DNA from: Acidobacteriota bacterium
GTDB lineage: Bacteria; Acidobacteriota; Terriglobia; Acidiferrales; UBA7541
Length of the DNA: 64,000 bases
Reading direction: 5' to 3'
Assembly (NCBI GenBank): GCA_013289585.1
Contig: JABCZR010000001.1
Location: 186,001 to 250,000 of the forward strand
Under the pieces are notes generated by a model, which saw only the letters and a list, made by a program, of their open reading frames with translations, did not search any database and was not told the origin of the DNA. Below, in pieces: positions 1-64,000 of this stretch. How positions within the stretch are numbered: position 1 is the stretch's first letter; each line of letters opens with the position of its first letter. The position numbers and the translations under genes are program-made.

Positions 1-600
1 ATTGCTTCCGGGAAAATCGACTCGGACATCAACGGAATCGAATCTAGCCAGCGCAGTGATCGCCGAGGCGATATACCGGATCCGGCCAGGCAGCTGGCGA
101 TACGCTCCGCTCGCGTAACGCACTGCCTCGGCGTCCAGTCCGACCCCGCCTCCGCCGGCGTACAATCGAGTCCGACCATCGCCGGTGCAGACTCTAACCA
201 GATCCACGAGCCTCTCTTGACCAGCTAGAAGCGCTTCTGTTGCTTTGACGGGATCACCCGGCATCCCGAGTGCAGTGGCGAAATCGTTTCCCCCTCCGAC
301 GGGAATAATCCCTAGCAGGACATCGGCTCCGAACGCCGCATTGGCCAATGCTTGAAATGTACCGTCCCCGCCCGCTGTGACGAGCAAGTTCTTTCCTCGC
401 AAAATGGCCTTTTGCACGCACGATTCGAGTTCTTCCACACTGCGTGTCACCACAAACTCTGCGAGGATACTGGATGATTCGAACACTTTCTGAATGCGCG
501 GCAGATATTTGCGAGCACGGCCTGCCCCAGCAGTAGGATTACTGAACACGACAATATTCGAAGCGCGCACAATGACGGATGGTTCCGTGTGATTGCTCAT
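1..600 (-). CDS. Diacylglycerol/lipid kinase family protein (partial, C-terminus outside window)
   Basis: Phosphorylates a lipid such as diacylglycerol or undecaprenol using ATP, at the inner face of the membrane. The frame is open for 200 codons from an ATG at 600 down to base 1. The N-terminal fold shows the family's SNPTAGAGRA start, the nucleotide loop TAGGDGTFQA and the downstream PVGGGNDFA motif, in the order expected for DagK/LCB5-type kinases. The C-terminal half lies outside the window. No operon partner is visible, because the gene starts divergently from the following + strand genes. The exact lipid substrate cannot be told. Confidence 0.85.
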   Translation of the reverse strand, partial: MSNHTEPSVIVRASNIVVFSNPTAGAGRARKYLPRIQKVFESSSILAEFVVTRSVEELESCVQKAILRGKNLLVTAGGDGTFQALANAAFGADVLLGIIPVGGGNDFATALGMPGDPVKATEALLAGQERLVDLVRVCTGDGRTRLYAGGGGVGLDAEAVRYASGAYRQLPGRIRYIASAITALARFDSVDVRVDFPGSN

Positions 601-828
601 GCCTCGACGCTACAACTTGGTTCGACCAACTCACACGGAAGATTTTTCAACATCCGCTCCCCACCTTGGTTTTCGACTCTTAAACTGTCACGCCAGTTGG
701 ACGGAATCTCATACCCTACCGTTCTGGCCAGGGATCGATAGGCCATGCAAATCGAACGACACAGAGTTTCTTCTGGGTTGACGTGGGAGCTTCATAAGTC
801 TATTTTGTCAACACTGGCGGGGGTAATC

Positions 829-1284
829 ATGAGTAGTTTTTCTTGCAGGGTTATTCACAGGCAGCCTCATTGGAGTGGTTGTTACACTCCTGATTCTACT
901 GATCGTCGCTGGCTTTAAGGGCTCCGAACCCAGCCAGAAAAATAAGCTTTCGAATCCAAAAGTTTACCTGGCGGCTATTGTTCTGCTGGCAATTTGCGCG
1001 GTTTGCTATACGTTTGATCTGGAGAAGAGCGCCCTGCTCGCACTTTTGCTCTCCGTTCTGTTAATCGCAAAACTTGGCGGCTCGAAGCAAGGCATAGCGG
1101 CTGCCGCCCTCGCGGCAGTCATACTCGCCTGGTTCTTACCCCCAGTGGTTCACTTTCGGTCATCGGCCTGGATAACCGCCTGGCCTTGGCTCTATTCGTC
1201 TTAGGGACGGTCGTGGGTAGCATTATTGTCGAAGGAAATGTGTGGCTGAAACGGTGGATTGCCAGCTCGGATCCGGATCGCTAG
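829..1284 (+). pseudogene. Small membrane protein broken by two frame changes
   Basis: No family recognised. ATG at 829 reads MSSF; removing one T from the T5 run at about 837-841 continues into a hydrophobic frame (LAGLFTGSLIGVVVTLL) that stays open to about 1140. At the C5 run near 1139-1143 the sensible frame moves back and ends at the TAG at 1282-1284 with a protein-like tail (VGSIIVEGNVWLKRW). The middle frame has three likely membrane segments. Both breaks sit in homopolymers, so this may be a real pseudogene or two sequence errors. The reconstructed length is about 150 residues. Confidence 0.5.
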
Positions 1285-1302
1285 CGAAGTAAATTGAACT
1301 CT

Positions 1303-1377
1303 TGGTGCCGGCGGGGGGAATCGAACCCACGGCCTAGGGATTATGAGACCCTCGCTCTACCACTGAGCTACGCCGGC
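1303..1377 (-). tRNA. tRNA-Met (anticodon CAT)
   Basis: Read on the minus strand, a cloverleaf runs from GCCGGCG at 1377 to an encoded CCA at 1303-1305. The acceptor arms pair, the D-arm has GTAGCTCAGTGGTAGAGC, the anticodon loop is CTCATAA, and the T-arm has GGTTCGATTCC. The anticodon CAT could belong to elongator Met, initiator Met or the Ile2 tRNA that is later modified. An internal A at the D-stem/anticodon junction and a 31:39 mismatch do not settle which. Confidence 0.93.
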
Positions 1378-1802
1378 ATAACGCAATTCTTTATGCTACG
1401 GACTCGACTGCGAATGTGTCAAGGCGTTGAACGATGAGCGGAGTCCCAGCTAGCTCCCCGAACCTCTGAGAAGCGGTCAACAATAGGGGATTTTGCCGGC
1501 CAACTAGCCTTCTGTGGCTTTCACCCCGAAATCTGAGCAAAGCTTAAGGAATCGTGCCAATAGCTGGGCTCAAGCGGGTACCAGATTTATTAGTACTACT
1601 GTACCGTTGACCACGAATCAGGCAATCCCTATTCTACACGGGATCGAGGGCTGTCCCACTCATCAGGGTAGGCGAAAGCTTATCGAAAGGATGGGACAGG
1701 TCGAGTGTATCGATTAGGAACAGGCTTATAGCCTGAGCTGCTTGACATTGGTGTGCCAATCTATAGAATGCCCCCGGGGTATCGTCTTCCCTCGGAGGCA
1801 CA
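1378..1802. other. Non-coding stretch
   Basis: About 425 bases between the tRNA and the small repeat peptide. Short frames here lack ribosome sites and protein-like composition. A GGAGG at about 1794-1798 belongs to the next gene. Confidence 0.5.
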
Positions 1803-2021
1803 ATGTCACGCAGACTCACAGTACTCTTACTGGTCATGCTAGTTCTGGCCGGGGCAATGAGCCTAAAAACGGTAGTCGTCACGCATGGTGATGGCTCCGT
1901 AATCATGGCGAACGGTGGGGCTCCTCTACCGCCGAACCCATGGAAGAATGGTGGCGCTCCTCTACCGCCGAATCCTTGGAAGAATGGTGGCGCTCCCCTA
2001 CCACCGAATCCTTGGAAATAA
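1803..2021 (+). CDS. Small exported peptide with three NGGAPLPPNPWK repeats
   Basis: Function unknown. The 72-residue product has a positively charged start, a hydrophobic core at residues 5-20 typical of a signal peptide or membrane anchor, a short linker (TVVVTHGDGSVIMA), then three perfect tandem copies of the 12-residue unit NGGAPLPPNPWK at residues 37-48, 49-60 and 61-72, ending exactly at the stop. A GGAGG lies about 5 bases before the ATG, so the start is well supported. The Pro/Trp/Gly-rich tail resembles a surface or secreted structural peptide rather than an enzyme. It is expressed alone, 70 bases before an unrelated membrane protein gene. Confidence 0.7.
   Translation: MSRRLTVLLLVMLVLAGAMSLKTVVVTHGDGSVIMANGGAPLPPNPWKNGGAPLPPNPWKNGGAPLPPNPWK
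1911..2018 (+). repeat. Three tandem 36-bp repeats
   Basis: In-frame repeats at 1911-1946, 1947-1982 and 1983-2018. Copies 2 and 3 differ at only two positions, while copy 1 has three further changes. All changes are silent, so the peptide repeat is conserved while the DNA varies. Confidence 0.9.
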
Positions 2022-2092
2022 CGCGGTAGTTTTCGCAAGGTTCGATCGACCAACCGAGCGGAATAGACCGGGGCGCAGATAGGCAAAAAAGC

Positions 2093-2791
2093 GTGCCTGG
2101 TCCATTTGAATACAGTGTCTGGTTCCTTTGCACCCTCCTAGAGGTAAGCGTGGTGGTGTGCTCGATCGCTAAGGGTTCGTTCCGCCGTTATCTGGCCCTT
2201 AACGTCTACATGCTAGCCGCGTCTTTCGTCAACATCGTACGCTTCAAAATTCTCCTCACGTATGGCTTCCGATCCTCTGAATACGGATACTTTTATTATT
2301 ACTCCGACTTGCTCCTCACCATCGGGCTGTATTGCGCTCTGATCGGGCTGTACACCTACGTCTTCGAGGAAATGGGCGCTGAAAAATATGTGCGCCTGGG
2401 TGCGGTGCTGCTCCTACTTGGTACGGCGGGTTTTTCGTTCGCCATTGTGCAGCAATACTCCAGCCGCATACTGAGCCATTTTGTACTCGAGGCCTCGCAG
2501 AACCTCTATTTCGTAGGCCTTGTACTTACATATGTCCTTTGGGGCGCCATGCTTAAATTGCGCGAGACGCGCACGCGCCTGATCCAGCTTGTGCTCGCAC
2601 TTGGGCTATATTTCAGCGTCTTTGCAGCCAGTTACGCCCTCCGGAATCTTTACGCCAGCCTTGACGGCGTCTGGCCGTACCTCATCCCTGTTTCAGGCTG
2701 CCTCCTGCCTCTTGCCTGGGCTTATGCCTTCTGGCGGATCCCGGAGGATGCGCGGCTTGCGCCTTCCCGTCTTGCGGTGGTGCCGCGATGA
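2093..2791 (+). CDS. Multi-pass membrane protein, unknown function
   Basis: A 232-residue integral membrane protein with about seven hydrophobic segments separated by short charged loops; the C-terminal tail after the last segment (RIPEDARLAPSRLAVVPR) is cytoplasmic-like. The start is a GTG at 2093 without a strong ribosome site. No catalytic motif is visible and I do not recognise a family. The stop overlaps the start of the next gene in an ATGATGG arrangement, so the two are probably translated together and may act together. Confidence 0.7.
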   Translation: MPGPFEYSVWFLCTLLEVSVVVCSIAKGSFRRYLALNVYMLAASFVNIVRFKILLTYGFRSSEYGYFYYYSDLLLTIGLYCALIGLYTYVFEEMGAEKYVRLGAVLLLLGTAGFSFAIVQQYSSRILSHFVLEASQNLYFVGLVLTYVLWGAMLKLRETRTRLIQLVLALGLYFSVFAASYALRNLYASLDGVWPYLIPVSGCLLPLAWAYAFWRIPEDARLAPSRLAVVPR

Positions 2792-3189
2792 TGGCCGCAT
2801 TCATTCTCGTCTGTTCGACTGTGTTGCTGCTGCAGTTCTTTGTGTCTTACTGCCGCTCGCTGATTGCCGCTTCTGCGAAACAGGCTCTTTCTCCGGAAGT
2901 GCGTGATGTAGCGGGCATCCCCCGTGTTGCTTCGGGAGAGGACTTCAGGCGAGTTATGCAGCTTTTGCAGCTTTGCCCGGATAGCCCCCAGGACCGTAAC
3001 AGTATCCAGGCGATCGGCGCTTATTTCGGCCTGCTGAATTTTCTTCGCGTTACCCTGGCGCGAATGGTTCCCTCTATGCGCGCGTGGACGGAATCCGAGC
3101 GCGGCCAGTGTGCCTATTTTGCGGCGGTGGCGCTGGAACGCCGCATCGCTTTCAGCCGCGGCATGCTCGCGCAACAGATGGAAAACTAG
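2788..3189 (+). CDS. Membrane-anchored hypothetical protein
   Basis: A 133-residue protein with one N-terminal hydrophobic segment (residues 3-25) followed by a helical soluble domain rich in Arg, Ala and Leu. It overlaps the preceding 7-segment membrane protein by four bases, which indicates translational coupling and a shared role. No recognised domain. Confidence 0.65.
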   Translation: MMAAFILVCSTVLLLQFFVSYCRSLIAASAKQALSPEVRDVAGIPRVASGEDFRRVMQLLQLCPDSPQDRNSIQAIGAYFGLLNFLRVTLARMVPSMRAWTESERGQCAYFAAVALERRIAFSRGMLAQQMEN

Positions 3190-3338
3190 TCTCAGGTTCG
3201 TCCGGCTCTCCCAGGATCCCTCATATCGCTTTAGCTACAAGCGCTTCTTGATCCTTGATGGATTTTTCCCAGTGCGTAGTATTCTTTGCAGGTTCTCTCC
3301 TCACCGGAGTGGACGCGTCCGCAGCGCAAAACTAACCG

Positions 3339-4325
3339 GTGACAAAAACATGCTTGCAGTGTGGCGCCGTATTGCCTTCCAGCGTACGCGCCTGCCATTT
3401 TTGTGAATCATCCTTTTCCGCCGATCTCGCGTCTCTGGAACAGTCTTCGGACTCCAGCTCGCGGGAAGACTTCGCCCGGAGTGCTTATCAAGGACCGCAT
3501 GGGGCTGAACATCCGCAGGCCGGCTCCTCGAGTAAGCGCGAGATTGTGCAAGACACCGCATGGCGCGGCGAACTAGCGCAACGACTCGAGGCCTATCGCA
3601 CTCGGCGAAAGAAAATTGCCCCAAACCTGACTCAATCCCAATTCACGTTCGAAGATCCTTCTCGAAAGACAAACACAAGCACCTTCGCCGCTGTCGTGGA
3701 AACGCCCGCTCCCGTTGAGGATGATTTTTCCTTCACAATTGCGATCGGCCGCCCTTCCAAAAAGCGCGTTCTTGAAGAATCCCGCATGGTGATCGATGTC
3801 TCCGTGCCTTCCGACGCCGTGCCCGAGCAGGTTCAGCCTCCGTTGGAGGACACTGCATCGCAGCAGGGCCTATATCCTGTCGCGTCAATCGACGACCGCC
3901 GGCTGGCAGCCGTAGTTGACCTCGGCTGTTTGCTCTTTGCATACGGCGGATTCTTGATGCTGTTCGGATCGCTCGGCGGCCAATTCACGATGAGCAAGCT
4001 CACGGCTGTCGTCTACACCACGACTTTCGCGATCGTTTATCTGCAATACTTCGCCCTATTCACCATATTTGGCGGAACAACTCCAGGGATGATGATGCGA
4101 AACTTGCAGGTCACCAGCTTCTCGGGTGAGCCACCTTCTCCACGGCAGATGCTCCTGCGCAGCGCAGGCTATATGCTGTCCGCCGGAACTTTCTTCCTCG
4201 GTTTTCTTTGGGCCATGTGGGACGAAGATCAACTGACCTGGCACGACCGTCTATCGAAAACCTATTTGAGTACGGCGCAAACGTTCGTGGATATGGAGTC
4301 TTCCAGCGTAGCGCACAGCCGCTGA
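3339..4325 (+). CDS. RDD-family membrane protein with N-terminal zinc ribbon
   Basis: A 328-residue protein starting at a GTG. Residues 5-22 hold a zinc-ribbon pattern (C5, C8, C19, C22). A long polar, low-complexity linker to about residue 185 is followed by an RDD domain with three membrane segments; the domain begins with the Arg-Asp-like pair in RRLAAVVDL and includes the TPGMMMRNLQV stretch typical of the family. RDD proteins are of mixed or unclear function (some are proposed transporters). The zinc ribbon suggests a regulatory or sensor-like cytoplasmic head. It is alone in its transcription unit. Confidence 0.75.
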   Translation: MTKTCLQCGAVLPSSVRACHFCESSFSADLASLEQSSDSSSREDFARSAYQGPHGAEHPQAGSSSKREIVQDTAWRGELAQRLEAYRTRRKKIAPNLTQSQFTFEDPSRKTNTSTFAAVVETPAPVEDDFSFTIAIGRPSKKRVLEESRMVIDVSVPSDAVPEQVQPPLEDTASQQGLYPVASIDDRRLAAVVDLGCLLFAYGGFLMLFGSLGGQFTMSKLTAVVYTTTFAIVYLQYFALFTIFGGTTPGMMMRNLQVTSFSGEPPSPRQMLLRSAGYMLSAGTFFLGFLWAMWDEDQLTWHDRLSKTYLSTAQTFVDMESSSVAHSR

Positions 4326-4407
4326 TTCCGCCGGGAACGCAGTTGGAGGCCATGAGTCACAAGCGATTTGATAGGACTACTCTTGCATCCTAATTCCGTT
4401 CAGTTCA

Positions 4408-5799
4408 CTATGCCGCGCGGCATTCGCGCGCAATTCGAATCATGGCCGTAAGGCTGCGTTCCACATCCGGCTCCGTGGTCGCCCAGGAGGAGACGCTGAT
4501 TCGCATAGCTGTCTTTCCATGCCAAATGGTCCCACCGCACCAGCATGTCCCGTCCTCCTGAATGCGCCGGATCACTTCCCGCGTCACGTCTGGTGAGCCA
4601 AAGGACACCAGCACCTGATTGATCACCACCTCGTTCAATATTTCAAACCCTTCCTCACGAAGCCTCGCCGCAAATCGCTGCGCGTGTGAGCAGGTACGTT
4701 CGACGAGCGCGCAGAGCCCCGACCGGCCCAGGGACTTAAGCGCAGCCCACAATTCAACGCCTCGCGCACGTCTCGAAGCCTCCGGTGTATGATGCATCGG
4801 TTCGCGCCGCGCACCGGCTTCGAGATACGCCGCCGTTATTCCCATCGACTCGCGCAACGCGGCTCCATCTCTGACGACAACCACGCCGCTGTCGTAGCCA
4901 ACGTTGGGCCACTTATGTGCGTCTGTAGCCCAGGAATCGGCATTCCCGAATCCACCCGTCAGGTGTTCATATTTCGGCGACACCCGCGCCCACAAACCAA
5001 ATGCGCCGTCCACGTGCACCCAGGCGCCCTGTTCTTTTGCAACCCGGCAAATTTCACCAGCGGGATCGAACGCTCCGGTATTCACGTTGCCGGCTTGAAT
5101 ACATACAATCGAACGTTCAGAGAGTCGCGGAAGCTTGTCAGGTCGCATCCTTCCCTGTCCGTCTGTCTCAACAATTGTCACGCGTTTCCTGCCAAATCCC
5201 GCCAGGCTCAGCGCCTTCAGAATGGATGCATGCACTTCCGCTCCAACGACCACTTCGATTGGCGGAGCTCCAAACATTCCGTCTTCCGTGACGTTCCACC
5301 CTGCCCGGGCGAGAATGGCATGACGCGCAGTTGAGAGTGCCGTAAAGTTTGCCATCGTGGCGCATGTGACAAAACCGCCCGCGCAATCCGCCGGCAATCC
5401 CAGCGCCTCGCAAACCCACCCGAGAACCACCTCTTCCAATTCCGCAGCCACCGGAGACATCACGCGCAACGCCGCATTCTGATTCCATGCCCCTGCCAGC
5501 CAATTCGCAGCCAGTGCTGCAGGCAACATCCCGCCGTTCACGAAGCCAAAGTAGCGTCCGCCTGTCGTCGTCACCGTAGCGGCAGAACCTAATTTGTCCA
5601 GCTTCGCAATCACTTCTTCAGGCGCGCTCGGCGAAGCAGGAAAAGGCTCGCGAAATTCAGCGAGCGCAGCCACCGCGGCGTTCGAAGGCGCTACGTTTCG
5701 TTCGGTCACATCTCGGATGTATCGCTGTGCACGCTCTGCCGCGAGGGCCAAAAGGCCACTCCTCCGCGATTGCGCATACATGTTAGGGTTAGGCCTCAT
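4408..5799 (-). CDS. PLP-dependent group II amino-acid decarboxylase
   Basis: Pyridoxal-phosphate enzyme that removes CO2 from an amino acid, most likely aromatic (tyrosine/tryptophan type) or glutamate-like. The PLP lysine lies in ATDAHKWPN, preceded by HVDGAFGLWA, where the Asp holds the cofactor ring; NTGAFDPAGEI and the N-terminal TTGGRYFGFVNGG also fit the family. I chose the ATG at 5799, which follows AGAGGAAG at good spacing; the frame is open up to 5859, but the extra 20 residues have no ribosome site. The length of 463 residues is normal. Substrate is not decided by sequence. Confidence 0.82.
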   Translation of the reverse strand: MRPNPNMYAQSRRSGLLALAAERAQRYIRDVTERNVAPSNAAVAALAEFREPFPASPSAPEEVIAKLDKLGSAATVTTTGGRYFGFVNGGMLPAALAANWLAGAWNQNAALRVMSPVAAELEEVVLGWVCEALGLPADCAGGFVTCATMANFTALSTARHAILARAGWNVTEDGMFGAPPIEVVVGAEVHASILKALSLAGFGRKRVTIVETDGQGRMRPDKLPRLSERSIVCIQAGNVNTGAFDPAGEICRVAKEQGAWVHVDGAFGLWARVSPKYEHLTGGFGNADSWATDAHKWPNVGYDSGVVVVRDGAALRESMGITAAYLEAGARREPMHHTPEASRRARGVELWAALKSLGRSGLCALVERTCSHAQRFAARLREEGFEILNEVVINQVLVSFGSPDVTREVIRRIQEDGTCWCGGTIWHGKTAMRISVSSWATTEPDVERSLTAMIRIARECRAA

Positions 5800-5929
5800 A
5801 TTGCTCTTCCTCTCCGCTCCGACCGCCGGTTTCTTGAACAGAAGCACACCTGTGGACAAGCGACCCTTTGCGGGCCAACCCGGATACGTTATTCAGTTTT
5901 TGAAGGAAGGAAAGAGCCGAATTGTCCGC

Positions 5930-6673
5930 TTAGCTCTTTATCACCGCTTCATCCGAAGCGACTTTGCCGTCGCGGATATAGATAATGCGGTGCGCGTGTT
6001 GCGCGATGTCGTTCTCATGGGTCACGAGGATGATCGTATTTCCCTGTTCGTGGAGATTCTTAAAAAGCGCCATGATCTCTTCGCCGGTTTTCGAGTCCAG
6101 GTTGCCCGTCGGCTCGTCCGCCAGCACGATCGACGGAGAATTCACCAACGCCCGTGCGATCGCCACGCGCTGCCTCTGGCCGCCGGAAAGCTCATTCGGC
6201 TTATGGGTCATGCGGTCTACCAGGTCGACGCGCTCCAGCGCCTTCTTTGCCTTTTCGATTCGCTCTTCGGCGGGCGTGCCGTTATAAATCAGCGGTAGCT
6301 CCACGTTATGCAGCGCCGTCGCGCGCGGAAGCAGATTAAACGTCTGAAACACAAAGCCGATTTCTTTGTTCCGGATGTAGGCCAATTCGTCGTCATCCAG
6401 ATCGCTAACCAAACGTCCTGCCAGCCAGTATTTTCCGGCGCTCGGCGAATCCAGGCAGCCGATCAGATTCATCAGCGTGGACTTTCCCGATCCCGAAGGA
6501 CCCATGATTGCCACATACTCGCCCTTGCGAATCTGCAGGTCCACACCGCTCAACGCGTGCACCTGTTCCGCGCCCATTTCATAGACCTTTGTGAGGTCCT
6601 CGGTCTTAATGACAACACCGGCACTGACCAGGTCTTCCCGATAGGTATCTGTGGCAGGCGTCTCGACTGGCAT
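5930..6673 (-). CDS. ABC transporter ATPase, MacB/LolD type
   Basis: ATP-binding subunit of an export system of the MacB/LolD family. Walker A is GPSGSGKST, the Q-loop FQTFNLLPR, the signature [15 protein letters not shown] and Walker [14 protein letters not shown], all intact. The C-terminal [23 protein letters not shown] is characteristic of MacB/LolD ATPases. At 247 residues it contains only the ATPase, so a separate permease is needed. It lies 25 bases after the MacA-like adaptor gene on the same strand and is clearly co-transcribed with it. The permease is not adjacent downstream, where the decarboxylase gene follows. Confidence 0.9.
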
Positions 6674-6698
6674 TCGAATTTCCTCGTTCGTAGTGGCC

Positions 6699-8108
6699 TT
6701 AGCTTTGTTGATCGTCCTGTTTCTTCGGCGCGCTGTTGTCCACTTTTACCTGCGACTCCGGCTTTAGAGTGCGCAGGGCCTTGTAGCTCCCGACGACGAT
6801 TTCGTCGCCGGGTTGCAAACCCTTTGTAATCTCGATGTCCGTAACTCCGGCGATTCCCGTTTCCACGGGCCGGAACACAGCTTTCTTCGCGTTGACCACG
6901 AACACGCCCTGCACTTCGTCTTTTTTCGGATCACCTGGCGCTGGAGGCGGCGGTGCCGCCAGCGTCACGCTGGAACTGCCCTCGCTCTTCGCTTTCTTCG
7001 CTGCCTCTTCCAGGTCCTTGCGCGTCCGCACCGCAAGCGCTTGAATCGGAATAGCCACGACGTTCTTTCTTTCCGCCGTCTTGATCTTCGCGGTCGCCGA
7101 TAATCCGGGACGCAGATTCTCCGGCGGATTTGCCAGCGTTACCACAACTTTGAAATCCTTCGCTTCCTGGGTGCTGGTCGTGGTTTGCGTCGTCGTCAAT
7201 CCTGAGCTGCGCAGCACGGCCTGCGAGCCAATTTCTGTGACCTTGCCCTTGAATACTTTTCCTGGCACGGCATCGATCGTTACGTCCGCATCCTGGCCCA
7301 ACTTGACGTTGACGATATCCGTCTCATCTACCTTTACTTCCGCCGTCACCACAGACATATCCGAAAGCGTCATCAGGAAGCTGCCATTCGAATTCTGAAT
7401 GCCCGGCACGACGTAATCACCTACGCGCTCGGGCAGGTAGCTCACAATTCCATTGATCGGTGAGGTGTACGTTGTCTTGTGCAGAATATCTTGCGTGTGC
7501 ACGAGCACGGCGCGCCCTTGATTTACTTGTGCGCGCATCTGATCGAGCGTGGCCTTCAGCGATTGCACGCGCGCTTTCGAAGAATCCACGGTCGCGACCT
7601 GGGCATCAAAAGTAGTTTTCCGTTGATCGAAATCCTGCTTGGGGATAAGGCCATCTTTGTACAGACCTTGGCCACGGTCGAAGTCCATCTTGGCCTTCTC
7701 CAGATTAGCTTGTTGCGAGATTAGATCCGCTTGTGCGGCCTTGTAACTGGCTTCCGCCGCCTGCACACCTGACTCTGCCGAATTTACGGCCGCGCCCTGC
7801 GCCTGCACATCTGCTGCGGCCTGTATGTTCTCCTGCAAAAGCAATTTGTCGCCCTTCTTGACGTGGTCGCCTTCCTTAACCAGGATCTCGGTGATTCTTC
7901 CGAATCCCTGTGCGGTCACATTTGTATAAGTCGTCGGCTTGACTTCGCCGGAGGCCGTAACCTGCGATACGAGGCTTTCCTGCGTGGTTACTTTGGCGGT
8001 CTGGACGGTCATTACGCCCTTGTTCGCCTGGTTCACGCTTACCGCCACGATGCTCCCCAGCGCCACCACGGCCCCGACCCCGATTGCCACTTTTTGCCAG
8101 GTCTTCAT
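6699..8108 (-). CDS. HlyD/MacA-family periplasmic adaptor subunit of an efflux system
   Basis: Periplasmic adaptor linking an inner-membrane ABC transporter to an outer-membrane channel. One N-terminal membrane segment (residues 7-25) is followed by a lipoyl half-motif ([30 protein letters not shown]), a long alpha-helical hairpin (about 85-210), the second lipoyl half ([19 protein letters not shown]) and beta-barrel/MacA-like C-terminal domains. The polar tail ends in KKQDDQQS. At 469 residues it is longer than typical MacA because of insertions in the C-terminal part. First gene of a two-gene operon with the ATPase at 5930-6673. Confidence 0.88.
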
Positions 8109-8537
8109 TTCATTCCCCTTCGAATTACTGCCTTGCAGTTGTTTCGCTCAGTTCCCGTGCGGACCACCCGCGCGGGGACACAAAGGTATGTCTGACTGCC
8201 TCTACCCTACATACGCCCTAGCGGGTCGAAATGTTTCGCGGGAGGAATACTCCACTTTCGCGGTCCGGGCTTCGAAGCACAGGACTTACGGGCGCGGCCT
8301 CTCCGTCTGCATACGCCCCGCCCAGTGCTCCATTCTATGTTCAAAACCCCGGAAAGGAAAGATTCTCATCCCGCCTAGGCGAGATGCTCGCTGACAACCG
8401 ACCTAGTCCGTTTGACGCAAAATAAGGCCAAATGGTCAGCCAAAAACGGCAATTTTCCTGGAAACGAAATCCCCTCCTGCCCTGTTTAGTGCTATACTCA
8501 TGAAATTCGGCTGATGCTTTTCGGTCGATCCGTCCGC
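8109..8537. other. Intergenic stretch before the tRNA-Ser gene
   Basis: About 430 bases between the divergent adaptor gene and tRNA-Ser. It must hold the promoters of both, but I see no box worth naming and no protein-like frame. Confidence 0.4.
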
Positions 8538-8631
8538 GGAGAGGTGGCAGAGCGGCTGAATGCGGCGGTTTGCTAAACCGTTTTAGGGGCTAATACCCTT
8601 AACGGGGGTTCGAATCCCCCCCTCTCCGCCA
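8538..8631 (+). tRNA. tRNA-Ser (anticodon GCT)
   Basis: A 94-base type II tRNA with a long variable arm. The acceptor GGAGAGG at 8538 pairs with CCTCTCC at 8621-8627, followed by G and an encoded CCA (8629-8631). The anticodon stem-loop is GGTTTGCTAAACC. The T-loop GGTTCGAATCC is intact. Its 3' end serves as the left border of an accessory island: part of it recurs at 21338-21368. Confidence 0.96.
8613..8631 (+). repeat. Putative attL: 3' end of tRNA-Ser
   Basis: The 19 bases AATCCCCCCCTCTCCGCCA that end the tRNA gene recur identically at 21350-21368 in the same orientation. A direct repeat of a tRNA 3' end is the usual scar of a tyrosine-integrase-driven insertion; the tRNA stays intact on the left side. 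Confidence 0.75.
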
Positions 8632-8731
8632 CTGCACAAATCATCAGTAAATATGCGGCTATTTGTGCTTTGCTACTACTTTTTCTATGATTACTGTAAT
8701 TAAATATAGACTAATGGTACCTTGAGGTCAC

Positions 8732-11308
8732 TTAGAGGCGTGGGTCCACGGGCTCGCTCTCAAGGGCGAGGACCCCGAAAACGCACTCGTGGACCCGACG
8801 CAGAGGTTCGTTTCGTACGAAACGCTCCAGAGCTTCGATTCCCAGGGCAAATTCCCGAAGAGCAAAAGAACGTTTCGCCGACGTGGAACGGCTACGAAGG
8901 CGCTCGAGATTCTCAGGCAGCAAATACTCCGGTCCGTAGATGATCCTCAAGTACTCGGGTCCGCGGCACTTGACGGCTGGCTGTGTTAGCCCGCGCCGTC
9001 CGCGCGCGATGAAGTCCATTGGCTTCACTACCATCCCCTCACCACCGTGAGCAGTCAGCTCCTCCCACCACCGGGTGGCCTCTTCGACGGTGGCCGCGTC
9101 GGTAACATCCACCTGCTTGTACGGTGTTGCGAGCAACAGACCGTCGCTGGCTTTGCAGAGTTCACCTAACTTCTCCATGTGCCAGACATGATCCTTCTGC
9201 ACATGAACCTGTCCTTCTGTAACAAGGAGGTGGAACGGCGCGAGTTTCAAATCGCTGACCGACTGAACCGACCAGCAGTAGTGACGATAGGCATCCACAT
9301 AAAGGTTGGCGGCGTTGAGGCGTGCCTTGCAACGTTCCAGAAGAACCAGGGCATCACCAATCTTTGGTGCAAGGTGCTCGAGCGATGCGACTGTCTCCGA
9401 AAGAGACGCTTGTGCCGCTGCGCCCACCGCGGCGTACTGTTGGCGCAACAGTTCTTGAGCCTTCGCCGACCAGGGCATCAATTCCGCATCGAGGCAAATC
9501 CAATCTGTCTGAAACTGCTCCCAAAACCCTGCAGCATCGCAGGCTGTGTGAATCTTTTTGAGAAATTCCGTTTCAATCTTCGCGTCGTCGAAGAATCGCC
9601 TGCCGGTGCGCGTGTAGCAGATGCCAATCCCCTCGCCGATGACGCCGAAACGCCGGCGTGCTGCATCTTCATCACGGCAGACAATCACAACTGCACGTGA
9701 ACCCATGTGCTTTTCTTCGCAGACTACTCGAGGTACACCCTCTCGACGGTAGTAGGCAAAGACCTCCGTCGGATATTCGAGGAACCCTGGCAGTGAGGTT
9801 GTCTCGGTGGGCGACATGGTTGGCGGTAAGTAGATCAACCATTTGGGATTCGCGGCGAAGCGGCTGATGACTTCCAGAGCTGCTAGTGCGTTTTCTTCGC
9901 GAACCGTTACATTGTGATGAAGCCTGGTCGTGACGATTCGTTTTCCAATCACGTCATCGATATCGAGCAAGTCGTCATGAATCTGCTGAGAAGTAAGGGA
10001 CGGAGTGGCTTCTGCTGTCGCAGCAACCAGTGGCTTGATGGGTTGGGCATACGTCGCGCGCGCCGGAACAGAAAGTAGTTCTCGTTCCGGATGCCGAAGC
10101 GCCGTCAGACTCCCGCCAAAGACACAGCCGGTATCGATGTTGATGGTTCGATTCAGCCAATCCGGCTGAGGGACGGGAGTGTGGCCGTAGACCACCATGG
10201 CCCTGCCCCGATACTCGGCTGCCCAGTTGTAGCGAACGGGTAACCCAAACTCGTCCGTCTCACCCGTCGTTTCGCCATACAACGCAAAGTCGCGGACCTT
10301 TCCCGAGCCTCGACCCTGCATTTCCTCTTTCATCCCTGCATGGGCAACAACGAGTTTTCCGTCGTCCAGAACGTAGTGACTGACAAGCTCGTCAATGAAC
10401 TCCAATACGGTGGCGCGAAACTCCGGGGACTCCGGATTAAGTTGTTCAAGCGACTCCGCGAGCCCATGGGTGATCTGCACATCCTTTCCGCGGAGTTTGC
10501 GCATCAGCTTGACATCGTGATTGCCGGGAACGCAGAAAGCTGTTCCTGCTTCGACCATCCCCATGACTAAACGGAGTACGTCGGGGATCTTGGGGCCGCG
10601 GTCCACAAGGTCACCGAGAAATATGGCTTTGCGCCCTTCAGGCGGCCTCACGGAATAGCTTTGCGAGGTGGCACCGTTCGATCGAGCTTCGACGGAATAT
10701 CCGAGCTTCGTTAGCAAATCGAGTAATTCGTCGAAGCATCCGTGGACGTCGCCGATGATGTCGAACGGACCGTGCTCGTGCTTTAGGTTGTTCCACAACG
10801 GCTCGCGCACGATTTCCGCAGCGTCCGCCTCTTCGGGCGAGCGCAAAACGTGAACTCGCCGAAAACCTTCACGTTCCAAGCCTCGCAATGAGCGTCGTAA
10901 CTGCTGCGACTGTTGGCGGATCACGTGTGGTCCGAAATCCCGATCGGGGCGAGTGCGATTCCGCTCTTGGCATAGTTTTTCGGGCAGGTCGAACACAATC
11001 GCGACCGGGAGACAGTGGTACTCACGGCCAAGCGCTATGATCGGTTTCCGTGCTTCCGGCTGAACATTCGTGGCGTCAATCACAACGAGCTTGCCGGCTG
11101 CCAGGCGTTTCGAAGCGATGAAATGAAGCACCTCAAATGCGTCGTTCGTCGCGGCCTGGCTGTTTTCATCGTCCGAGACGAGGCCGCGGCAGAAGTCGGA
11201 AGACAGAACCTCCGTCCCCCGAAAGTGCTTTCGCGCAAAGGTCGACTTGCCTGACCCAGAAGGGCCAACAAGGGCAACAACCGCGAGTTCGGGAATGGTT
11301 AGCTTCAT
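8732..11308 (-). CDS. pnkp: Bacterial Pnkp: polynucleotide kinase-phosphatase-ligase for RNA repair
   Basis: Heals and seals broken RNA: 5' kinase, 2',3' phosphatase and ATP-dependent ligase in one 858-residue chain. The kinase (about 1-170) has GPSGSGKST with K21/S22. The metallophosphatase (about 181-400) has D187, H189, D233, R237, N263, H264, H323 and H376, which coincide with the active-site numbering known for the Clostridium thermocellum enzyme. The ligase (about 475-858) has EEKHMGSRA with the adenylated lysine at K533. All three sites look intact. Its ATG overlaps the end of hen1 by four bases. In this family the ligase needs the Hen1 partner. Sealing with Hen1 leaves a 2'-O-methyl mark that protects against a second cut. 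Confidence 0.96.
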   Translation of the reverse strand: MKLTIPELAVVALVGPSGSGKSTFARKHFRGTEVLSSDFCRGLVSDDENSQAATNDAFEVLHFIASKRLAAGKLVVIDATNVQPEARKPIIALGREYHCLPVAIVFDLPEKLCQERNRTRPDRDFGPHVIRQQSQQLRRSLRGLEREGFRRVHVLRSPEEADAAEIVREPLWNNLKHEHGPFDIIGDVHGCFDELLDLLTKLGYSVEARSNGATSQSYSVRPPEGRKAIFLGDLVDRGPKIPDVLRLVMGMVEAGTAFCVPGNHDVKLMRKLRGKDVQITHGLAESLEQLNPESPEFRATVLEFIDELVSHYVLDDGKLVVAHAGMKEEMQGRGSGKVRDFALYGETTGETDEFGLPVRYNWAAEYRGRAMVVYGHTPVPQPDWLNRTINIDTGCVFGGSLTALRHPERELLSVPARATYAQPIKPLVAATAEATPSLTSQQIHDDLLDIDDVIGKRIVTTRLHHNVTVREENALAALEVISRFAANPKWLIYLPPTMSPTETTSLPGFLEYPTEVFAYYRREGVPRVVCEEKHMGSRAVVIVCRDEDAARRRFGVIGEGIGICYTRTGRRFFDDAKIETEFLKKIHTACDAAGFWEQFQTDWICLDAELMPWSAKAQELLRQQYAAVGAAAQASLSETVASLEHLAPKIGDALVLLERCKARLNAANLYVDAYRHYCWSVQSVSDLKLAPFHLLVTEGQVHVQKDHVWHMEKLGELCKASDGLLLATPYKQVDVTDAATVEEATRWWEELTAHGGEGMVVKPMDFIARGRRGLTQPAVKCRGPEYLRIIYGPEYLLPENLERLRSRSTSAKRSFALREFALGIEALERFVRNEPLRRVHECVFGVLALESEPVDPRL

Positions 11309-12708
11309 TGGCGACTAAAGATACCCATCTGTGTAGGACTGCCTACCGTTTGGTCTTCAGGCCCGATCGGCAAGAAGCGAACTGAATAGCCGAATTGCGC
11401 AGCTATCTTCGTTGCCCAGGATTGAAATTCCGCACGTGTCCACTCAAAGCGATGGTCTTTGTGGCGCATTTTGCCCGCGGGCAGAGTTTCAAATTTGACG
11501 TTGTACTCAACGTTGGGTGTTGTCACCACAACTGTTTGCGGGTGCGCGAATTCAAACAGAACTCTCTCGAAGGCCGCAAGGCGCGGCGCGTCTTGGTGCT
11601 CAATAACTTCTACAACCGTGGCAGCGTCGTACCCGGCGAGACGCGCATCCCGATAAGTCAAGGAACCATGAAGCAGACGAATTCGCTCTTTTTGCATCGT
11701 TGGCAAATTGTCAAGATGCAGTCTCTGAGCCGCGATCTCCAAAACTCGGTGCGAAACATCCAACCCCACAATTTCTGCGAATGTCTTGTCCTTCAGAAGC
11801 TCACGCAGAAGTCTGCCCTCGCCACAGCCAAGGTCGAGAACACGCTTCGCTCCGCTAATGCGAAGCACCGCCATGACAGCTCCAATCCGTTGTTCGGCCA
11901 GGCTGATGGGCTTTTCAATGGCTTCTTCCTCACGCGTGTGAATCTCCGCCAGCTCTTCTGCTTCGGGCTCTTCTTCTCCGATGAGCCGTGTCAACGCTTC
12001 GCGAGCCAGCCGCTTCTGATGCTTCAAATAGCGATTGGTAATCAGTTCGCGTTCGGGGTGGTCACGAAGCCATCCCTCGCCGTGACGAAGTAACTTCTCC
12101 ACTTCCGCGTCGCCAACCCAATAGTGCTTGTCGTCATCCAGCACGGGAATCAGGACGTAGAGATGCGTCAGTAGATCGCTCAATCGAACGATTGCTTTCA
12201 GGGTGACCGTGAAATAAGCGCTTTCGCCCCATTCCGGAAACTTAGTATCGAGCGGGTGCCTGAGTGCTGTTACCTCGTACGCCAATGGCTCGAAGAGCCG
12301 GCGGAGCAAATTCTCTCCGCCGCGACAGGGCAGAACCGCAATGCGCGTTTCCAGGGGTAGCGGCGTCTCCGCGAGTTTCTGGCGTTCTTTGCTTCTTCCG
12401 GTGATTGCTGTTCCGAAGGTCCGGGCAATGGCCACGCTTAGGAACGACGAGGCCGCGTAAGGCCGGTCGTTCACGTACTGTTCGAGCCTATGCGCTTCGC
12501 CACTGGGACCTCGACGGTTACGCACAAGGCCAATGGCGTCGATCTCCAACAGCAGTGCTGCCGTGCAGCGTTCCGGGGATGTTTCCGGATAGAAGACGTG
12601 AGCTTTTCCAAAGACCTGTTCAAAAGAATGAACTCGAGATGGACTCTTGTGCAGTAGGTAGCCCAAGTCCGTCGCCGGATTTCCGGTGTAGGTAATGGTC
12701 AGGAGCAT
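11305..12708 (-). CDS. hen1: Hen1: RNA repair 3'-terminal 2'-O-methyltransferase and Pnkp partner
   Basis: Methylates the 2'-OH of the 3' end of broken RNA before Pnkp seals it. Residues 1 to about 240 are the bacterial Hen1 N-terminal domain, which in the family activates the Pnkp ligase. The C-terminal methyltransferase has the SAM loop RVLDLGCGEGRLLREL, the metal-binding EVIEH motif and TTPNVEYN. The 467-residue length is normal for the bacterial form. First gene of the hen1-pnkp operon (four-base overlap), divergent from the SPFH operon. An acidic linker (about 240-265) joins the two domains. Confidence 0.95.
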   Translation of the reverse strand: MLLTITYTGNPATDLGYLLHKSPSRVHSFEQVFGKAHVFYPETSPERCTAALLLEIDAIGLVRNRRGPSGEAHRLEQYVNDRPYAASSFLSVAIARTFGTAITGRSKERQKLAETPLPLETRIAVLPCRGGENLLRRLFEPLAYEVTALRHPLDTKFPEWGESAYFTVTLKAIVRLSDLLTHLYVLIPVLDDDKHYWVGDAEVEKLLRHGEGWLRDHPERELITNRYLKHQKRLAREALTRLIGEEEPEAEELAEIHTREEEAIEKPISLAEQRIGAVMAVLRISGAKRVLDLGCGEGRLLRELLKDKTFAEIVGLDVSHRVLEIAAQRLHLDNLPTMQKERIRLLHGSLTYRDARLAGYDAATVVEVIEHQDAPRLAAFERVLFEFAHPQTVVVTTPNVEYNVKFETLPAGKMRHKDHRFEWTRAEFQSWATKIAAQFGYSVRFLPIGPEDQTVGSPTQMGIFSRQ

Positions 12709-12849
12709 TGTTGTTCTCTACTCTATCGCAAAGCCGGTAGAAACGACATTATTGGAACTCGATAGTTGTACGGTCTGCTTCGCATATAGCTGAAATTAAA
12801 GCATTTGCCAAATATCCCATGGAACCAACAAGAGGCGGATGAATATAGC

Positions 12850-12897
12850 TTGACATAGTGTCTCTGCAACACTTATATTAGTGTCTGACAGACACTA
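12850..12897 (+). promoter_or_regulatory. Sigma-70-type promoter overlapped by a perfect 19-bp palindrome
   Basis: TTGACA (12850-12855), an 18-base spacer and TATATT (12874-12879) form a strong promoter pointing to the SPFH operon. The perfect palindrome TAGTGTCTGACAGACACTA (12879-12897, centre A) starts at the last base of the -10 box and covers the expected start point. The half-site TAGTGTCT also occurs at 12856-12863 in the spacer, 23 bases upstream. This is the layout of a repressor operator; the NrtR-type regulator encoded third in the operon is the natural candidate. A GGAGG at 12900-12904 serves the ATG at 12911. Confidence 0.7.
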
Positions 12898-12910
12898 ATG
12901 GAGGTTCTCA

Positions 12911-13906
12911 ATGCTTCCGATCCGATACATGAAAGCCGCTCCGACAACTTACGTTCTCCAGTTCAAAAACGGTCGCGTCCGCCGCGAGGGCCCTGGGCTT
13001 TCGTTCTTGTATTATGCCCCGACAACCACGCTCATAACCGTACCTTTGGAAAGTGCCGATGTCCCTTTCGCTTTCCAAGAAACAACAGGAGATTTCCAGG
13101 CTGTGGCCCTTCAAGGTCAATTGACTTACCGTGTGTCCGACCCCAAGAAGCTTTCTTCTATTCTGGATTTCAGCATTAGTCCCTCGGGCCTGTATCGTTC
13201 TGAGGATTACCGCAAGTTACCCGAGCGGCTCGTCCACACCATGCAGACGCTCATGCGAGCAGAGACTCAAAAGCTCTCGCTTCAAGAGGCGCTCACGAAA
13301 AGTGGGACACTGAGCGCCTCGGTTTTCGCCACATTGAAGTCTTCTGATGCCGTCGCTCAGCTGGGAGTTGAAATCTTGAATCTTTCCTTGCTCTCGATTC
13401 GTCCGACGCCGGAAATGGCAAAAGCGCTGGAGGCCGAGGCACGCGAAGCCCTGCAGCGCCGGTCGGACGAGGCAATCTACGAACGGCGAAACAACGCCGT
13501 CGAGCAGGAACGGCGCATAAAGGAAAGCGAGTTCAACACCGAAATCGCCGCTGAGGAAAAACGTCGTCAGATTCGTGAAACGCAGATGGCCGCAGACATA
13601 GCGATTGAGCAGCAGCGCGCTACCCTGATGGAGAAGCGCATCGAGACCGACCGGAAAGAAGCTGACAGCCGTGCGTATGCTCTCGAAGCCACACTTAAGC
13701 CCGTGCGCGAGATGGACTGGAGAGCCATGATGACGCTCTCTGATCATGGTGGGGACCCAAAGATGATGATCGCTCTGGCATTTCAGGAGATGGCGTCGAA
13801 TGCTCAGAAAATTGGTGAACTCAACATCTCACCCGATCTGCTGCGCAGCCTGATTTCTTCCACCGTAACAACCGCTGCACTTCCGTCAACGCAAAAGGGG
13901 AAGTAA
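12911..13906 (+). CDS. SPFH/band-7 domain protein (slipin-like)
   Basis: A 331-residue protein of the SPFH/band-7 family, which makes ring- or cage-like membrane scaffolds. The SPFH domain covers about residues 8-180 (QGQLTYRVSDPKKL, GVEILNLSLLSIRPTPEMAKALEAEAREALQ is the typical end). A long charged coiled coil follows (about 180-270, repeated EERR/KES heptads), then a short helical tail. No clear N-terminal membrane segment is seen, unlike classical slipins. It has a GGAGG at ideal spacing and is first in a three-gene operon with the NAD-kinase-like and Nudix genes (2- and 3-base gaps). Its role beside RNA repair is not established. Confidence 0.85.
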   Translation: MLPIRYMKAAPTTYVLQFKNGRVRREGPGLSFLYYAPTTTLITVPLESADVPFAFQETTGDFQAVALQGQLTYRVSDPKKLSSILDFSISPSGLYRSEDYRKLPERLVHTMQTLMRAETQKLSLQEALTKSGTLSASVFATLKSSDAVAQLGVEILNLSLLSIRPTPEMAKALEAEAREALQRRSDEAIYERRNNAVEQERRIKESEFNTEIAAEEKRRQIRETQMAADIAIEQQRATLMEKRIETDRKEADSRAYALEATLKPVREMDWRAMMTLSDHGGDPKMMIALAFQEMASNAQKIGELNISPDLLRSLISSTVTTAALPSTQKGK

Positions 13907-13908
13907 CG

Positions 13909-14865
13909 ATGCGTGTAAACGTGGATACAACGGACAAGCGAGCCGGGTTCGAGAAAATCGTCTTGGTTACCCGCAAGACCCGGCTCGCTGAATTGGTGGA
14001 ACGATTCAACACGCTGGCACAGACCAAGTTTTACATCGAACATGCCGGGGGCAACTTCCAGGAATATCAACTGGAAGATGACGCATATCGCCGGTCAGCC
14101 GAAATCGTTCGCAGATCGATGGAAGTGGGGCTGAAGTTCCAGGAAATCGATCGCGGCTTAGTGCCGACGTTCACCTTCCTCCCGGAAGATCTCGTCGTCA
14201 CTCTCGGCCAGGACGGGCTCGTCGCCAACACGGCAAAATATATTGGCAAACAACAACTCATCGCTATCAATCCAGATCCCGAACGCTTCGACGGCATCCT
14301 GCTTCCATTCCTTCCAGACCAAAGTGCGCACGCGCTCGAACAGGTCCTTAATGGGAAGTGTCGCATTCGGCCAGTTACCCTGGCCGAAGCGCGCATGAAC
14401 GACGGCCAACGTCTTTTGGCGTTCAACGATCTGTTTCTCGGCGCACAGACACACGTTTCGGCGCGTTATCGGATCCGATGGGCGAAAAACGAGGAACCCC
14501 AGTCATCGAGTGGGGTTCTCGTCTCGACCGGGGCAGGCAGCACCGGTTGGGTGTCGTCCGTGTTCAATATGGCTTCTGGCGTTGCGGCTCTGACTGGTGG
14601 CCATGCTGTGAGACCGATGCGGCTGGATTGGGAGGACCGCCGTTTGTTGTTTGTGGTTCGCGAGCCCTTCGTCAGCCGTCATTCCAAGGCGAGCATTGTC
14701 GCCGGCATCCTCGAACAGCAACAAGCCCTGGAGTTAGAATCGCTGATGCCATCGGGTGGCGTCATTTTCAGTGACGGCGTTGAGGCGGACTTCCTGCAAT
14801 TCAACTCGGGCTCCAGCGTCTTCGTGAGAGCGGCAGCCGAAACCGCCCAACTCGTGGTGGGGTGA
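13909..14865 (+). CDS. NAD kinase-like protein, divergent
   Basis: A 318-residue member of the ATP-NAD kinase/diacylglycerol-kinase fold. The usual GGDG loop is GQDG (100-103), followed by QQLIAINPDPERFDG. The NE-type motif appears as FNDLFLGAQTHVSARY. The characteristic STGAGSTGW is at about 206-214, and the C-terminal beta domain ends with ISFSDG-like VIFSDGVEADFLQF. The substituted first loop and the extra N-terminal 90 residues mean activity on NAD is likely but not certain. It lies two bases after the SPFH stop and three before the Nudix start, so the three are one operon. Confidence 0.78.
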   Translation: MRVNVDTTDKRAGFEKIVLVTRKTRLAELVERFNTLAQTKFYIEHAGGNFQEYQLEDDAYRRSAEIVRRSMEVGLKFQEIDRGLVPTFTFLPEDLVVTLGQDGLVANTAKYIGKQQLIAINPDPERFDGILLPFLPDQSAHALEQVLNGKCRIRPVTLAEARMNDGQRLLAFNDLFLGAQTHVSARYRIRWAKNEEPQSSSGVLVSTGAGSTGWVSSVFNMASGVAALTGGHAVRPMRLDWEDRRLLFVVREPFVSRHSKASIVAGILEQQQALELESLMPSGGVIFSDGVEADFLQFNSGSSVFVRAAAETAQLVVG

Positions 14866-14868
14866 ATC

Positions 14869-15537
14869 GTGGAAAGCTTGCGTGTCACCGTGGACATCGT
14901 GATCTTCACTCTGCGAGATGGCATCCTTCAGGTGCTGCTTGTGAAACGGGGAGTTCCGCCCTTTGAAGGACAATTTGCGATTCCCGGTGGCTTCATTCGA
15001 CAAGACGAATCGCTTGAGGACGCAGCTCTTCGCGAGTTGTACGAGGAGACCGGTGTGCGCAATGTTTTCCTCGAACAACTGTACACATTCGGGGATCCCA
15101 AACGGGACCCACGGGGGCGCGTAGTTACGGTCGCTTATTACGCGCTGATTGCTTCCGATAAATTGTCTTTAGTTGCGGGTGCCGAAGCGGCCGAGGCGCA
15201 GTGGTCTCTTGCGAATGAGCCGCCCCCTCTGGCCTTCGATCACAAATCCATTCTCGAATTCGCTCTCGAACGCCTGCGCAACAAACTGGAGTACACCACG
15301 GTGGGCTTTCAGCTCGTTCCTGAAAAGTTCACACTCGGCGAGCTTCAAGCGGTGTACGAAGCAATCCTAGGCCGGCAACTCGATAAGCGCAACTTCCGAC
15401 GCAAAATCGCGCTTTTGGGAATCCTGAAGCCGCTACGCGAATGGCGACATACTGGCCGCAAGCCAGCGCAGTTGTTCCGGTTCGCGTCCGCTCGGTTTGA
15501 AAAGCTGAAGGACAAAGGAATTCTCTTTCCTTTTTAA
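14869..15537 (+). CDS. NrtR-type Nudix hydrolase / transcription regulator
   Basis: A 222-residue protein with an N-terminal Nudix domain and a C-terminal winged helix, the domain order of NrtR regulators of NAD metabolism. The Nudix box is complete: G41, E47, R55, E56, E59, E60 and G62. Catalytic ADP-ribose hydrolysis is therefore possible, whereas many NrtR repressors have degenerate boxes. The C-terminal part (about 145-222) contains FTLGELQAVYEAIL and LDKRNFRRKI, typical of the NrtR DNA-binding domain. The start is a GTG just after the preceding stop. The palindrome over the operon promoter is its likely operator. Confidence 0.85.
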   Translation: MESLRVTVDIVIFTLRDGILQVLLVKRGVPPFEGQFAIPGGFIRQDESLEDAALRELYEETGVRNVFLEQLYTFGDPKRDPRGRVVTVAYYALIASDKLSLVAGAEAAEAQWSLANEPPPLAFDHKSILEFALERLRNKLEYTTVGFQLVPEKFTLGELQAVYEAILGRQLDKRNFRRKIALLGILKPLREWRHTGRKPAQLFRFASARFEKLKDKGILFPF

Positions 15538-15541
15538 TGGA

Positions 15542-17137
15542 CTATGCTTTTTCGAGTTGGGCCCATTCTATGCCAAAGCGGCCCAGATATTTCCTCAGAC
15601 GGTCGGCATCATTGGTGCTGGTCTTCTTCGCGCGTGAAACGCCGAATAATCTACGCCCCGCATCTGACAGGGTGCGTGATTCCTGACAAATCTGGATGAC
15701 GTAAGCTAACTGTGATCGATCAAATAAATCAATCTCCGCGAGTTGGTCGCGACTCAGAAGCCGAGAAAGAATTTCCTGGGATGCCTCCGCTTCAAGCGAG
15801 GTCCAGGAAGCATTCATGCGTTCGATCTCCTCTTCCACGATGCCCGTGGAAATTCTGCCGCCTTGCGCGAGTGTCGCCATACGAACGACTGCTGCGTTCA
15901 GGTCCCGAAAGTTCCTGGCCCAGGAAGAAGCCGGGTAAAGTGCGAACTGCAAGAATTTCTCACGAGCCTCTTTGCTGAAGGTCACATGGTGACTGGTTCG
16001 AGTCTCGAATTGCTCCAACTCGAACTGCAGGTTGGGCTCGATGTCTTCTGGACGAGAGCGTAGCCCCGGCAAGGAGAATGTCCAGAGATTGATCCGGGCC
16101 AGCAAATCTTCCCGGAATTGGCCTTCCCGCACGGCAGCGAAGAGGTCCTGGTTGGTTCCTGCGATGAGTTGGAAATCACTATGAGCCTCGCGATCCGAAC
16201 CAAGCGGCAAAAAAGTCTTTTCCTCGAGCGCTCGCAGGAGCATAGCCTGTTCGTCGATACCAAGTTCACCGATCTCGTCCAGAAAGAGGACGCCCTTATC
16301 GGCAACTCGCAAGACACCCGCCCGATCTCTTAAGGCTCCGGTAAAGGCGCCCTTCACGTGGCCAAATAATGTCGACATCGCAGCGTCGCCCCGCACGGTC
16401 GCGCAGTTGACATCAACAAAGTCCCCGTTTGCTGTGTGGCGAAGCTTTTTCAACTCGAAAATGCGGCGTGCAAGTTTTGATTTGCCGGCTCCCGTGGGCC
16501 CCATTAAGAGAAGTGGATCGCGCGTGGCGATGGCCACTTGTTCAATCCGATCGATCAGTTGGTTGAATTCCGGATTGCGTGTGTCGATACCGCCCTTCAA
16601 ATACGAGACGGCATAACTCTGTTCCTGACGAAAGCGCGACGCGATGCGGTCATACTTGGAAAGATCGAGATCAATAACCTTAATTTGACCGGGTGCGCCT
16701 CGGTCGCGCTCGGGAGAGGCTTGGAGCAATCTGCCTGGCAGGTATCTTGATTCGGTAAGAAGGAAGAGGCAGATCTGGGCGACGTGCGTCCCTGTGGTGA
16801 TATGGATCAGATATTCTTCCGCATCCGTATCGAATGGATAGGAACGAGCAAATTTGAAAAGTGTCTCGTAGACCCGCTCAAAGTCCCAAGGATCGCCAAA
16901 TTCGATTTCGTTGAGGCGCACCGTTGTTTCCGGCGAGACGGCAGCAATATCTTTGACAAGAAGCTGGGCAAGCGATTTATCGCGGAGCCCGTGAAGAAGT
17001 TCCAGGCGCTTGACCACAAAATCAGGTTGGCGGCAGATGGCGACCGTTGGTCTCCAATTCTGCCAGCGGTCCTGATTTCGCCCGGCATCCAGAGTGGTCC
17101 CCAAAATTCCGATGACAACATTGGCCTTTTCAGCCAT
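15542..17137 (-). CDS. rtcR: RtcR: sigma-54-dependent activator of the rtcBA operon
   Basis: Activates sigma-54 transcription of the RNA-repair genes when RNA damage products bind its sensor. Residues 1 to about 180 are the CARF-like RtcR sensor (VVIGILGTTLD, IHITTGTHVAQICLFLLTE). The AAA+ domain has Walker A GPTGAGKS (213-220), GAFTGA (263-268) that contacts sigma-54, Walker B FLDEIG and an arginine-rich sensor II region. A C-terminal helix-turn-helix ends the chain. The length of 531 residues is normal. It is divergent from rtcB with a 266-base shared control region and converges on the Nudix gene with only four bases between the stops. Confidence 0.94.
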   Translation of the reverse strand: MAEKANVVIGILGTTLDAGRNQDRWQNWRPTVAICRQPDFVVKRLELLHGLRDKSLAQLLVKDIAAVSPETTVRLNEIEFGDPWDFERVYETLFKFARSYPFDTDAEEYLIHITTGTHVAQICLFLLTESRYLPGRLLQASPERDRGAPGQIKVIDLDLSKYDRIASRFRQEQSYAVSYLKGGIDTRNPEFNQLIDRIEQVAIATRDPLLLMGPTGAGKSKLARRIFELKKLRHTANGDFVDVNCATVRGDAAMSTLFGHVKGAFTGALRDRAGVLRVADKGVLFLDEIGELGIDEQAMLLRALEEKTFLPLGSDREAHSDFQLIAGTNQDLFAAVREGQFREDLLARINLWTFSLPGLRSRPEDIEPNLQFELEQFETRTSHHVTFSKEAREKFLQFALYPASSWARNFRDLNAAVVRMATLAQGGRISTGIVEEEIERMNASWTSLEAEASQEILSRLLSRDQLAEIDLFDRSQLAYVIQICQESRTLSDAGRRLFGVSRAKKTSTNDADRLRKYLGRFGIEWAQLEKA

Positions 17138-17326
17138 ATCTATGAGTATATATCCTTATCTTATAAGATTGCCATTCACCCACTGCGGTTGGACCGTATC
17201 ATTTTAAGTAGTTTGTTTATAATCGCTTGGCAGAGCTAGCCGAAAGGTAACGGTGGTGCTCTATGTCATTGCAGAACGAATGGGAGAGAGAGGTTCCGCG
17301 AGCGAAATGGGAGTCGCGGACCAGTT

Positions 17327-17361
17327 GAGGCGTCAGCGCAGGTCATACTGACTGACGCCTC
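17327..17361 (+). promoter_or_regulatory. Perfect 10-bp inverted repeat in the rtcB leader
   Basis: GAGGCGTCAG (17327-17336) and CTGACGCCTC (17352-17361) are perfect complements around a 15-base loop, ending 42 bases before the rtcB ATG. As DNA it could be an activator or repressor site. As RNA it would make a stable leader hairpin just above the ribosome site GGAGG (17395-17399). No run of T follows, so it is not a terminator. Confidence 0.55.
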
Positions 17362-17403
17362 TCCGAGATGGCACAAATGCTGAGCCAGTAGAAGGAGGAT
17401 GAC

Positions 17404-18633
17404 ATGGCGGAGCCGACCTACAACGTAATCGTCCCGGAAAAGGGCGCACCCATCAAGGCGTGGACGAAGGGAGTGCAGCTCGAAGATCAGGCGCGTCAGC
17501 AGCTACTGAACGTGGCGCAGCTCCCCTTCATTTTCAAATGGGTTGCCGCCATGCCGGATGTGCACTGGGGCGTCGGCGCTACGGTAGGCAGCGTCATCCC
17601 CACGAAGGGTGCCATCATTCCGGCCGCTGTCGGCGTAGACATCGGTTGCGGCATGATGGCCGTGCAGACCGACCTCAACGCACGCGACTTACCGGATAAC
17701 CTTCACGCGATTCGTACCGCCATTGAAAAAGCAGTACCGCACGGACGAACCAATCATGGTGGTGCTGGTGACGTAGGCGCTTGGAATCAGATTCCGAGTC
17801 ACAACGAGGAAGTTTGGCAGACGCTGAAGCCTCGTTATGACGCGATTCTCGAAAAGCACCCGAAACTGGACCGTGGTAACCACTCTAATCACCTGGGCAC
17901 CTTGGGAACGGGAAATCACTTCATCGAAGTATGCCTGGATGAAGCGGAAAACGTGTGGTTCATGCTGCACAGTGGTTCGCGCGGCGTGGGCAATCGCATG
18001 GGCAGCTACTTCATTGAGGTCGCGCGCAAGGACATGCAGAAGTTTTTCATCAACTTGCCTGACAAGGACCTGGCTTATTTCTCCGAGGGGACTGAGCATT
18101 TCGATGACTACGTTGAAGCGGTCGAGTGGGCGCAGGATTTCGCCCGTTTGAATCGCCACTTGATGATGGAGCAGATCGTCGGCGCAGTTCGTGAGTCAGG
18201 GGAAGTTCGTCCCTTTGTTGCTGAGCTGAAAGCCATCAACTGCCACCACAACTATGTGGCTCGCGAAAAGCACTATGGCCAAAACATTCTGGTTACCCGC
18301 AAAGGCGCAGTGCGCGCCCGCGAAGGCGATATGGGGATCATTCCCGGAAGCATGGGAGCACGTTCCTATATCGTCCGCGGTAAGGGCAATATGGAAAGCT
18401 TCATGAGCTGCAGCCACGGTGCGGGCCGCGCCATGTCTCGCGGAGAAGCCAAGCGCCGTTTTACGGTTGAGGACCATATGCGCATGACGGCAGGAGTCGA
18501 GTGCCGGAAAGATGCAGACGTAATCGACGAGACTCCTGCCGCATACAAGTCGATCGAATCCGTCATGGCTGCTCAGGCAGACTTGGTGGAAATCGTTCAC
18601 ACGTTACGCCAGGTTGTGTGCGTGAAAGGATAG
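17404..18633 (+). CDS. rtcB: RtcB: GTP-dependent RNA ligase
   Basis: Joins RNA 2',3'-cyclic phosphate or 3'-phosphate ends to 5'-OH ends with GTP and Mn2+. At 409 residues it is the same length as the E. coli enzyme. Metal and nucleotide residues are in place: VDIGCG with C82, GTGNHFIE, HSGSRGVG with H189, NCHHNYV, and the guanylated histidine H338 in CSHGAGR. A strong GGAGG precedes the ATG. First gene of rtcB-rtcA, with rtcR divergent upstream. Together with Pnkp/Hen1 on the same island the cell would have two chemically different RNA sealing routes. Confidence 0.97.
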   Translation: MAEPTYNVIVPEKGAPIKAWTKGVQLEDQARQQLLNVAQLPFIFKWVAAMPDVHWGVGATVGSVIPTKGAIIPAAVGVDIGCGMMAVQTDLNARDLPDNLHAIRTAIEKAVPHGRTNHGGAGDVGAWNQIPSHNEEVWQTLKPRYDAILEKHPKLDRGNHSNHLGTLGTGNHFIEVCLDEAENVWFMLHSGSRGVGNRMGSYFIEVARKDMQKFFINLPDKDLAYFSEGTEHFDDYVEAVEWAQDFARLNRHLMMEQIVGAVRESGEVRPFVAELKAINCHHNYVAREKHYGQNILVTRKGAVRAREGDMGIIPGSMGARSYIVRGKGNMESFMSCSHGAGRAMSRGEAKRRFTVEDHMRMTAGVECRKDADVIDETPAAYKSIESVMAAQADLVEIVHTLRQVVCVKG

Positions 18634-18673
18634 GCGGGAACTCTGGGGTAACCCGCACCAACGGAGCGGATGC

Positions 18674-19699
18674 ATGATTCGCATAGACGGATCGACAGGC
18701 GAGGGCGGCGGACAAATGTTAAGGTCCGCGCTTAGCCTTTCACTCGTGACTGGAAAAGCGTTCCGCATGGAGAACATCCGCGCCAAGCGAGAAAGGCCTG
18801 GACTTCTTCGCCAGCATCTCAGTGCGGTTCTTGCCGCGTGTGAAATCGCGAGTGCACAGGCCGAGGGCGCGACTCTGGGTTCAAAGACCCTTACCTTCAC
18901 TCCGGGTCCAGTGCGGTCCGGAAACTATCACTTTGCGATTGGAACGGCCGGTAGCGGCACGTTGGTTCTCCAGACCATCCTCCCGGCCCTGATAACGGCG
19001 TCCGGACGGAGCGAGATCACAATCGAAGGCGGCACGCACAACATGCAGGCGCCGCCACTGGACTTTCTGCAGAAAGCATTTTTGCCGGTGATCAATAGGC
19101 TCGGTCCAAAGGTCGAGATTCGCCTTGAAAAGTACGGATTCTATCCCGCTGGTGGTGGCGGTTTTGTCGCAACGATTGAGCCGTGCGAACGCCTTTTCTC
19201 GATTCAACTGCTGGAGAGAGGAGAGATTGAACGTCGCAGTGCAGTGGCAATTGTCGCCAATCTGCCGCGCAGCATTGCGCAGCGCGAGACGGACACCGTC
19301 TTGAAATTGCTGAATTGGGATGAGCAGTCTGCTCAGATTGTCGAAACGAAGAACTCGATAGGCCCAGGAAATATCGTTCTGGTAGAACTGGCCGGCACCA
19401 ACGTCACTGAAATGTTCTGTGGTTTCGGACGGATTAGTGCAAGTGCAGAGAGCGTAGCTTCTGAAGCCGCCGACGCAGTGCGTTCCTATCTGGCGTCGGG
19501 AGCAGCCGCGGGAGAGCACCTTACTGATCAGCTTCTACTTCCATTCGCATTGGCGGGTGGAGGCGCCTTCACCGCCGAGAAGCTGAACCTCCATTCCCGA
19601 ACAAATATGGAAATCATCCAATGCTTCTTGCCGGTAGATTTCGTGACCACCGAAGACGACCATCTCACGAGAGTCGAAGTGAGGACCTTAAAGACATAG
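18674..19699 (+). CDS. rtcA: RtcA: RNA 3'-terminal phosphate cyclase
   Basis: Converts RNA 3'-phosphate to the 2',3'-cyclic phosphate with ATP, through a covalent His-AMP. At 341 residues it matches the family. It begins with the diagnostic MIRIDGSTGEGGGQMLRSAL, followed by FRMENIRAKRERPGLL, HNMQAPPLDF and a C-terminal EHLTDQLLLPFALAGGGAFT. The nucleotidyl histidine is probably H307 in NLHSRTN. It lies 40 bases after rtcB; the gap holds a small GCGGG/CCCGC stem but no T run, so the two are co-transcribed. Confidence 0.97.
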   Translation: MIRIDGSTGEGGGQMLRSALSLSLVTGKAFRMENIRAKRERPGLLRQHLSAVLAACEIASAQAEGATLGSKTLTFTPGPVRSGNYHFAIGTAGSGTLVLQTILPALITASGRSEITIEGGTHNMQAPPLDFLQKAFLPVINRLGPKVEIRLEKYGFYPAGGGGFVATIEPCERLFSIQLLERGEIERRSAVAIVANLPRSIAQRETDTVLKLLNWDEQSAQIVETKNSIGPGNIVLVELAGTNVTEMFCGFGRISASAESVASEAADAVRSYLASGAAAGEHLTDQLLLPFALAGGGAFTAEKLNLHSRTNMEIIQCFLPVDFVTTEDDHLTRVEVRTLKT

Positions 19700-19961
19700 C
19701 AACTGTGGCGGGCGCGGGTGCGGCTTCCATTGTAATGTTTTAGGCACTCCCTGCTTGCAGCGAAATGCCGCCATTTGCAATCTAGCTAAAGCAAGGGCGC
19801 CGGGGTGTGGCGTTCCCATCGGAGCGCAGTGAAGACCCTTGCAAAGGAGAATCAGACGGATTAGGCGCGAGATTTAGCCAGGAAGGGCATGCAAAAGCAT
19901 TCTGACCAGAGTCAGCGAAGAAGGTGTGGAGGAGTGGGACTTGTCTCGTGCGGGCTGCGGA

Positions 19962-21097
19962 TTACTTGGTCCGGTGTATTTGCTGCAACAAGGCTTTTCG
20001 CGTCTTGGCGATTTCCTGGGCGAGCTCCTTTTCGTCAGGTAAAGCGAGCTTGTACTGGCTGGAAAGGACTTTGTTGTGAAGGTTTCCGAGCGCGTAGTGG
20101 GCCACGGCCTCGTTTTTCTCCGAGCAGAGGATTAAGCCCAGCGGTGGATTTTCGCCGGGCAGAGTCCAGTGCTCTCGGGCATAGTTCAAATACAGATTCA
20201 TCTGTCCAGCGTCGGCGTGGGTAAACTTTCCGATCTTCAAATCAATGACCACCAGGCAGCGGAGTCGGCGATGAAAGAACAGCAGGTCGATGCGGTACCA
20301 CTCGTCGCGACGCGTAAGCGCCGTTGGCGTGCAATGAAGGCGAAGTCGCTGCCGAGTTCCAGGAGAAAATGTTCCAGCCTGTGGATCAAAGCCTCTTCCA
20401 AAGCGTTCTCGGAGTATTCGTCCTTCAGTCCCAGGAACTCGAGAACCAGTGGGTCCTTGATTTCCTGTTCCGGGGTCAACGGGTCGGTCGGATCAGGCGC
20501 GTGACCTTGGCGGAGAATGGCCGCCTTGTTGCGTGACAACTGGGTGCGCTCGAAGAATTGGGTTGCGATTTGCCTGTCCAGTTGGCGGACCGACCAGCCC
20601 CCGCGCAAAGCCTCGGTTTCGTAGAACGAGCGGGCTTGCCTATTGCTGACAGAGAGAAGCCGAACGTAGTGAGACCACGGCAGCGGAAAAGAGGAAGGCT
20701 GCGACGGACCTCCCGATTCCGCTGACGGCGTCTGCGGAATTCGAAGAGAGTCTCCGCTTGTTCCCGGTCCAGTCAATTTCGCAGACAGTGTCTGCGGAAT
20801 TGACCAAGCCCAATAAAATTCGCGCATTGCCAACAAATTGCGTTCCGAGAAGCCTTTTCCAAACCGTGAGGTCAAGTCCTCGGCCAGACGATGCAGCAAG
20901 GCTTTTCCGTACTCCGCTCGCTTCATGCCCTTCTGCTCGTGTTCTACAATCCGGCGGCCGATTTCCCAGTAGGTTGCTGTCATGATCGCATTGACGGAAC
21001 GAGCCGAATTCCGCCGAGCCTGCTCGAGCAAGGCCACGACTTGCACCACAAATTCGGAATATGCGGCGTCGAACGAAACTGCCCTTTTCGCTGTCAC
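19962..21097 (-). pseudogene. DUF1016 (YhcG-type) PD-(D/E)XK nuclease, frameshifted
   Basis: Family of predicted nucleases common on mobile elements. The N-terminal part (20320-21097) has the DUF1016 N domain (MTATYWEIGRRIVEHEQ, RFGKGFSERNL). The reading then leaves frame at about 20308, where one base appears missing; the other frame continues properly as DEWYRIDLLFFHRRL and VVIDLKIGKFTHADAGQM, which hold the nuclease core, down to 19962. Rejoined, the product would be about 375 residues with an intact D..DLK active site. It may be one sequence error rather than true decay. It is the last gene inside the tRNA-Ser-flanked segment. Confidence 0.85.
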
Positions 21098-21837
21098 GAA
21101 TTCACTCCGCTCCCCTTCAGAAAGATGCTGCCTCTCATGATTATAGTCGCGGACCGCCGCCGTGACCTTGGGCTATTGCCTTCCTACCGGCATTTCCTTG
21201 CCTCTACTTGCTACTACTTTGCCGCGATTTGAGGCCAAATAAGCTCTTCTAAAATCAATTAGTTCCGGGAAATCTGAATCTGTTGTTGGAAACAAGAGAC
21301 ATACCAACGCTCACCAACCCCTCACCGCCCTCTCACCAACGGAGGCTTCAATCCCCCCCTCTCCGCCATGTCAACTAAATTTTTCCAATTCTATTGGGGA
21401 ATCTAAATCCTTCAACTACTTGGGAGATTTCGTTTGTTCGGCTAATGTCTCCCTGTTCTCTCCATTTCCCTCTTTTCTCCCAATTTTTCGAGCTAAATTC
21501 GAGCCAAACGACGGGCTGAAACTATCTCTTGAGCAGTCCGCTTACGGTACGTGCCGTGGTTCGTCTCCGCCAACCTCCACGTGAACTTCGAACGCACCCA
21601 AGTGGTCAACTACGCGCAGTGGAAGATAGCCGCGAGACGACCGCGGCCACGCGCGAAGACGATTGGATCACGGGCTAAGCGGAAGTTATTTCGGACCAGA
21701 AGTGGAAACCGCGGCAGCCTCTGTGACCTCATCCACGCTGGCTGATTTGAGGTAACGACTGTTCGGTGCGCCGCCGAAAACTCATCGCGTCGACTGAAAC
21801 GCTGTATTAGAGAATGACAAGAAATGTGTTGCGCGGT
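21098..21837. other. Island border region without genes
   Basis: About 740 bases with no supported coding frame. It contains the tRNA-Ser 3'-end copy at 21338-21368. Short frames such as 21551-21745 have no ribosome site and protein-unlike composition. Confidence 0.5.
21338..21368 (+). repeat. Putative attR: copy of the tRNA-Ser 3' end
   Basis: This 31-base stretch matches bases 8601-8631 of the tRNA-Ser gene at 27 positions; the last 19 bases (21350-21368) are identical, including the CCA. Orientation is the same as the tRNA gene. It marks the right border of the 12.7-kb RNA-repair segment. Confidence 0.75.
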
Positions 21838-21886
21838 TCTCCGGTAGCTCAAAGGTAGAGCGCTCGGGTGTTAATCGAAGGGTTGA
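21838..21886 (+). pseudogene. 5' half of a tRNA-Asn-like gene
   Basis: The sequence from TCTCCGGTAGCTC through AAGGTAGAGCG to the anticodon loop GGTGTTAATC reads as the acceptor 5' strand, D-arm and anticodon arm (GTT) of a tRNA-Asn, ending near GGGTTG. No T-arm or 3' acceptor follows. The fragment is degenerate, as the anticodon stem pairs imperfectly. Confidence 0.6.
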
Positions 21887-22308
21887 CCCGCGCGACGAAA
21901 CTGCAGTTGGATTTCGGACCTGCAATTGGAGCACGTTTGTGGATGCGAGCGGGACTGTTGGGGGCGGGGGGAAGCGAACGGTGCTTCTACTTCTCCTTAG
22001 GCATCATCTCTGGTGGTGCTGGAGCAATGTCCTACACCGATGTAGTCTCGCACTGGTTTGACCGACACAGAGGATTGGCTCCCAGCGTCATGCTGCTTGG
22101 GATGGAATTGGGCGCGATTGTTATTCCTTCGGTCGCGCAGCGATTGATCGCAACCCTCGGCTGGCGTCTCTCGTACACAGTCTTCGGTCTCGCGATTTTG
22201 TTTCTCCCCTTACCGGTTGTTGCAGCATTCTTGAAGGAGCGGCCGAGAATGTGGGTCTCCTCCCAGATGGGGATGCAGAGGCCCACGCCTCGACGACGAG
22301 CGCACTGA
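21868..22308 (+). pseudogene. Major facilitator superfamily transporter fragment
   Basis: A short piece of an MFS transporter of the oxalate/formate-antiporter or monocarboxylate kind. The region YFSLGIISGGAGAMSYTDVVSHWFDRHRGLA, with the following GMELGAIVIPSVAQRLIATLGWRLSYTVFG, corresponds to transmembrane segments 4-6 of a 12-segment family. The remaining segments are missing on both sides, so it cannot transport. Real homology seems to run from about 21950 to 22250; the frame's first codons overlap the tRNA fragment. Confidence 0.65.
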
Positions 22309-22440
22309 AGTCTCACCAGGGTCGCGTGTGCTTCTCGGAATTCGGGCATCCTGAACAGGATTCACGCCGTCGAATGCGCCTTCATTCTTCGCATGAGTGA
22401 GCTACGTACGGTTTCCTTGGGGTAGCAACGAACTCAGTGA

Positions 22441-22620
22441 GTGGCTAGATCGTCAGCTCAAGATGGGCGGTTGTACATTCACGGTGGAGCGTGGTTCGTC
22501 CGATACCGTGTACGCGTGCGGCAGGAGGACGGCTCGACCAGACTCCAGCAGAAGGCAAAGGAACATACCCAGGTTTCGGGGACGTTCAGCCGTTTCGCCA
22601 GCTCGGTTGGGTCTATCACT
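22441..22620 (+). pseudogene. N-terminal scrap of a tyrosine-type integrase
   Basis: The start reads GRLYIHGGAWFVRYRVRVRQ and EDGSTRLQQKAKEH, the arm-type DNA-binding N-terminal domain seen in phage-like tyrosine recombinases (a Trp-x-Val-Arg-Tyr strand after a Gly-rich turn). No catalytic domain with the R-H-R-Y residues follows. The frame degenerates after about 50 residues. Confidence 0.5.
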
Positions 22621-22673
22621 TCTACTTCGACTTGATTCATGGATGTTCGGCTAAACGAATCGAATTGAACGCG

Positions 22674-23546
22674 CTAGATTGATTTGTGAGAGCCATCAAT
22701 CGGTTGGGTCGGAGTTGCCTTTTCCGTCGCAAGGTGCTGCTGCGCTTTGCTGACGGTTAGCCGCGCGTAGTACAGCGGGTCGCTTTTCTCGCTGCTGCGA
22801 AAATCCGCGATCCTGCCGATGATTTCTTCGGGGTCGTCGCCGCGGGCGAGGGCGCGCTTCGCATAGATCCAGTCGTGCTCGGACTGGCTCAAGGGTCGCC
22901 TTTCAGAAGACCGTTGCGTTAACAGCCTATAGTGCGCGCGGAAGTCGTTGTCGATCGGCTCAGTGCGTAGACAAAAATCTTGTAGGTGATGAATGCGGTC
23001 GGTGTGCTTCTCGGCTTGCACCCGAAACTCGGTTTGATACTTTCGGTTGACGAATCCCGGGAGACGCAGAACGCGAGTGGAATCGGTGGCAGCAGGATCG
23101 CCTCCGAGTTTGTGCGCCATGGCACGCAGCAGGGCCTCGCCGTGTTCCCGGTCAATACCCTCGACCCGCCACACAATCTGGAATTTCTCAGGCGATGTAT
23201 TTACGGTGTAATTCGGCGGCGGCACCAGGTTGGATTGTCGAATCTTCGCCAAGGCCGACGGGCCATCGTGATCGATGTCCAGGTAAAGATGACGGATGGT
23301 CTGAATGTCCTCCTTAGTTCGCGTGCGGGCCTCGGGTTTCAGGGTGTTCATTCCGATGTAGATGTCGCATGCCTCTTTTTCATTCTTGTGCTGGAGCCAT
23401 TCCTGAGTGGAAGTTCCCGCGATCCGTTCAGCAGTCGCGATACGCTGGATCGTTTCGCCCGTACCGCCGTTGCGGACCAGGACGGCAATCCGATCAGACG
23501 GATGAAAGTTTGTGCTGATGTATTCGCTGGCTGAGATGTCCTTCAT
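22674..23546 (-). CDS. RepB-type DNA primase domain protein
   Basis: A protein of about 290 residues with a RepB-like primase/polymerase domain found on plasmids and integrative elements. RHLYLDIDHDG carries the metal-binding acidic pair, and YTVNTSPEKFQIVWRVEG, then GGDPAATDSTRVLRLPGFVNRKY, are classic for the family. I place the start at the ATG at 23546 (MKDISASEY), because the frame upstream overlaps the conserved end of a VirB11-like gene and is not protein-like. The C-terminal part (about 215-290) is charged and helical. It probably primed replication of the former mobile element. Confidence 0.82.
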   Translation of the reverse strand: MKDISASEYISTNFHPSDRIAVLVRNGGTGETIQRIATAERIAGTSTQEWLQHKNEKEACDIYIGMNTLKPEARTRTKEDIQTIRHLYLDIDHDGPSALAKIRQSNLVPPPNYTVNTSPEKFQIVWRVEGIDREHGEALLRAMAHKLGGDPAATDSTRVLRLPGFVNRKYQTEFRVQAEKHTDRIHHLQDFCLRTEPIDNDFRAHYRLLTQRSSERRPLSQSEHDWIYAKRALARGDDPEEIIGRIADFRSSEKSDPLYYARLTVSKAQQHLATEKATPTQPIDGSHKSI

Positions 23547-23583
23547 GTGTTTCGACTTTCGTCCGTCGTCATTGGGATGGCTC

Positions 23584-23850
23584 CTATCTCTGGTAGATTG
23601 CACAGTAATCGAAGGGGTCGCCGTCGGCGTCGTAGCTGTTGACTGCGAGCACTTCCGAGATGTAGCGGCGTCCTGGTCTGCGCTTGATCTGAATCACGAC
23701 ATGGAGCGAGTCAGCGATGTTGCTCTTGATAGCTCGGTAGAGTAGCTCGACGCCGCTTTGCAACACGCGACTCGTGAAGCGGGCGAGGCCCTGCTTCGCC
23801 GAATTGGCGTGAATCGCTTCGCTGATGAAGTCATCGAGAATGAGATGTTA
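23584..23850 (-). pseudogene. C-terminal remnant of a VirB11/TrbB-type conjugation ATPase
   Basis: Reading from about 23850, EAIHANSAKQGLARFTSRVL and QSGVELLYRAIKSNIADSLH, then VVIQIKRRPGRRYISEVL, match the C-terminal region of TrbB/CpaF-like secretion ATPases, where the HANSA motif follows the ATPase core. Walker A and the N-terminal domain are absent upstream. It ends DYCAIYQR at the stop and was probably in operon with the primase gene, whose start lies within 40 bases. Confidence 0.65.
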
Positions 23851-24250
23851 TACCCTGTAAAACAGAATCCGTCCTGACGGACCGAGTTGCCGAAGGAAGT
23901 GGAAATCCGCCGCGTTGCGCATCAGCCATGGAATTCTGAGAGAGCAGCCAGTCCGGAAAGTAGTCAGGCAGGGCTAAGTTAGCGAGAGCTGTTTGGATCG
24001 AGTCCGAATCCGATCCAATTCCCGTCCGACCTCTTGCTTTCGCAACGACCGCCTCCGGCATTTTCCTTGGATCGTCTTGGCACGGGTGCGGAAGAAAATC
24101 CCGACGTGTTCCTCACGGGAGAGAGTCTCTCTCTGCGCTTCCAAGTGGGGGTTCTGCCCGTTTCGCCTTGTCTACGGACACGCTGACCGATGTGCGGTCT
24201 CCGGCGAGTGCTCCTTGCGGCTGGTCCCATGTTTAAGGGCGGGCTAGTCC
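23851..24250. other. Stretch without supported genes
   Basis: About 400 bases between the ATPase remnant and the EVE gene. Short frames on both strands lack protein-like composition. Confidence 0.4.
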
Positions 24251-25033
24251 TTACGCCTGGGCAAATACGATCCGTTTCTCCCCTCGCAGGGAATCATGAA
24301 GAGCAGCTGCCACAGCCATGCCGTCCACAATGCCTTCCAGGGCTTTTGCTTCTTCTCGCGTCACGCGAAAATTCGTGGCCCGCGGGCGCCGCAAGATGCT
24401 CAAGGTAGCGAATTCCGCCCGCGATGAAAGATACGTCCGTTGAATCGCTGGTTCGATCAGCTTGAGCAATCGGATCTTTACGCGAAGGCGGTCTCCTCGG
24501 AACTTTTCACTGTTCCGGATGAACAGCAGTTGTTCTTTCGGCTCCGGTTGAATCCGAGGCGGCTCGGATACCTCCGCCAGTCCGATGATCCCTCCCCGCG
24601 GACCCGACTCCCACACATACACCCTGTCTCCCGACTTAATCTGTTCCTTGTGCTGCTGGACGAGCCAGGTATGTTCCCTAAGGGTGCGAGCTGCACTCCG
24701 AACGTCGGAGAATTCCGAGCTGGCTTGAAAGATCCAGGTGTTCCGGCAGTCTGCCGTGGTACCTATCGGCTCTTCCTTCTTCTCTTCGTGTTGTGCCCCG
24801 TCTTGAGTCGGCCCTTTCCCGGAAACATGCGCATGAGAAACGCACCAAGGAGGAACCCCGTTCGTCCCACTGGTTTCCTTTCCTGTGCGAGTCATTGCTC
24901 TGTGGGGGTCGATTCCATTGCCTGCCAAGCCGCCACCGGGCTTGATGACTTGAATCCCGATGCATTCCACGGAATCACCACGAACCTCTAAAACCAAAGA
25001 AATGTTTAGTTCCAACGCCTTGTCCGATATCAC
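24251..25033 (-). CDS. EVE-domain protein
   Basis: The C-terminal EVE domain (about the last 160 residues) begins TWIFQASSEFSDVRSAA and continues with EHTWLVQQHKEQIKSGDRVY and VWESGPRGGIIGLAEV, all typical. EVE domains bind modified bases in DNA or RNA and often accompany restriction-like defence. About 95 residues of polar, disordered sequence precede it. The frame is open up to an ATG at 25150, but the upstream DNA aligns with the non-coding leader of the SSB gene, so I prefer the GTG at 25033. It sits among mobile-element genes. Confidence 0.75.
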   Translation of the reverse strand: MISDKALELNISLVLEVRGDSVECIGIQVIKPGGGLAGNGIDPHRAMTRTGKETSGTNGVPPWCVSHAHVSGKGPTQDGAQHEEKKEEPIGTTADCRNTWIFQASSEFSDVRSAARTLREHTWLVQQHKEQIKSGDRVYVWESGPRGGIIGLAEVSEPPRIQPEPKEQLLFIRNSEKFRGDRLRVKIRLLKLIEPAIQRTYLSSRAEFATLSILRRPRATNFRVTREEAKALEGIVDGMAVAAALHDSLRGEKRIVFAQA

Positions 25034-25083
25034 AGTCCATCTCCAAAATCCGCGCCCTTTCTTGGGGCACGCAATGCTCGAAT

Positions 25084-25099
25084 TCAGCTCCAGGGCTGA
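25084..25099. promoter_or_regulatory. Candidate operator TCAGC-N6-GCTGA upstream of the EVE gene
   Basis: An inverted repeat, TCAGC (25084-25088) and GCTGA (25095-25099), inside a 92-base region (25010-25101) that aligns with the SSB gene's leader (27868-27963). The matching SSB element is at 27945-27961. Confidence 0.45.
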
Positions 25100-25226
25100 T
25101 ACCGACAGAGCGAACCAATCTCGCGAATTTGGGTGTTCCGAAAGAAACAATATTCCCGCGCGTGCGTGGCCAGAAACGATCTTTTACTTCGCATACTGAG
25201 TATTATCCTGGTGATTCTGCTGGCCC

Positions 25227-25881
25227 ATGCATGTTAGAACCGTAGACTCCCGCCGGTTAGACGGCTGTCATCTCGGCGCCCGAGGTTTCTTCTTGGAAGC
25301 GCAGCAGAGCCTGGATTTTGAGGAACTAGCCCATCGGCTGACCGCTTTTGGGCTGCGAACCTTTAACGAGTTTGGACTCGGTGGGCGTAACTCTACAGTC
25401 GCCGGCGTCGGTCTGTCCGTCGACGACTTTGTCTCGGCAGTCTTGGTGGAATATATGGAAGGCAAGCTTCAACATCAAGCCTCCCGTGGCGATTTGTTCT
25501 CCCTGCTGGCGACCGCCTTGCGCAATGACATTATCGATTCCCTTCGTAAGGCGGCACATGCCCACGAGGAGAGCCGATCCTCGCTTCCTGCCGAACGGGA
25601 TGCCGATCCTGCTCCCCTGTCGCTCGACGAATTGCCGGGATCGACCATAGATTTTGCGGGGTCCATCGATGAAGAGCGGTACGGCGAACGCGCACGGACT
25701 GCCTTTGCCGGGGAACCGGAACTAGCGGAAGTTGTGAGGGCGGTGCTGGAACTCAACCTTTACAAGCCCCGCGAAATAGCAGCTGAGTTGGGCATTACTG
25801 CAGCAGAGGTGCAGAAACAGGAAGAAGAGGCTGCAGCGGCAGCTCATCGATCACAACTTGGTAGAGAGGAAAACCGCATGA
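25227..25881 (+). pseudogene. Sigma-70-like factor, frameshifted near its end
   Basis: Residues 1 to about 115 resemble sigma region 2 (DDFVSAVLVEYMEGKLQH, LFSLLATALRNDIIDSLRKA). After an acidic linker, a region-4-like helix-turn-helix follows (KPREIAAELGITAAEVQ). At about 25811-25815 an extra A in CAGAAACAGG pushes translation into another frame. Without it the protein ends NRKKRLQRQLIDHNLVERKTA at the TGA 25879-25881, overlapping the next ATG as ATGA. With it, the frame runs on into the next gene as a false 380-residue fusion. The product is probably an element-specific regulator of transcription. Confidence 0.65.
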
Positions 25882-26369
25882 GCGAACAGAAGGAAAAGGG
25901 TCTTTTTCCGCAAAAGGCGCGGTTGGCTCAACTGTCCGACAGCTTGTACGGCAGCCCGAGCGAGCTGGTTGCCCGGGAAGCCCGGGAACTCTTGCGGCGC
26001 GCAGGAATTGATCCGGAAGACGTCAAAGCACGCCTTTATCGAAAGTTCGATGCCCTAGCAAAACAGTACGCGGCAGCAGGCCGGCCCGTTCCGGCGCTCT
26101 TCAAACAGGCGCTTAGTGACTTGCGTCCAGGCGCACCCGGTTCCCCAAAGGAAAGAGCATTAGTTCGCGAAGCCCGAGCGGCCATCCGGAGTGTCATCGA
26201 CCATGCTCAGCGTATGCAGGAACGACTCGCGAGGCTGCCGCGTGTGACTTTGGCTACCGCCTATCGCAACAAGAAGGAACTCTCGGAACGGGACAAGAAA
26301 CTCCTGGACGACCTCGCCGAGGATCTTTTGAAACACAATAATCGCAGCCGCCCGAAAGACGGTCGATGA
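25878..26369 (+). CDS. Hypothetical protein preceding ImmA/IrrE
   Basis: A 163-residue, charged, mostly helical protein without membrane segments or a known motif. The ATG at 25878 overlaps the expected stop of the sigma-like gene, and its stop overlaps the ImmA/IrrE start (ATGA at 26366). The three genes are therefore translationally coupled. Partner genes of ImmA/IrrE are often the regulator it cleaves, but no DNA-binding motif is obvious here, so this is only a possibility. Confidence 0.6.
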   Translation: MSEQKEKGLFPQKARLAQLSDSLYGSPSELVAREARELLRRAGIDPEDVKARLYRKFDALAKQYAAAGRPVPALFKQALSDLRPGAPGSPKERALVREARAAIRSVIDHAQRMQERLARLPRVTLATAYRNKKELSERDKKLLDDLAEDLLKHNNRSRPKDGR

Positions 26370-27136
26370 GCGGGTCGCAAAAAGGCGGCGCCTATGCACG
26401 CGCCCTCGCGCGCGAACTGCCGCTCGAACATGGCGATCTGCGGGCAATCGCTTCGCGACTCGGACTCCAAATTCGCGAGGTGGACGCTGATGGGTTTGAC
26501 GGCGCCTTGATTCGAGCGCGCGAGATTCCTTTGGGAACGATTGCGATCCGGCAATCGATCCGCGAGGCTGGCCGCAAGAATTTCACGCTCGCCCATGAAA
26601 TCGCTCACTTTTTGCTGCCCGATCACGACCTGACGGAGCTCGTTTGCACCAAGTCCGACATCGGGAACTGGGGCGACTGGTCGCGAGAACTCGAGCGCGA
26701 GGCCGATGAATTTGCCGCCGAGCTTCTCCTGCCCGTTTCCGCGGTCCAGCCGATCGTCGAGTCCGCACCGCCTTCTCTGCAAGTGATCGAAAAAATCGCC
26801 CAGCGATTTCATACTTCTCTTTCGGCAGCGGCCTGGCGGTACTGCGATCTGTCGAAGCAAAGCTGCGCGATCGTATGGGCCACGAATGACCGAATCGATT
26901 GGTCGAAACGCTCGAGACACTTCGGCTTTCCACTCCAAAAGGGGGCGCCCCTTCAGCAAGGCATGTTTGCGTTGCAATGCTTTGCGGGAACACCTGGTCC
27001 AAGCAAACCGCAGGAGCTCCCCGCGCGTTTGTGGATCTCCGCAACCGGTTTTCCAGAAGATGCCCCCATATGGGAGGAGTCCAAGGCGCTGCCCGCTTAC
27101 AACAGTGTAATTTCGCTGCTTTGGATCAAATCGTAG
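26366..27136 (+). CDS. ImmA/IrrE-family zinc metallopeptidase
   Basis: Zinc peptidase that in the best-known cases cleaves a repressor and so induces a mobile element or stress genes. The 256-residue protein has the zinc motif HEIAH in FTLAHEIAHFLLPDH and the third ligand glutamate in ELEREADEFAAELLLP. A helical domain and a small C-terminal beta domain follow. It overlaps the preceding unknown gene by four bases. Placed within a decayed integrative element, it fits a role in controlling that element. Confidence 0.88.
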   Translation: MSGSQKGGAYARALARELPLEHGDLRAIASRLGLQIREVDADGFDGALIRAREIPLGTIAIRQSIREAGRKNFTLAHEIAHFLLPDHDLTELVCTKSDIGNWGDWSRELEREADEFAAELLLPVSAVQPIVESAPPSLQVIEKIAQRFHTSLSAAAWRYCDLSKQSCAIVWATNDRIDWSKRSRHFGFPLQKGAPLQQGMFALQCFAGTPGPSKPQELPARLWISATGFPEDAPIWEESKALPAYNSVISLLWIKS

Positions 27137-27267
27137 GTTCAACGAAGGCCGTGGTAGAGCCTGGCCTTGGTGCAGGCGGGCAAGAAACCATCTAGGAAAT
27201 CAATCGAAGGAAGCTTGGGGCTAGTCCAGACTGCAAGCCCGCGATAGCCCCAAGTTCTCGGTCATTG

Positions 27268-27879
27268 CTAATCGCCGGTATGCTCGTCGGCGAGCTCGCT
27301 CCCGCTTTGCGCTCCATTGCTTGGAGCCCGCGTAAGGAAACGTACATCGCTTGCCACCACTTCTGTGGAGCGGTGCTTCTGGTTTTGCTTGTCGATCCAG
27401 TTGCGGATGATGAGCTTTCCTTCGACATAGACCCGCGCACCTTGCCGCAGGCTTGCGCTTACCGTTTCCGCAAGGTCTCCCCACACCTGAACCCGGTGCC
27501 ACGCAGTCTTTTTTTGCCACTCGCCCAAACGGTCTTTGTACGACTCCTCGGTTCCCAAAGAAAAATTCGCCACGATCTGACCGACTTTGGTATGCCTCAC
27601 TTCGGCATCACGGCCGAGTCGCCCCGCCAACATGACTTTGTTGACGGCGTTCTGTCCCTCGAGATCCAGCTGGTTCCCGTTAGGTTGGGCCGAGCTCGTC
27701 GGCGAAGAACGCGGCGGCGTCTTACCGCTACCGTTTTGTTCCGCCGGTGTTTCTGCGGGCTGCCCAGGCGGTCTCGGCGGAGAGGCCGGTGTGCCGGTCC
27801 CGCTCGGGGTTTGCGCCTCCTTTTCAAACGTTGCCTGCTTTGCACCCTCGGCGAGCGCAGCATTCACTTCCAACGACAT
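27268..27879 (-). CDS. Single-stranded DNA-binding protein with N-terminal extension
   Basis: Binds ssDNA. The OB-fold starts at about residue 75 with QNAVNKVMLAGRLGRDAEVR and continues with IVANFSLGTEESYKD, TAWHRVQVWGDLAE and GARVYVEGKL, a complete SSB core. A 70-residue Pro/Ala-rich extension precedes the core, which is unusual, while the acidic C-terminal tip typical of housekeeping SSB is missing (it ends ELADEHTGD). I chose the ATG at 27879; the frame is open to 28107, but the DNA above 27880 aligns with the leader of the EVE gene. It is likely an element-borne SSB. Confidence 0.85.
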   Translation of the reverse strand: MSLEVNAALAEGAKQATFEKEAQTPSGTGTPASPPRPPGQPAETPAEQNGSGKTPPRSSPTSSAQPNGNQLDLEGQNAVNKVMLAGRLGRDAEVRHTKVGQIVANFSLGTEESYKDRLGEWQKKTAWHRVQVWGDLAETVSASLRQGARVYVEGKLIIRNWIDKQNQKHRSTEVVASDVRFLTRAPSNGAQSGSELADEHTGD

Positions 27880-27944
27880 ATTCGATACCACTTTACATCT
27901 CCAAATTGAGCGCCCTGTACAGCAGCACCCAATCCATTTGAATT

Positions 27945-27961
27945 TCAGCAGCAAGTGCTGA
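27945..27961. promoter_or_regulatory. Candidate operator TCAGC-N7-GCTGA upstream of ssb
   Basis: An inverted repeat, TCAGCA (27945-27950) and TGCTGA (27956-27961), with a 5-base centre lies 66 bases upstream of the SSB start. The surrounding 96 bases (27868-27963) align with the leader of the EVE gene. Confidence 0.45.
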
Positions 27962-28272
27962 TATCTCTGAAGCGGACTGCTAGCTCGGATTTTGCCATTT
28001 CGGTGGGCGCAACATTTTTCCCACGCACGGCCAAACCGGTCTGCTATTTCGCTTACGTAGTGGATGTACCCGGCGCTTGAAAACAGATGTCGCTGCGTTC
28101 TTCTCACAACCAGAAGTCAACGCACGTGTCGCACGCAGAACGGCGATGCGCATCGGCGTCGGGTCAAGGGCCCTCTGACTTGACAGCGCAAGTAAAATGA
28201 GTTTACCCAGATGGAAGGGTTCACCGCTTCGTTTTTCTATCCTTGAGCAAACCGCGACAGGAGGTAAATTTC

Positions 28273-30180
28273 ATGTTTGAGTCTATGGCCTCTCACTCTC
28301 CTTTGGCATCCAGCGCCGCATGGACCATCGCCAGCTCCGTTAACCGCGTCCTGCCTGAAGGGGCGCTGCCCGCACCAAGCTGGGCGCCGGGTCGGCTTCT
28401 GAAGAAGCACCAACGAACGCCAATGAGGACGGGGGTTCCGAGGCGCACCCTGTCGCTCTGCCCGGATTGCAACCGCGAAGCAGTCGAGGCGGTCATCAGG
28501 GGCCAGAACGATGTAGCCGGTTTTAGGGAGCGTCCGGGGATCATTGACGCCGAGATCCTTGAGGAAGGCGGGCGAATCCTCATGCGAAAGGCGTGCGAGA
28601 CGCATGGTCCATTTGAGGACGTGCTATCGAACCATCCCGATTTCTTTCAGAGAATGGAAGCGCAGTCCTTGGGGGGCGACTTCGATTGCGTTGGCGACCG
28701 TGAGGTCCACGACCACGGCCCTAACAGTATCCGGGCAGGCCGAGGGTCGTATTTGATCGTGGATCTGACCAACCGATGCAACATGATGTGTCGACCTTGC
28801 TTCATGGACGCTAACGGAGTTGGTTACGTCGACGAAACAGATATGGAAGACCTGAAGACAATTTTTGATCGGGCGAGCTCTTTCAAGCCTAACCGCGAAA
28901 TCAACGTCTTGTTCTCCGGTGGCGAGGCCACACTCTCTCCGATCTTCCTTGACGCAATTCGACACGCGAAGAGCATGGGCTTCCATCGTCTTCACGTTTC
29001 GACCAATGGTATTCGTTTTGCGGAAAGCCGAGATTTTGCGGTCGAGGCGAGCGCCGCCGGGTTGCACGGCGTGTACCTGCAGTTCGATGGCGTCTCCGAG
29101 GAGAAGAACAAACATCGCGGGCTCGGAAATTACATTGAAGTGAAGCTCCGCGCCCTGGAGAACATCGCTGCGGCTGGAATGCAAACCACCTTGCAAGTTA
29201 CCGTGGTCAACGGTCTCAACAATGATTGCGTGGGAGAGATCGTGCGCTTCGCTCTCCGCAACGCCGATCAAATCCACGGCGTAATTTTTCAGCCCGTTAT
29301 GTTCACCGGCCGCGACGAGCGCATATCCACTGAGGACCGCTATGCAGAACGGTATCCTCTCTCTCAACTCGCTTACGACCTGCAAGCCCAAACCTCGATC
29401 GACTGGAGGCCCATGCGGGATTGGTACCCAGCTTCGGCGTACGCGATCTTCAGCCATTTAGATGATGTCCTTGACCGGGGTTTAGAGCGCGGAAGTCTCT
29501 TTCCTGACATGCATCCGGACCACGCGATAATGAGCCCCTTGCTTGTGGACGCTGATAAAGGGAAGGCGATTCCGATTCCAACGTTCTTCGATCTCGGAAG
29601 GTTCATGCAAGACGTTGTACAAATAACAGATTCCGGTAGGCCGCCTCGGGTGACCAGGGCCATGGTTTTGCTTTCACTTCTTCGGAATTTCAACCAGGCG
29701 AAGGCTCCCTCGGGATTGGGACCCTATGAGCTCCGTAGTCTGTTTGAGGGCTCATTGTATCGTTTCACGAGAAGCGACGACGATTGGTCGCGGCAAGCAT
29801 CTGCGAAAACCGCGCACTGGAGACTCATGTTTTTCAATGGGATGTGGTTCCAAGACGCCTACAACTACGACTTTGCGACGATCTACAATTCGAGCGCGCC
29901 GGTAGCAACTTGGCAGGGCGAGATCAGTTTTTGTGCCTACAATGGTGGTGGCTGGCGCAAGGTACTCGAGAGCGTCCATCATACGGCGACCGTGGCCGAT
30001 TGGTACAGAAACCACGGTCGGCACCAAATCTATGCGGCAGGCAAGAAGGTACATCTAGTGGAATCGCTGAGCCGCCGGCCTGAACCATTGGTTCAGATTG
30101 AAGCCGCCCCTGTCGGTACCTTCTTCACGCGTGGATGTAGGGATCTAGAAATGAAGCGGCTAGTGCGATCCGGAGGGTAG
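28273..30180 (+). CDS. Radical SAM protein resembling tetraether / membrane-spanning lipid synthases
   Basis: A 635-residue radical SAM enzyme. The 4Fe-4S motif is C169-x3-C173-x2-C176 in TNRCNMMCRPCF, followed by FSGGEATLSP and VSTNGIRFAE as in SAM-binding barrels. The N-terminus carries a zinc- or cluster-like CPDCN (C63, C66) and a KACETHGPFEDVL stretch. This N-terminal layout is known from the MJ0619/Tes family, which couples lipid tails into membrane-spanning lipids; some Acidobacteriota make such lipids. That assignment is inference. I chose the ATG at 28273, which has AGGAGG at 28258-28263; an upstream TTG at 28243 has none. It stands alone, inside the second accessory segment. Confidence 0.72.
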   Translation: MFESMASHSPLASSAAWTIASSVNRVLPEGALPAPSWAPGRLLKKHQRTPMRTGVPRRTLSLCPDCNREAVEAVIRGQNDVAGFRERPGIIDAEILEEGGRILMRKACETHGPFEDVLSNHPDFFQRMEAQSLGGDFDCVGDREVHDHGPNSIRAGRGSYLIVDLTNRCNMMCRPCFMDANGVGYVDETDMEDLKTIFDRASSFKPNREINVLFSGGEATLSPIFLDAIRHAKSMGFHRLHVSTNGIRFAESRDFAVEASAAGLHGVYLQFDGVSEEKNKHRGLGNYIEVKLRALENIAAAGMQTTLQVTVVNGLNNDCVGEIVRFALRNADQIHGVIFQPVMFTGRDERISTEDRYAERYPLSQLAYDLQAQTSIDWRPMRDWYPASAYAIFSHLDDVLDRGLERGSLFPDMHPDHAIMSPLLVDADKGKAIPIPTFFDLGRFMQDVVQITDSGRPPRVTRAMVLLSLLRNFNQAKAPSGLGPYELRSLFEGSLYRFTRSDDDWSRQASAKTAHWRLMFFNGMWFQDAYNYDFATIYNSSAPVATWQGEISFCAYNGGGWRKVLESVHHTATVADWYRNHGRHQIYAAGKKVHLVESLSRRPEPLVQIEAAPVGTFFTRGCRDLEMKRLVRSGG

Positions 30181-31209
30181 TAGGGTATTGCGGGTGGGAT
30201 TGAGTCCCCGAGACTCAACTGCTGGAGAAATGGCTACTCAACCTAGTGCGAACCCCAAAAATTTGTTGACTCAGGGACTTGTCCTTGCCACCGAATCACT
30301 ACTCCTGCGTCGAGCTGCAAAAGTCCAGAAACGTAACCAATTCCCGATAGCCAATGGCTTTCCGGGACCATTGCAGAAAGCTCGGTGCCACGAGGAAGTT
30401 CTCCTCGAGAGCCTAACCCGTCCTGCGCGCCACCAAACTCCGGTGTCATCCAAGCGTGCGGCCCGTTCCGATCTGGACGCGGCAATCTCTCCGCTTCTGT
30501 CCCCTGTTTCGCTTCCTTGCTCCCTCGGCTGTGGAGGTGAGGTATCCCAACCCTACTTCATATTGTGGAGCACACTTAGAGCACAGTTGTTTCCGGATAC
30601 GGAGATCGTGGCCCGAAAACGGGCTCAGCGTCCGACGTAGTCTATTGAATCCAAACAACAGGACCTGGGACGGTTCCTCCTTGCTAAACCGTTGTACGCG
30701 CTAAAACGTAACGCGGGGCGGCATGGGGCTCTCAAATAGATGGTTTGCACATTTACGCTGCTGGACTCTTGCTGGACTCTGGACTGCAAATGAGGTGTTT
30801 CAGCGCAAATGAGAATGCGCTAACGCTAACCAAATGAATCAAAATCGGTGAGCACGAACAGGGCAGGTAGAATTAGCAAACCGCCGCATTCAGCCGCTCT
30901 GCGACCTCTCCGCGGCTAACGTCTTGCGACATTGTAACTTATTACCGCATTTGGTGACAGTCCCTCCTTCGGTTGCTGCATTTTGGTGCACGAAGTGTCG
31001 CCAAGTAGATTGTCTCAATGAGGGGTCCGCCACCATTTGGTGTAGATGGACGGGCGCGCCTGCCTCGTGAGCAGGTGCGTGGATCAATTCTGTCCCTGGA
31101 TTAAAGATCAGGCATTTCAGTTCGTGGAGAGTATTAGCCAGATCCTGTCTGCGACTCCGACTCTCTAGTTTGTGATTGCAGCGGCGGGGGTTGAGAACGT
31201 CGCGCTGGC
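30181..31209. other. Degenerate stretch, about 1 kb
   Basis: No supportable gene. On the minus strand, 30299-30405 reads LEENFLVAPSFLQWSRKAIG and YRELVTFLDFCSSTQE before a stop, which is protein-like. It is preceded at once by a stop in frame and continues upstream in another frame, so it may be a relic. The rest has no convincing frame. Confidence 0.35.
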
Positions 31210-32175
31210 TCAGGAATGTTTTCGAGAACGCGAGACATGTCGTGCGACGTTGTCGGCCTTCCAGAGGAGCGCAGGATGTTGGCGGATGCGCTCGATGATC
31301 TCCGGGTCTTTCGGGAATAACAACTCAGGTCGATACCTTCCATTAGCTATTGCCTCGAGATAAGCCTCTTCGCGGTTATGGTCGAGAATTGTCTGGAGAA
31401 GAGGTGTGACTGCCTTAACCATTGCGGGGACGGTCGGGCGGTCGTCGGCCTTGAGCAGAGGATAGAGAAGTCGTTCAAGGTCCTTCGGGTTGATCGCCTC
31501 GACACGATCCGCGTGATAGGTGCGGAAGTCCCGATCCATGGTGCTCGAAAAAAGCACCGCGAGTTTGCGGAGAATTTCAGGATTGTGGTCAAGATGGACA
31601 TTTGTGAAACGGAATAGGTCGTAGAGGTCGCGAGGATGTCGACGGTCGATCAAGGCCTTGATCTTTCCCCGAAAAGCTCTTCCGTTTCGAGGACGAGAAA
31701 CTGGCAGGGCGGCACGCCGGCGAGAGGCGCGGCGGGGAGTACCCTTGGCGGGAGCGCACAAGCCCGCATGAGGAAATTGATTTCAATTTGGATTCGATCG
31801 GGTTTGCCGGTGTGATTTTCATAGTTGAGGTACCATTCACGCAAGGCATAGTCGTCCGTACCGTTTTGCAATTTGTAGCCGAGGCCTGAGGCAACTTGCT
31901 CGACCGCCTTGATGATGTCCGGGCGTTCACGGAGCGTAGCATCACGGCCGACGTGCGCGATGTAATTCAAGTCAATATCGACAGAGAGCCTTAGCGAGAC
32001 CGAGGTAGAAGAGGTTGAGTGCCGTGCCACCCTTCAGGACCAGCTTGCCTTTCAGGAAAGGATGTTTGTGGAGTTCGATGAGCAGCTCGCGCAGGCGCGG
32101 AACTTTTTCGAGATTGTCGGCGAGAAATCCGGTGTCACGGGCGAGCCTTGTGATTTGTGCGGCGTCGAATTTCAT
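31210..32175 (-). pseudogene. AbiEii-type nucleotidyltransferase toxin, broken by two frameshifts
   Basis: Toxin of a type IV AbiE toxin-antitoxin/abortive-infection pair. The start (32175) overlaps the antitoxin stop as ATGA. KGGTALNLFYLGLA, then after an extra A near 32000, RLSVDIDLNYI restores the nucleotidyltransferase motif with the catalytic D-x-D. The frame is lost again in a G4 run near 31667 (ETEELFG to GKIKALIDRRHPRDLYDLF). The conserved helical C-terminal part then runs to 31210. Rejoined length is about 320 residues, normal for the family. Either the toxin is inactivated or two consensus errors are present. Confidence 0.8.
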
Positions 32176-32960
32176 GTTCGCACCGAGTCTTTGCGCGAAG
32201 GGGAAAGAGCTTCGGGCACCATAAGCTTCCAAGTCGGGACCCAGTGGTTCCCGGGTCGTTTGTCAGCCAGGTAAGCAACGCCCGGTGGGAGATTGCGTAG
32301 GAAGCGATCGCGCACTTTACCGCGAAAGAAGAGTTTGTCAGAGTGACGGTCCAAGAGAAATCCGAGACGTGAGTAAAGCCACGGTCGACGAAGGAGTTTG
32401 AGATAGGCGAGCGCGGCGTCGAAGTCAAACGAGGGAAACATACCCAAGCACTTATCCAGTTCCTCGACGCCGCCGCTGTAGTCGAGAAATAAAAGGCAGT
32501 CCACGAAGGAGCGCTCGCGCTGTGTCACGAGGACGTTGTCGGCACCAAGTTCGGTTTGGAAAAGACGTCGGGAGGGTGCTACGAGGGCTTTAGGAGGAGT
32601 GACCCGATGATACGTGACTTGGCGGAAGACGACATCTTTGCGCGCTCGCGCTGAAAAGTAGTAGACCGTTTGAAGAACTTGGTTAGTGACACCGTGTAGT
32701 TCAAGGGCCGAGTGGAGCGCGAGGACAGCGTCGTCCCGGAGGGCACCCGGCACGCGATAGAGGTTGAGCGGTGTTGCCGCGAGCGCGCCAGAGTAGACCC
32801 CGTTAGCAACGAGCCGGACGCGGCCCTGGAGTTTCAGACGGTGGAGCAGGTTCAGGATCGAACGGCTGTGTGCGTCCTTCCTATATAGGTCACGCGCTTC
32901 CTTGACCGTGAATAGGGGGGTAGACTGCGCGTACTGGGTGAATGGAACGTGGATCTCCAT
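32172..32960 (-). CDS. AbiEi-type antitoxin / transcriptional regulator
   Basis: A 262-residue protein of the AbiEi antitoxin family. The N-terminal winged helix covers about residues 18-60 (LFTVKEARDLYRKDAHSRS, LNLLHRLKLQGRVRLVANGVY), followed by the AbiEi C-terminal domain (HSALELHGVTNQVLQTVYYF, RERSFVDCLLFLDYSGGVEE). In this family it represses its own operon by binding inverted repeats upstream and neutralises the toxin. The frame is intact, while its toxin partner is broken. Four copies of a TTCTCAC-like element lie just upstream. Confidence 0.82.
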   Translation of the reverse strand: MEIHVPFTQYAQSTPLFTVKEARDLYRKDAHSRSILNLLHRLKLQGRVRLVANGVYSGALAATPLNLYRVPGALRDDAVLALHSALELHGVTNQVLQTVYYFSARARKDVVFRQVTYHRVTPPKALVAPSRRLFQTELGADNVLVTQRERSFVDCLLFLDYSGGVEELDKCLGMFPSFDFDAALAYLKLLRRPWLYSRLGFLLDRHSDKLFFRGKVRDRFLRNLPPGVAYLADKRPGNHWVPTWKLMVPEALSPSRKDSVRT

Positions 32961-33095
32961 AAATTCTCACATAAGCTAATGATAACACACTTTTAGTATG
33001 TATCTATAGAGTCCCATGAGAATTCAAAGCAAAAAATTCTCACAGAATTAGAGAATTACACACTATAAGCATGTAAAAGCGTAGACCTGTGAGAA
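32961..33095. promoter_or_regulatory. Repeated TTCTCAC/GTGAGAA elements upstream of the AbiE operon
   Basis: TTCTCAC occurs at 32964-32970 and about 33038-33044. Its reverse complement occurs as ATGAGAA at about 33016-33022 and as GTGAGAA at 33089-33095. Two in each orientation within 135 AT-rich bases directly before the AbiEi start is the layout of an autoregulatory operator. Confidence 0.55.
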
Positions 33096-33218
33096 TCTAG
33101 GTCCATTGATCCGGCAGTCTTAATGCCGCACAGGAGTTCTGGTTGCGTGGGCGCGATGCAGCGGAAGCTCGACGCCTGGAGCCCGAGGGAACCGACCGCT
33201 AAAAATGACCCAGATAAC

Positions 33219-33598
33219 ATGACTACGACCAAAACCAGCAAAGTAAATCTAGAGTGCGGCGCTCGGCATGAGTCGGCGCACATCGTCATTGCTGCTGAGG
33301 AGGGGTTGCGGTTGAAGCCGGAGGGCCTCATGGTCGATCGTCAGGCCGGGGGCTTGCGTGCTACCACGATGCGCCGAAGGAAACTGATGCAGCACGGGAG
33401 CGAAATATCCTCGCTGCATTGGCTGGCTTCGCGCTTGAGAATCGGTTTCGAGAGGAGCGCTCGTACCCACCAAGAGACTATCTGGACGTGCTTACTGCGG
33501 TTCGGGCGGAGGGATTTGCGGATCGACGAGCGCTCCGTCCCAAATCTTTGGGAATGCGGCCCAGCGCGCTTCCACTTCAGCGTCTCAACCCAGCTTGA
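33219..33598 (+). pseudogene. HExxH (M41-like) peptidase-type protein, frameshifted
   Basis: From the ATG at 33219 the frame reads MTTTKTSKVNLECGARHESAHIVIAAEEG, with the zinc-like HESAH and the family's alanine-rich helix. At the G5 run 33347-33351 one G seems lost; the correct continuation is LACYHDAPKETDAARERNIL, then AALAGFALENRFREERSYPP, ending at the TGA 33596-33598. The rejoined protein is about 126 residues, resembling small phage/element proteins related to the M41 peptidase domain. Function unknown; the AALAG step is typical of such proteins. Confidence 0.55.
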
Positions 33599-34121
33599 AA
33601 TACTCGTTTACGAGTCGCACATGCGGCACGGTGATACAGTGCAAACGGGTCAAAGTGAATTAGCAAAACGCCGCCAGTCTTTGGACGACGAACCCTTCGC
33701 TTATCGACAGCCAAAGCCGTCCTCCAGCTTCCTAAGCTTTTCCTAAGACTTTGAGCAAGATCTCACACCTCAGATTTCCCAATTACACTGGCAAAATGGT
33801 TTTTCATCAAATCGGCCATTGATTCTATTGGGCTTGCGTTTTACCATCACCACTGAGAATTTCTTAGGGTGGTCGGACAGAATCCCCCCCCCTCTCTGCC
33901 AGAATTTTCCCAACACATTGTAGATAGAGCCGTTCGCCGGATTTCGTTCGCCCGGTTGCGGAAGCGATTCGAATCTGGCGGGTGAATTACGCTCGCAGGA
34001 TGAGGCTGTGGTGCTGTCAGAATTCTGTGTAACAAGTCCGAGCGGCTTTCCAATGACACAACAAAGCGCCGACGGGAACGCCCCGCCGGCGGCTGGTTAC
34101 ACGCGTTATGGTTAGACTGCA
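33599..34121. other. Right border region of accessory DNA
   Basis: No supported gene in about 520 bases. It contains the third tRNA-Ser-end-like site at 33881-33901. Confidence 0.45.
33881..33901 (+). repeat. Degenerate third copy of the tRNA-Ser 3' end
   Basis: AAT, then nine C, then TCTCTGCCA resembles the tRNA end AAT-C7-TCTCCGCCA. It has two extra C and one mismatch in the acceptor strand but keeps the CCA. Same orientation as the copies at 8613 and 21350. It probably marks the far end of a second inserted segment. Confidence 0.5.
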
Positions 34122-36044
34122 TTAGCGGTTGTCGTGATCACCACCGTCATGATCTCCATCGTGATGGCGATCAAAGTCGAACAGATCGAACAAGTCGCCG
34201 ATGGCCGGCATATTTCGCGGCACGTAGGAGTCGTCATCCTGACGAGGATTGGACAAGTTATCGCGACTGCGGTCGCTTAGCGTGGTATGGAGCATCCAGT
34301 TCCGTTCGACGAACTTTACAAAAGAGGAATGCTCGCTATAAATGTGGCTGATATGGCCACCCGTCGAGAAGGGCGAAACCGCGATCATCGGTATGCGCGG
34401 ACCCGTTCCGAAGAAATCAACCGGCTGGATGAAGCCTGAGTCGTAGAAACCCCCGCCCTCGTCCACCGTTACGAAGATCGCCGTCTCGGCCCATAGCTTT
34501 GGGTTGCTTTGCGCAAGTTCGATGATGTTTTGTGCGAAGGCCTCGAAGAGGCCCCACTTCGAGGAAGCGGGGTGGCCGTCCATGACGCCGTCCGGTTTCA
34601 CGTAGGAGACTGCAGGGAGCGTGCCGTTTTTGAGATCGGTGAAGAGATCGGTGACGTCCCGCATGTGATCCGCAACCATGCTCGGATAGACCGACTCATA
34701 CTCGAACGGGTTGCAGATATTGCAGTACAGCCCGTCCAATGGGCCGCCTGTTCCACTGGCATTGAAGGCGCCCCCATAATATTTCCAGGGAATATTGTTG
34801 GCGCTCAACACATCGCCGATGCTTTTCTGCATCGTCTGCGGAACAACGAGGCCGGACTGCGGCGTTCCTTTAGGTGTGAAAGCCGGGTTGACGTTGACGG
34901 CCTGCCAATACTGGCCCGGCCCGCATTTCGTCTCCACGGTATAAGGCAGCGCATTCAGGTAATTTGTGATCGCAGCGATGCCGGGCTGGGTGGTGTCGTT
35001 GCAGTTGAACCATTGCGCCCGGTGAGTATAGAGGTTGAGTGTTCCCGCCTGGGGATCGGGATTATAGATGTTGGCCGGCAAAGGCGTGGTTGGATTGCCC
35101 TTTCCGTCGCTGAAGAACACTTGATCGGCAAAGCCGAGGGGTTGGCTGTCTGGACCGGTGCCGCCCATCACGGGCTGGTGATAATTGTCGCTCATCGTGT
35201 ATTTGTCAGCGAGCCATTTGAAGAGTGGCGCGTCGTTGTTCTGCATGTTGAAGAACTCCATGGTCTGCGCGGTGTCACGCGGCGTGCCTCCGGGGGCCGT
35301 ACTGTAGGTGGTGTCGATCGCTGACTGGAGATCATGGAGACAACCTGTCGGGTTGTCCTTGGAAACGTGCTCCGCGTCGATGGCGCAATCCACCTGCTGG
35401 ACCATTTGGAAGTACTGATGGACGGTGTCGCCGGCGTAGGCGTCAAACGGCAAGTTCGGTCCGGTCAACTGAAAGGGACCTGGTAGGAGGTTGGCGACAT
35501 TGGGAATGCGGGTATCCGGACCCTCGGTGTAGGGTAGACCCGTGGCTCCGGTCCCCATGAGGAATTGAGCCTGAGGGGGTAGGCCCGGGTCGCCGCCCAG
35601 GGTCAGGAGGATCGCAGCGGGGGGAATTTGCACGCCGTTCACATCAGGCGTCGGCAGGGTGGCATAGAGCTCCTTATTCGCCATATCCGCGCTACTGAAG
35701 AATTTGCCGCCATTGGGGGCGGACACGATCTTGAATTGGTGAGCCTTAGCGAAATTCGGGCCCGGCGTGTCATCGGCGTTGATGATGCCTTCGGACAAAA
35801 GGTTCAACACCTTCTCTCTCTTGTGTTTTGGCACATAGGTGGCGAAAAGGTGGTCGAAGCTGCGATTCTCGCCGACGATGATGATGACGTGCTTGATTGG
35901 GGTGGCAGTCTTAATAGCGTCACACTCGTTGTCCCGGTCGTCTCCGGCTCGGGCTGGTGCCCCAAAACCAAACTGCGAGATAGCGATCATGAGCAAGCAG
36001 GCCGTAGCCTTCGCCTGCCATTTTCTTGGGTCACTAAAATTCAT
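34122..36044 (-). CDS. Secreted phosphoesterase family protein (acid phosphatase/phospholipase C-like)
   Basis: Exported enzyme of the alkaline-phosphatase superfamily that hydrolyses phosphoesters, perhaps phospholipids. The first 33 residues are a signal peptide ending APARA. The catalytic region starts HVIIIVGENRSFDHLFATY, where E, N and the nucleophilic S/T-like position are typical. Later come YHQPVMGGTGPDSQP, the metal-binding ETAIFVTVDEGGGFYD and RIPMIAVSPFSTGGHISHIYSEH. The C-terminus is a His/Asp-rich tail (FDRHHDGDHDGGDHD) that could bind metal. At 640 residues it is longer than the basic family because of inserts. Alone in its unit. Confidence 0.85.
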   Translation of the reverse strand: MNFSDPRKWQAKATACLLMIAISQFGFGAPARAGDDRDNECDAIKTATPIKHVIIIVGENRSFDHLFATYVPKHKREKVLNLLSEGIINADDTPGPNFAKAHQFKIVSAPNGGKFFSSADMANKELYATLPTPDVNGVQIPPAAILLTLGGDPGLPPQAQFLMGTGATGLPYTEGPDTRIPNVANLLPGPFQLTGPNLPFDAYAGDTVHQYFQMVQQVDCAIDAEHVSKDNPTGCLHDLQSAIDTTYSTAPGGTPRDTAQTMEFFNMQNNDAPLFKWLADKYTMSDNYHQPVMGGTGPDSQPLGFADQVFFSDGKGNPTTPLPANIYNPDPQAGTLNLYTHRAQWFNCNDTTQPGIAAITNYLNALPYTVETKCGPGQYWQAVNVNPAFTPKGTPQSGLVVPQTMQKSIGDVLSANNIPWKYYGGAFNASGTGGPLDGLYCNICNPFEYESVYPSMVADHMRDVTDLFTDLKNGTLPAVSYVKPDGVMDGHPASSKWGLFEAFAQNIIELAQSNPKLWAETAIFVTVDEGGGFYDSGFIQPVDFFGTGPRIPMIAVSPFSTGGHISHIYSEHSSFVKFVERNWMLHTTLSDRSRDNLSNPRQDDDSYVPRNMPAIGDLFDLFDFDRHHDGDHDGGDHDNR

Positions 36045-36570
36045 ATTCTCCTCCAGGTTGAATTCAACCTTGAGGATGTTTAACCGGCAAGCGTCACACG
36101 CGCATTAACGAGGAATATCAATTAAGCGAATCTTTCATGTAAGGCTATCGGGAAAACCAAGCCAGAGCCGGGAATAAGGCCTCCCAACAATTCAAACGTG
36201 GCAGCGCCTCTTATGAGCTATGTGAAAGCATGCCCTGTAAGTTTTGACAGTCCCGGCCGCCCACCTTTGGGTGATAAAAGGCGTCCCGGGATGGCTCCAT
36301 GTTTGGTGTGCCCGACGGAGAGTTGGCCCGTTGATCAGTTTGCGCTTGTTCCTCGAACGGCTGGCGCGCCAAGCTCTTGGATCTGCAAATCGCTTCTAGC
36401 CTGCCCATTATTGAGGAAGCGGACAACAAGTAATCGGGAATTGGAGTTGCCGAAAACGTTTACCAATGATGCAATCACCTCTAGCCCGCTGCGGCACTTG
36501 TGTACAAACCTGCATTCCCGGTGTGAGACACTCTCTAGGCACGGACGAACCGGGGAATGGAGCGGGTTCC
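36045..36570. other. Intergenic stretch between divergent genes
   Basis: About 525 bases. It must contain the promoters of the phosphoesterase and protease genes. I see no named element. The frame upstream of 36571 is open but not protein-like. Confidence 0.4.
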
Positions 36571-38022
36571 ATGCCTAGAACTGCCGTTCAGCCTTTCAAA
36601 CTAAGGCATGGTTTAGTTCGACTCTCCATGTTTCTAAATGGTGTCTTCTTCTGGTTCGCAGCCAGTACTCTCGCTCAGACACCTCCTCCTTCAAAATCAA
36701 TCAACCAGTCAGAAACGGTTGTCGATGCTTTGATCAAAAAAGTTTCGCCAAGCGTCGTGCAGATCATTGTCACGGCGTACGGACCAATCGAAGACAGCGG
36801 CCGCGGCAATGCCGGCGTCGTACTGGGACGTCAGCGCGCCAGCGGTTCAGGCTTCGTCATCGATGCGGAGGGATACATTCTCACGAATGCTCATGTGGTG
36901 AGCGGAGCACAGCGCGTCGAGGTCGTCCTGCCACCGCCAAATCCCGATGGATCTCTGGCTGCCGCACTTTCTTCGAGAATGGACATCGTCCCGGCTCGTA
37001 TTGTCGGTGTGGCGCGCGAGAAGGACCTCGCCCTCCTTAAAGTCGAGAATGTAAGACTTCCGCCACTGCCACTCGCGTCCTATCGCGACTTGCGGCAAGG
37101 CCACACTGTTTTTGCTTTTGGCAGCCCCGAGGGACTCAGGAACTCGATCACTCACGGATTGATCTCCGCCGTCGCAAGACAACTCGATCCAGACTCCTCG
37201 TTGATTTACATCCAGACCGATGCACCCATCAACCCGGGAAACTCCGGTGGGCCGCTTGTAAACCTGAATGGCGAGGTCGTGGGGGTCAACACCTTCATCC
37301 TGTCTCAATCCGGTGGGAATGAGGGATTAGGCTTTGCGATCCCTTCCGCAACGGTCAGGACCGTCTACCGTCAGTTGAAGGAGTTCGGCCACTTGCGTCG
37401 CCAGGAGATCGGCATCGGGATACAAACCATCACACCCTCCATGGCCGCCGGGCTCGGATTGAGCCAAAAGTACGGCGTCATCGTTTCGGATGTACTCCCT
37501 GGAGGCCCCGCGGAAGCGGCGGGCCTGATGATCGGCGACATTCTCGTTTCTATCGATGGCCAGCCCACGGACAACGTGCCCAGCGTGAATTATCTATTTC
37601 TCCTGCGCGATTCCCCAGAGAAGGTCCGAGTTACAGTCCTGCGAGGAACAACCCAGGAAGTGTTCAACGTCGCGGCAGTCGAGGAAGGCCAAGATATGGA
37701 TCAGCTCACCTCGATGGCGGATCCTCAAAAGAATCTGATCCCCGGACTTGGAATATTAGGCGTGGAAATTGACAAGAAGACCGCCCCAATGTTGCACGGA
37801 TTGAGAGATCCTTTTGGAATCGTCGTAACCGCAAGGGCCACGGGCTCGACCGGCGATGTCCCTCTTGCGCCGGGCGATGTGATCCGCAGCTTGAACACAC
37901 AACCTATGACTACATTGGACCGCTTGCGAACAGCACTGAAAAATATTGCCCCAGGTGTTCCCTTCGTGTTGCAAATTCAGCGAGATGGTAAGTTGCTTTA
38001 CGTTCCGATCACTTTAGAATGA
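36571..38022 (+). CDS. Periplasmic HtrA/DegP-type serine protease with two PDZ domains
   Basis: Envelope quality-control protease. Signal peptide: LSMFLNGVFFWFAASTLAQ. The trypsin-like domain has His in LTNAHVVSG, Asp in REKDLALLKV and Ser in NPGNSGGPL. Two PDZ-like domains follow (IGIQTITPSMAAGLGL with PGGPAEAAGLMIGD, and LGVEIDKKTAPM with LAPGDVIRSLN). I chose the ATG at 36571 (MPRTAVQ), since the 35 residues upstream in the open frame do not look like a leader. The mature length of about 450 residues is normal. A paralogue lies convergently at 38203-39681. Confidence 0.88.
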   Translation: MPRTAVQPFKLRHGLVRLSMFLNGVFFWFAASTLAQTPPPSKSINQSETVVDALIKKVSPSVVQIIVTAYGPIEDSGRGNAGVVLGRQRASGSGFVIDAEGYILTNAHVVSGAQRVEVVLPPPNPDGSLAAALSSRMDIVPARIVGVAREKDLALLKVENVRLPPLPLASYRDLRQGHTVFAFGSPEGLRNSITHGLISAVARQLDPDSSLIYIQTDAPINPGNSGGPLVNLNGEVVGVNTFILSQSGGNEGLGFAIPSATVRTVYRQLKEFGHLRRQEIGIGIQTITPSMAAGLGLSQKYGVIVSDVLPGGPAEAAGLMIGDILVSIDGQPTDNVPSVNYLFLLRDSPEKVRVTVLRGTTQEVFNVAAVEEGQDMDQLTSMADPQKNLIPGLGILGVEIDKKTAPMLHGLRDPFGIVVTARATGSTGDVPLAPGDVIRSLNTQPMTTLDRLRTALKNIAPGVPFVLQIQRDGKLLYVPITLE

Positions 38023-38127
38023 TCCCCAAGCCTCTCTCCCTTACGCTGACATGAATTTTTTGGTGCCCGTAGATTCGCTTGCGACATGGGCGTGGCATTC
38101 TCATCGCGACTTGGTAGCGGTTCTCGT

Positions 38128-38160
38128 AAAAAAACGGGCGGCCACTTGAGTGACCGCCCG
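38128..38160 (-). terminator. Rho-independent terminator of the minus-strand protease gene
   Basis: On the minus strand CGGGCGGTCACT, a short loop and AGTGGCCGCCCG form a stem with one mismatch, followed by seven T (A run at 38128-38134 on the plus strand). It lies about 43 bases after the stop of the htrA gene ending at 38203. Confidence 0.85.
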
Positions 38161-38202
38161 TAGGCCTCTGCATCCAGCAGAACCTATTCCCGCTGATTGT
38201 TA

Positions 38203-39681
38203 CTAGCTTGGATCAATGGCCGCGTAAAACCCGCTGCCATTCCGGACGATGCGAAGAACAACCGGCTGTCCCTCTGCTCCGCGCATCGCCTGCTCGAATT
38301 CGCCGACGTTGCTTACAGGTTTCCGGTTCACTTCTTGCACCACATCGCCCTCGCGAACTCCTGCGTTGGCGGCGGCGCCGTTGGGGTCTACCTGAGCGAT
38401 AACAACGCCATGCATTTCCTCCGAGAGATGGAATTGCTGCCGCAGCGCCGGGGTCAGGGCTTCCACTTCCATGCCTCTCAGCGTTTCCTTCCCGGAGCCT
38501 TCCTCTTTCGCCTGTTCGTGATCGGCAGGCAATTCTCCGAGCTTGATGTTCAGATCCGCGGAGCTATTCCCACGGCGGACGCTAAGCGAAACGCTGGTGC
38601 CGGGAGCTGTCTGCGAAATGTGCAAGCGCAACGCGGCTGAATCCACCACCGCCTCGCCATTCATCTTTACGATCACATCACCTGGCTTCAGGCCAGCTTT
38701 TGCCGCGGGACCCTCCGGCGTCACATCTCCGATGAGCACACCGTTGGAACTTTCCAGGCCCAGTGCCTTCGCCATCGTTGGCGTGACGTTTTGAATCGTA
38801 GCGCCCAGAAACCCGCGCACGACGTGTCCATGATCCACAATTTGATCCATCACCTGTTTCACGAGGTTGACGGGAATGGCGAATCCGACTCCCTGGTTTC
38901 CGCCACTATGCGAAAGAATTGCCGTATTGATTCCAATCAGCTCACCCTTACTGTCGATGAGCGCTCCACCCGAATTTCCCGGATTGATCGCGGCATCGGT
39001 TTGGATGAAATCTTCATAGTCTTCAATGCCCAGATTGGCCCTGCCCATCGCACTGACGATTCCCATCGTTACCGTCTGGCCTACGCCGAACGGATCGCCA
39101 ATGGCGAATGCGAGGTCACCGACCTCCACCTTGGAAGAATCTCCGAGTGGAATCGCTTGCAGATGGTCCGCGTCCACTCTCAGGACAGCAATGTCTGTTT
39201 TCGGATCTTTGCCAATGACCTTGGCCGTGAGCTCGCGCTTGTCGCGAAGATAGACCTTCACGTCCGTAGCACCGTCAACGACGTGGTTGTTGGTGATGAT
39301 GTAACCGTTTGTCCCCACGATGACTCCCGAACCGAGGCTCTGCTCTTTTTCAGCCTGAGGTTTCTGCGAGTGCGGCTGTTTGTCTCCAAAAAATTGCCGG
39401 AAGAACGGGTCGTCAAACATCGGATTGGCTTCCTGCTCGTTGTGACGTACCACGCGCGAGGAAGAAATATTGACGACTTCTGGCAGCACTTCTTTGATGA
39501 TTGGCGAATAACTGGACGCCAGCGGTGCACCTGCTGCTGCATTTTTTACGGGTGATGCCAGGATCGGCGCCTCCGCTTTCGCGGTCGAATGGGAAGTTTC
39601 CGCAACTACGACGCCACCGGCCAGGATCGCGGCAAGGACCAGTGCGGAACTCCACATTCGAAAGTTCTTGTTTATACTCAT
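38203..39681 (-). CDS. Do-type HtrA/DegQ serine protease
   Basis: Periplasmic protease/chaperone. An N-terminal hydrophobic segment (ALVLAAILAGGVVVAE) anchors or exports it. Catalytic His is in ITNNHVVDGA, Asp in DPKTDIAVLRV and Ser in NPGNSGGALI. The disordered Q-linker (KPQAEKEQ) and two PDZ domains (FLGATIQNVTPTMAKAL; MHGVVIAQVDPNGAAANAGV) are typical of the Do family. I chose the ATG at 39681, with AAGGAG in front; a TTG at 39705 is less likely. Downstream of a two-component system on the same strand (185-base gap), which may control it as Cpx does degP in E. coli. Confidence 0.92.
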   Translation of the reverse strand: MSINKNFRMWSSALVLAAILAGGVVVAETSHSTAKAEAPILASPVKNAAAGAPLASSYSPIIKEVLPEVVNISSSRVVRHNEQEANPMFDDPFFRQFFGDKQPHSQKPQAEKEQSLGSGVIVGTNGYIITNNHVVDGATDVKVYLRDKRELTAKVIGKDPKTDIAVLRVDADHLQAIPLGDSSKVEVGDLAFAIGDPFGVGQTVTMGIVSAMGRANLGIEDYEDFIQTDAAINPGNSGGALIDSKGELIGINTAILSHSGGNQGVGFAIPVNLVKQVMDQIVDHGHVVRGFLGATIQNVTPTMAKALGLESSNGVLIGDVTPEGPAAKAGLKPGDVIVKMNGEAVVDSAALRLHISQTAPGTSVSLSVRRGNSSADLNIKLGELPADHEQAKEEGSGKETLRGMEVEALTPALRQQFHLSEEMHGVVIAQVDPNGAAANAGVREGDVVQEVNRKPVSNVGEFEQAMRGAEGQPVVLRIVRNGSGFYAAIDPS

Positions 39682-39866
39682 GAAAGCTTTCTCCTTCTTT
39701 TTCAAAACACCTGGTTCGCGCGACCGCAGGATTACCTGTGGTGACAGCGCGAGACCAACGGAAAAAGATTAGACACGCCAGCTTAGGCCAACATGAAACG
39801 AAACTAATTTCTGCTTAATGACGGGAAGCTGCATCTAAGGCCCGTAGAATGAGCCAGTTGAAGAAT

Positions 39867-41285
39867 TTAGCGGCCTGCGGAGGCGGAAGCTAACGGCAGC
39901 CAGACGGTAAAGCAGCTTCCCTTACCCACCTGGCTTTCGACCTGTATCCTTCCCCGGTGCCGGTCCACGATCCATTTCACCAGCGACAGACCAAGCCCCA
40001 CTCCTTCGATCTGTTTCGAACGCGAGGGTTCTGCTCGATAGAAACGCTCAAAAATATGGGGAAGTGCTTCCGCTTGGATGCCCATCCCCGTGTCCGCCAC
40101 GCGTAACACTGCGTCTCCGTCTTCTGCCTTAACGCTCACGCGCACGTGTCCGCCTTCTGAGCTGAATTTGATGGCATTATCCAACAGGTTCAGGATCACG
40201 CGTTCAATCCAGCTGGCATCTCCTCGCACGTTGATGTTCGGCGGAGTATTTGTTTCCAGTGTGATTTTCTTTGCTGCCGCCACCGGCTCCAACTGATCTA
40301 CCAGTGAACCAACAAGGCCGGAAAGGTCTACGCTCCGCTCCATCCACTGGATCTCGCCCGCTTCCGCGCTCGCTAATATCAGGAGCTGATTGATCATGTG
40401 CGACAGCTTATTAAATTCTTCCAGTTGGCTGGTTAGCGCGTGCCGGTAATCCTCCACGGAACTTGCTTGAAGCAGCGCGATTTCCGCCTCGCCCCGCAGC
40501 GTAGTCAACGGAGTCCGGAGCTCATGTGAAATGCTGGCCGTAAACTGTTTCATTTGGCCGACCGAATTCTCGAGCCGTGCCAGCGTCTCGTTGAAGGCGG
40601 CGGCAACTTCGTCCACTTCATCCCCCGTGCCTCTGGTCGGCAGTCGTTGCTGGAGCTTCTCGATATCAATCTTGCGCGCGGCAGCGGCCAGCTGCGCGAG
40701 GGGGTTCAAAGCTCTTCTCGCCATCTGCCAGCCTGCCAGGGCCGACACTAAAACGCCGAGCGGCATCAGGAATAATAGCGAACGCAGGAATCCCCTTTGC
40801 GCCTCATCTGCGGGAGTCAGCGGAATTCCCACCCGCACCAGGAAGGAAGTGGCATTATTTCCGGTGATCACGGCATTGTGAAAGCGCAGCCGCTCCGTCT
40901 CCAACTGCAAATCCGTGAACTCCTGCGCGCCCGCTAACGCACGGACCTCTTCTGGAGAAAGCCGCGCTCCCATCATTTCAAGCTCCTGCGATTGCACAAG
41001 CAACACACCGCTCGGGAGTTGGAACACCTGGTAGTAACGCGCCGCCGACTGGACCAGGTAAGCCTCTCTTCGGTCGTTCGGGTTGAACACCAGCCGCGCT
41101 TCGCCGGCCTGCAAGCGCTGAAAAGCCGCGAGATAAACAACGCGATCTCTGAGCTCGGCCGTCAGCTTGTTCTCCAGGACCAGGCCCAGGGCGTCGTAGA
41201 AAAGAAATCCGAAAACCGCGAGGATCACCGTCAGTATCGTGGAGTAAAAAAGCGTCAGCCGCGCTCGGAGGCTCAGCGTTTTCAT
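39867..41285 (-). CDS. Sensor histidine kinase (CpxA/QseC-like)
   Basis: Membrane sensor that phosphorylates the adjacent regulator. Two transmembrane segments (about 10-30 and 170-190) flank a periplasmic sensor domain of about 140 residues. HAMP follows (about 190-245). The phospho-accepting His is in SISHELRTPL. The ATPase domain has N in ILNLLDNAIKFS, the G1 DTGMGIQ and G2 GVGLGLSLVK boxes. The 472-residue length is normal. Its ATG overlaps the end of the response regulator gene by four bases. Confidence 0.92.
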   Translation of the reverse strand: MKTLSLRARLTLFYSTILTVILAVFGFLFYDALGLVLENKLTAELRDRVVYLAAFQRLQAGEARLVFNPNDRREAYLVQSAARYYQVFQLPSGVLLVQSQELEMMGARLSPEEVRALAGAQEFTDLQLETERLRFHNAVITGNNATSFLVRVGIPLTPADEAQRGFLRSLLFLMPLGVLVSALAGWQMARRALNPLAQLAAAARKIDIEKLQQRLPTRGTGDEVDEVAAAFNETLARLENSVGQMKQFTASISHELRTPLTTLRGEAEIALLQASSVEDYRHALTSQLEEFNKLSHMINQLLILASAEAGEIQWMERSVDLSGLVGSLVDQLEPVAAAKKITLETNTPPNINVRGDASWIERVILNLLDNAIKFSSEGGHVRVSVKAEDGDAVLRVADTGMGIQAEALPHIFERFYRAEPSRSKQIEGVGLGLSLVKWIVDRHRGRIQVESQVGKGSCFTVWLPLASASAGR

Positions 41286-41956
41286 GACGGCTCATCCGTA
41301 AGCACGTATCCGACCCCGCGAACCGTGTGGATCAACACCGGCGTAAATCCTCGGTCAATCTTGTTCCGCAAACTATTGATGTGCACGTCCACAACATTGC
41401 TCACCGAATCGAAGTGGATGTCCCAGACATGCTCGATAATCATCGTTCGCGTCACCGTGCGCCGCGCATTTCGCAAAAGAAATTCCAGCAACGAGAATTC
41501 CTTCAACTTTAAATCAATCTTGCGGCCCGCGCGCGTCGCCGTACGCGTGGCGGTATTCATTTCCAGGTCCGCTAACCGCAGTATCGTGCTCTCCTGCGCT
41601 CCTCGCCGCAGCAGCGCACGGATTCGCGCGGACAGCTCGGCAAAAGCAAAAGGTTTGACCAGGTAATCGCTGGCTCCACGGTCTAGCCCTGTCACTTTAT
41701 CCTCGACGCTGCCCTTCGCTGTCAGGATCAGAATGGGGAGGTTCAAATGTCGCGCACGAATCTTCTTCAAGACTTCCAATCCGGGCAATTTGGGAAGCAT
41801 CAGATCGAGAATCACGGCATCATAGTCAAAATTCTCACCTTGATAGGCGCCCTCTTCACCGTCTCGCACCACATCGACGGCGTATCCCTCCTGCTGCAGA
41901 CCCTTGCGAATGAACTCCGCAACTTTTTCCTCGTCTTCAATGATGAGAACTCGCAT
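41282..41956 (-). CDS. OmpR/PhoB-family response regulator
   Basis: DNA-binding partner of the histidine kinase. Receiver domain (1-120): acidic pocket in IIEDEEKVAEF, phospho-Asp in YDAVILDLMLPKLPGLEVL, Thr in ILTAKGSVEDK, Lys in DYLVKPFAF. Winged helix (about 130-222): TRAGRKIDLKLKEFSLLEFL and ending HTVRGVGYVL. At 224 residues it matches the family. First gene of the two-component operon, possibly controlling the downstream HtrA gene. Confidence 0.94.
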   Translation of the reverse strand: MRVLIIEDEEKVAEFIRKGLQQEGYAVDVVRDGEEGAYQGENFDYDAVILDLMLPKLPGLEVLKKIRARHLNLPILILTAKGSVEDKVTGLDRGASDYLVKPFAFAELSARIRALLRRGAQESTILRLADLEMNTATRTATRAGRKIDLKLKEFSLLEFLLRNARRTVTRTMIIEHVWDIHFDSVSNVVDVHINSLRNKIDRGFTPVLIHTVRGVGYVLTDEPS

Positions 41957-42429
41957 GAGCTAATTGTCCTGACCCGCAATCAGCGATATCCGTCGACGGC
42001 TCCTGCTGCAGGATACACCTCCCGCGCCGATCGAGGAGTGGCCGCTCTCCGCAAAAACCACCGACGCTGGTTCTGACACCACAGTGATTCAGTAAAAGCC
42101 ATGGCTCAAGACGGTGCCGTCGCCGATCGTCAATTCCGTCCAAACCCTTCCATTGCCGGACGCACAAACAATCCGCGCGTTTTGCTTTCCCTCCACACGG
42201 ACTACAGAATTGACATGGTCACACATCCGAGGCAAGCCGAAAGGGTCGGTCCACGCCTGCCAGAGAGGTCCTGGCCTTCGGCTGCCCTGAGAAGGGGTTG
42301 GACCGAGAGCCTTTCGAAACGGAAATGTAGCCTAGAGTCCTCCTGGGTATATACTTCCCTGAACTTGGCTGCGACATCCTCTCCGCGAGGGGTGCGCAGT
42401 GGTGCGCTAAGCCAGCGTTTAGTAACTGT
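41957..42429. other. Intergenic stretch between divergent operons
   Basis: About 470 bases between the response regulator and the kinase-TPR gene. No coding frame or clear box is visible. Confidence 0.4.
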
Positions 42430-45400
42430 ATGGAAAAGCACAAACCACAAAAGACCCCTCCCGAGACCCCCGGCGTCTCCGGACCTGCGGGACTGCGCGC
42501 CCCGGCCAAGGGTGATAGTTCTGCCAGCGATTTTCCTCGCGAGGGAGAAGGCGCAACATTTCCGGGAGGACCACCAACACCTCCAATCGATTCGAACCCT
42601 GGGGCAGGTGATGTGACATTTCTGGATCCTTTCCCTACTCCGGCTGCGGGAAAGCCACGGCTTTCGAATCTCTATCCCAAACAAACCCAACTGCAACCCG
42701 GTGATGTTCTGGGGGGACGCTTTGAGATTCTGGAAGTGCTCGGCGAAGGTGGGATGGGCACGGTTTACAAAGCCCTGGACCGCGAAGTGGACCACCTCGT
42801 CGCGCTGAAGCTGATTCGGCCGGAGATGGCGGTTCTTCCTGCGATTCTGGCACGCTTCAAACAGGAATTGCTGACGGCGCGCCAAGTAACGCACAAAAAC
42901 GTGATTCGCATTCACGACTTGTCCGAAGTGGACGGCGTGAAATTTATCACCATGGAGTTCCTTGAGGGATGCGACTTGCGGAGACTGCTGCTGGATAAGG
43001 GCAAGCTTCCGCCAGAGCAAGCGGTGGAGATCATCCGGCAAGTGTGTTTGGCGCTGGATGCCGCGCACAGCGCGGGCGTGATCCACCGGGACTTGAAACC
43101 GCAGAACGTCATGCAGGACAAGCAGGGACGAATTCTGGTGATGGATTTTGGCCTAGCGCGTTCGCTGGAATCGGACGGCATGACGCAGACTGGGGCGCTA
43201 CTGGGAACGATTGAATACATGTCGCCAGAACAGGCGATGGGAAAAGAACTCGATGCGCGGTCGGATTTGTTCACGGTGGGACTGATATTTTACGAGCTGC
43301 TCACCTGCAAGATGCCCTTCAAGGCCGACACCGCCATGGCCAGCTTGTTGAAGCGAAACCAGGAGCGCGCCCTGCCCGCCTCGGAGATCGATGCCAGCAT
43401 CCCGAAGGGATTGAGCGACATTGTGAGCAAGTGCCTGGAACGCGACCTCAACTTGCGCTATCAGAGCGCGCAGGAAATTCTGACGGACCTCGACGCGTGG
43501 CAAGGGAAGCGTCCGATTTCGGCGTCCCTGGTGATGCCGCCGTCGGCAGTCAAACGCGAGATTCCCTGGAAGTGGATTTCTGCTGGAACCTTGGCGGTGG
43601 TACTCGCCGTTGCAGGGTGGGAGCTGAGCGGGAAGCTCACTTCCAAAACCGCAAGCAAGGCGGCGGCGGGGCCGGAAGTGTCGCTGGCGATTTTGCCCTT
43701 TCGCAACGCTTCGACCGATTTATCAATCGATTGGCTAGGCCCCAGTTTGGCGGACATGCTGAGCACCGATGTGGGGCAGTCGGCGCACCTCCGGACGATT
43801 TCACCCGATCGCATGCACCAGGTGCTCTCGGATTTGCGGATCACTCCCGGAACCACCATCGATTCCACGATGGTGGAGCGCATCGCGCAGTTCAGCAATG
43901 CCGACACGGTGGTTTGGGGGCAATACGTCAAGTTCGGAGAGCAGATTCGAATCGATGCCACGCTCCTGGATTTGAAGAACAACCGGCGCGCCCCTTTGAA
44001 GATTGAAGCGGCGAGTGAGAAGGAGATTCCACGGACCGTGGATGGGCTGGCGGAACTGATCCGCAAGAATCTTTCGCTGTCGGCGGATGTGATGAAGGAA
44101 TTGAAAGCCAGCTCGTTCCAGCCAACATCAAAATCCGTGCTCGCGCTGCGTGATTACAACCAAAGTGTGCAGATGTTGCGCGAGGGCAAAAACCTGGAGG
44201 CGATTAAGACGCTGCAGGCGGCCATCCAGGAGGACCCCCAGTTTGCCCTGGCGTATTCGCGGCTGGCGGAGACGGAATCGGCACTGGGGTACGACACGGA
44301 GGCGGAGAATCATTCGCGCAAAGCCCTGGACCTGAGCCAGCAGTTGCCGGTCGCGGAGAAATATCTCATCGAGGCGAATCACGCCCGGGTAATGAAGGAC
44401 AATAAGAAAGGGATCGAAGCCTACGAGAATCTCGCAAAGATTTTGCCCGATAGCGCGGATGTCCAATACGCGCTGGGCAGCTTGTACGTGGAAACGGGCG
44501 ATATCGACAAGGCAAGAGCCCAGTTTTCGAAGATCCTGCAGGCGGACCCAAAAAACATAAAAGCTCTATGGCAGATGGGCGTCGTTGAAATCAGAAATAA
44601 CAACCCCCAGGCGGCGCTTGATCCACTCAACAAGGGTTTGAGTTTGGCGTTGCAGGTGGACAACCAGGAACAGAAGGCCTTGCTGCTGCAGGCCCTGGGC
44701 GTTTCCTACCGGCTCCTGAATAAGCCGGAAGAAGCCATGCGCAACTATCAGGACTCCATGGAAATCAGCCGTCGGTTGGGCCTGAAGCGTCTTCTCGCGG
44801 TCAGCCTGGTGGAGATGGCCCTCGTGCAGGAGTCGCTGGGCAAACCGGATGTGGCACTGGCCAGTTACGGGGAGGCGCTGAAACTACAGACTGAAATCGG
44901 AATCAAGAAAGAGGTTGGAGACACTCTGATTGACATGGGCGTTGTGTATCAGGACCGCGGGCAATTCGATAAAGCCTTGGAAGTATACAAAGAATCGCTG
45001 CAAATTCAGCGCGACACCGGCGACGAGAGCTATCAGGCACTGTGCCTGAGCAATATCGGATTTGTGTATCTCTCAAAGGGCGACACTGACAATGCCTTCA
45101 CTTATTTGCAACAGTCATTGCAGCTTCGGCAGAAATTGAACGTTCCAGGAGACATTGCGGACAGTTTGCACGGTATTGGGCAGGCCTACGCGGCCACCGG
45201 GCAGTACGATCAGGCGTTGGCGAGTTACCTGAAAGCGTTGGATCTCTGGCGGAAAGTGGGGGACTCGCGGGGAGCAGCGCTCGGTTCGCACCAGATAGGC
45301 CTGGTGTTCCAATACCAGGGTCGCTATGGTGCCGCTTTGAGCTCGATGCAGGACGCAGTTAAATCCCTTCGGGAGTTGAAAGACTACGGGATCGACACGG

Positions 45401-46071
45401 CGTTGGTACTGACAGATCTGGGAGATACCCTGGCTCGGGCAGGGCGCGGAGCGGAAGCGGACAATCCCCTGCAGGAGGCTCAAGGATTAGCACGCGATTT
45501 GAAAAATGAAAGTCTGCAGGCCGCCATTCTGAATGCCCAAGGGAATGTACAGTTCTATCGCGGCGACTTGCAGGCTGCCAAGGCCCTCTACGCTCGGGCG
45601 TCAGGAAAGGCGGCTAAGGGCACGGAGCGCGACAAGGTCTTGGTCTCCAGATTAAATCTTGCCAAGGTGGCCCTCGCGGAGGGGCGCTCGCAAGCCGCCA
45701 TCCGTGACTTGCAGTCGCTATCCCAGGAAGCTGATAAACAGGGGCTGAAGTATCTCGGTCTGGAAGCTTCAGTGGACATGGCCGCCGCCACGGTGAGCAA
45801 CAAGGATTATTCACGCGCCCGGCAAGAGCTGGAAAAGGAGTTGCGAGTCAGCGAAAAACTTGGGCTTAGGCTACAAACGGCGCGGATTCATTATCTGCTG
45901 GGAAACGTCCTGCGGCTCACCGGAAATACAGACGAAGCCGCAGGCCACTACCAAAAGACGTTGAGCCTGCTTGACGAAATGAAAAAAGAATCCGGCGCAG
46001 AACACTTGGTGGATCGTTCCGACATGCGCGCAATCTATGAAGAAGCTTCGCGCAGGTCCCATGGCGCGTAG
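42430..46071 (+). CDS. Membrane Ser/Thr protein kinase with FlgO-like and TPR domains
   Basis: Hanks-type kinase of 1213 residues. A Pro-rich N-terminus (1-90) precedes the kinase domain (about 97-355): glycine loop LGEGGMGTVYKA, invariant K in VALKLI, catalytic HRDLKPQNVM, DFGLA and the GTIEYMSPEQ activation segment, all intact. One membrane segment follows (about 377-395). A periplasmic region has a beta-sheet domain of the FlgO/TolB-N type (LAILPFRNASTDLSIDWLGPSLADML), then at least a dozen TPR repeats to the end. This order is very common in Acidobacteriota. Target unknown. Start ATG 42430, without a strong ribosome site. Confidence 0.9.
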   Translation: MEKHKPQKTPPETPGVSGPAGLRAPAKGDSSASDFPREGEGATFPGGPPTPPIDSNPGAGDVTFLDPFPTPAAGKPRLSNLYPKQTQLQPGDVLGGRFEILEVLGEGGMGTVYKALDREVDHLVALKLIRPEMAVLPAILARFKQELLTARQVTHKNVIRIHDLSEVDGVKFITMEFLEGCDLRRLLLDKGKLPPEQAVEIIRQVCLALDAAHSAGVIHRDLKPQNVMQDKQGRILVMDFGLARSLESDGMTQTGALLGTIEYMSPEQAMGKELDARSDLFTVGLIFYELLTCKMPFKADTAMASLLKRNQERALPASEIDASIPKGLSDIVSKCLERDLNLRYQSAQEILTDLDAWQGKRPISASLVMPPSAVKREIPWKWISAGTLAVVLAVAGWELSGKLTSKTASKAAAGPEVSLAILPFRNASTDLSIDWLGPSLADMLSTDVGQSAHLRTISPDRMHQVLSDLRITPGTTIDSTMVERIAQFSNADTVVWGQYVKFGEQIRIDATLLDLKNNRRAPLKIEAASEKEIPRTVDGLAELIRKNLSLSADVMKELKASSFQPTSKSVLALRDYNQSVQMLREGKNLEAIKTLQAAIQEDPQFALAYSRLAETESALGYDTEAENHSRKALDLSQQLPVAEKYLIEANHARVMKDNKKGIEAYENLAKILPDSADVQYALGSLYVETGDIDKARAQFSKILQADPKNIKALWQMGVVEIRNNNPQAALDPLNKGLSLALQVDNQEQKALLLQALGVSYRLLNKPEEAMRNYQDSMEISRRLGLKRLLAVSLVEMALVQESLGKPDVALASYGEALKLQTEIGIKKEVGDTLIDMGVVYQDRGQFDKALEVYKESLQIQRDTGDESYQALCLSNIGFVYLSKGDTDNAFTYLQQSLQLRQKLNVPGDIADSLHGIGQAYAATGQYDQALASYLKALDLWRKVGDSRGAALGSHQIGLVFQYQGRYGAALSSMQDAVKSLRELKDYGIDTALVLTDLGDTLARAGRGAEADNPLQEAQGLARDLKNESLQAAILNAQGNVQFYRGDLQAAKALYARASGKAAKGTERDKVLVSRLNLAKVALAEGRSQAAIRDLQSLSQEADKQGLKYLGLEASVDMAAATVSNKDYSRARQELEKELRVSEKLGLRLQTARIHYLLGNVLRLTGNTDEAAGHYQKTLSLLDEMKKESGAEHLVDRSDMRAIYEEASRRSHGA

Positions 46072-46128
46072 ACAGACATCCAGGTAGCAATCGCCCTGGA
46101 TCTCCGGCCAAACTGAGATTTGAAGACG

Positions 46129-48756
46129 CTAATTGTTTTTCACGGTTGTGGTAATGCTGATCGAGTTGTCTTGATCAGTGTTTCGATTCAGACCACCTGC
46201 CGTAGCGGTGTCAGTCAGCACTTTGTTTGGCGGCGTGTTGGACGGTACTTGGACGGTAATCACCAATCCCGCGCCGGTAAAGGTGTTTAGAGGTGCCAAT
46301 GAGCCGATATTGCAACTGATCGGAGTGCCGCTGGCCGTTGCTACCCCAATCGTGCAAGCCGTTCCCTTCTTCGGGAAGGAGCACAAACCGCCAAAGCAGG
46401 AAACTTTGTCAAAGAATGCACTCAGGACTGTCGTTCCTGCCGGCGCCATGTCGGTGAGAATCACGCCTGAGGCAACGTTTTTCTGGGAAAGATTGACGGC
46501 GGCGATGAGGTAGGTGAGCGCGGACCCGGGTTTGACCTTTGCCGGTGCGACATAGAAGAGGTCAATGTCCACAGGCTGATCCACGACCGTATAGGGAACG
46601 GATGCAGGCAAGCCCATGTTGCCGGCAACGTCCGTGGGCCCAACCACTGTATAGCTAAAGCTGCCGGCTGCGGAGGTCGCGACCGGTTGGTTTGAGAAGG
46701 CCGCGGTTAGACCCGCTGCGCTTGAAGAGCCGCAGGTGGCGAGTCCAGAGGCAAGCCCCCCTCCCAATGGCAGCGGATCAGTGCACGTATAACTGGCAGT
46801 CACATGCTGGTTGATGAGATAAGAGTTCGGAACGCCGTTGTTGGTTGTGGGCGCGGGTGACAACGTGGGCCCCGAAGAAATAATGGGCTTGGTAAGATCC
46901 ACGTTGATGGTCAGGGAGTTGAAGCTTGTGGACCAATTGCCGGCCGAGTCTTGCGTGAACTTCAGCTCTTCGGTGGTGGCGCAATCTGTAGTGAAGTAGT
47001 GGACTTGGTGGGTAGACCCATCGGCGAACGGTCCCAGAGTGGCTGGGTTGGGTCCGAAAGACGATTGTTGCGTGTTGGTAAGCGTGGGAGGACAGGCCAT
47101 AGGATTGGGAATGACCGTGTCGCTGGCGATGGGGAGATCTGTCGGATGCAAATTCGGCTGGTCCGCCGGCAAGTTGTCGACACCATAGGTGATGCTAGTC
47201 ACGGGCGGGTCGGTCATATTATTTGGATTGGGGACCGGCAGCAGTGGCGGATTACCAGTAAATGTTCCCATGGGGTTAGCGGTGTTAGTCCAGCCGAATT
47301 GGTTCACGAACCCTGTAACGGTAGTCGTCGGTGGAATCAGGTTGCTGTAGATGACCCCAGTCGAGTTCGTACTCGCGCCACCTCTACGACCCGTGTATTG
47401 TCCAGGCCCGGTAAAAGACACGAGAGTGTTCTGTGGGCAGGACTTGCCGAATTCGGGCTCACTCGCAGGAAACGTGCAAGCTCCGCCCGTCCAATCGTCG
47501 GTAGCTTCAGTGCCGCCGAAGATCGTTCCAGGGGCAAAGGTCGGCGCGTCAAAGACTGCTGAGAGCAGGATATTCCTAATGCTGGACTGCGGACACTTGT
47601 CGCCAGTCGGTGTGTCGCCCGGGGAGAGAGTGCAGACTTGCCTTTTTGCGGCGCAGTTGCCGTTTGCGCCGTTGAGGGGGATGCACACCGTTGTGGCAAA
47701 GGGAGTTCCGTTCACGAACGCCGGCCAATCTGCGGGAGTAATCTGTCGATTCGAAACGAAGGGAGTCGCATTTGGGTTGGCATCGATGGTGTTGGACGCA
47801 TTGGAATAATCGAGAACATATTGGTCGCCGTTGTTATTGGCGAAATCCGGGTTGAAGGTGAAAGTCTGAGTCGGAGTGCCGTTAATCGGGGTGCCCATCT
47901 GCTGGCTTTGCGTGGAAGTAAAGCTCCAACTCAGGATGTCCTGGTTTTCGAAACCGAGGCCGGTAGCCGCAGTGAAACCTATGAAGGCATCCTGGCTTGG
48001 GTCAAGGCCGAGGCTAGCGAGGTCGAAGCTAGACGATAGAACCTGCTGAGCGTCCAGCACAATCGTCAGCTGCCCGGGGCATACCTCAACTTCACAGCTG
48101 CCCGGCGGCGTGTAGGTGATAACGGCGGTATGTACACTGCCGTCCGCGAGCTGAATAGGAGGAGTGAAATTGACGCTCGGGTCCATAACACCAAAGTTGC
48201 AGAAAGCGTGATCGGCGTTGTTCGCAGCGGCACCGCAACTCTGGATCCCAACCTCGTTTGCGCTGATATCGTTGTTTGGGCCGGGCCCAGGGTTGTCAAA
48301 CGTGTCGAATTCCACTGCTACGCTATGAGTGAGGCCCTGATAGCCGATGGCGCCCCCACCAGAAGTAAGCGGGTCACCGAGAGCGAGACTGCCGCTTGTA
48401 CCGTTTGGGAAGGATCCGTTTTGAACCACGAAGGCAATCCCGTCGGCGGCGCCAAGGCCGCCAGGATTGGTAAACTGAAACGTGAAAGTGGTCGAAAATC
48501 CACGCGCCAATGACAAGGACGTCGCGTACCAAACGGTGCTGTCCTGGCCAGTTGTAGCGGGAGTAAGCCGCAGGACCTGCGTGTCGCCGACGCTCACCAC
48601 CGCCGCGTTGCCGTTGATTCGCAATCCCGCCGTCGAGTTGAAATTAGGGAACGAAATTGTTTGCTGGGCATGTAGCGACTGGCTGCCCATGCAAACGAAA
48701 CAGCAGAAAACAACTACTGGCACCATTGGGCGCAATTTCAATCCAAAGACTTTCAT
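46129..48756 (-). CDS. Secreted L-type lectin domain protein
   Basis: A large exported protein of 875 residues. A signal peptide (MVPVVVFCCFVCMGSQSLHAQ) is followed by an L-type (legume-like) lectin fold, residues about 32-270, with TFQFTNPGGLGAADGIAFVVQ, the VAVEFDTFDN strand and Asn/Asp that usually bind Ca2+ and sugar. A cysteine-containing middle region with proline-rich loops follows, with Ig-like repeats at about 600-720. The end (DLFYVAPAKVKPGSALTYLI) resembles a DUF11-type conserved repeat. Such proteins bind surface or plant polysaccharide, but no catalytic motif is seen. It converges with the kinase-TPR gene. Confidence 0.78.
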   Translation of the reverse strand: MKVFGLKLRPMVPVVVFCCFVCMGSQSLHAQQTISFPNFNSTAGLRINGNAAVVSVGDTQVLRLTPATTGQDSTVWYATSLSLARGFSTTFTFQFTNPGGLGAADGIAFVVQNGSFPNGTSGSLALGDPLTSGGGAIGYQGLTHSVAVEFDTFDNPGPGPNNDISANEVGIQSCGAAANNADHAFCNFGVMDPSVNFTPPIQLADGSVHTAVITYTPPGSCEVEVCPGQLTIVLDAQQVLSSSFDLASLGLDPSQDAFIGFTAATGLGFENQDILSWSFTSTQSQQMGTPINGTPTQTFTFNPDFANNNGDQYVLDYSNASNTIDANPNATPFVSNRQITPADWPAFVNGTPFATTVCIPLNGANGNCAAKRQVCTLSPGDTPTGDKCPQSSIRNILLSAVFDAPTFAPGTIFGGTEATDDWTGGACTFPASEPEFGKSCPQNTLVSFTGPGQYTGRRGGASTNSTGVIYSNLIPPTTTVTGFVNQFGWTNTANPMGTFTGNPPLLPVPNPNNMTDPPVTSITYGVDNLPADQPNLHPTDLPIASDTVIPNPMACPPTLTNTQQSSFGPNPATLGPFADGSTHQVHYFTTDCATTEELKFTQDSAGNWSTSFNSLTINVDLTKPIISSGPTLSPAPTTNNGVPNSYLINQHVTASYTCTDPLPLGGGLASGLATCGSSSAAGLTAAFSNQPVATSAAGSFSYTVVGPTDVAGNMGLPASVPYTVVDQPVDIDLFYVAPAKVKPGSALTYLIAAVNLSQKNVASGVILTDMAPAGTTVLSAFFDKVSCFGGLCSFPKKGTACTIGVATASGTPISCNIGSLAPLNTFTGAGLVITVQVPSNTPPNKVLTDTATAGGLNRNTDQDNSISITTTVKNN

Positions 48757-49002
48757 AAGGCCCTCCTGAGGGCTGGGTATCCGATAGACAGGTGACGGAT
48801 TTCATGTGGGACTTACGTTCGAGAGGAGCAGGGGACTGGAGCCTCTTACGATCCTTCGATGGTGGTCGGGATTCTCTATTTTCTAGGGGTGAAATGTCAA
48901 GAAAAAACAGGTTTACCTCTAACCCGCTTACGCTAACGTTTGTATTGCCCGGAGCTGAGACGGTCCAGGCAATCACCTCACGCTCTCGACGCCCCGGAAC
49001 TC

Positions 49003-50580
49003 CTAGGAATACAGAACGCTGGTGTCCGCCGACAAGCCCGCAATCTCTGCAAGCGTATTGGACGGCCCCTGTACAACGAAGCGGCGATGATACAGCAACA
49101 GCGCCCGCAATCCCGCGAGTTCTTCACCACCGCCGGCCCTCCCCGGTCCCCCATGCAGGCAACTGGGTACCACATTGCCATGGCCTGTGTATTGGCTGGC
49201 AACCGACGAATCCACCACCAGGATTCGACCGTGCAGATCCCCGATTCCGAGTATTACGCTCTTTAGGAAGCCCGGATCGTTCGAAAAAACGGACGCGACC
49301 AGCGAACCTAGGCCGCGTCTCGCAATCGCGATCAGATTTTCCAGGCTATCGTAGGCCACCAGCGTCGCCGCGGGGCCGAACACCTCCACGTCGTGAACAT
49401 ACTTCGCTTCAAGCCCGTTCTTGCAGGCGAGCAATGTGGGCTGAACAAACGCGGATTTCTGCGCATCGGCCTCCAGTGGTTGAAATTTTTCATCTCCTCC
49501 GAACAGCACTTCGCATTCTTCCTTTAGCTTCCTCAGTCCTTCGAGGCAGGAGGATTGCTGCGCCTTATTCACCACCGGCCCGACTTTCACTTCCGCGTTT
49601 CTCGGGTTCCCCACTTTTAGCGAACTCAACCGCGCGCAGATCGCCTCCCCCACGGCTTTGAAATGTTGCCGCGGCACCAGCACGCGACGGATCGCCGTGC
49701 ACTTTTGCCCCGCCTTCAGCGTCATCTCCCGCACCACTTCTTTCACCAGCAGGTCAAACACCTCCGTCCCCGGTGAAATATCCGGCCCCAGAATCGCAGA
49801 GTTGATGCTGTCTGCTTCTACATTCACTCGTACCGACCGCCGCAGCACATTCTCGTGCCCTCGAATGCGCATGGCGGTATCGGCCGAGCCGGTGAAGGAA
49901 ACGATGTCGCTTTCACAGACGTGGTCGAGTAGATCCCGCGCGGAACCGCAAACAATCGAAATCGCTCCCGCCGGCAAAATTCCCGCTTTCACGATGTCTT
50001 CCACAATCCGCTGCGCAAGCCATGCCGTCGGCGATGCGGGTTTGACCACCACCGGAACTCCGGAGAGTAACGAGGGTGCGCTCTTTTCGCAGAAACCCCA
50101 CGCCGGAAAATTAAATGCGTTGATAAAAATAGCCGCGCCTTTCGTCGGCGCCAGGAAATGCTGCCCCGCGAATTCGCCCGTCTTCGATATCGAAACGGTG
50201 CCGCCTTCCTTGAGTATTTTCGATGCCCCAAGCGCTTTCCCGATCTTGGCGTAATACTTCATGGTGTAGATTGCGCCGTCGATATCGAACGCCCCGTCTG
50301 CCTGCGTGGTGCCGAGATTGAGAAGCGAGATGCGAAAATATTCCTCGCGGTTAGTCGTCATCACCTCGGCGATCTTTCCCAGCAGCTCCGCGCGCGCACC
50401 ATATGTCTGATCACGAAGCGCGGTTCCTCCTTGCGATCGCGCGTAGTCCAGCGCCGCTCCCACATCAATCCCTTGGGAAGAGATACGCGCCAATTCTTCC
50501 CCTGTAACTGGGTCGAACAGCGGCTCGCCGGCGCCGGTCCCCTCCTTCCATTGTCCAGATACATAGTTAGCCAGCTTCAT
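49003..50580 (-). CDS. boxD: 3,4-dehydroadipyl-CoA semialdehyde dehydrogenase
   Basis: NADP-linked aldehyde dehydrogenase that oxidises the ring-cleavage product of the box (benzoyl-CoA epoxidation) pathway. At 525 residues it matches BoxD and the N-terminal half of PaaZ. Key pieces: INAFNFPAWGFCEKSAPSLL, VSFTGSADTAMRIR, the glutamate in VNVEADSINSAIL and the nucleophile cysteine in LKAGQKCTAIRR. Divergent from the boxR-boxC-boxB unit with 281 bases between, so one regulator could control both. Context with boxC and boxB makes BoxD more likely than other ALDHs. Confidence 0.88.
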   Translation of the reverse strand: MKLANYVSGQWKEGTGAGEPLFDPVTGEELARISSQGIDVGAALDYARSQGGTALRDQTYGARAELLGKIAEVMTTNREEYFRISLLNLGTTQADGAFDIDGAIYTMKYYAKIGKALGASKILKEGGTVSISKTGEFAGQHFLAPTKGAAIFINAFNFPAWGFCEKSAPSLLSGVPVVVKPASPTAWLAQRIVEDIVKAGILPAGAISIVCGSARDLLDHVCESDIVSFTGSADTAMRIRGHENVLRRSVRVNVEADSINSAILGPDISPGTEVFDLLVKEVVREMTLKAGQKCTAIRRVLVPRQHFKAVGEAICARLSSLKVGNPRNAEVKVGPVVNKAQQSSCLEGLRKLKEECEVLFGGDEKFQPLEADAQKSAFVQPTLLACKNGLEAKYVHDVEVFGPAATLVAYDSLENLIAIARRGLGSLVASVFSNDPGFLKSVILGIGDLHGRILVVDSSVASQYTGHGNVVPSCLHGGPGRAGGGEELAGLRALLLYHRRFVVQGPSNTLAEIAGLSADTSVLYS

Positions 50581-50811
50581 GCGCCATCCTCCGGAGAGAA
50601 ATAAAGCTTACCCCTAATCAGTGGCATTCTCGAAATTCAAACGATCTTGGAGTATCATGGCATAATACTGCATACTCATGGAGTTAAGCTTCAACTCTTA
50701 CTCTCAGCTTTCCCTGGTCTGTAATTTCACATATCGCAATGCAAATAAAATACTTACAGCCCCAATGGACATAGATAATCTAGCTAGGTTGGGGAGCTCT
50801 TCCAAGTTCAC

Positions 50812-50846
50812 TTGACCGAGTGATGGGGAAATGTACTATACTGCAT
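50812..50846 (+). promoter_or_regulatory. Candidate boxR promoter with an ATACTGCAT element
   Basis: TTGACC (50812-50817) is followed by TACTAT at 50834-50839 (16-base spacer) or TATACT at 50837-50842 (19). The motif ATACTGCAT at 50838-50846 overlaps the -10 region and recurs at 50665-50673 near the boxD start. BzdR/BoxR-type regulators are known to use TGCA-containing sites, so this is a plausible operator. The promoter lies downstream of the first possible ATG, which argues for translation from 50862. Confidence 0.4.
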
Positions 50847-50861
50847 GTGAGGTCCAGCGGT

Positions 50862-51773
50862 ATGGCTACACCCACTGGCGTTGATTCCAAGCCCGCTCTT
50901 TTGCGTCGCGGCGTACCCTCGCGCGAGGATGCGTTTTTGCTCTTCGTCGGCACTCGCGTTCGCGAACTTCGTAACCGCCGCGGTATGACCCGCAAGGTGG
51001 TGGCGCAGGAAGCCGAAGTCTCGGAGCGCCATCTCGCACAACTGGAATCCGGCGAAGGCAATATCTCTATCGTGTTGCTGCGTAGGATCGCCACGGCCCT
51101 GAATATTTCGCTGACGGAGTTGTTCGCCCCTAGCGTGGAAGAACCTGCCGAAAAGGGGACGATCCGGCGCTTCCTCGAGCGCCTCCCCGCGAACCGCCTC
51201 GAAGATGTCTTGTTCCGTCTCAAGCGCGATTTCAGTAACGAAGAACTCGCACGCAGAACGCGCGTTGCCCTCATTGGGCTGCGCGGGGCTGGAAAGTCTA
51301 CGCTGGGATCCCGGCTCGCTCAAGAGAGCAATATCCCCTTTATCGAACTGGACCGCGAAATCGAAAAAGATACCGGAATGCCTTTGGCCGAAATCTTCTC
51401 GCTCTACGGACAATCCGGCTATCGCGCCATTGAAAAACGCACGCTCGAACGCGTTCTTCAGGAATCTGGCCGCGCCGTGATTTCTGTTGGTGGCGGCGTC
51501 GTTTCGGAAAAAGATACTTTCGACTATCTCCTGGCGAACTGTTACACCATTTGGATCAAGGCGCAACCCGACGAGCACATGTCCCGCGTCATTGCCCAGG
51601 GCGATTTTCGCGCTATGGCCGGTAGCAATCGGGCCATGGAAGACCTGCGCAGGATTCTCGAAGCGCGCGAGCCGCTCTATCGAAAAGCGGACATGGTTCT
51701 GGATACTTCCGGTTGCTCCGTCGAGGATAGTTTTTCTAGCTTGAAATCGGCATTGCAGGCTCATTTTCAGTAG
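50862..51773 (+). CDS. boxR: BoxR/BzdR-type regulator: XRE helix-turn-helix fused to a shikimate kinase-like domain
   Basis: Represses box genes and releases them when benzoyl-CoA binds its C-terminal domain, as known for BzdR. N-terminal XRE domain: FVGTRVRELRNRRGMTRKVV, ERHLAQLESGEGN. A linker follows, then a shikimate kinase-like domain: LIGLRGAGKSTLGSRLA (Walker A), ELDREIEKDTGM, ISVGGGVV and a lid with AREPLYRKA. I chose the ATG at 50862 because a promoter-like element lies at 50812-50842. The 303-residue length fits the family. Nine bases before boxC, so in operon with it. Confidence 0.87.
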   Translation: MATPTGVDSKPALLRRGVPSREDAFLLFVGTRVRELRNRRGMTRKVVAQEAEVSERHLAQLESGEGNISIVLLRRIATALNISLTELFAPSVEEPAEKGTIRRFLERLPANRLEDVLFRLKRDFSNEELARRTRVALIGLRGAGKSTLGSRLAQESNIPFIELDREIEKDTGMPLAEIFSLYGQSGYRAIEKRTLERVLQESGRAVISVGGGVVSEKDTFDYLLANCYTIWIKAQPDEHMSRVIAQGDFRAMAGSNRAMEDLRRILEAREPLYRKADMVLDTSGCSVEDSFSSLKSALQAHFQ

Positions 51774-51782
51774 GAGGCTTTT

Positions 51783-53465
51783 GTGGACGTCGCTGTCACT
51801 CAGGAATCCCAGCCAAAGCTCGAAGCCGTCGAGTTTCAAACGGATCCTTCCCGGTATAAACACTGGCGCTTGGCCTTCGATGGCCCCGTGGCCACCCTCA
51901 CCATGGATGTCGCCGAGGATGGCGGGCTCCGCCCTGGCTACAAACTCAAGTTGAATTCCTACGATCTCGGCGTGGACATTGAACTCCACGACGCGCTCCA
52001 GCGAATTCGCTTCGAGCATCCGGCGATCCGCACTGTGGTTATCGCCAGCGCAAAGAATCGCATTTTTTGCTCCGGCGCCAACATTTACATGCTCGGTCTT
52101 TCCTCGCACGCCTGGAAAGTGAATTTCTGCAAGTTCACCAATGAAACTCGCAACGGCATCGAGGATTCCAGCTCGCACTCCGGACTTAAGTTCATCGCCG
52201 CATGCAACGGAACAACCGCCGGCGGCGGCTACGAACTGGCGCTCGCTTGCGATGAAATCATTCTCATCGACGACCGCTCCTCCGCGGTCAGCCTCCCTGA
52301 GCTCCCCTTACTCGGTGTTTTGCCCGGTACGGGTGGACTCACGCGCATAACCGATAAGAGAAAAGTCCGCCGCGACCACGCCGACATGTTCTGCACCAAC
52401 CCCGACGGTGTCCGCGGGCAAAGAGCCAAGGACTGGCGCCTCGTCGATGAAGTCGTAAAGCCCCAGCGGTTCGCCGAGCAGGTGAAACAGCGCGCCCTGA
52501 AGTTGGCAGAGCAAAGCGATCGTCCCCTCAACGCAAATGGAGTTGCTCTTACCCCTCTGAAGCGCATCGTGGATTCCGCTGGACTCCACTACCAATATGT
52601 CGACGTGCAGTGCAATCGCGAAGCGCGAACCGCAACTCTCGTTGTCCGCGCACCGGAATCCCTCACCGAAGACACAGTAGAAAAAGCTCTTGCTGCCGGC
52701 GCCTCCTGGTGGCCTCTGCAAATGGCCCGCGAACTGGATGACGCCATTCTGGCCCTGCGCGCCAGTGAGTTGGATCTGGGTCTATGGATCGTCAAAACGT
52801 CGGGAAATGCAGACACCGTTCTCGCCATCGACGAATTCATCTTGAATCACCAGGACAACTGGTTCGTCCGTGAAGTTCTGGGAATGATGCGCCGCACCTT
52901 CGCCCGCCTCGATGTCACTTCCCGCTCCATCTACGCCATTATCGAACCTGGATCCTGCTTCGCTGGCACTCTCCTGGAATTGGCACTCGCTGCTGACCGC
53001 GTCTACATGCACGACGCCCAGGAAGGCGCAACCACTTCCTTCCTCGCTCTTTCAAAAATGAACTTCGGCCCTCTGCCGACGGTGAATCATCTAGCCCGCC
53101 TCGCAGCCCGCTTCTACCAGGACGAAGCGCAGCTCAAACTTTTGCACGACCAGATTGGAAAGAAACTTGCCCCCCGCGAAGCCGTCGACGCAGGCCTCGT
53201 CACCGCCGCGCCCGATGATCTGGACTGGGAAGACGAAATCCGCCAGGCCATCGAATCGCGCGCTTCACAGTCGCCCGACGCCCTCACCGGACTCGAAGCC
53301 AATCTTCGTTTCGGCCCTGCGGAAACCGTCGAAACGCGTATCTTCGGCCGTCTTTCCGCATGGCAAAACTGGATTTTCATTCGCCCGAATGCCGTCGGCA
53401 CAAACGGCGCCCTCAAAGTTTACGGCACCGGCGCGCCCGTCAAATTCAATTGGGAAAGAGTCTAG
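51783..53465 (+). CDS. boxC: Benzoyl-CoA-dihydrodiol lyase / 2,3-epoxybenzoyl-CoA dihydrolase
   Basis: Cleaves the ring of 2,3-epoxybenzoyl-CoA, giving the dehydroadipyl-CoA semialdehyde and formate. The 560-residue enoyl-CoA-hydratase-superfamily protein has the long BoxC form. SAKNRIFCSGANIYML and AACNGTTAGGGYELALACDEI form the oxyanion hole, and the C-terminal half (EIRQAIESRA, NWIFIRPNAVGTNGALKVYG) is typical of BoxC and absent from ordinary hydratases. Starts at a GTG with AGGAGG ahead. Followed after 42 bases by boxB on the same strand. Confidence 0.93.
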   Translation: MDVAVTQESQPKLEAVEFQTDPSRYKHWRLAFDGPVATLTMDVAEDGGLRPGYKLKLNSYDLGVDIELHDALQRIRFEHPAIRTVVIASAKNRIFCSGANIYMLGLSSHAWKVNFCKFTNETRNGIEDSSSHSGLKFIAACNGTTAGGGYELALACDEIILIDDRSSAVSLPELPLLGVLPGTGGLTRITDKRKVRRDHADMFCTNPDGVRGQRAKDWRLVDEVVKPQRFAEQVKQRALKLAEQSDRPLNANGVALTPLKRIVDSAGLHYQYVDVQCNREARTATLVVRAPESLTEDTVEKALAAGASWWPLQMARELDDAILALRASELDLGLWIVKTSGNADTVLAIDEFILNHQDNWFVREVLGMMRRTFARLDVTSRSIYAIIEPGSCFAGTLLELALAADRVYMHDAQEGATTSFLALSKMNFGPLPTVNHLARLAARFYQDEAQLKLLHDQIGKKLAPREAVDAGLVTAAPDDLDWEDEIRQAIESRASQSPDALTGLEANLRFGPAETVETRIFGRLSAWQNWIFIRPNAVGTNGALKVYGTGAPVKFNWERV

Positions 53466-53507
53466 GAACAGCTCTGGCATTGGCAAAGGTTCACGGGAGA
53501 ATTCGTC

Positions 53508-54932
53508 ATGATCAATTACACTGAAAAAATTCCCAACAACGTCGACTTGGGACGCGACCGCGTCCTCCAGCGCGCCCTCGAACATTGGCAGCCCGCCTAC
53601 ATGGGCTGGTGGTATGACATGGGCCCCAATGAAAGCCACAACTATGAAGTCTATCTGCGAACCGCCATCAGCGTGGAGCCCGATGGCTGGGCGCAGTTCG
53701 GCTACGTGAAGATGCCCGACTACCGCTGGGGAATTTTCCTCCAGCCGCGCGACGAAAAGCGCGAAGTGAATTTCGGCATTCACAAAGGCCAGCCCGCCTG
53801 GCAAGAAGTCCCCGGCGAATACCGCTCCACCTTGCGCCGCGTCATCGTCACCCAGGGCGACACCGAGCCAGCTTCCGTCGAACAGCAGCGCATGCTCGGA
53901 TCTTCCTGTCCCTCCATGTACGACTTGCGGAACATTTTCCAGGTGAACGTCGAAGAGGGCCGTCACTTGTGGGCTATGGTCTACCTCTTGCACCGCTATT
54001 TCGGCCGCGACGGCCGCGAAGAAGCCGAATCTCTCCTCGCCCGCCGCTCCGGCGACGCTGACAACCCGCGCATCCTTGGCGCCTTCAACGAAGCCACGCC
54101 GGACTGGCTCGCCTTCTACATGTTCACCTTCTTTACAGACCGCGACGGAAAATTCCAGCTCTGCGCCCTCGCGGAATCCGGCTTCGATCCTCTCGCCCGC
54201 ACCTGCCGCTTCATGCTCACCGAGGAGGCTCATCACATGTTCGTCGGTGAGACCGGCGTCGGCCGCATCATTCAGCGTACCTGTGAAGTAATGAAGGAAC
54301 ATAAAGTCGAGGATCCCGAGGATGTGCGCGCCCTCGGTGTGATCGATCTCCAGACGATTCAGAAATATCTGAATTTTCACTACAGCGTCACTCTTGATCT
54401 TTACGGTTCCGACGTTTCTTCGAACGCCGCGAATTATTTCACCAGCGGGCTGAAAGGCCGCTTCCGCGAAACCAAACTGGATGACGATCACGTTCTGAGC
54501 GAGGCCGAGTATCCGGTTTCTGAAGTCGTGGGCGGAAAGATCAAGACCAAGAACGTCCCGGCGCTGACGGCCCTCAACGAGCGGCTGCGCGATGACTATA
54601 TCGAGGAGATTGCCGATGGCGTGGCCCGCTGGCAGCGGGTCATTGATAATGCCGGTGTACCTTTCAAGTTGACCTTGCCGCATAAGGGTTTCCATCGCGA
54701 AATCGGCAATTTCGCCGGGCACTTCATCACCCCCGAAGGGGAAGTTTTGACGGAGGAAGCCTGGAAAAATCGCCAATCCCAGTGGCTGCCGGCTCCTGCG
54801 GATTATGCTTTCGTCCAGTCGCTCATGTGCGGCCGCGTCGTCGAGCTGGGTAAATTTGCCAACTGGATTGCGCCGCCTTCGCGCGGGATAAATAATCAGC
54901 CCTTGAATTTTGAGTACGTTCGCTTCAATTAA
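53508..54932 (+). CDS. boxB: Benzoyl-CoA 2,3-epoxidase, oxygenase subunit
   Basis: Di-iron oxygenase that epoxidises benzoyl-CoA with O2 and electrons from BoxA. The 474-residue length equals BoxB. Iron-ligand region TEEAHHMFVGETGVGRI is clear; NNVDLGRDRVLQRALEHWQP and YMGWWYDMGPNESHN are hallmark N-terminal stretches, and SVTLDLYGSDVSSNAANYFT and the C-terminal VVELGKFANWIAPPS complete the match. It lies after boxC. The BoxA reductase that must supply electrons is not in the window, so it lies elsewhere or is replaced. Confidence 0.95.
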   Translation: MINYTEKIPNNVDLGRDRVLQRALEHWQPAYMGWWYDMGPNESHNYEVYLRTAISVEPDGWAQFGYVKMPDYRWGIFLQPRDEKREVNFGIHKGQPAWQEVPGEYRSTLRRVIVTQGDTEPASVEQQRMLGSSCPSMYDLRNIFQVNVEEGRHLWAMVYLLHRYFGRDGREEAESLLARRSGDADNPRILGAFNEATPDWLAFYMFTFFTDRDGKFQLCALAESGFDPLARTCRFMLTEEAHHMFVGETGVGRIIQRTCEVMKEHKVEDPEDVRALGVIDLQTIQKYLNFHYSVTLDLYGSDVSSNAANYFTSGLKGRFRETKLDDDHVLSEAEYPVSEVVGGKIKTKNVPALTALNERLRDDYIEEIADGVARWQRVIDNAGVPFKLTLPHKGFHREIGNFAGHFITPEGEVLTEEAWKNRQSQWLPAPADYAFVQSLMCGRVVELGKFANWIAPPSRGINNQPLNFEYVRFN

Positions 54933-54995
54933 TCCCAGCTGCTGCATCTGCCCGTCCGCGATGGCCAGCGCATTCGCGGGATTTCTTCCGATACT

Positions 54996-55026
54996 GAACT
55001 GCTGTTCGTTTTCTGAACATCTGTTC
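54996..55026. promoter_or_regulatory. Paired GAAC/GTTC inverted repeats upstream of the TetR gene
   Basis: GAAC-TGCT-GTTC (54996-55007) and GAACA-TC-TGTTC (55015-55026) lie within 31 bases. The block CTGTTCGT(T/A)TT(C/T)TG is also directly repeated at 55002-55015 and 55021-55034, and a TTGACA-like box follows at 55035-55040. This is a plausible operator for the TetR-type regulator encoded next. Confidence 0.45.
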
Positions 55027-55100
55027 GTATTTTGTTGACAGATGTCCTCCGGCTGCGTAACTTTAGAGAGGTTGGTGCTGCGCGCCCCGAGGAGTCTGCA

Positions 55101-55823
55101 TTGTCGCAACGCAAGATCAGCAGCCGAATGAATGGCCGTGTTCAACGCCGCTATCTCGCACGCCGCCTGGAGATCCTCCGTGCCGCCGGAAAGCACTTTC
55201 GCACCGCCGGCTTTGCCGAAACCGGCATGCGCGACATCGCCGCCGCCGCCGATCTCTCTCCCGCCAACCTCTACAACTACTTCCAGGGCAAGCACGAAAT
55301 TCTTTTTTTCTGTCAGGACGTCACTCTCGATCGCCTGCTCGCTGCTCTCGAAAAATCTCGCCGTTCCAAAGCAAGCGCTGCTGAAAAACTCCGCCTGGTC
55401 GTCGTTTCCCACTTGTGCTGCGTGCTCGATGAAGTGGAAGGCTCAGCCGCGCACCTCTTGACCACCGCTCTTCCGCCCCGTCTGCAACAGCGTCTCGTCC
55501 TAAAACGCGATCGTTACGAAGAAGGCGTGCGCCATTTAATCGCAGCTGGCACACGCACCGGTGAGTTCGTCCCCTGCGATCCCGCTCTCGCCACGCGCGC
55601 TATTCTCGGAGCCCTGAACTGGAGCGTCCGTTGGTTCCATCCGGATGGCACCCTGACCGCCACCGAAATCGCCGAAGGCTTCGCCGACTATCTGATTCGC
55701 GGACTCCTTGCCAAACCGGATTCTCTCCCGCGCCGCTCTTATGCGGGAAAAATAAGACGCCCGCTCCACAAGCTTCCGCCAGGCGCCCGGAATTTGCATA
55801 CCACGCGACTTTCCGAGAGGTGA
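55101..55823 (+). CDS. TetR-family transcriptional regulator
   Basis: Ligand-responsive repressor. N-terminal helix-turn-helix: RRLEILRAAGKHFRTAGFAE, MRDIAAAADLSPANLYNYFQGKHEIL, a textbook TetR pattern. The C-terminal helical domain (about 75-215) would bind the inducer, probably an aromatic CoA ester given the context. A basic tail of 25 residues follows. I chose the TTG at 55101, which has GAGGAG six bases ahead; the ATG at 55128 has none, and the upstream part of the open frame is not protein-like. It lies between boxB and hcrC and ends four bases before hcrC, so it is in the same transcription unit. Confidence 0.85.
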   Translation: MSQRKISSRMNGRVQRRYLARRLEILRAAGKHFRTAGFAETGMRDIAAAADLSPANLYNYFQGKHEILFFCQDVTLDRLLAALEKSRRSKASAAEKLRLVVVSHLCCVLDEVEGSAAHLLTTALPPRLQQRLVLKRDRYEEGVRHLIAAGTRTGEFVPCDPALATRAILGALNWSVRWFHPDGTLTATEIAEGFADYLIRGLLAKPDSLPRRSYAGKIRRPLHKLPPGARNLHTTRLSER

Positions 55824-55826
55824 TTT

Positions 55827-56345
55827 ATGCTGATCACACTTCCAGCCGAATCCCAGAAATCTGCTCACATTCGAATTGCCCTGAACGGGGAACACGTCGA
55901 CGTCTCTTTCGCCCCCTACAAAACTTTGCTTGAAATTCTTCGCGAAGATCTCAGCCACACCGGCACCAAACACGGCTGCGAACTCGGCGAGTGCGGTGCT
56001 TGCGCCGTTCTTCTCGAAGGCAAACCTGTGCTCTCTTGCCTGGTCCTCGGGGTCGAGTGCGACTCGAGAAATATTCTGACCGTCGAAGGCCTCGGCCTCG
56101 AAGGCCATCTCCATCCTTTACAGGACGCTTTTGCCGATCTCGGCGCAGCGCAGTGTGGCTACTGCACGCCCGCAATTCTCGTCACGGCGAAATCCTTACT
56201 GGACGAGCATCCGCAAGCGACTCGCGATCAGATTCGCGCCGCGCTCTCCGGCGTTCTGTGCCGTTGCACCGGATATCTGCAGATTTTTGAAGCTGTGGAA
56301 GCTGCCATGGTCAAGATTGCTGAGCAAAACGCAGCAGCAAAATAG
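55827..56345 (+). CDS. hcrC: 4-hydroxybenzoyl-CoA reductase, 2Fe-2S gamma subunit
   Basis: Iron-sulfur subunit of a molybdenum hydroxylase-family enzyme. The first [2Fe-2S] site is CELGECGACAVLLEGKPVLSC and the second CGYC ... LCRCTGY, both complete with all eight cysteines. Length of 172 residues agrees with the family. The HcrB subunit downstream carries the extra cluster loop that identifies this enzyme as hydroxybenzoyl-CoA reductase rather than xanthine or CO dehydrogenase. Order is C-A-B. Confidence 0.9.
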   Translation: MLITLPAESQKSAHIRIALNGEHVDVSFAPYKTLLEILREDLSHTGTKHGCELGECGACAVLLEGKPVLSCLVLGVECDSRNILTVEGLGLEGHLHPLQDAFADLGAAQCGYCTPAILVTAKSLLDEHPQATRDQIRAALSGVLCRCTGYLQIFEAVEAAMVKIAEQNAAAK

Positions 56346-56388
56346 TTTCCAGGTGCGCGGCCACACCGCTTCGCACTTAGGAGGGAAG

Positions 56389-58905
56389 TTGCCGAATCAA
56401 AAATATACCCCGGATCGTCCAGCGAAGGATTCCCAGGCCAACGGAGAAGAACTCCGCGTCATCGGCGTCCCGCGCCGCCGCGTAGACGCCCGCGCCAAAG
56501 TCACCGGCCAAACCCGCTTTGCCGACGACATTTTTCTCCCCCGCATGGCTCACTGCAAACTCCTGCGCTCTCCGCATCCGCACGCGCGCATCCGAAGCAT
56601 CGACGCCTCCCGCGCCCTCGCGCACCCCGGCGTCTATCTGGTCCTCACCGGAAAAGATCTCCCCATCGAATACGGAATTCTCCCCGTCAGTCAGGACGAG
56701 CAAGCTCTCTGCGTCGATCACGTCCGCCACGTCGGCGATCCCGTCGCCGCCGTCATCGCCCGCGAAGAGCTCACCGCGTTCGAAGCGCTCGACCTCATCG
56801 ACGTCGACTATGAAATCCTCACCACCATCTCCGATCCCGAAGAGGCCCTCGCCACTCCCGAACCGCGCATCCACGATTACGGCGAAGAGGGCAACATTCA
56901 CAAACGCGTCGCCCTCGAATTTGGCGACGTCGAGAAATCCTTCGCCGAGGCCGACGAAATCTTCGAGGACATTTTCTTCTACCAGGGCAGCACCCATCTC
57001 CCCATCGAGCAGCACGCCGCCGTCGCCACAAAAGACCCCGACGGAAAACTGACCATCTGGTCCAGCACGCAAACCCCGCACTATCTCCACCGCGCTCTCG
57101 CCAAGGTCTTGAACATGCCGCCCGCGCACATTCGCGTCAGCGCCACTCCCAATGGCGGAGGCTTCGGCGGCAAAAGCGATCCTTTTAATCACGAAATCGT
57201 CGTCGCCAAAGCCGCCCTCCTGCTCGATCGCCCGGTAAAAATCTGTCTCACGCGCGAGGAAGTTTTTTATTGTCACCGCGGCCGCCATCCCGTCCTGATG
57301 AAATTCAAAACTGGCGTCAAAAAAGACGGCTCCATCACCGGCATGCATCTTCAAACTCTGATCGACGGCGGAGGCTACGGCTCCTACGGCGTCGCCAGCA
57401 CTTTTTACACCGGCGCGCTGCAGACCACCACCTACCACATCCCGCGCTACCGCTTCGCAGGCTGCCGTACCTTCACCAACAAGCCGCCCTGTGGCCCCAA
57501 ACGCGGCCACGGCACCGTTCAGCCGCGCTTCGGCCAGGAAGTGCAGCTCGATAAAATCGCAGAAAAACTCAAGCTTGACCCCGCCGAACTACGCCTCCGC
57601 ATCGTCGAAGCTCCCAATACCGTGACCGCGAATTATCTCCGCTTGAGCACCGTCAATCTTTCCGAATGCATTCGCCGAGTGGTGAAAATCTCCGATTGGA
57701 AAGAAAAATTCCGCAAACTCCCCGAAGGCCGCGGCGTAGGCATCGCCTGCTCCGCCTATCTCACTGGAGCCGGCCTCGCCATCTACTGGAACAAGATGCC
57801 CCATTCCGGCGTGCAGCTGAAACTCGACCGCGGCGGCGGTGTCGCCATTTTCTGCGGCGCCACCGAAATCGGCCAAGGCTCCGATGATGTTCTCGCGTCC
57901 ATCGTCGCCGAAGTTCTCGGCATCGACACATTTGACATCCGCCTCTTCACCGGCGACACGGATCTAGGCCCCGTCGACCTCGGCTCCTATTCCAGCCGCG
58001 TGACCATCATGGCCGGCAGCGCTGCATTGCAAGCTGCTGAGCGCGCTAGAGAATTGCTCGCCGAAGCCGTTGCCATTCGGCTGGAAGTGCCCAAAGAACA
58101 ATTGCGCTTCGCCGACAAACATGTTTTCGATTCCGTCGTGCCGGAAAGAAGAGTCCCCTTCCACGAAGCCGTCTGCCTTGCCGAAGCTCGCTTCGGCACC
58201 ATCGGCACCGTCGGCTCCTACACGCCGCCGAAATCTCCCGCGCTCTACAAAGGCGGCGGTGTCGGCCCATCGCCGACCTATTCCTATACTGCCGCAGTCG
58301 TCGAAGTCGCCGTCAATCCCGTGACGGGATGGATCACCGTCCCAAAAATCTGGATCGCCCACGACATCGGCCGCGCTCTGAACCCTCCGCTCGTCCGCGG
58401 CCAGGTCGAAGGCAGTGTCTACATGGGCCTCGGCGAAGCGCTCATGGAAGAACAGGAATTTCGCCGCCTACCTAAAAAACTCTCGCACGCCCTGGTGCAC
58501 AAATTCCCGTCCATGCTCGAGTATAAGAGCCCCACATCGCTCGACATGCCCGAAGTGGTCACCGAACTGGTGGAAGAACCCGACCCGCGTGGCCCCTTTG
58601 GCGCAAAAGAAGTCGGTCAAGGCCCGCTGCTGCCCATCATGCCTGCCGTGGCCAACGCCGTTTACGACGCCGTCGGCGTTCGCATCGACGAAGTTCCCAT
58701 CACACCCGAAAAAATCATGAAGGCGCTGGCGGAAAAAAGAGCCGGCCGCGATCCTCGTTGCGGACCCAGCCATTTTCCCCATGTCGACTGGCCTGAAGCC
58801 CTCCGCGTCCCTCCGCCCTGGGAAGGCGGCGACGGCAATGCCGTCAACGACGTGCCCCGCCCTTCGAAACCGCGCCCTGAGAAAGAAAAGGTGCTCAGCT
58901 CATGA
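56389..58905 (+). CDS. hcrA: 4-hydroxybenzoyl-CoA reductase, molybdopterin alpha subunit
   Basis: Catalytic molybdenum subunit. GGGFGGKSDPFNHE and FRSPHPHARI-like LLRSPHPHARIRSID bind the cofactor; PCGPKRGHG and the GAKEVGQGP stretch with its glutamate shape the active site. I chose TTG 56389 (GGAGGG in front, short spacing); a GTG at 56353 is possible. The open frame reaches back to 56131 but overlaps hcrC and is not protein-like there. Length of 838 residues exceeds the usual about 770 because of N- and C-terminal extensions. It overlaps hcrB by four bases. Confidence 0.88.
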   Translation: MPNQKYTPDRPAKDSQANGEELRVIGVPRRRVDARAKVTGQTRFADDIFLPRMAHCKLLRSPHPHARIRSIDASRALAHPGVYLVLTGKDLPIEYGILPVSQDEQALCVDHVRHVGDPVAAVIAREELTAFEALDLIDVDYEILTTISDPEEALATPEPRIHDYGEEGNIHKRVALEFGDVEKSFAEADEIFEDIFFYQGSTHLPIEQHAAVATKDPDGKLTIWSSTQTPHYLHRALAKVLNMPPAHIRVSATPNGGGFGGKSDPFNHEIVVAKAALLLDRPVKICLTREEVFYCHRGRHPVLMKFKTGVKKDGSITGMHLQTLIDGGGYGSYGVASTFYTGALQTTTYHIPRYRFAGCRTFTNKPPCGPKRGHGTVQPRFGQEVQLDKIAEKLKLDPAELRLRIVEAPNTVTANYLRLSTVNLSECIRRVVKISDWKEKFRKLPEGRGVGIACSAYLTGAGLAIYWNKMPHSGVQLKLDRGGGVAIFCGATEIGQGSDDVLASIVAEVLGIDTFDIRLFTGDTDLGPVDLGSYSSRVTIMAGSAALQAAERARELLAEAVAIRLEVPKEQLRFADKHVFDSVVPERRVPFHEAVCLAEARFGTIGTVGSYTPPKSPALYKGGGVGPSPTYSYTAAVVEVAVNPVTGWITVPKIWIAHDIGRALNPPLVRGQVEGSVYMGLGEALMEEQEFRRLPKKLSHALVHKFPSMLEYKSPTSLDMPEVVTELVEEPDPRGPFGAKEVGQGPLLPIMPAVANAVYDAVGVRIDEVPITPEKIMKALAEKRAGRDPRCGPSHFPHVDWPEALRVPPPWEGGDGNAVNDVPRPSKPRPEKEKVLSS

Positions 58906-59936
58906 TGCGCCTGCCCCTTTTCGAATTCCGTTCCCCACGCACGCTCGAGGAAGCCGTCCGCATCTTAGACGGCCAGGGTCCCAGCACCATGCCGCTCGCC
59001 GGCGGCACTGATCTGCTCCCCAACATGAAGCGCCGCCAGCAAGTCCCACGAACGCTCATGAGTCTTCGCCATGTCGAGAGCTTGCGCCATGTTCAACTCA
59101 GCGATTCCGGATCACGCCTCGGCGCGTGCCTCACCCTCACCGACATCGCGGAAGACCCCCGCTTTCGAAACGGCATGACCGCCCTTGCGCAAGCCTCCGC
59201 CCTGGTAGCCACGCCCCACATTCGAAACATGGCCACCCTCGGCGGCAACCTCTGCCTCGATACACGCTGCAATTACTACGACCAGAACTACGAGTGGCGA
59301 AAAGCCATCAACTTCTGTCTGAAGAAAGACGGCAACACCTGCTGGGTCGCCACGGGAAGCTCGAAATGCGTCGCGGTTTCTTCCACGGACACCGCGCCCG
59401 CGCTCATCGCCCTCGGCGCCCGCGTCCGCTTGTTCTCGCGCTCCGGCGAACGCGAAGTCGCCCTCGCCGATCTCTACAACAATGACGGAATCAACTACAT
59501 CAAACGACGTCCCGATGAAATCCTCGCCGAAGTCCTTCTCGATCCTCTCCACGGCTGGAAGAGCACCTACTGGAAACTGCGCCGCCGCGGTTCCTTCGAC
59601 TTCCCCGTCTTATCCGTAGCCGCCGCAGCGCGCTTTTCCACTCAGGGTGTGGTCGAAGATGCCAGAATTGTTGTGGGCTCTGCCGCATCACGACCGCTCG
59701 TTGCGGGCGAAGCGTCAAAATCTTTGTTGGGACGGTCCTTAAACCCGGAATCCATCGCCGAAGCTGCCGCTCTCGCCGCGCGCATCGCAAAACCGCTGGA
59801 CAACACCGATTTCGACATGACCTGGCGCAAGCGCGTCACCGCTGAATTCGTGACCTACGCTTTGCGCGAATTGCGCGGCAATGATATGCATGTCGAACGC
59901 GAGAGCGTGACGCGCCACCCGCTCCCCCAATCGTGA
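58902..59936 (+). CDS. hcrB: 4-hydroxybenzoyl-CoA reductase, FAD beta subunit with extra 4Fe-4S loop
   Basis: FAD subunit. PLAGGTDLLPNMK and TLGGNLCLDTRC bind FAD. An insertion of about 40 residues contains C123, C139, C147 and C156, which correspond, offset by one, to the four cysteines C122, C138, C146 and C155 that hold the extra 4Fe-4S cluster of the Thauera aromatica enzyme. This loop is specific to HcrB and is the main evidence for the name of the whole complex. In Thauera the cluster draws electrons from low-potential ferredoxin. 344 residues; starts within the end of hcrA. Confidence 0.93.
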   Translation: MMRLPLFEFRSPRTLEEAVRILDGQGPSTMPLAGGTDLLPNMKRRQQVPRTLMSLRHVESLRHVQLSDSGSRLGACLTLTDIAEDPRFRNGMTALAQASALVATPHIRNMATLGGNLCLDTRCNYYDQNYEWRKAINFCLKKDGNTCWVATGSSKCVAVSSTDTAPALIALGARVRLFSRSGEREVALADLYNNDGINYIKRRPDEILAEVLLDPLHGWKSTYWKLRRRGSFDFPVLSVAAAARFSTQGVVEDARIVVGSAASRPLVAGEASKSLLGRSLNPESIAEAAALAARIAKPLDNTDFDMTWRKRVTAEFVTYALRELRGNDMHVERESVTRHPLPQS

Positions 59937-59953
59937 TAGTGTTTCTTCTCTCG

Positions 59954-60895
59954 ATGAAACATAAACGAATCGTTTTTCTGTTTCTGTTCTCTCTCGCGGT
60001 TGCCATCTTCGCCGCGTCCGCGCAAGAAAATTCAAAATCTCTAGCCGAAAAGCTCGGCCTCTCCCGCGATTCGAAAATCCTCATCGTGCACGCCGACGAC
60101 CTCGGCGAAACCCATTCCGTAAACGCCGCCACCATCAAGGCCTTTGAATCCCGCCTCGTCAATTCCGCCAGCCTCATGGTCCCCTGCCCGTGGTTTCCGG
60201 AAATCGCCGACTACGCAAAGTCGCATCCCAATGCCGATTTCGGCATCCACCTAACGCTCACCAGCGAACGCATTTACTACCGCTGGGGCCCCGTCGCTTC
60301 GAAAGACAAAGTCCCCAGCCTCGTCGATGAAAACGGCTATTTCCATCACGACTGGACTCCCGCGACCCACATCAATCCAAAAGAAGTCGACATCGAACTC
60401 CGCGCCCAAATCGACCGCGCTTACGCCATGGGCCTCCGCCCCACGCATCTCGATTCCCACCAGTACCGTCTCTTCGACAACGGCAAAGAACTGTTCGAAG
60501 TCGCCGTTCGAATCGCTCACGACTACAAGCTGCCACTTTTCGTCGTCCGCGACTGGTTCGCGGATCGTCCTTATCTCGAATCTAGCCTCAGCGCTTCAGA
60601 CATCGTCATCGACCACACCGTCACCATCGCACCCAGCGTCCCGCCGGAAAAATGGGCCGATTTTTACAGAACTGCGCTAAAAAATCTCCAACCCGGCGTA
60701 ACCGAATTCGTCATACACCCCGGTTTCGCCGACGAAGAACTGAAAGCCGCCACGCGCGAACGTGACACCTGGGGTGCCGCCTGGCGCCAGCGCGACTTCG
60801 ATTTTTTCACCAGCCAGGAATTCCGCGATTTGATTTCGAAGCAAAACATTAAGCTCATCACCTGGCGCGAAATTGCCAGCGCCGCCAGGCACTGA
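59954..60895 (+). CDS. Exported ChbG/YdjC-like carbohydrate deacetylase
   Basis: Predicted deacetylase of the ChbG/YdjC family acting on amino-sugar oligosaccharides. The signal peptide (residues 1-23, ending ASAQ) shows export, which is less usual for the family. Metal-binding residues: Asp in VHADDLGETHSVN, His in DFGIHLTLTSE and THLDSHQYRLF. I chose the ATG at 59954 (MKHKRIVFLF) as the start of the signal peptide; a GTG at 59933 would overlap hcrB. 313 residues. The link to the upstream aromatic genes is only position. Confidence 0.8.
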   Translation: MKHKRIVFLFLFSLAVAIFAASAQENSKSLAEKLGLSRDSKILIVHADDLGETHSVNAATIKAFESRLVNSASLMVPCPWFPEIADYAKSHPNADFGIHLTLTSERIYYRWGPVASKDKVPSLVDENGYFHHDWTPATHINPKEVDIELRAQIDRAYAMGLRPTHLDSHQYRLFDNGKELFEVAVRIAHDYKLPLFVVRDWFADRPYLESSLSASDIVIDHTVTIAPSVPPEKWADFYRTALKNLQPGVTEFVIHPGFADEELKAATRERDTWGAAWRQRDFDFFTSQEFRDLISKQNIKLITWREIASAARH

Positions 60896-60995
60896 GCCCG
60901 ATCGGCCTTTAGCACCCGCACACGAAGCCGCTTTCCCTCCGCTACCGTTTCGCGCTATTTTTGCAAGGAAGCTTTTGCACTCGCGGGAGAAAATC

Positions 60996-61454
60996 ATGTT
61001 GGATCAATTGGGTGCGCCGCCGTCCAAGTCCGTCTTCAAGAATCCCAAGGTGTATTCTTCTCTCGGGTTGGGAATCGTAGTACTGGTCGTCGCTTGGATC
61101 ATGGTTTCCCGCTGGCTGGAAAACCGCGGCATTGAGAAACGCGCGAAAGAAGAGCGAACTTTGAAGCAACAGGAGCAGGACCGCCTCACCGTGGAACAAC
61201 TCGGCGGCAAAGAACTCGCCATCCAGAACTTCTATGCCAGCCCCGGCGAAATCCGTCGCGGCGCCACTGTCCAGATCTGCTACGGCGTGGCCAACGCCAA
61301 AACCGTCACTCTCGAGCCGCAATCCAACCCCGTCTGGCCCTCCTACTCCCGCTGCGTAGATGTAAAGCCCACAAAAACCACCACTTATACCCTCACCATC
61401 GCCGACGCCACCGGAAACACCAGGAATCAATCCCTCGAAGTGAAGGTCCGTTAA
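60996..61454 (+). CDS. Membrane-anchored hypothetical protein with Ig-like C-terminal domain
   Basis: A 152-residue protein with a short cytoplasmic start, one membrane segment (about 23-40), a charged helix and a C-terminal beta domain (about 75-150) with IQNFYASPGEIRRGATVQIC and TTTYTLTIADATGN, which looks like an Ig-like fold. No known family. GGGAGAA precedes the ATG at 60996; the longer open frame from 60873 overlaps the previous gene and is not protein-like. Confidence 0.6.
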   Translation: MLDQLGAPPSKSVFKNPKVYSSLGLGIVVLVVAWIMVSRWLENRGIEKRAKEERTLKQQEQDRLTVEQLGGKELAIQNFYASPGEIRRGATVQICYGVANAKTVTLEPQSNPVWPSYSRCVDVKPTKTTTYTLTIADATGNTRNQSLEVKVR

Positions 61455-61661
61455 CCACGCCTTATCCTCTTCTCCACGAAGGGCGCACCGCATCCTTGTC
61501 TCAAGCTGAGCCGGATCATGCTTTTACAGGAAATCCGCCCCTCCCCCCTTGTGACTTCAATTCTCCCCCATCTATAATGTTTGCTTACGCGGGGTCTGGG
61601 AAACCCTCTATGGCTTCCCGGACTCCGCGGATTTGTCTCAATGAGCTGACGACCAACAACC

Positions 61662-62141
61662 ATGTCCGACCCTCTCGCCAAAATTAAGAAAAAGCTGCAG
61701 GACGAAATCGAGCAGCTTTCCCACGAGCTCAACGTCGAGCTCCCCAAGGAGATTGCCGTCGCCCGCGCCCACGGCGACCTCTCTGAAAACGCCGAGTACA
61801 AATACGCCAAGGAGCGCCAAGGCTACGTCAACCTCAAAATCACCCATCTCAAAAAGCGCATGGGCGACCTCGGCATGCTCAATCTCAGCAATATTCCTAA
61901 GGATCGCTCCGGCTACGGCTCGCGCCTCATCGTTCTGGATACACAGCGCGACGTGAAAATCGAATACAAGCTGGTCAGCAGCGAGGAAGCCGACGTCGAA
62001 AAGGGTCTTATCTCCACCACCTCCCCTATCGGCAAAGCGCTTCTCAATCGCAAGGTCGGCGACGAAATCGAAGTCACCACGCCCGCCGGCAAGAAAGAGT
62101 TTGAAGTCGTGCGCCTCGTCACCATTCACGACGACGAGTAA
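61662..62141 (+). CDS. greA: GreA/GreB-family transcription elongation factor
   Basis: Rescues stalled RNA polymerase by stimulating transcript cleavage. The N-terminal coiled coil (about 1-75) has DLSENAEYKYAKERQG with the acidic tip residues (D and E) that enter the polymerase channel. The C-terminal FKBP-like domain follows, ending SPIGKALLNRKVGDEIEVTTPAGKKEFEVV. 159 residues as in GreA. It stands alone. A Gre-like paralogue cannot be excluded, but the acidic tip is intact. Confidence 0.92.
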   Translation: MSDPLAKIKKKLQDEIEQLSHELNVELPKEIAVARAHGDLSENAEYKYAKERQGYVNLKITHLKKRMGDLGMLNLSNIPKDRSGYGSRLIVLDTQRDVKIEYKLVSSEEADVEKGLISTTSPIGKALLNRKVGDEIEVTTPAGKKEFEVVRLVTIHDDE

Positions 62142-62198
62142 CCCTTTTGCTATTTCACGCGTCCTACCCAGAGGATCGTAAGCTGTCTGTGAGGAACA

Positions 62199-62519
62199 AT
62201 GTATTGGGGATCAGGCCCGCAAATCGGCCTTCTAACCTGTCTCGGTTATCTCCTTTTAGCCATGGGCGCCGCGCTGGTGTGGCGAAACCGCGGCGACTTT
62301 TCCGTTTGGGTTCACGACGAAATTTCCATCTTCCGCCGCACCTTTTCGCGCTACACCCCGGTCGGGCCGTTTTACATGCTCCGCGAGGAATCTCGCATCA
62401 AGGCTATCCCCACTTCCTTCGTCGGCTCTCTGAGCCGCCTTCCGCGCAGCCGCGTCAATAGCGCTGCCGTCCTTTTTGCACTCGCCTTCTTTCTGTTCCT
62501 CCTCGATTTCTTCGTTTGA
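62199..62519 (+). CDS. Small membrane protein, unknown
   Basis: A 106-residue protein with an N-terminal hydrophobic segment (about 8-27), a charged middle and a C-terminal hydrophobic segment (about 88-105) rich in Phe and Leu. No recognised family. The ATG at 62199 lacks a clear ribosome site. It lies 57 bases after greA. Confidence 0.5.
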   Translation: MYWGSGPQIGLLTCLGYLLLAMGAALVWRNRGDFSVWVHDEISIFRRTFSRYTPVGPFYMLREESRIKAIPTSFVGSLSRLPRSRVNSAAVLFALAFFLFLLDFFV

Positions 62520-62673
62520 GTTTTCTTCAATGAATTCCATATTCTCCGTACTTTCTTTTCTCGGTGACCCCGTTTTTTAATTCTTTCCGCGGTGATTTTC
62601 CCACCCCCGATTTCCAATTTCGTTCTTCGAATTTCCATTTTCCATTTTCCTTTTTCTCTGCGATTCTTTGGTC

Positions 62674-63612
62674 ATGAAACCTGCTCTCATAGTCCACGGC
62701 GGCGCCTGGGACATCCCTGACGAAGCCGTTGAAGCCTGCAACGCGGGCTGCCACCGCGCTCTCACTGCCGGCTGGTCCCATCTCGCACGCGGTGGTTCCG
62801 CGCTCGACGCCGTCGAAGTCGCCATCATGGTTCTCGAAGACGATCCCGTCTTCGACGCCGGTTACGGCTCGCATCTCACTCTCGACGGCCGCGTCGAATG
62901 CGACGCCATCATTATGAACGGCGCCACGTTGCGCTCCGGCGCGGCAGCCACTCTCCAGCGCGTCAAAAACCCCATTCAGCTCGCGCGCAAAATCCTCGAA
63001 TCCTGCCCTCACATGATGCTCGTCGCCGAAGGCGCGGAGCGTTTCGCAAAAGAAAATGGAATCAAACTCTGCAAGCCGGAGGAATTGGTCAGCGAAGCCG
63101 AGCAGGAAGCCTGGATGAAATGCAAAGTGGACAAGCACGCCGCCGAACATCATCGCGGCCACGAACAGGGAACCGTCGGCGCCGTCGCTATCGATCGTAA
63201 CGGCCATCTCTTCGCCGCCACTTCCACCGGCGGAACCTGCTGCAAACTTCCCGGTCGCGTCGGCGATTCTCCTCTCATCGGTTGCGGCTGCTATGCCGAC
63301 TACGAAGCCGGCGGCGTTTCCTGCACTGGTTACGGCGAAGCCATCATGAAAATCGTCATGGCCAAAACCGCCGTGGATCTCCTCCGCCGCCCCGCCACTT
63401 GCGTCGATCCCTCTCAGGCGGCCGACAACTGCAATCTATCCACCGCTGATCTCGCAGCCCGCGAAGCCATCCATCTTCTCGGCAAACGCACTCACGCCAC
63501 TGGCGGCCTCATCCTCCTCGACCGCCTCGGCAATCCCGCCTTCGCCTTCAACACGCCGCGCATGGCCTACGGCTACGTTGCCCCGGACGGCTCTTTCATC
63601 ACCTCCGTGTAG
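62674..63612 (+). CDS. Isoaspartyl peptidase / plant-type L-asparaginase
   Basis: Ntn-hydrolase that removes isoaspartyl residues or hydrolyses asparagine, self-cleaved at an internal Thr. The N-terminus has LIVHGGAWDIPDEAV. The catalytic Thr is in HEQGTVGAVAIDRNG, preceded by the Gly at the cleavage site; STGGTCCKLPGRVGDSPLIG and DYEAGGVSCTGYGEAI bind substrate. At 312 residues the length is normal. I chose the ATG at 62674. No operon partner. Confidence 0.92.
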   Translation: MKPALIVHGGAWDIPDEAVEACNAGCHRALTAGWSHLARGGSALDAVEVAIMVLEDDPVFDAGYGSHLTLDGRVECDAIIMNGATLRSGAAATLQRVKNPIQLARKILESCPHMMLVAEGAERFAKENGIKLCKPEELVSEAEQEAWMKCKVDKHAAEHHRGHEQGTVGAVAIDRNGHLFAATSTGGTCCKLPGRVGDSPLIGCGCYADYEAGGVSCTGYGEAIMKIVMAKTAVDLLRRPATCVDPSQAADNCNLSTADLAAREAIHLLGKRTHATGGLILLDRLGNPAFAFNTPRMAYGYVAPDGSFITSV

Positions 63613-63766
63613 CGGGGACTTAATGTCGCTATCTTGTCCCCGGCTTTCGTAGGGTCTTTAGACCCGCCCACCCAAATCGCGCAGGGGAGTGCCTCCTGTT
63701 GTATCATCCCTCGCGCAGCCATCTGGAATTCGAGCCTCCGATGAACGCGCGCCGCAACGAGGAATC

Positions 63767-64000
63767 ATGAAACGTACATTTTCTCTGCTCGCCATCCTGC
63801 TCCTGGCCGTTACTGTCCAAGCGCAAGACCCGCCTCCGCTCATCTCGCCCGAAGTCCACTCCGACAATCGCGTCACTTTTCGCTTCCGCGGCCCCAACGA
63901 TAAAGAAGTCGCCGTCTCTCTGGAAGGCATCTCGACCCCAATCCCCATGCAAAAGGATGATCAGGGCGTCTGGAGCATCACTACCGATCCTCTCCCTGCC
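63767..64000 (+). CDS. Secreted protein with N-terminal E-set domain, probably esterase (partial)
   Basis: Only 78 codons lie in the window. A signal peptide (MKRTFSLLAILLLAVTVQAQ) is followed by an Ig-like/CBM48-type E-set start (SPEVHSDNRVTFRFRGPNDKEVAVSLEG), the arrangement found in enterochelin-esterase-like secreted hydrolases. GAGGAATC precedes the ATG. The catalytic domain would lie beyond base 64000, so the enzyme type is inference. Confidence 0.6.
   Translation, partial: MKRTFSLLAILLLAVTVQAQDPPPLISPEVHSDNRVTFRFRGPNDKEVAVSLEGISTPIPMQKDDQGVWSITTDPLPA

Follow-up and report, generated by a model that had tools for sequence, protein, structure and literature searches.

4-Hydroxybenzoyl-CoA reductase (HCR) is best known from anaerobes, and its solved representative, HcrABC of Thauera aromatica (PDB 1rm6), carries in three subunits the same domains as the HcrC, HcrA and HcrB proteins considered here, being the top-scoring solved relative of the latter two. 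The box pathway of Aromatoleum and Burkholderia (boxABCD, boxR) is the closest described counterpart of the remainder of the locus. Two further systems bear comparison. Ucdh, the urolithin C dehydroxylase of Enterocloster bolteae, is a relative of HCR within the xanthine-oxidase family that likewise removes a hydroxyl reductively (PMC12771579), although it comes from a gut bacterium, acts on a non-CoA phenol and uses NADH. In genome bins of SAR324, BoxB, BoxC and a ligase and, separately, HCR were reported from related genomes, with HCR treated as a side route towards 4-hydroxybenzoate that is unjoined to the box pathway; the available portions of that source contain no residue analysis (PMC4782131).

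The window analysed here, a stretch of 64,000 nucleotides from an Acidobacteriota genome, holds both kinds of genes in one cluster. It shares with the box pathway of Aromatoleum and Burkholderia BoxB, BoxC, BoxD and BoxR, a divergent boxD and a predicted BoxR-type operator, but the cluster lacks boxA (also not found in the genome) and a ligase, and has hcrCAB and a tetR gene in addition. Compared with T. aromatica HCR, its HcrABC belongs to a sister clade, here termed class II, stays below the three equivalog cut-offs and is encoded among box genes. Among the papers listed in searches of open-licence literature, no title or abstract opening mentions an hcr-box cluster or Gln at the catalytic-Glu site.

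Organization of the Cluster

The hybrid cluster is confirmed as genuine, with its genes at the positions given in Table 1: boxD diverges from boxR-boxC-boxB, after which come tetR-hcrC-hcrA-hcrB. A preliminary description of this DNA had placed hcr, boxB, boxC, boxD and a BoxR-type regulator in a single cluster, which is borne out by box scores above cut-off and by linkage that recurs elsewhere. BoxB, BoxC, BoxD and BoxR all exceed curated NCBIfam cut-offs. The benzoyl-CoA-consuming pathway that had been proposed downstream is likewise supported. It had also been correctly noted that boxA and a CoA ligase are absent from the window, where neither TIGR03224 nor TIGR02262 finds a match. Chance open reading frames and pseudogenes are ruled out by conservation across genera, the hcr genes being kept at dN/dS of 0.03–0.14 (with dS saturation for the more divergent pairs) and hcrA being under purifying selection (0.034–0.082). 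BoxB has Q116, E120, E150, H153, D211, E240 and H243, which we take to be the diiron site, and these seven residues are conserved in 46/46 true BoxB rows.

Table 1. Features of the hcr-box cluster, in window coordinates.
Feature	Position	Strand	Evidence
boxD	49003..50580	-	NF008868 777 bits, cut-off 444 (NCBIfam)
Predicted BoxR-type operator ATGTACTATACTGCAT	50831..50846	.	2 mismatches against published BoxR/BzdR consensus ATGCACTATAGTGCAT
boxR, XRE-type HTH + shikimate-kinase-like domain	50862..51773	+	NF006015 404 bits, cut-off 204
boxC, 2,3-epoxybenzoyl-CoA dihydrolase	51783..53465	+	TIGR03222 921 bits, cut-off 712
boxB, benzoyl-CoA 2,3-epoxidase oxygenase subunit	53508..54932	+	TIGR03225 879 bits, cut-off 499; PDB 3per E 3e-236
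tetR-family regulator	55128..55823	+	PF17932, PF00440; same direction as hcrCAB, 5' of them
hcrC	55827..56345	+	PF00111, PF01799; TIGR03193 158 bits, below cut-off 258
hcrA, molybdopterin subunit, class II HCR-like; start uncertain	56377..58905	+	TIGR03194 790 bits, below cut-off 995; PDB 1rm6_A E 7e-173
Gln748 codon CAA of hcrA, at catalytic-Glu place (E726, T. aromatica HCR)	58618..58620	+	
hcrB, FAD subunit, predicted four-Cys [4Fe-4S] loop C123/C139/C147/C156	58902..59936	+	PF00941, PF03450; TIGR03195 260 bits, below cut-off 405; PDB 1rm6_B E 1e-52

When the window is searched with the BoxR/BzdR operator consensus ATGCACTATAGTGCAT (PMC6449761), the predicted operator is the sole match at up to two mismatches, a match found in 0/100 shuffles, and the locus of one relative (L111) carries the consensus exactly. 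The boxR reading frame opens at 50820, and since the operator overlaps 50820–50861, translation probably starts at 50862. The tetR reading frame opens at 55032, upstream of the proposed start, and its stop lies three bases from hcrC. BoxR control of hcr was considered and rejected, as there is no BoxR-type site within six mismatches at 54900–55150, the hcr promoter. The box genes would be under BoxR, and hcrCAB probably under the TetR-family protein.

Relationship of HcrABC to HCR

HCR models give the best scores for HcrA and HcrB, but both stay below cut-off (Table 1); for HcrC the HCR model comes third, after those for glyceraldehyde dehydrogenase gamma (178 bits) and XdhC (169), all of them below cut-off. 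Six further class II HcrA proteins score 793–881 against the cut-off of 995, whereas the two class I (Thauera-type) HcrA tested exceed it, at 1034 and 1002, a difference that speaks against reading the enzyme as an HCR. A quick HcrA tree was built from 59 of 99 rows, after removal of class II rows that were short or near-identical, with long outgroup branches flagged and only one characterised HCR sequence included; in it, this HcrA falls outside the 1rm6/Thauera clade (12 rows, SH-aLRT 98) and inside its sister clade, class II (40 rows, SH-aLRT 99). Its position beside the HCR clade and not inside it, the sub-threshold scores and the Gln for Glu run counter to the earlier claim that the enzyme is an HCR.

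That claim had leaned on a loop of four Cys in HcrB. Cys 123, 139, 147 and 156 are indeed present in 138/138 aligned rows (some genes are present twice) and align Cys for Cys with T. aromatica HCR, but E. coli PaoB also has a four-Cys version of this loop, with another spacing that matches only three of the four columns, so the loop alone cannot identify an HCR and was rejected as proof. A plasmid search with HcrB returned only matches below 60% identity. The AlphaFold2 model of HcrA (mean pLDDT 76.8, with active-site loops of low confidence) has the predicted molybdopterin-subunit fold of the xanthine-oxidase family, Foldseek placing 1rm6 first (E 2.2e-73) and other members of the family after it; a structural aligner leaves HCR and oxidases unseparated for this model, with Z of 40.4 for 1dgj and 38.5 for 1rm6.

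The clearest difference lies in the active site. The column of the catalytic Glu reads Q in 79, E in 17 and a gap (L187) in one of 97 HcrA rows; Gln fills every one of the 79 class II rows, which stand for 77 genes (two rows being second copies), whereas Glu is kept in the Thauera enzyme and in the other members of the xanthine-oxidase family that were examined. Nearby, class II has GPKRGHG in place of GAMRGHG, P374-K375 of this HcrA standing against A356-M357 of T. aromatica. The Tyr326 column is shared, with Tyr in 79/79 class II, 12/12 class I and 1/7 outgroup rows (two outgroup rows have gaps). As judged from these alignments, class II is a widespread branch that has lost the catalytic Glu. 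The equivalent of this site in mAOX3 is presumably E1266. In that enzyme, E1266 starts base-catalysed hydroxylation (PMC3864932). The Glu-to-Gln change together with GPKRGHG may disable the hydroxylating direction and leave a one-way dehydroxylase.

Linkage and Co-Occurrence across Genomes

Of 40 fetched box loci, 19 have class II hcr genes next to boxB/boxC, and three gene orders are represented. Viewed from the other side, 10 of 80 named HcrB loci contain box genes, boxB or boxC being among them in five; these ten loci come from Acidobacteriota, Pseudomonadota and Rokubacteria, one gene being common to both sets (L198 among the HcrB loci, L103 among the box loci). The other 70 have no box gene in the sequence stretch covered, the stretch being shorter than 12 kb in 33 of the 80, and in further families of the phylum seven box loci (L125–L131) lack an adjoining hcr. 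No class II hcr was found in one genome, G404, and a Thauera-type (class I) hcr set lies near its boxC.

Among 81 relatives, 29 carry class II hcr; they include two genomes with an hcrB that is truncated at contig ends or split (G438, G376) and one recognised through hcrC and hcrA (G403). Classes I and II were separated on bits per aligned position rather than on tree placement. BoxB is present in 21 of these 29 and in 13 of the remaining 52 (Fisher 5e-5, with no correction for descent). Of the eight class II genomes that lack BoxB, three carry genes for HGD-D, the other type of benzoyl-CoA consumer, and five (G424, G438, G461, G464, G467) have neither BoxB nor HGD-D above the limits used. These five, the 70 HcrB loci without box genes and L125–L131 all count against a shared pathway.

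The own genome has no PobA (4-hydroxybenzoate hydroxylase) at E 1e-60. Within the genus, PobA occurs in 1/18 class II hcr genomes against 12/18 others (Fisher 3e-4, confounded by descent), and over all 81 relatives the pattern is weaker (3/29 against 17/52, p 0.03). Once descent is allowed for, only five independent pairs remain, with a median p of 1, and the pattern is empty, which likewise counts against the main reading.

BoxA, the Ligase and Electron Supply

The preliminary description had suggested looking in the rest of the genome for boxA and a CoA ligase. BoxA was not found: the genome has no TIGR03224 match, although at 97.24% completeness the gene could lie in the part that is missing. 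Nor does BoxA score above cut-off in any of 80 box-bearing Acidobacteriota genomes (34 relatives and 46 of 66 other box-bearing genomes of the phylum) or in any of ten other hcr genomes, the positive-control BoxA scoring 694 against 459. A BoxA protein query of 23 genomes or records recovered the positive control and, in G470, a single weak partial match (E 3e-15). On these searches, the idea of a BoxA hidden elsewhere was rejected. A ligase did turn up, in that a benzoate-CoA-ligase-family gene lies at G000:C9:5372-6904 (contig C9; TIGR02262, 536 bits against 375), unlinked to the cluster; the substrate of such ligases is hard to predict from sequence (PMC5852087).

Lack of BoxA and an enzyme outside the HCRs had both been named as grounds against the original reading. 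The outcome is mixed: BoxA was not found and the HcrA tree puts the enzyme outside the HCR clade, yet the box pathway is not refuted, because the box-bearing Acidobacteriota examined have no BoxA either. BoxB would thus have to be reduced by another donor. Scanning the box loci for ferredoxin motifs turned up no neighbour that recurs, the two matches lying in unrelated places. Candidate donors are ferredoxin/FNR pairs and the flavodoxin-like protein of the L150 and L173 loci. Neither BoxA nor a replacement was found, and the Thauera HCR is described as oxygen-sensitive and ferredoxin-dependent (PMC12771579), an awkward property next to an oxygenase; both points count against the main reading.

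Proposed Pathway and Competing Explanations

We lean towards reading the cluster as a catabolic module in which class II HcrABC carries out a dehydroxylation, most likely of 4-hydroxybenzoyl-CoA, and BoxB, BoxC and BoxD take over from there. A ligase encoded elsewhere, for example by the contig C9 gene, would make the CoA ester; HcrABC, a molybdenum enzyme, would strip the para-hydroxyl from hydroxybenzoyl-CoA; and the benzoyl-CoA formed would pass to O2-dependent epoxidation by BoxB, ring cleavage by BoxC and semialdehyde oxidation by BoxD. The evidence for this sequence of events includes the recurring linkage, the Thauera-type set near boxC in G404, the co-occurrence of BoxB and class II, the HGD-D genes of three class II genomes without BoxB, the rarity of PobA in class II genomes of the genus (confounded by descent), the standing of HCR as nearest solved relative of HcrA, the sister clade, the Tyr326 column and the purifying selection on hcrA. 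Use of benzoyl-CoA by the ATP-dependent anaerobic route was rejected for this genome, which has no match to HGD-D, the ATP-dependent benzoyl-CoA reductase family. With a ligase elsewhere and no match to BoxA, HGD-D or PobA, conversion of 4-hydroxybenzoyl-CoA to benzoyl-CoA followed by box epoxidation therefore stays the best reading. It is possible, and put forward tentatively, that many phyla funnel 4-hydroxybenzoate through benzoyl-CoA into a BoxA-free box pathway and not through PobA, and that the two low-potential steps may share an electron carrier.

Several other explanations can be envisioned. HcrABC may be a reductive dehydroxylase of another substrate, such as 2- or 3-hydroxybenzoyl-CoA, a dihydroxybenzoyl-CoA or, in the manner of urolithin C dehydroxylase, a free phenolic, and still yield benzoyl-CoA or a box-compatible ester. 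This we consider unlikely: although two active-site signatures set it apart from characterised HCR (GPKRG in place of GAMRG, Gln in place of Glu), the HCR-related Ucdh takes a phenol that is not a CoA ester (PMC12771579) and genes for other aromatic-CoA enzymes occur near some of the class II loci (L212 has a salicylyl-CoA 5-hydroxylase-like monooxygenase at 481 bits, below cut-off), 4-hydroxybenzoate is indicated by the Thauera-type hcr near boxC in G404 and by the inverse PobA pattern in the genus, confounded by descent as it is.

An oxidative molybdenum hydroxylase or dehydrogenase, acting on an aldehyde, an N-heterocycle or an aryl-CoA and feeding the box pathway, is improbable. The xanthine-oxidase family consists mostly of oxidative enzymes, aldehyde oxidases of the PaoB type share a four-Cys loop, the HcrA model is not separated from oxidases and HcrC scores higher with two models of oxidative enzymes than with that of HCR; however, the Glu that starts hydroxylation is Gln throughout class II, the sister group is the HCR clade, and the HcrB Cys match HCR in every one of the 138 rows, PaoB agreeing at only three of the four columns. 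Finally, the separate regulators, the hcr promoter without a BoxR-type site and the association of HCR with anaerobes would suit a catabolic island in which hcr and box are unrelated and serve under different conditions, but the repeated linkage, seen in three phyla and several gene orders, in a genome with no HGD-D match for O2-free benzoyl-CoA use by the ATP-dependent route, makes this very improbable.

Implications

In the box-bearing Acidobacteriota examined, BoxB is without its textbook electron donor. Class II offers what is, by alignment, a clade-wide natural Glu-to-Gln variant of a residue held essential in the xanthine-oxidase family, through which the mechanism of molybdenum-dependent dehydroxylation becomes directly testable. 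If our reading is true, pipelines that label class II enzymes as HCR or xanthine dehydrogenase may misstate the reaction or its direction. For a plant-derived aromatic acid, genes predicted to remove the hydroxyl adjoin O2-using ring-opening genes in a soil acidobacterium; reductive dehydroxylation of phenolic acids would then not be limited to anaerobes, and could feed an oxygenase pathway in soil Acidobacteriota.

Gene cluster and predicted operator

In this genome (4.73 Mb, 97.24% complete; window at 186001-250000 of contig C1), the genes of the aerobic benzoyl-CoA (box) pathway, encoding BoxB, BoxC, BoxD and the regulator BoxR, score above the curated NCBIfam cut-offs, and hcrC, hcrA and hcrB match the models for 4-hydroxybenzoyl-CoA reductase (HCR) with scores below theirs. 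Because only 3 bases separate the tetR stop from hcrC, and the end of hcrA runs 4 bases into hcrB, tetR-hcrCAB looks like a single transcript. At 50831 lies a 16-base sequence with 2 mismatches to the BoxR/BzdR operator consensus (taken from an excerpt of PMC6449761); the window has no second site of this kind, and none arose in 100 shuffles (0/100). Since this predicted site overlaps the initial part of the boxR reading frame, boxR probably starts at 50862. The region around the hcr promoter showed no BoxR-type site. Next to the cluster, 42430-48756 encodes a serine/threonine kinase carrying TPR repeats, as read by eye from the translation, and also a DUF11-domain protein resembling legume lectins; no connection of either gene with aromatic metabolism was seen.

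Location of the cluster genes and of the substituted HcrA codon
Feature	Position	Strand or orientation	Context
boxD	49003-50580	minus	faces boxR-boxC-boxB
boxR-boxC-boxB	up to 54932	opposite boxD	
tetR, hcrC, hcrA, hcrB	up to 59936		in line after boxB
Gln748 codon CAA	58618		in hcrA

A glutamine at the catalytic position of HcrA

In the HMMER alignment of HcrA, the molybdopterin subunit, with the Thauera aromatica HCR structure (1rm6), the Thauera motif GAKEASEG, which carries the catalytic E726, becomes GAKEVGQG, with Gln748 at that position. Across 97 aligned HcrA rows this column holds Gln in 79 (77 genes), Glu in 17 and a gap in 1, the Glu rows being 1rm6, 11 Thauera-type (class I) sequences and five paralogues encoded in the genome described here; the alignments also place Glu in E. 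coli XdhA and PaoC and in 7dqx, 8uem and 1t3q. In a quick tree of 59 HcrA rows, built without the Glu/Gln columns, the Gln-bearing type (class II) is set apart by a single branch (SH-aLRT 99) and is sister to 1rm6 plus class I (SH-aLRT 98), and the two classes together are split from XdhA, PaoC and the paralogues (SH-aLRT 99, with long outgroup branches flagged by the program); a single change suffices for the Glu/Gln distribution on this tree. Both class I HcrA scored against the HCR cut-off of 995 exceed it (1034 and 1002); this HcrA (790) and six other class II sequences (793-881) fall below. Among the other positions fixed differently, class II has P374-K375 in place of A356-M357 immediately before the conserved Arg; both classes share Tyr326, which lines the substrate site. 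The equivalent of the Glu/Gln site in mouse AOX3 is, by family alignment, presumably E1266. An excerpt of PMC3864932 describes the hydrogen bond from E1266 to the Mo hydroxyl as essential for starting base-catalysed hydroxylation. With dN/dS of 0.034-0.082, hcrA is under strong purifying selection, which argues that Gln748 belongs to a working enzyme. Judged by its sequence, the class II dehydroxylase is not a standard HCR.

Conservation of the hcr-box linkage

Own-type hcr lies beside box genes in 19 of the 40 BoxB stretches fetched, some of which are cut by contig ends: 15 come from the same genus, one (G434) from the same family and three (G454, G460, G466) from another family of the class. 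One gene order is boxR-boxC-boxB-(insert)-tetR-hcrCAB; G434 has tetR-hcrCAB-boxRCB, and the other family has boxCB-hcrC-hcrA-x-hcrB. Own-type hcr is missing from the seven BoxB stretches (L125-L131) that belong to other families of the phylum. Between boxB and tetR, an amidohydrolase-like protein (identified by eye, with no NCBIfam match) is present in 14 relative loci (e.g., L092, 10666-12876) and a PaaK-type CoA ligase in 8; both genes are missing from the window, and the nearest relative locus, L094, has the amidohydrolase-like gene.

The closest named HcrB relatives belong to 'Candidatus Acidiferrales' and other Acidobacteriota MAGs, at no more than 82% identity. Among 80 named HcrB loci, 10 have a box gene (5 have boxB or boxC) and these span Acidobacteriota, Pseudomonadota and Rokubacteria; the other 70 have none, 33 of the 80 stretches being shorter than 12 kb. 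One of the 80, L198 (JABCYZ010000008.1), duplicates a locus of the BoxB set, its hcrA being identical to that of G426:C8 from the same genus. In two betaproteobacterial loci (L150, L173), boxB-boxC-boxR lies opposite a flavodoxin-like gene, a benzoate-CoA ligase and hcr genes, and in genome G404 a Thauera-type hcr set lies near boxC, no class II set being found there.

Across 81 relatives, BoxB occurs in 21 of the 29 genomes with class II hcr vs 13 of the 52 remaining genomes (Fisher 5e-5, with no correction for descent). Among the eight class II genomes lacking BoxB, three (G433, G452, G376) encode proteins of the ATP-dependent benzoyl-CoA reductase family (HGD-D) and five have neither. In the G434 locus (L113, G434:C55), a single cluster combines tetR-hcrCAB and boxRCB with genes that by eye resemble those of beta-oxidation and with two subunits similar to benzoyl-CoA reductase (274 and 197 bits, below cut-offs of 421 and 487), so that dearomatisation genes of reductive and oxidative kind are adjacent.

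A salicylyl-CoA 5-hydroxylase-like monooxygenase lies near class II hcr in L212 (the only one scanned) and similarly in L160, L210 and L223, a hint that other hydroxybenzoates may be handled as CoA esters. The HcrB in a MAG record named Klebsiella pneumoniae (L148, CAMDRJ010000203.1) shares 63% identity with the acidobacterial protein, and the record's title looks wrong.

Possible electron donors in place of BoxA

The preliminary description had proposed searching the rest of the genome for boxA, and the BoxA model TIGR03224 matches nothing there. Nor does it exceed its cut-off in any of 80 box-bearing Acidobacteriota genomes (weak matches in 11, at most 142 bits, across positions 135-405 of the model) or of the 10 genomes behind named hcr loci (weak in 6, best 71 bits). 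A genuine BoxA, encoded on a Mycetohabitans plasmid and taken as positive control, scores 694 bits, and as a query against 23 genomes or records it recovers itself and one weak partial match (G470). Since no BoxA passes the cut-off in any of the genomes so searched, BoxB of this group seems to take another electron donor. According to an excerpt of PMC10803450, a few box clusters in proteobacteria lack BoxA.

In four Pseudomonadota loci (L150, L160, L166, L173) a flavodoxin/MioC-like gene stands beside a benzoate-CoA ligase near boxR and hcr (both genes scanned in L173 only, ligase 753 bits), and its product could deliver electrons to BoxB or HCR in loci whose genomes yielded no BoxA. A fused NuoE-NuoF-like gene near class II hcr in L177, L182, L185 and L194 (scanned in L182 only) might carry electrons from NADH. 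Neither gene was seen in the window's cluster.

Ligase and other routes for 4-hydroxybenzoate

For the CoA ligase, which was also to be sought outside the window, the candidate is a benzoate-CoA ligase family gene on contig C9, unlinked to the cluster (536 bits, cut-off 375); according to an excerpt of PMC5852087, sequence discriminates poorly between benzoate and 4-hydroxybenzoate CoA ligases. The genome yielded no HGD-D candidates and, among 18 candidates scored, no 4-hydroxybenzoate hydroxylase (PobA) at E 1e-60. Within the genus, PobA occurs in 1 of 18 genomes with class II hcr vs 12 of 18 without (Fisher 3e-4); the contrast is weaker across all 81 relatives (3/29 vs 17/52, p 0.03), and accounting for descent leaves only five independent pairs with a median p of 1, so that the inverse pattern is suggestive only. 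Class II hcr, class I hcr or PobA is present in 32 of 34 BoxB genomes, the remaining two being 63% and 73% complete.

A BoxB-like protein with class I hcr

A short diiron protein (~375 aa, below the BoxB cut-off and 33-38% identical to BoxB) keeps all seven BoxB metal-site columns in 15 of 15 loci. Ten of these stretches (L234-L240, L244, L245 and L247; genomes G432, G440, G441, G445, G442, G400, G431, G073, G265 and G121) also contain class I hcr genes, with a locus-dependent set of neighbours: TetR, crotonases, aldehyde dehydrogenase and CoA-transferase-like subunits. Both HcrA tested from BoxB-like loci pass the HCR cut-off, and the arrangement is a candidate for a further pathway in which a reductive dehydroxylase supplies an oxygenase.

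Proposed route

The cluster agrees with the box pathway in every feature tested except BoxA; it departs from HCR in three membership tests and agrees with it in the Cys loop and the fold. By analogy with these systems it probably works like HCR plus box. SAR324 bins are noted as having HCR and box genes, not joined, in the part of PMC4782131 seen, and among the matches listed, titles and abstract openings of the open-licence literature mention neither an hcr-box cluster nor the Gln-for-Glu change.

A ligase would form 4-hydroxybenzoyl-CoA, from which class II HcrABC would remove the hydroxyl with electrons passing via the cluster of the four-Cys loop, FAD and [2Fe-2S] clusters to Mo; this electron path, the substrate and the direction are assigned by homology with HCR. 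BoxB would then epoxidise benzoyl-CoA, BoxC open the ring and BoxD oxidise the semialdehyde. An excerpt of PMC12771579 cites the Thauera enzyme as sensitive to oxygen and dependent on ferredoxin, so that the route would call for micro-oxic conditions or a variant that tolerates oxygen. With Gln where the base would stand, the same enzyme would be expected to lose most of its ability to hydroxylate benzoyl-CoA, a property that may benefit a cell containing oxygen and high-potential acceptors.
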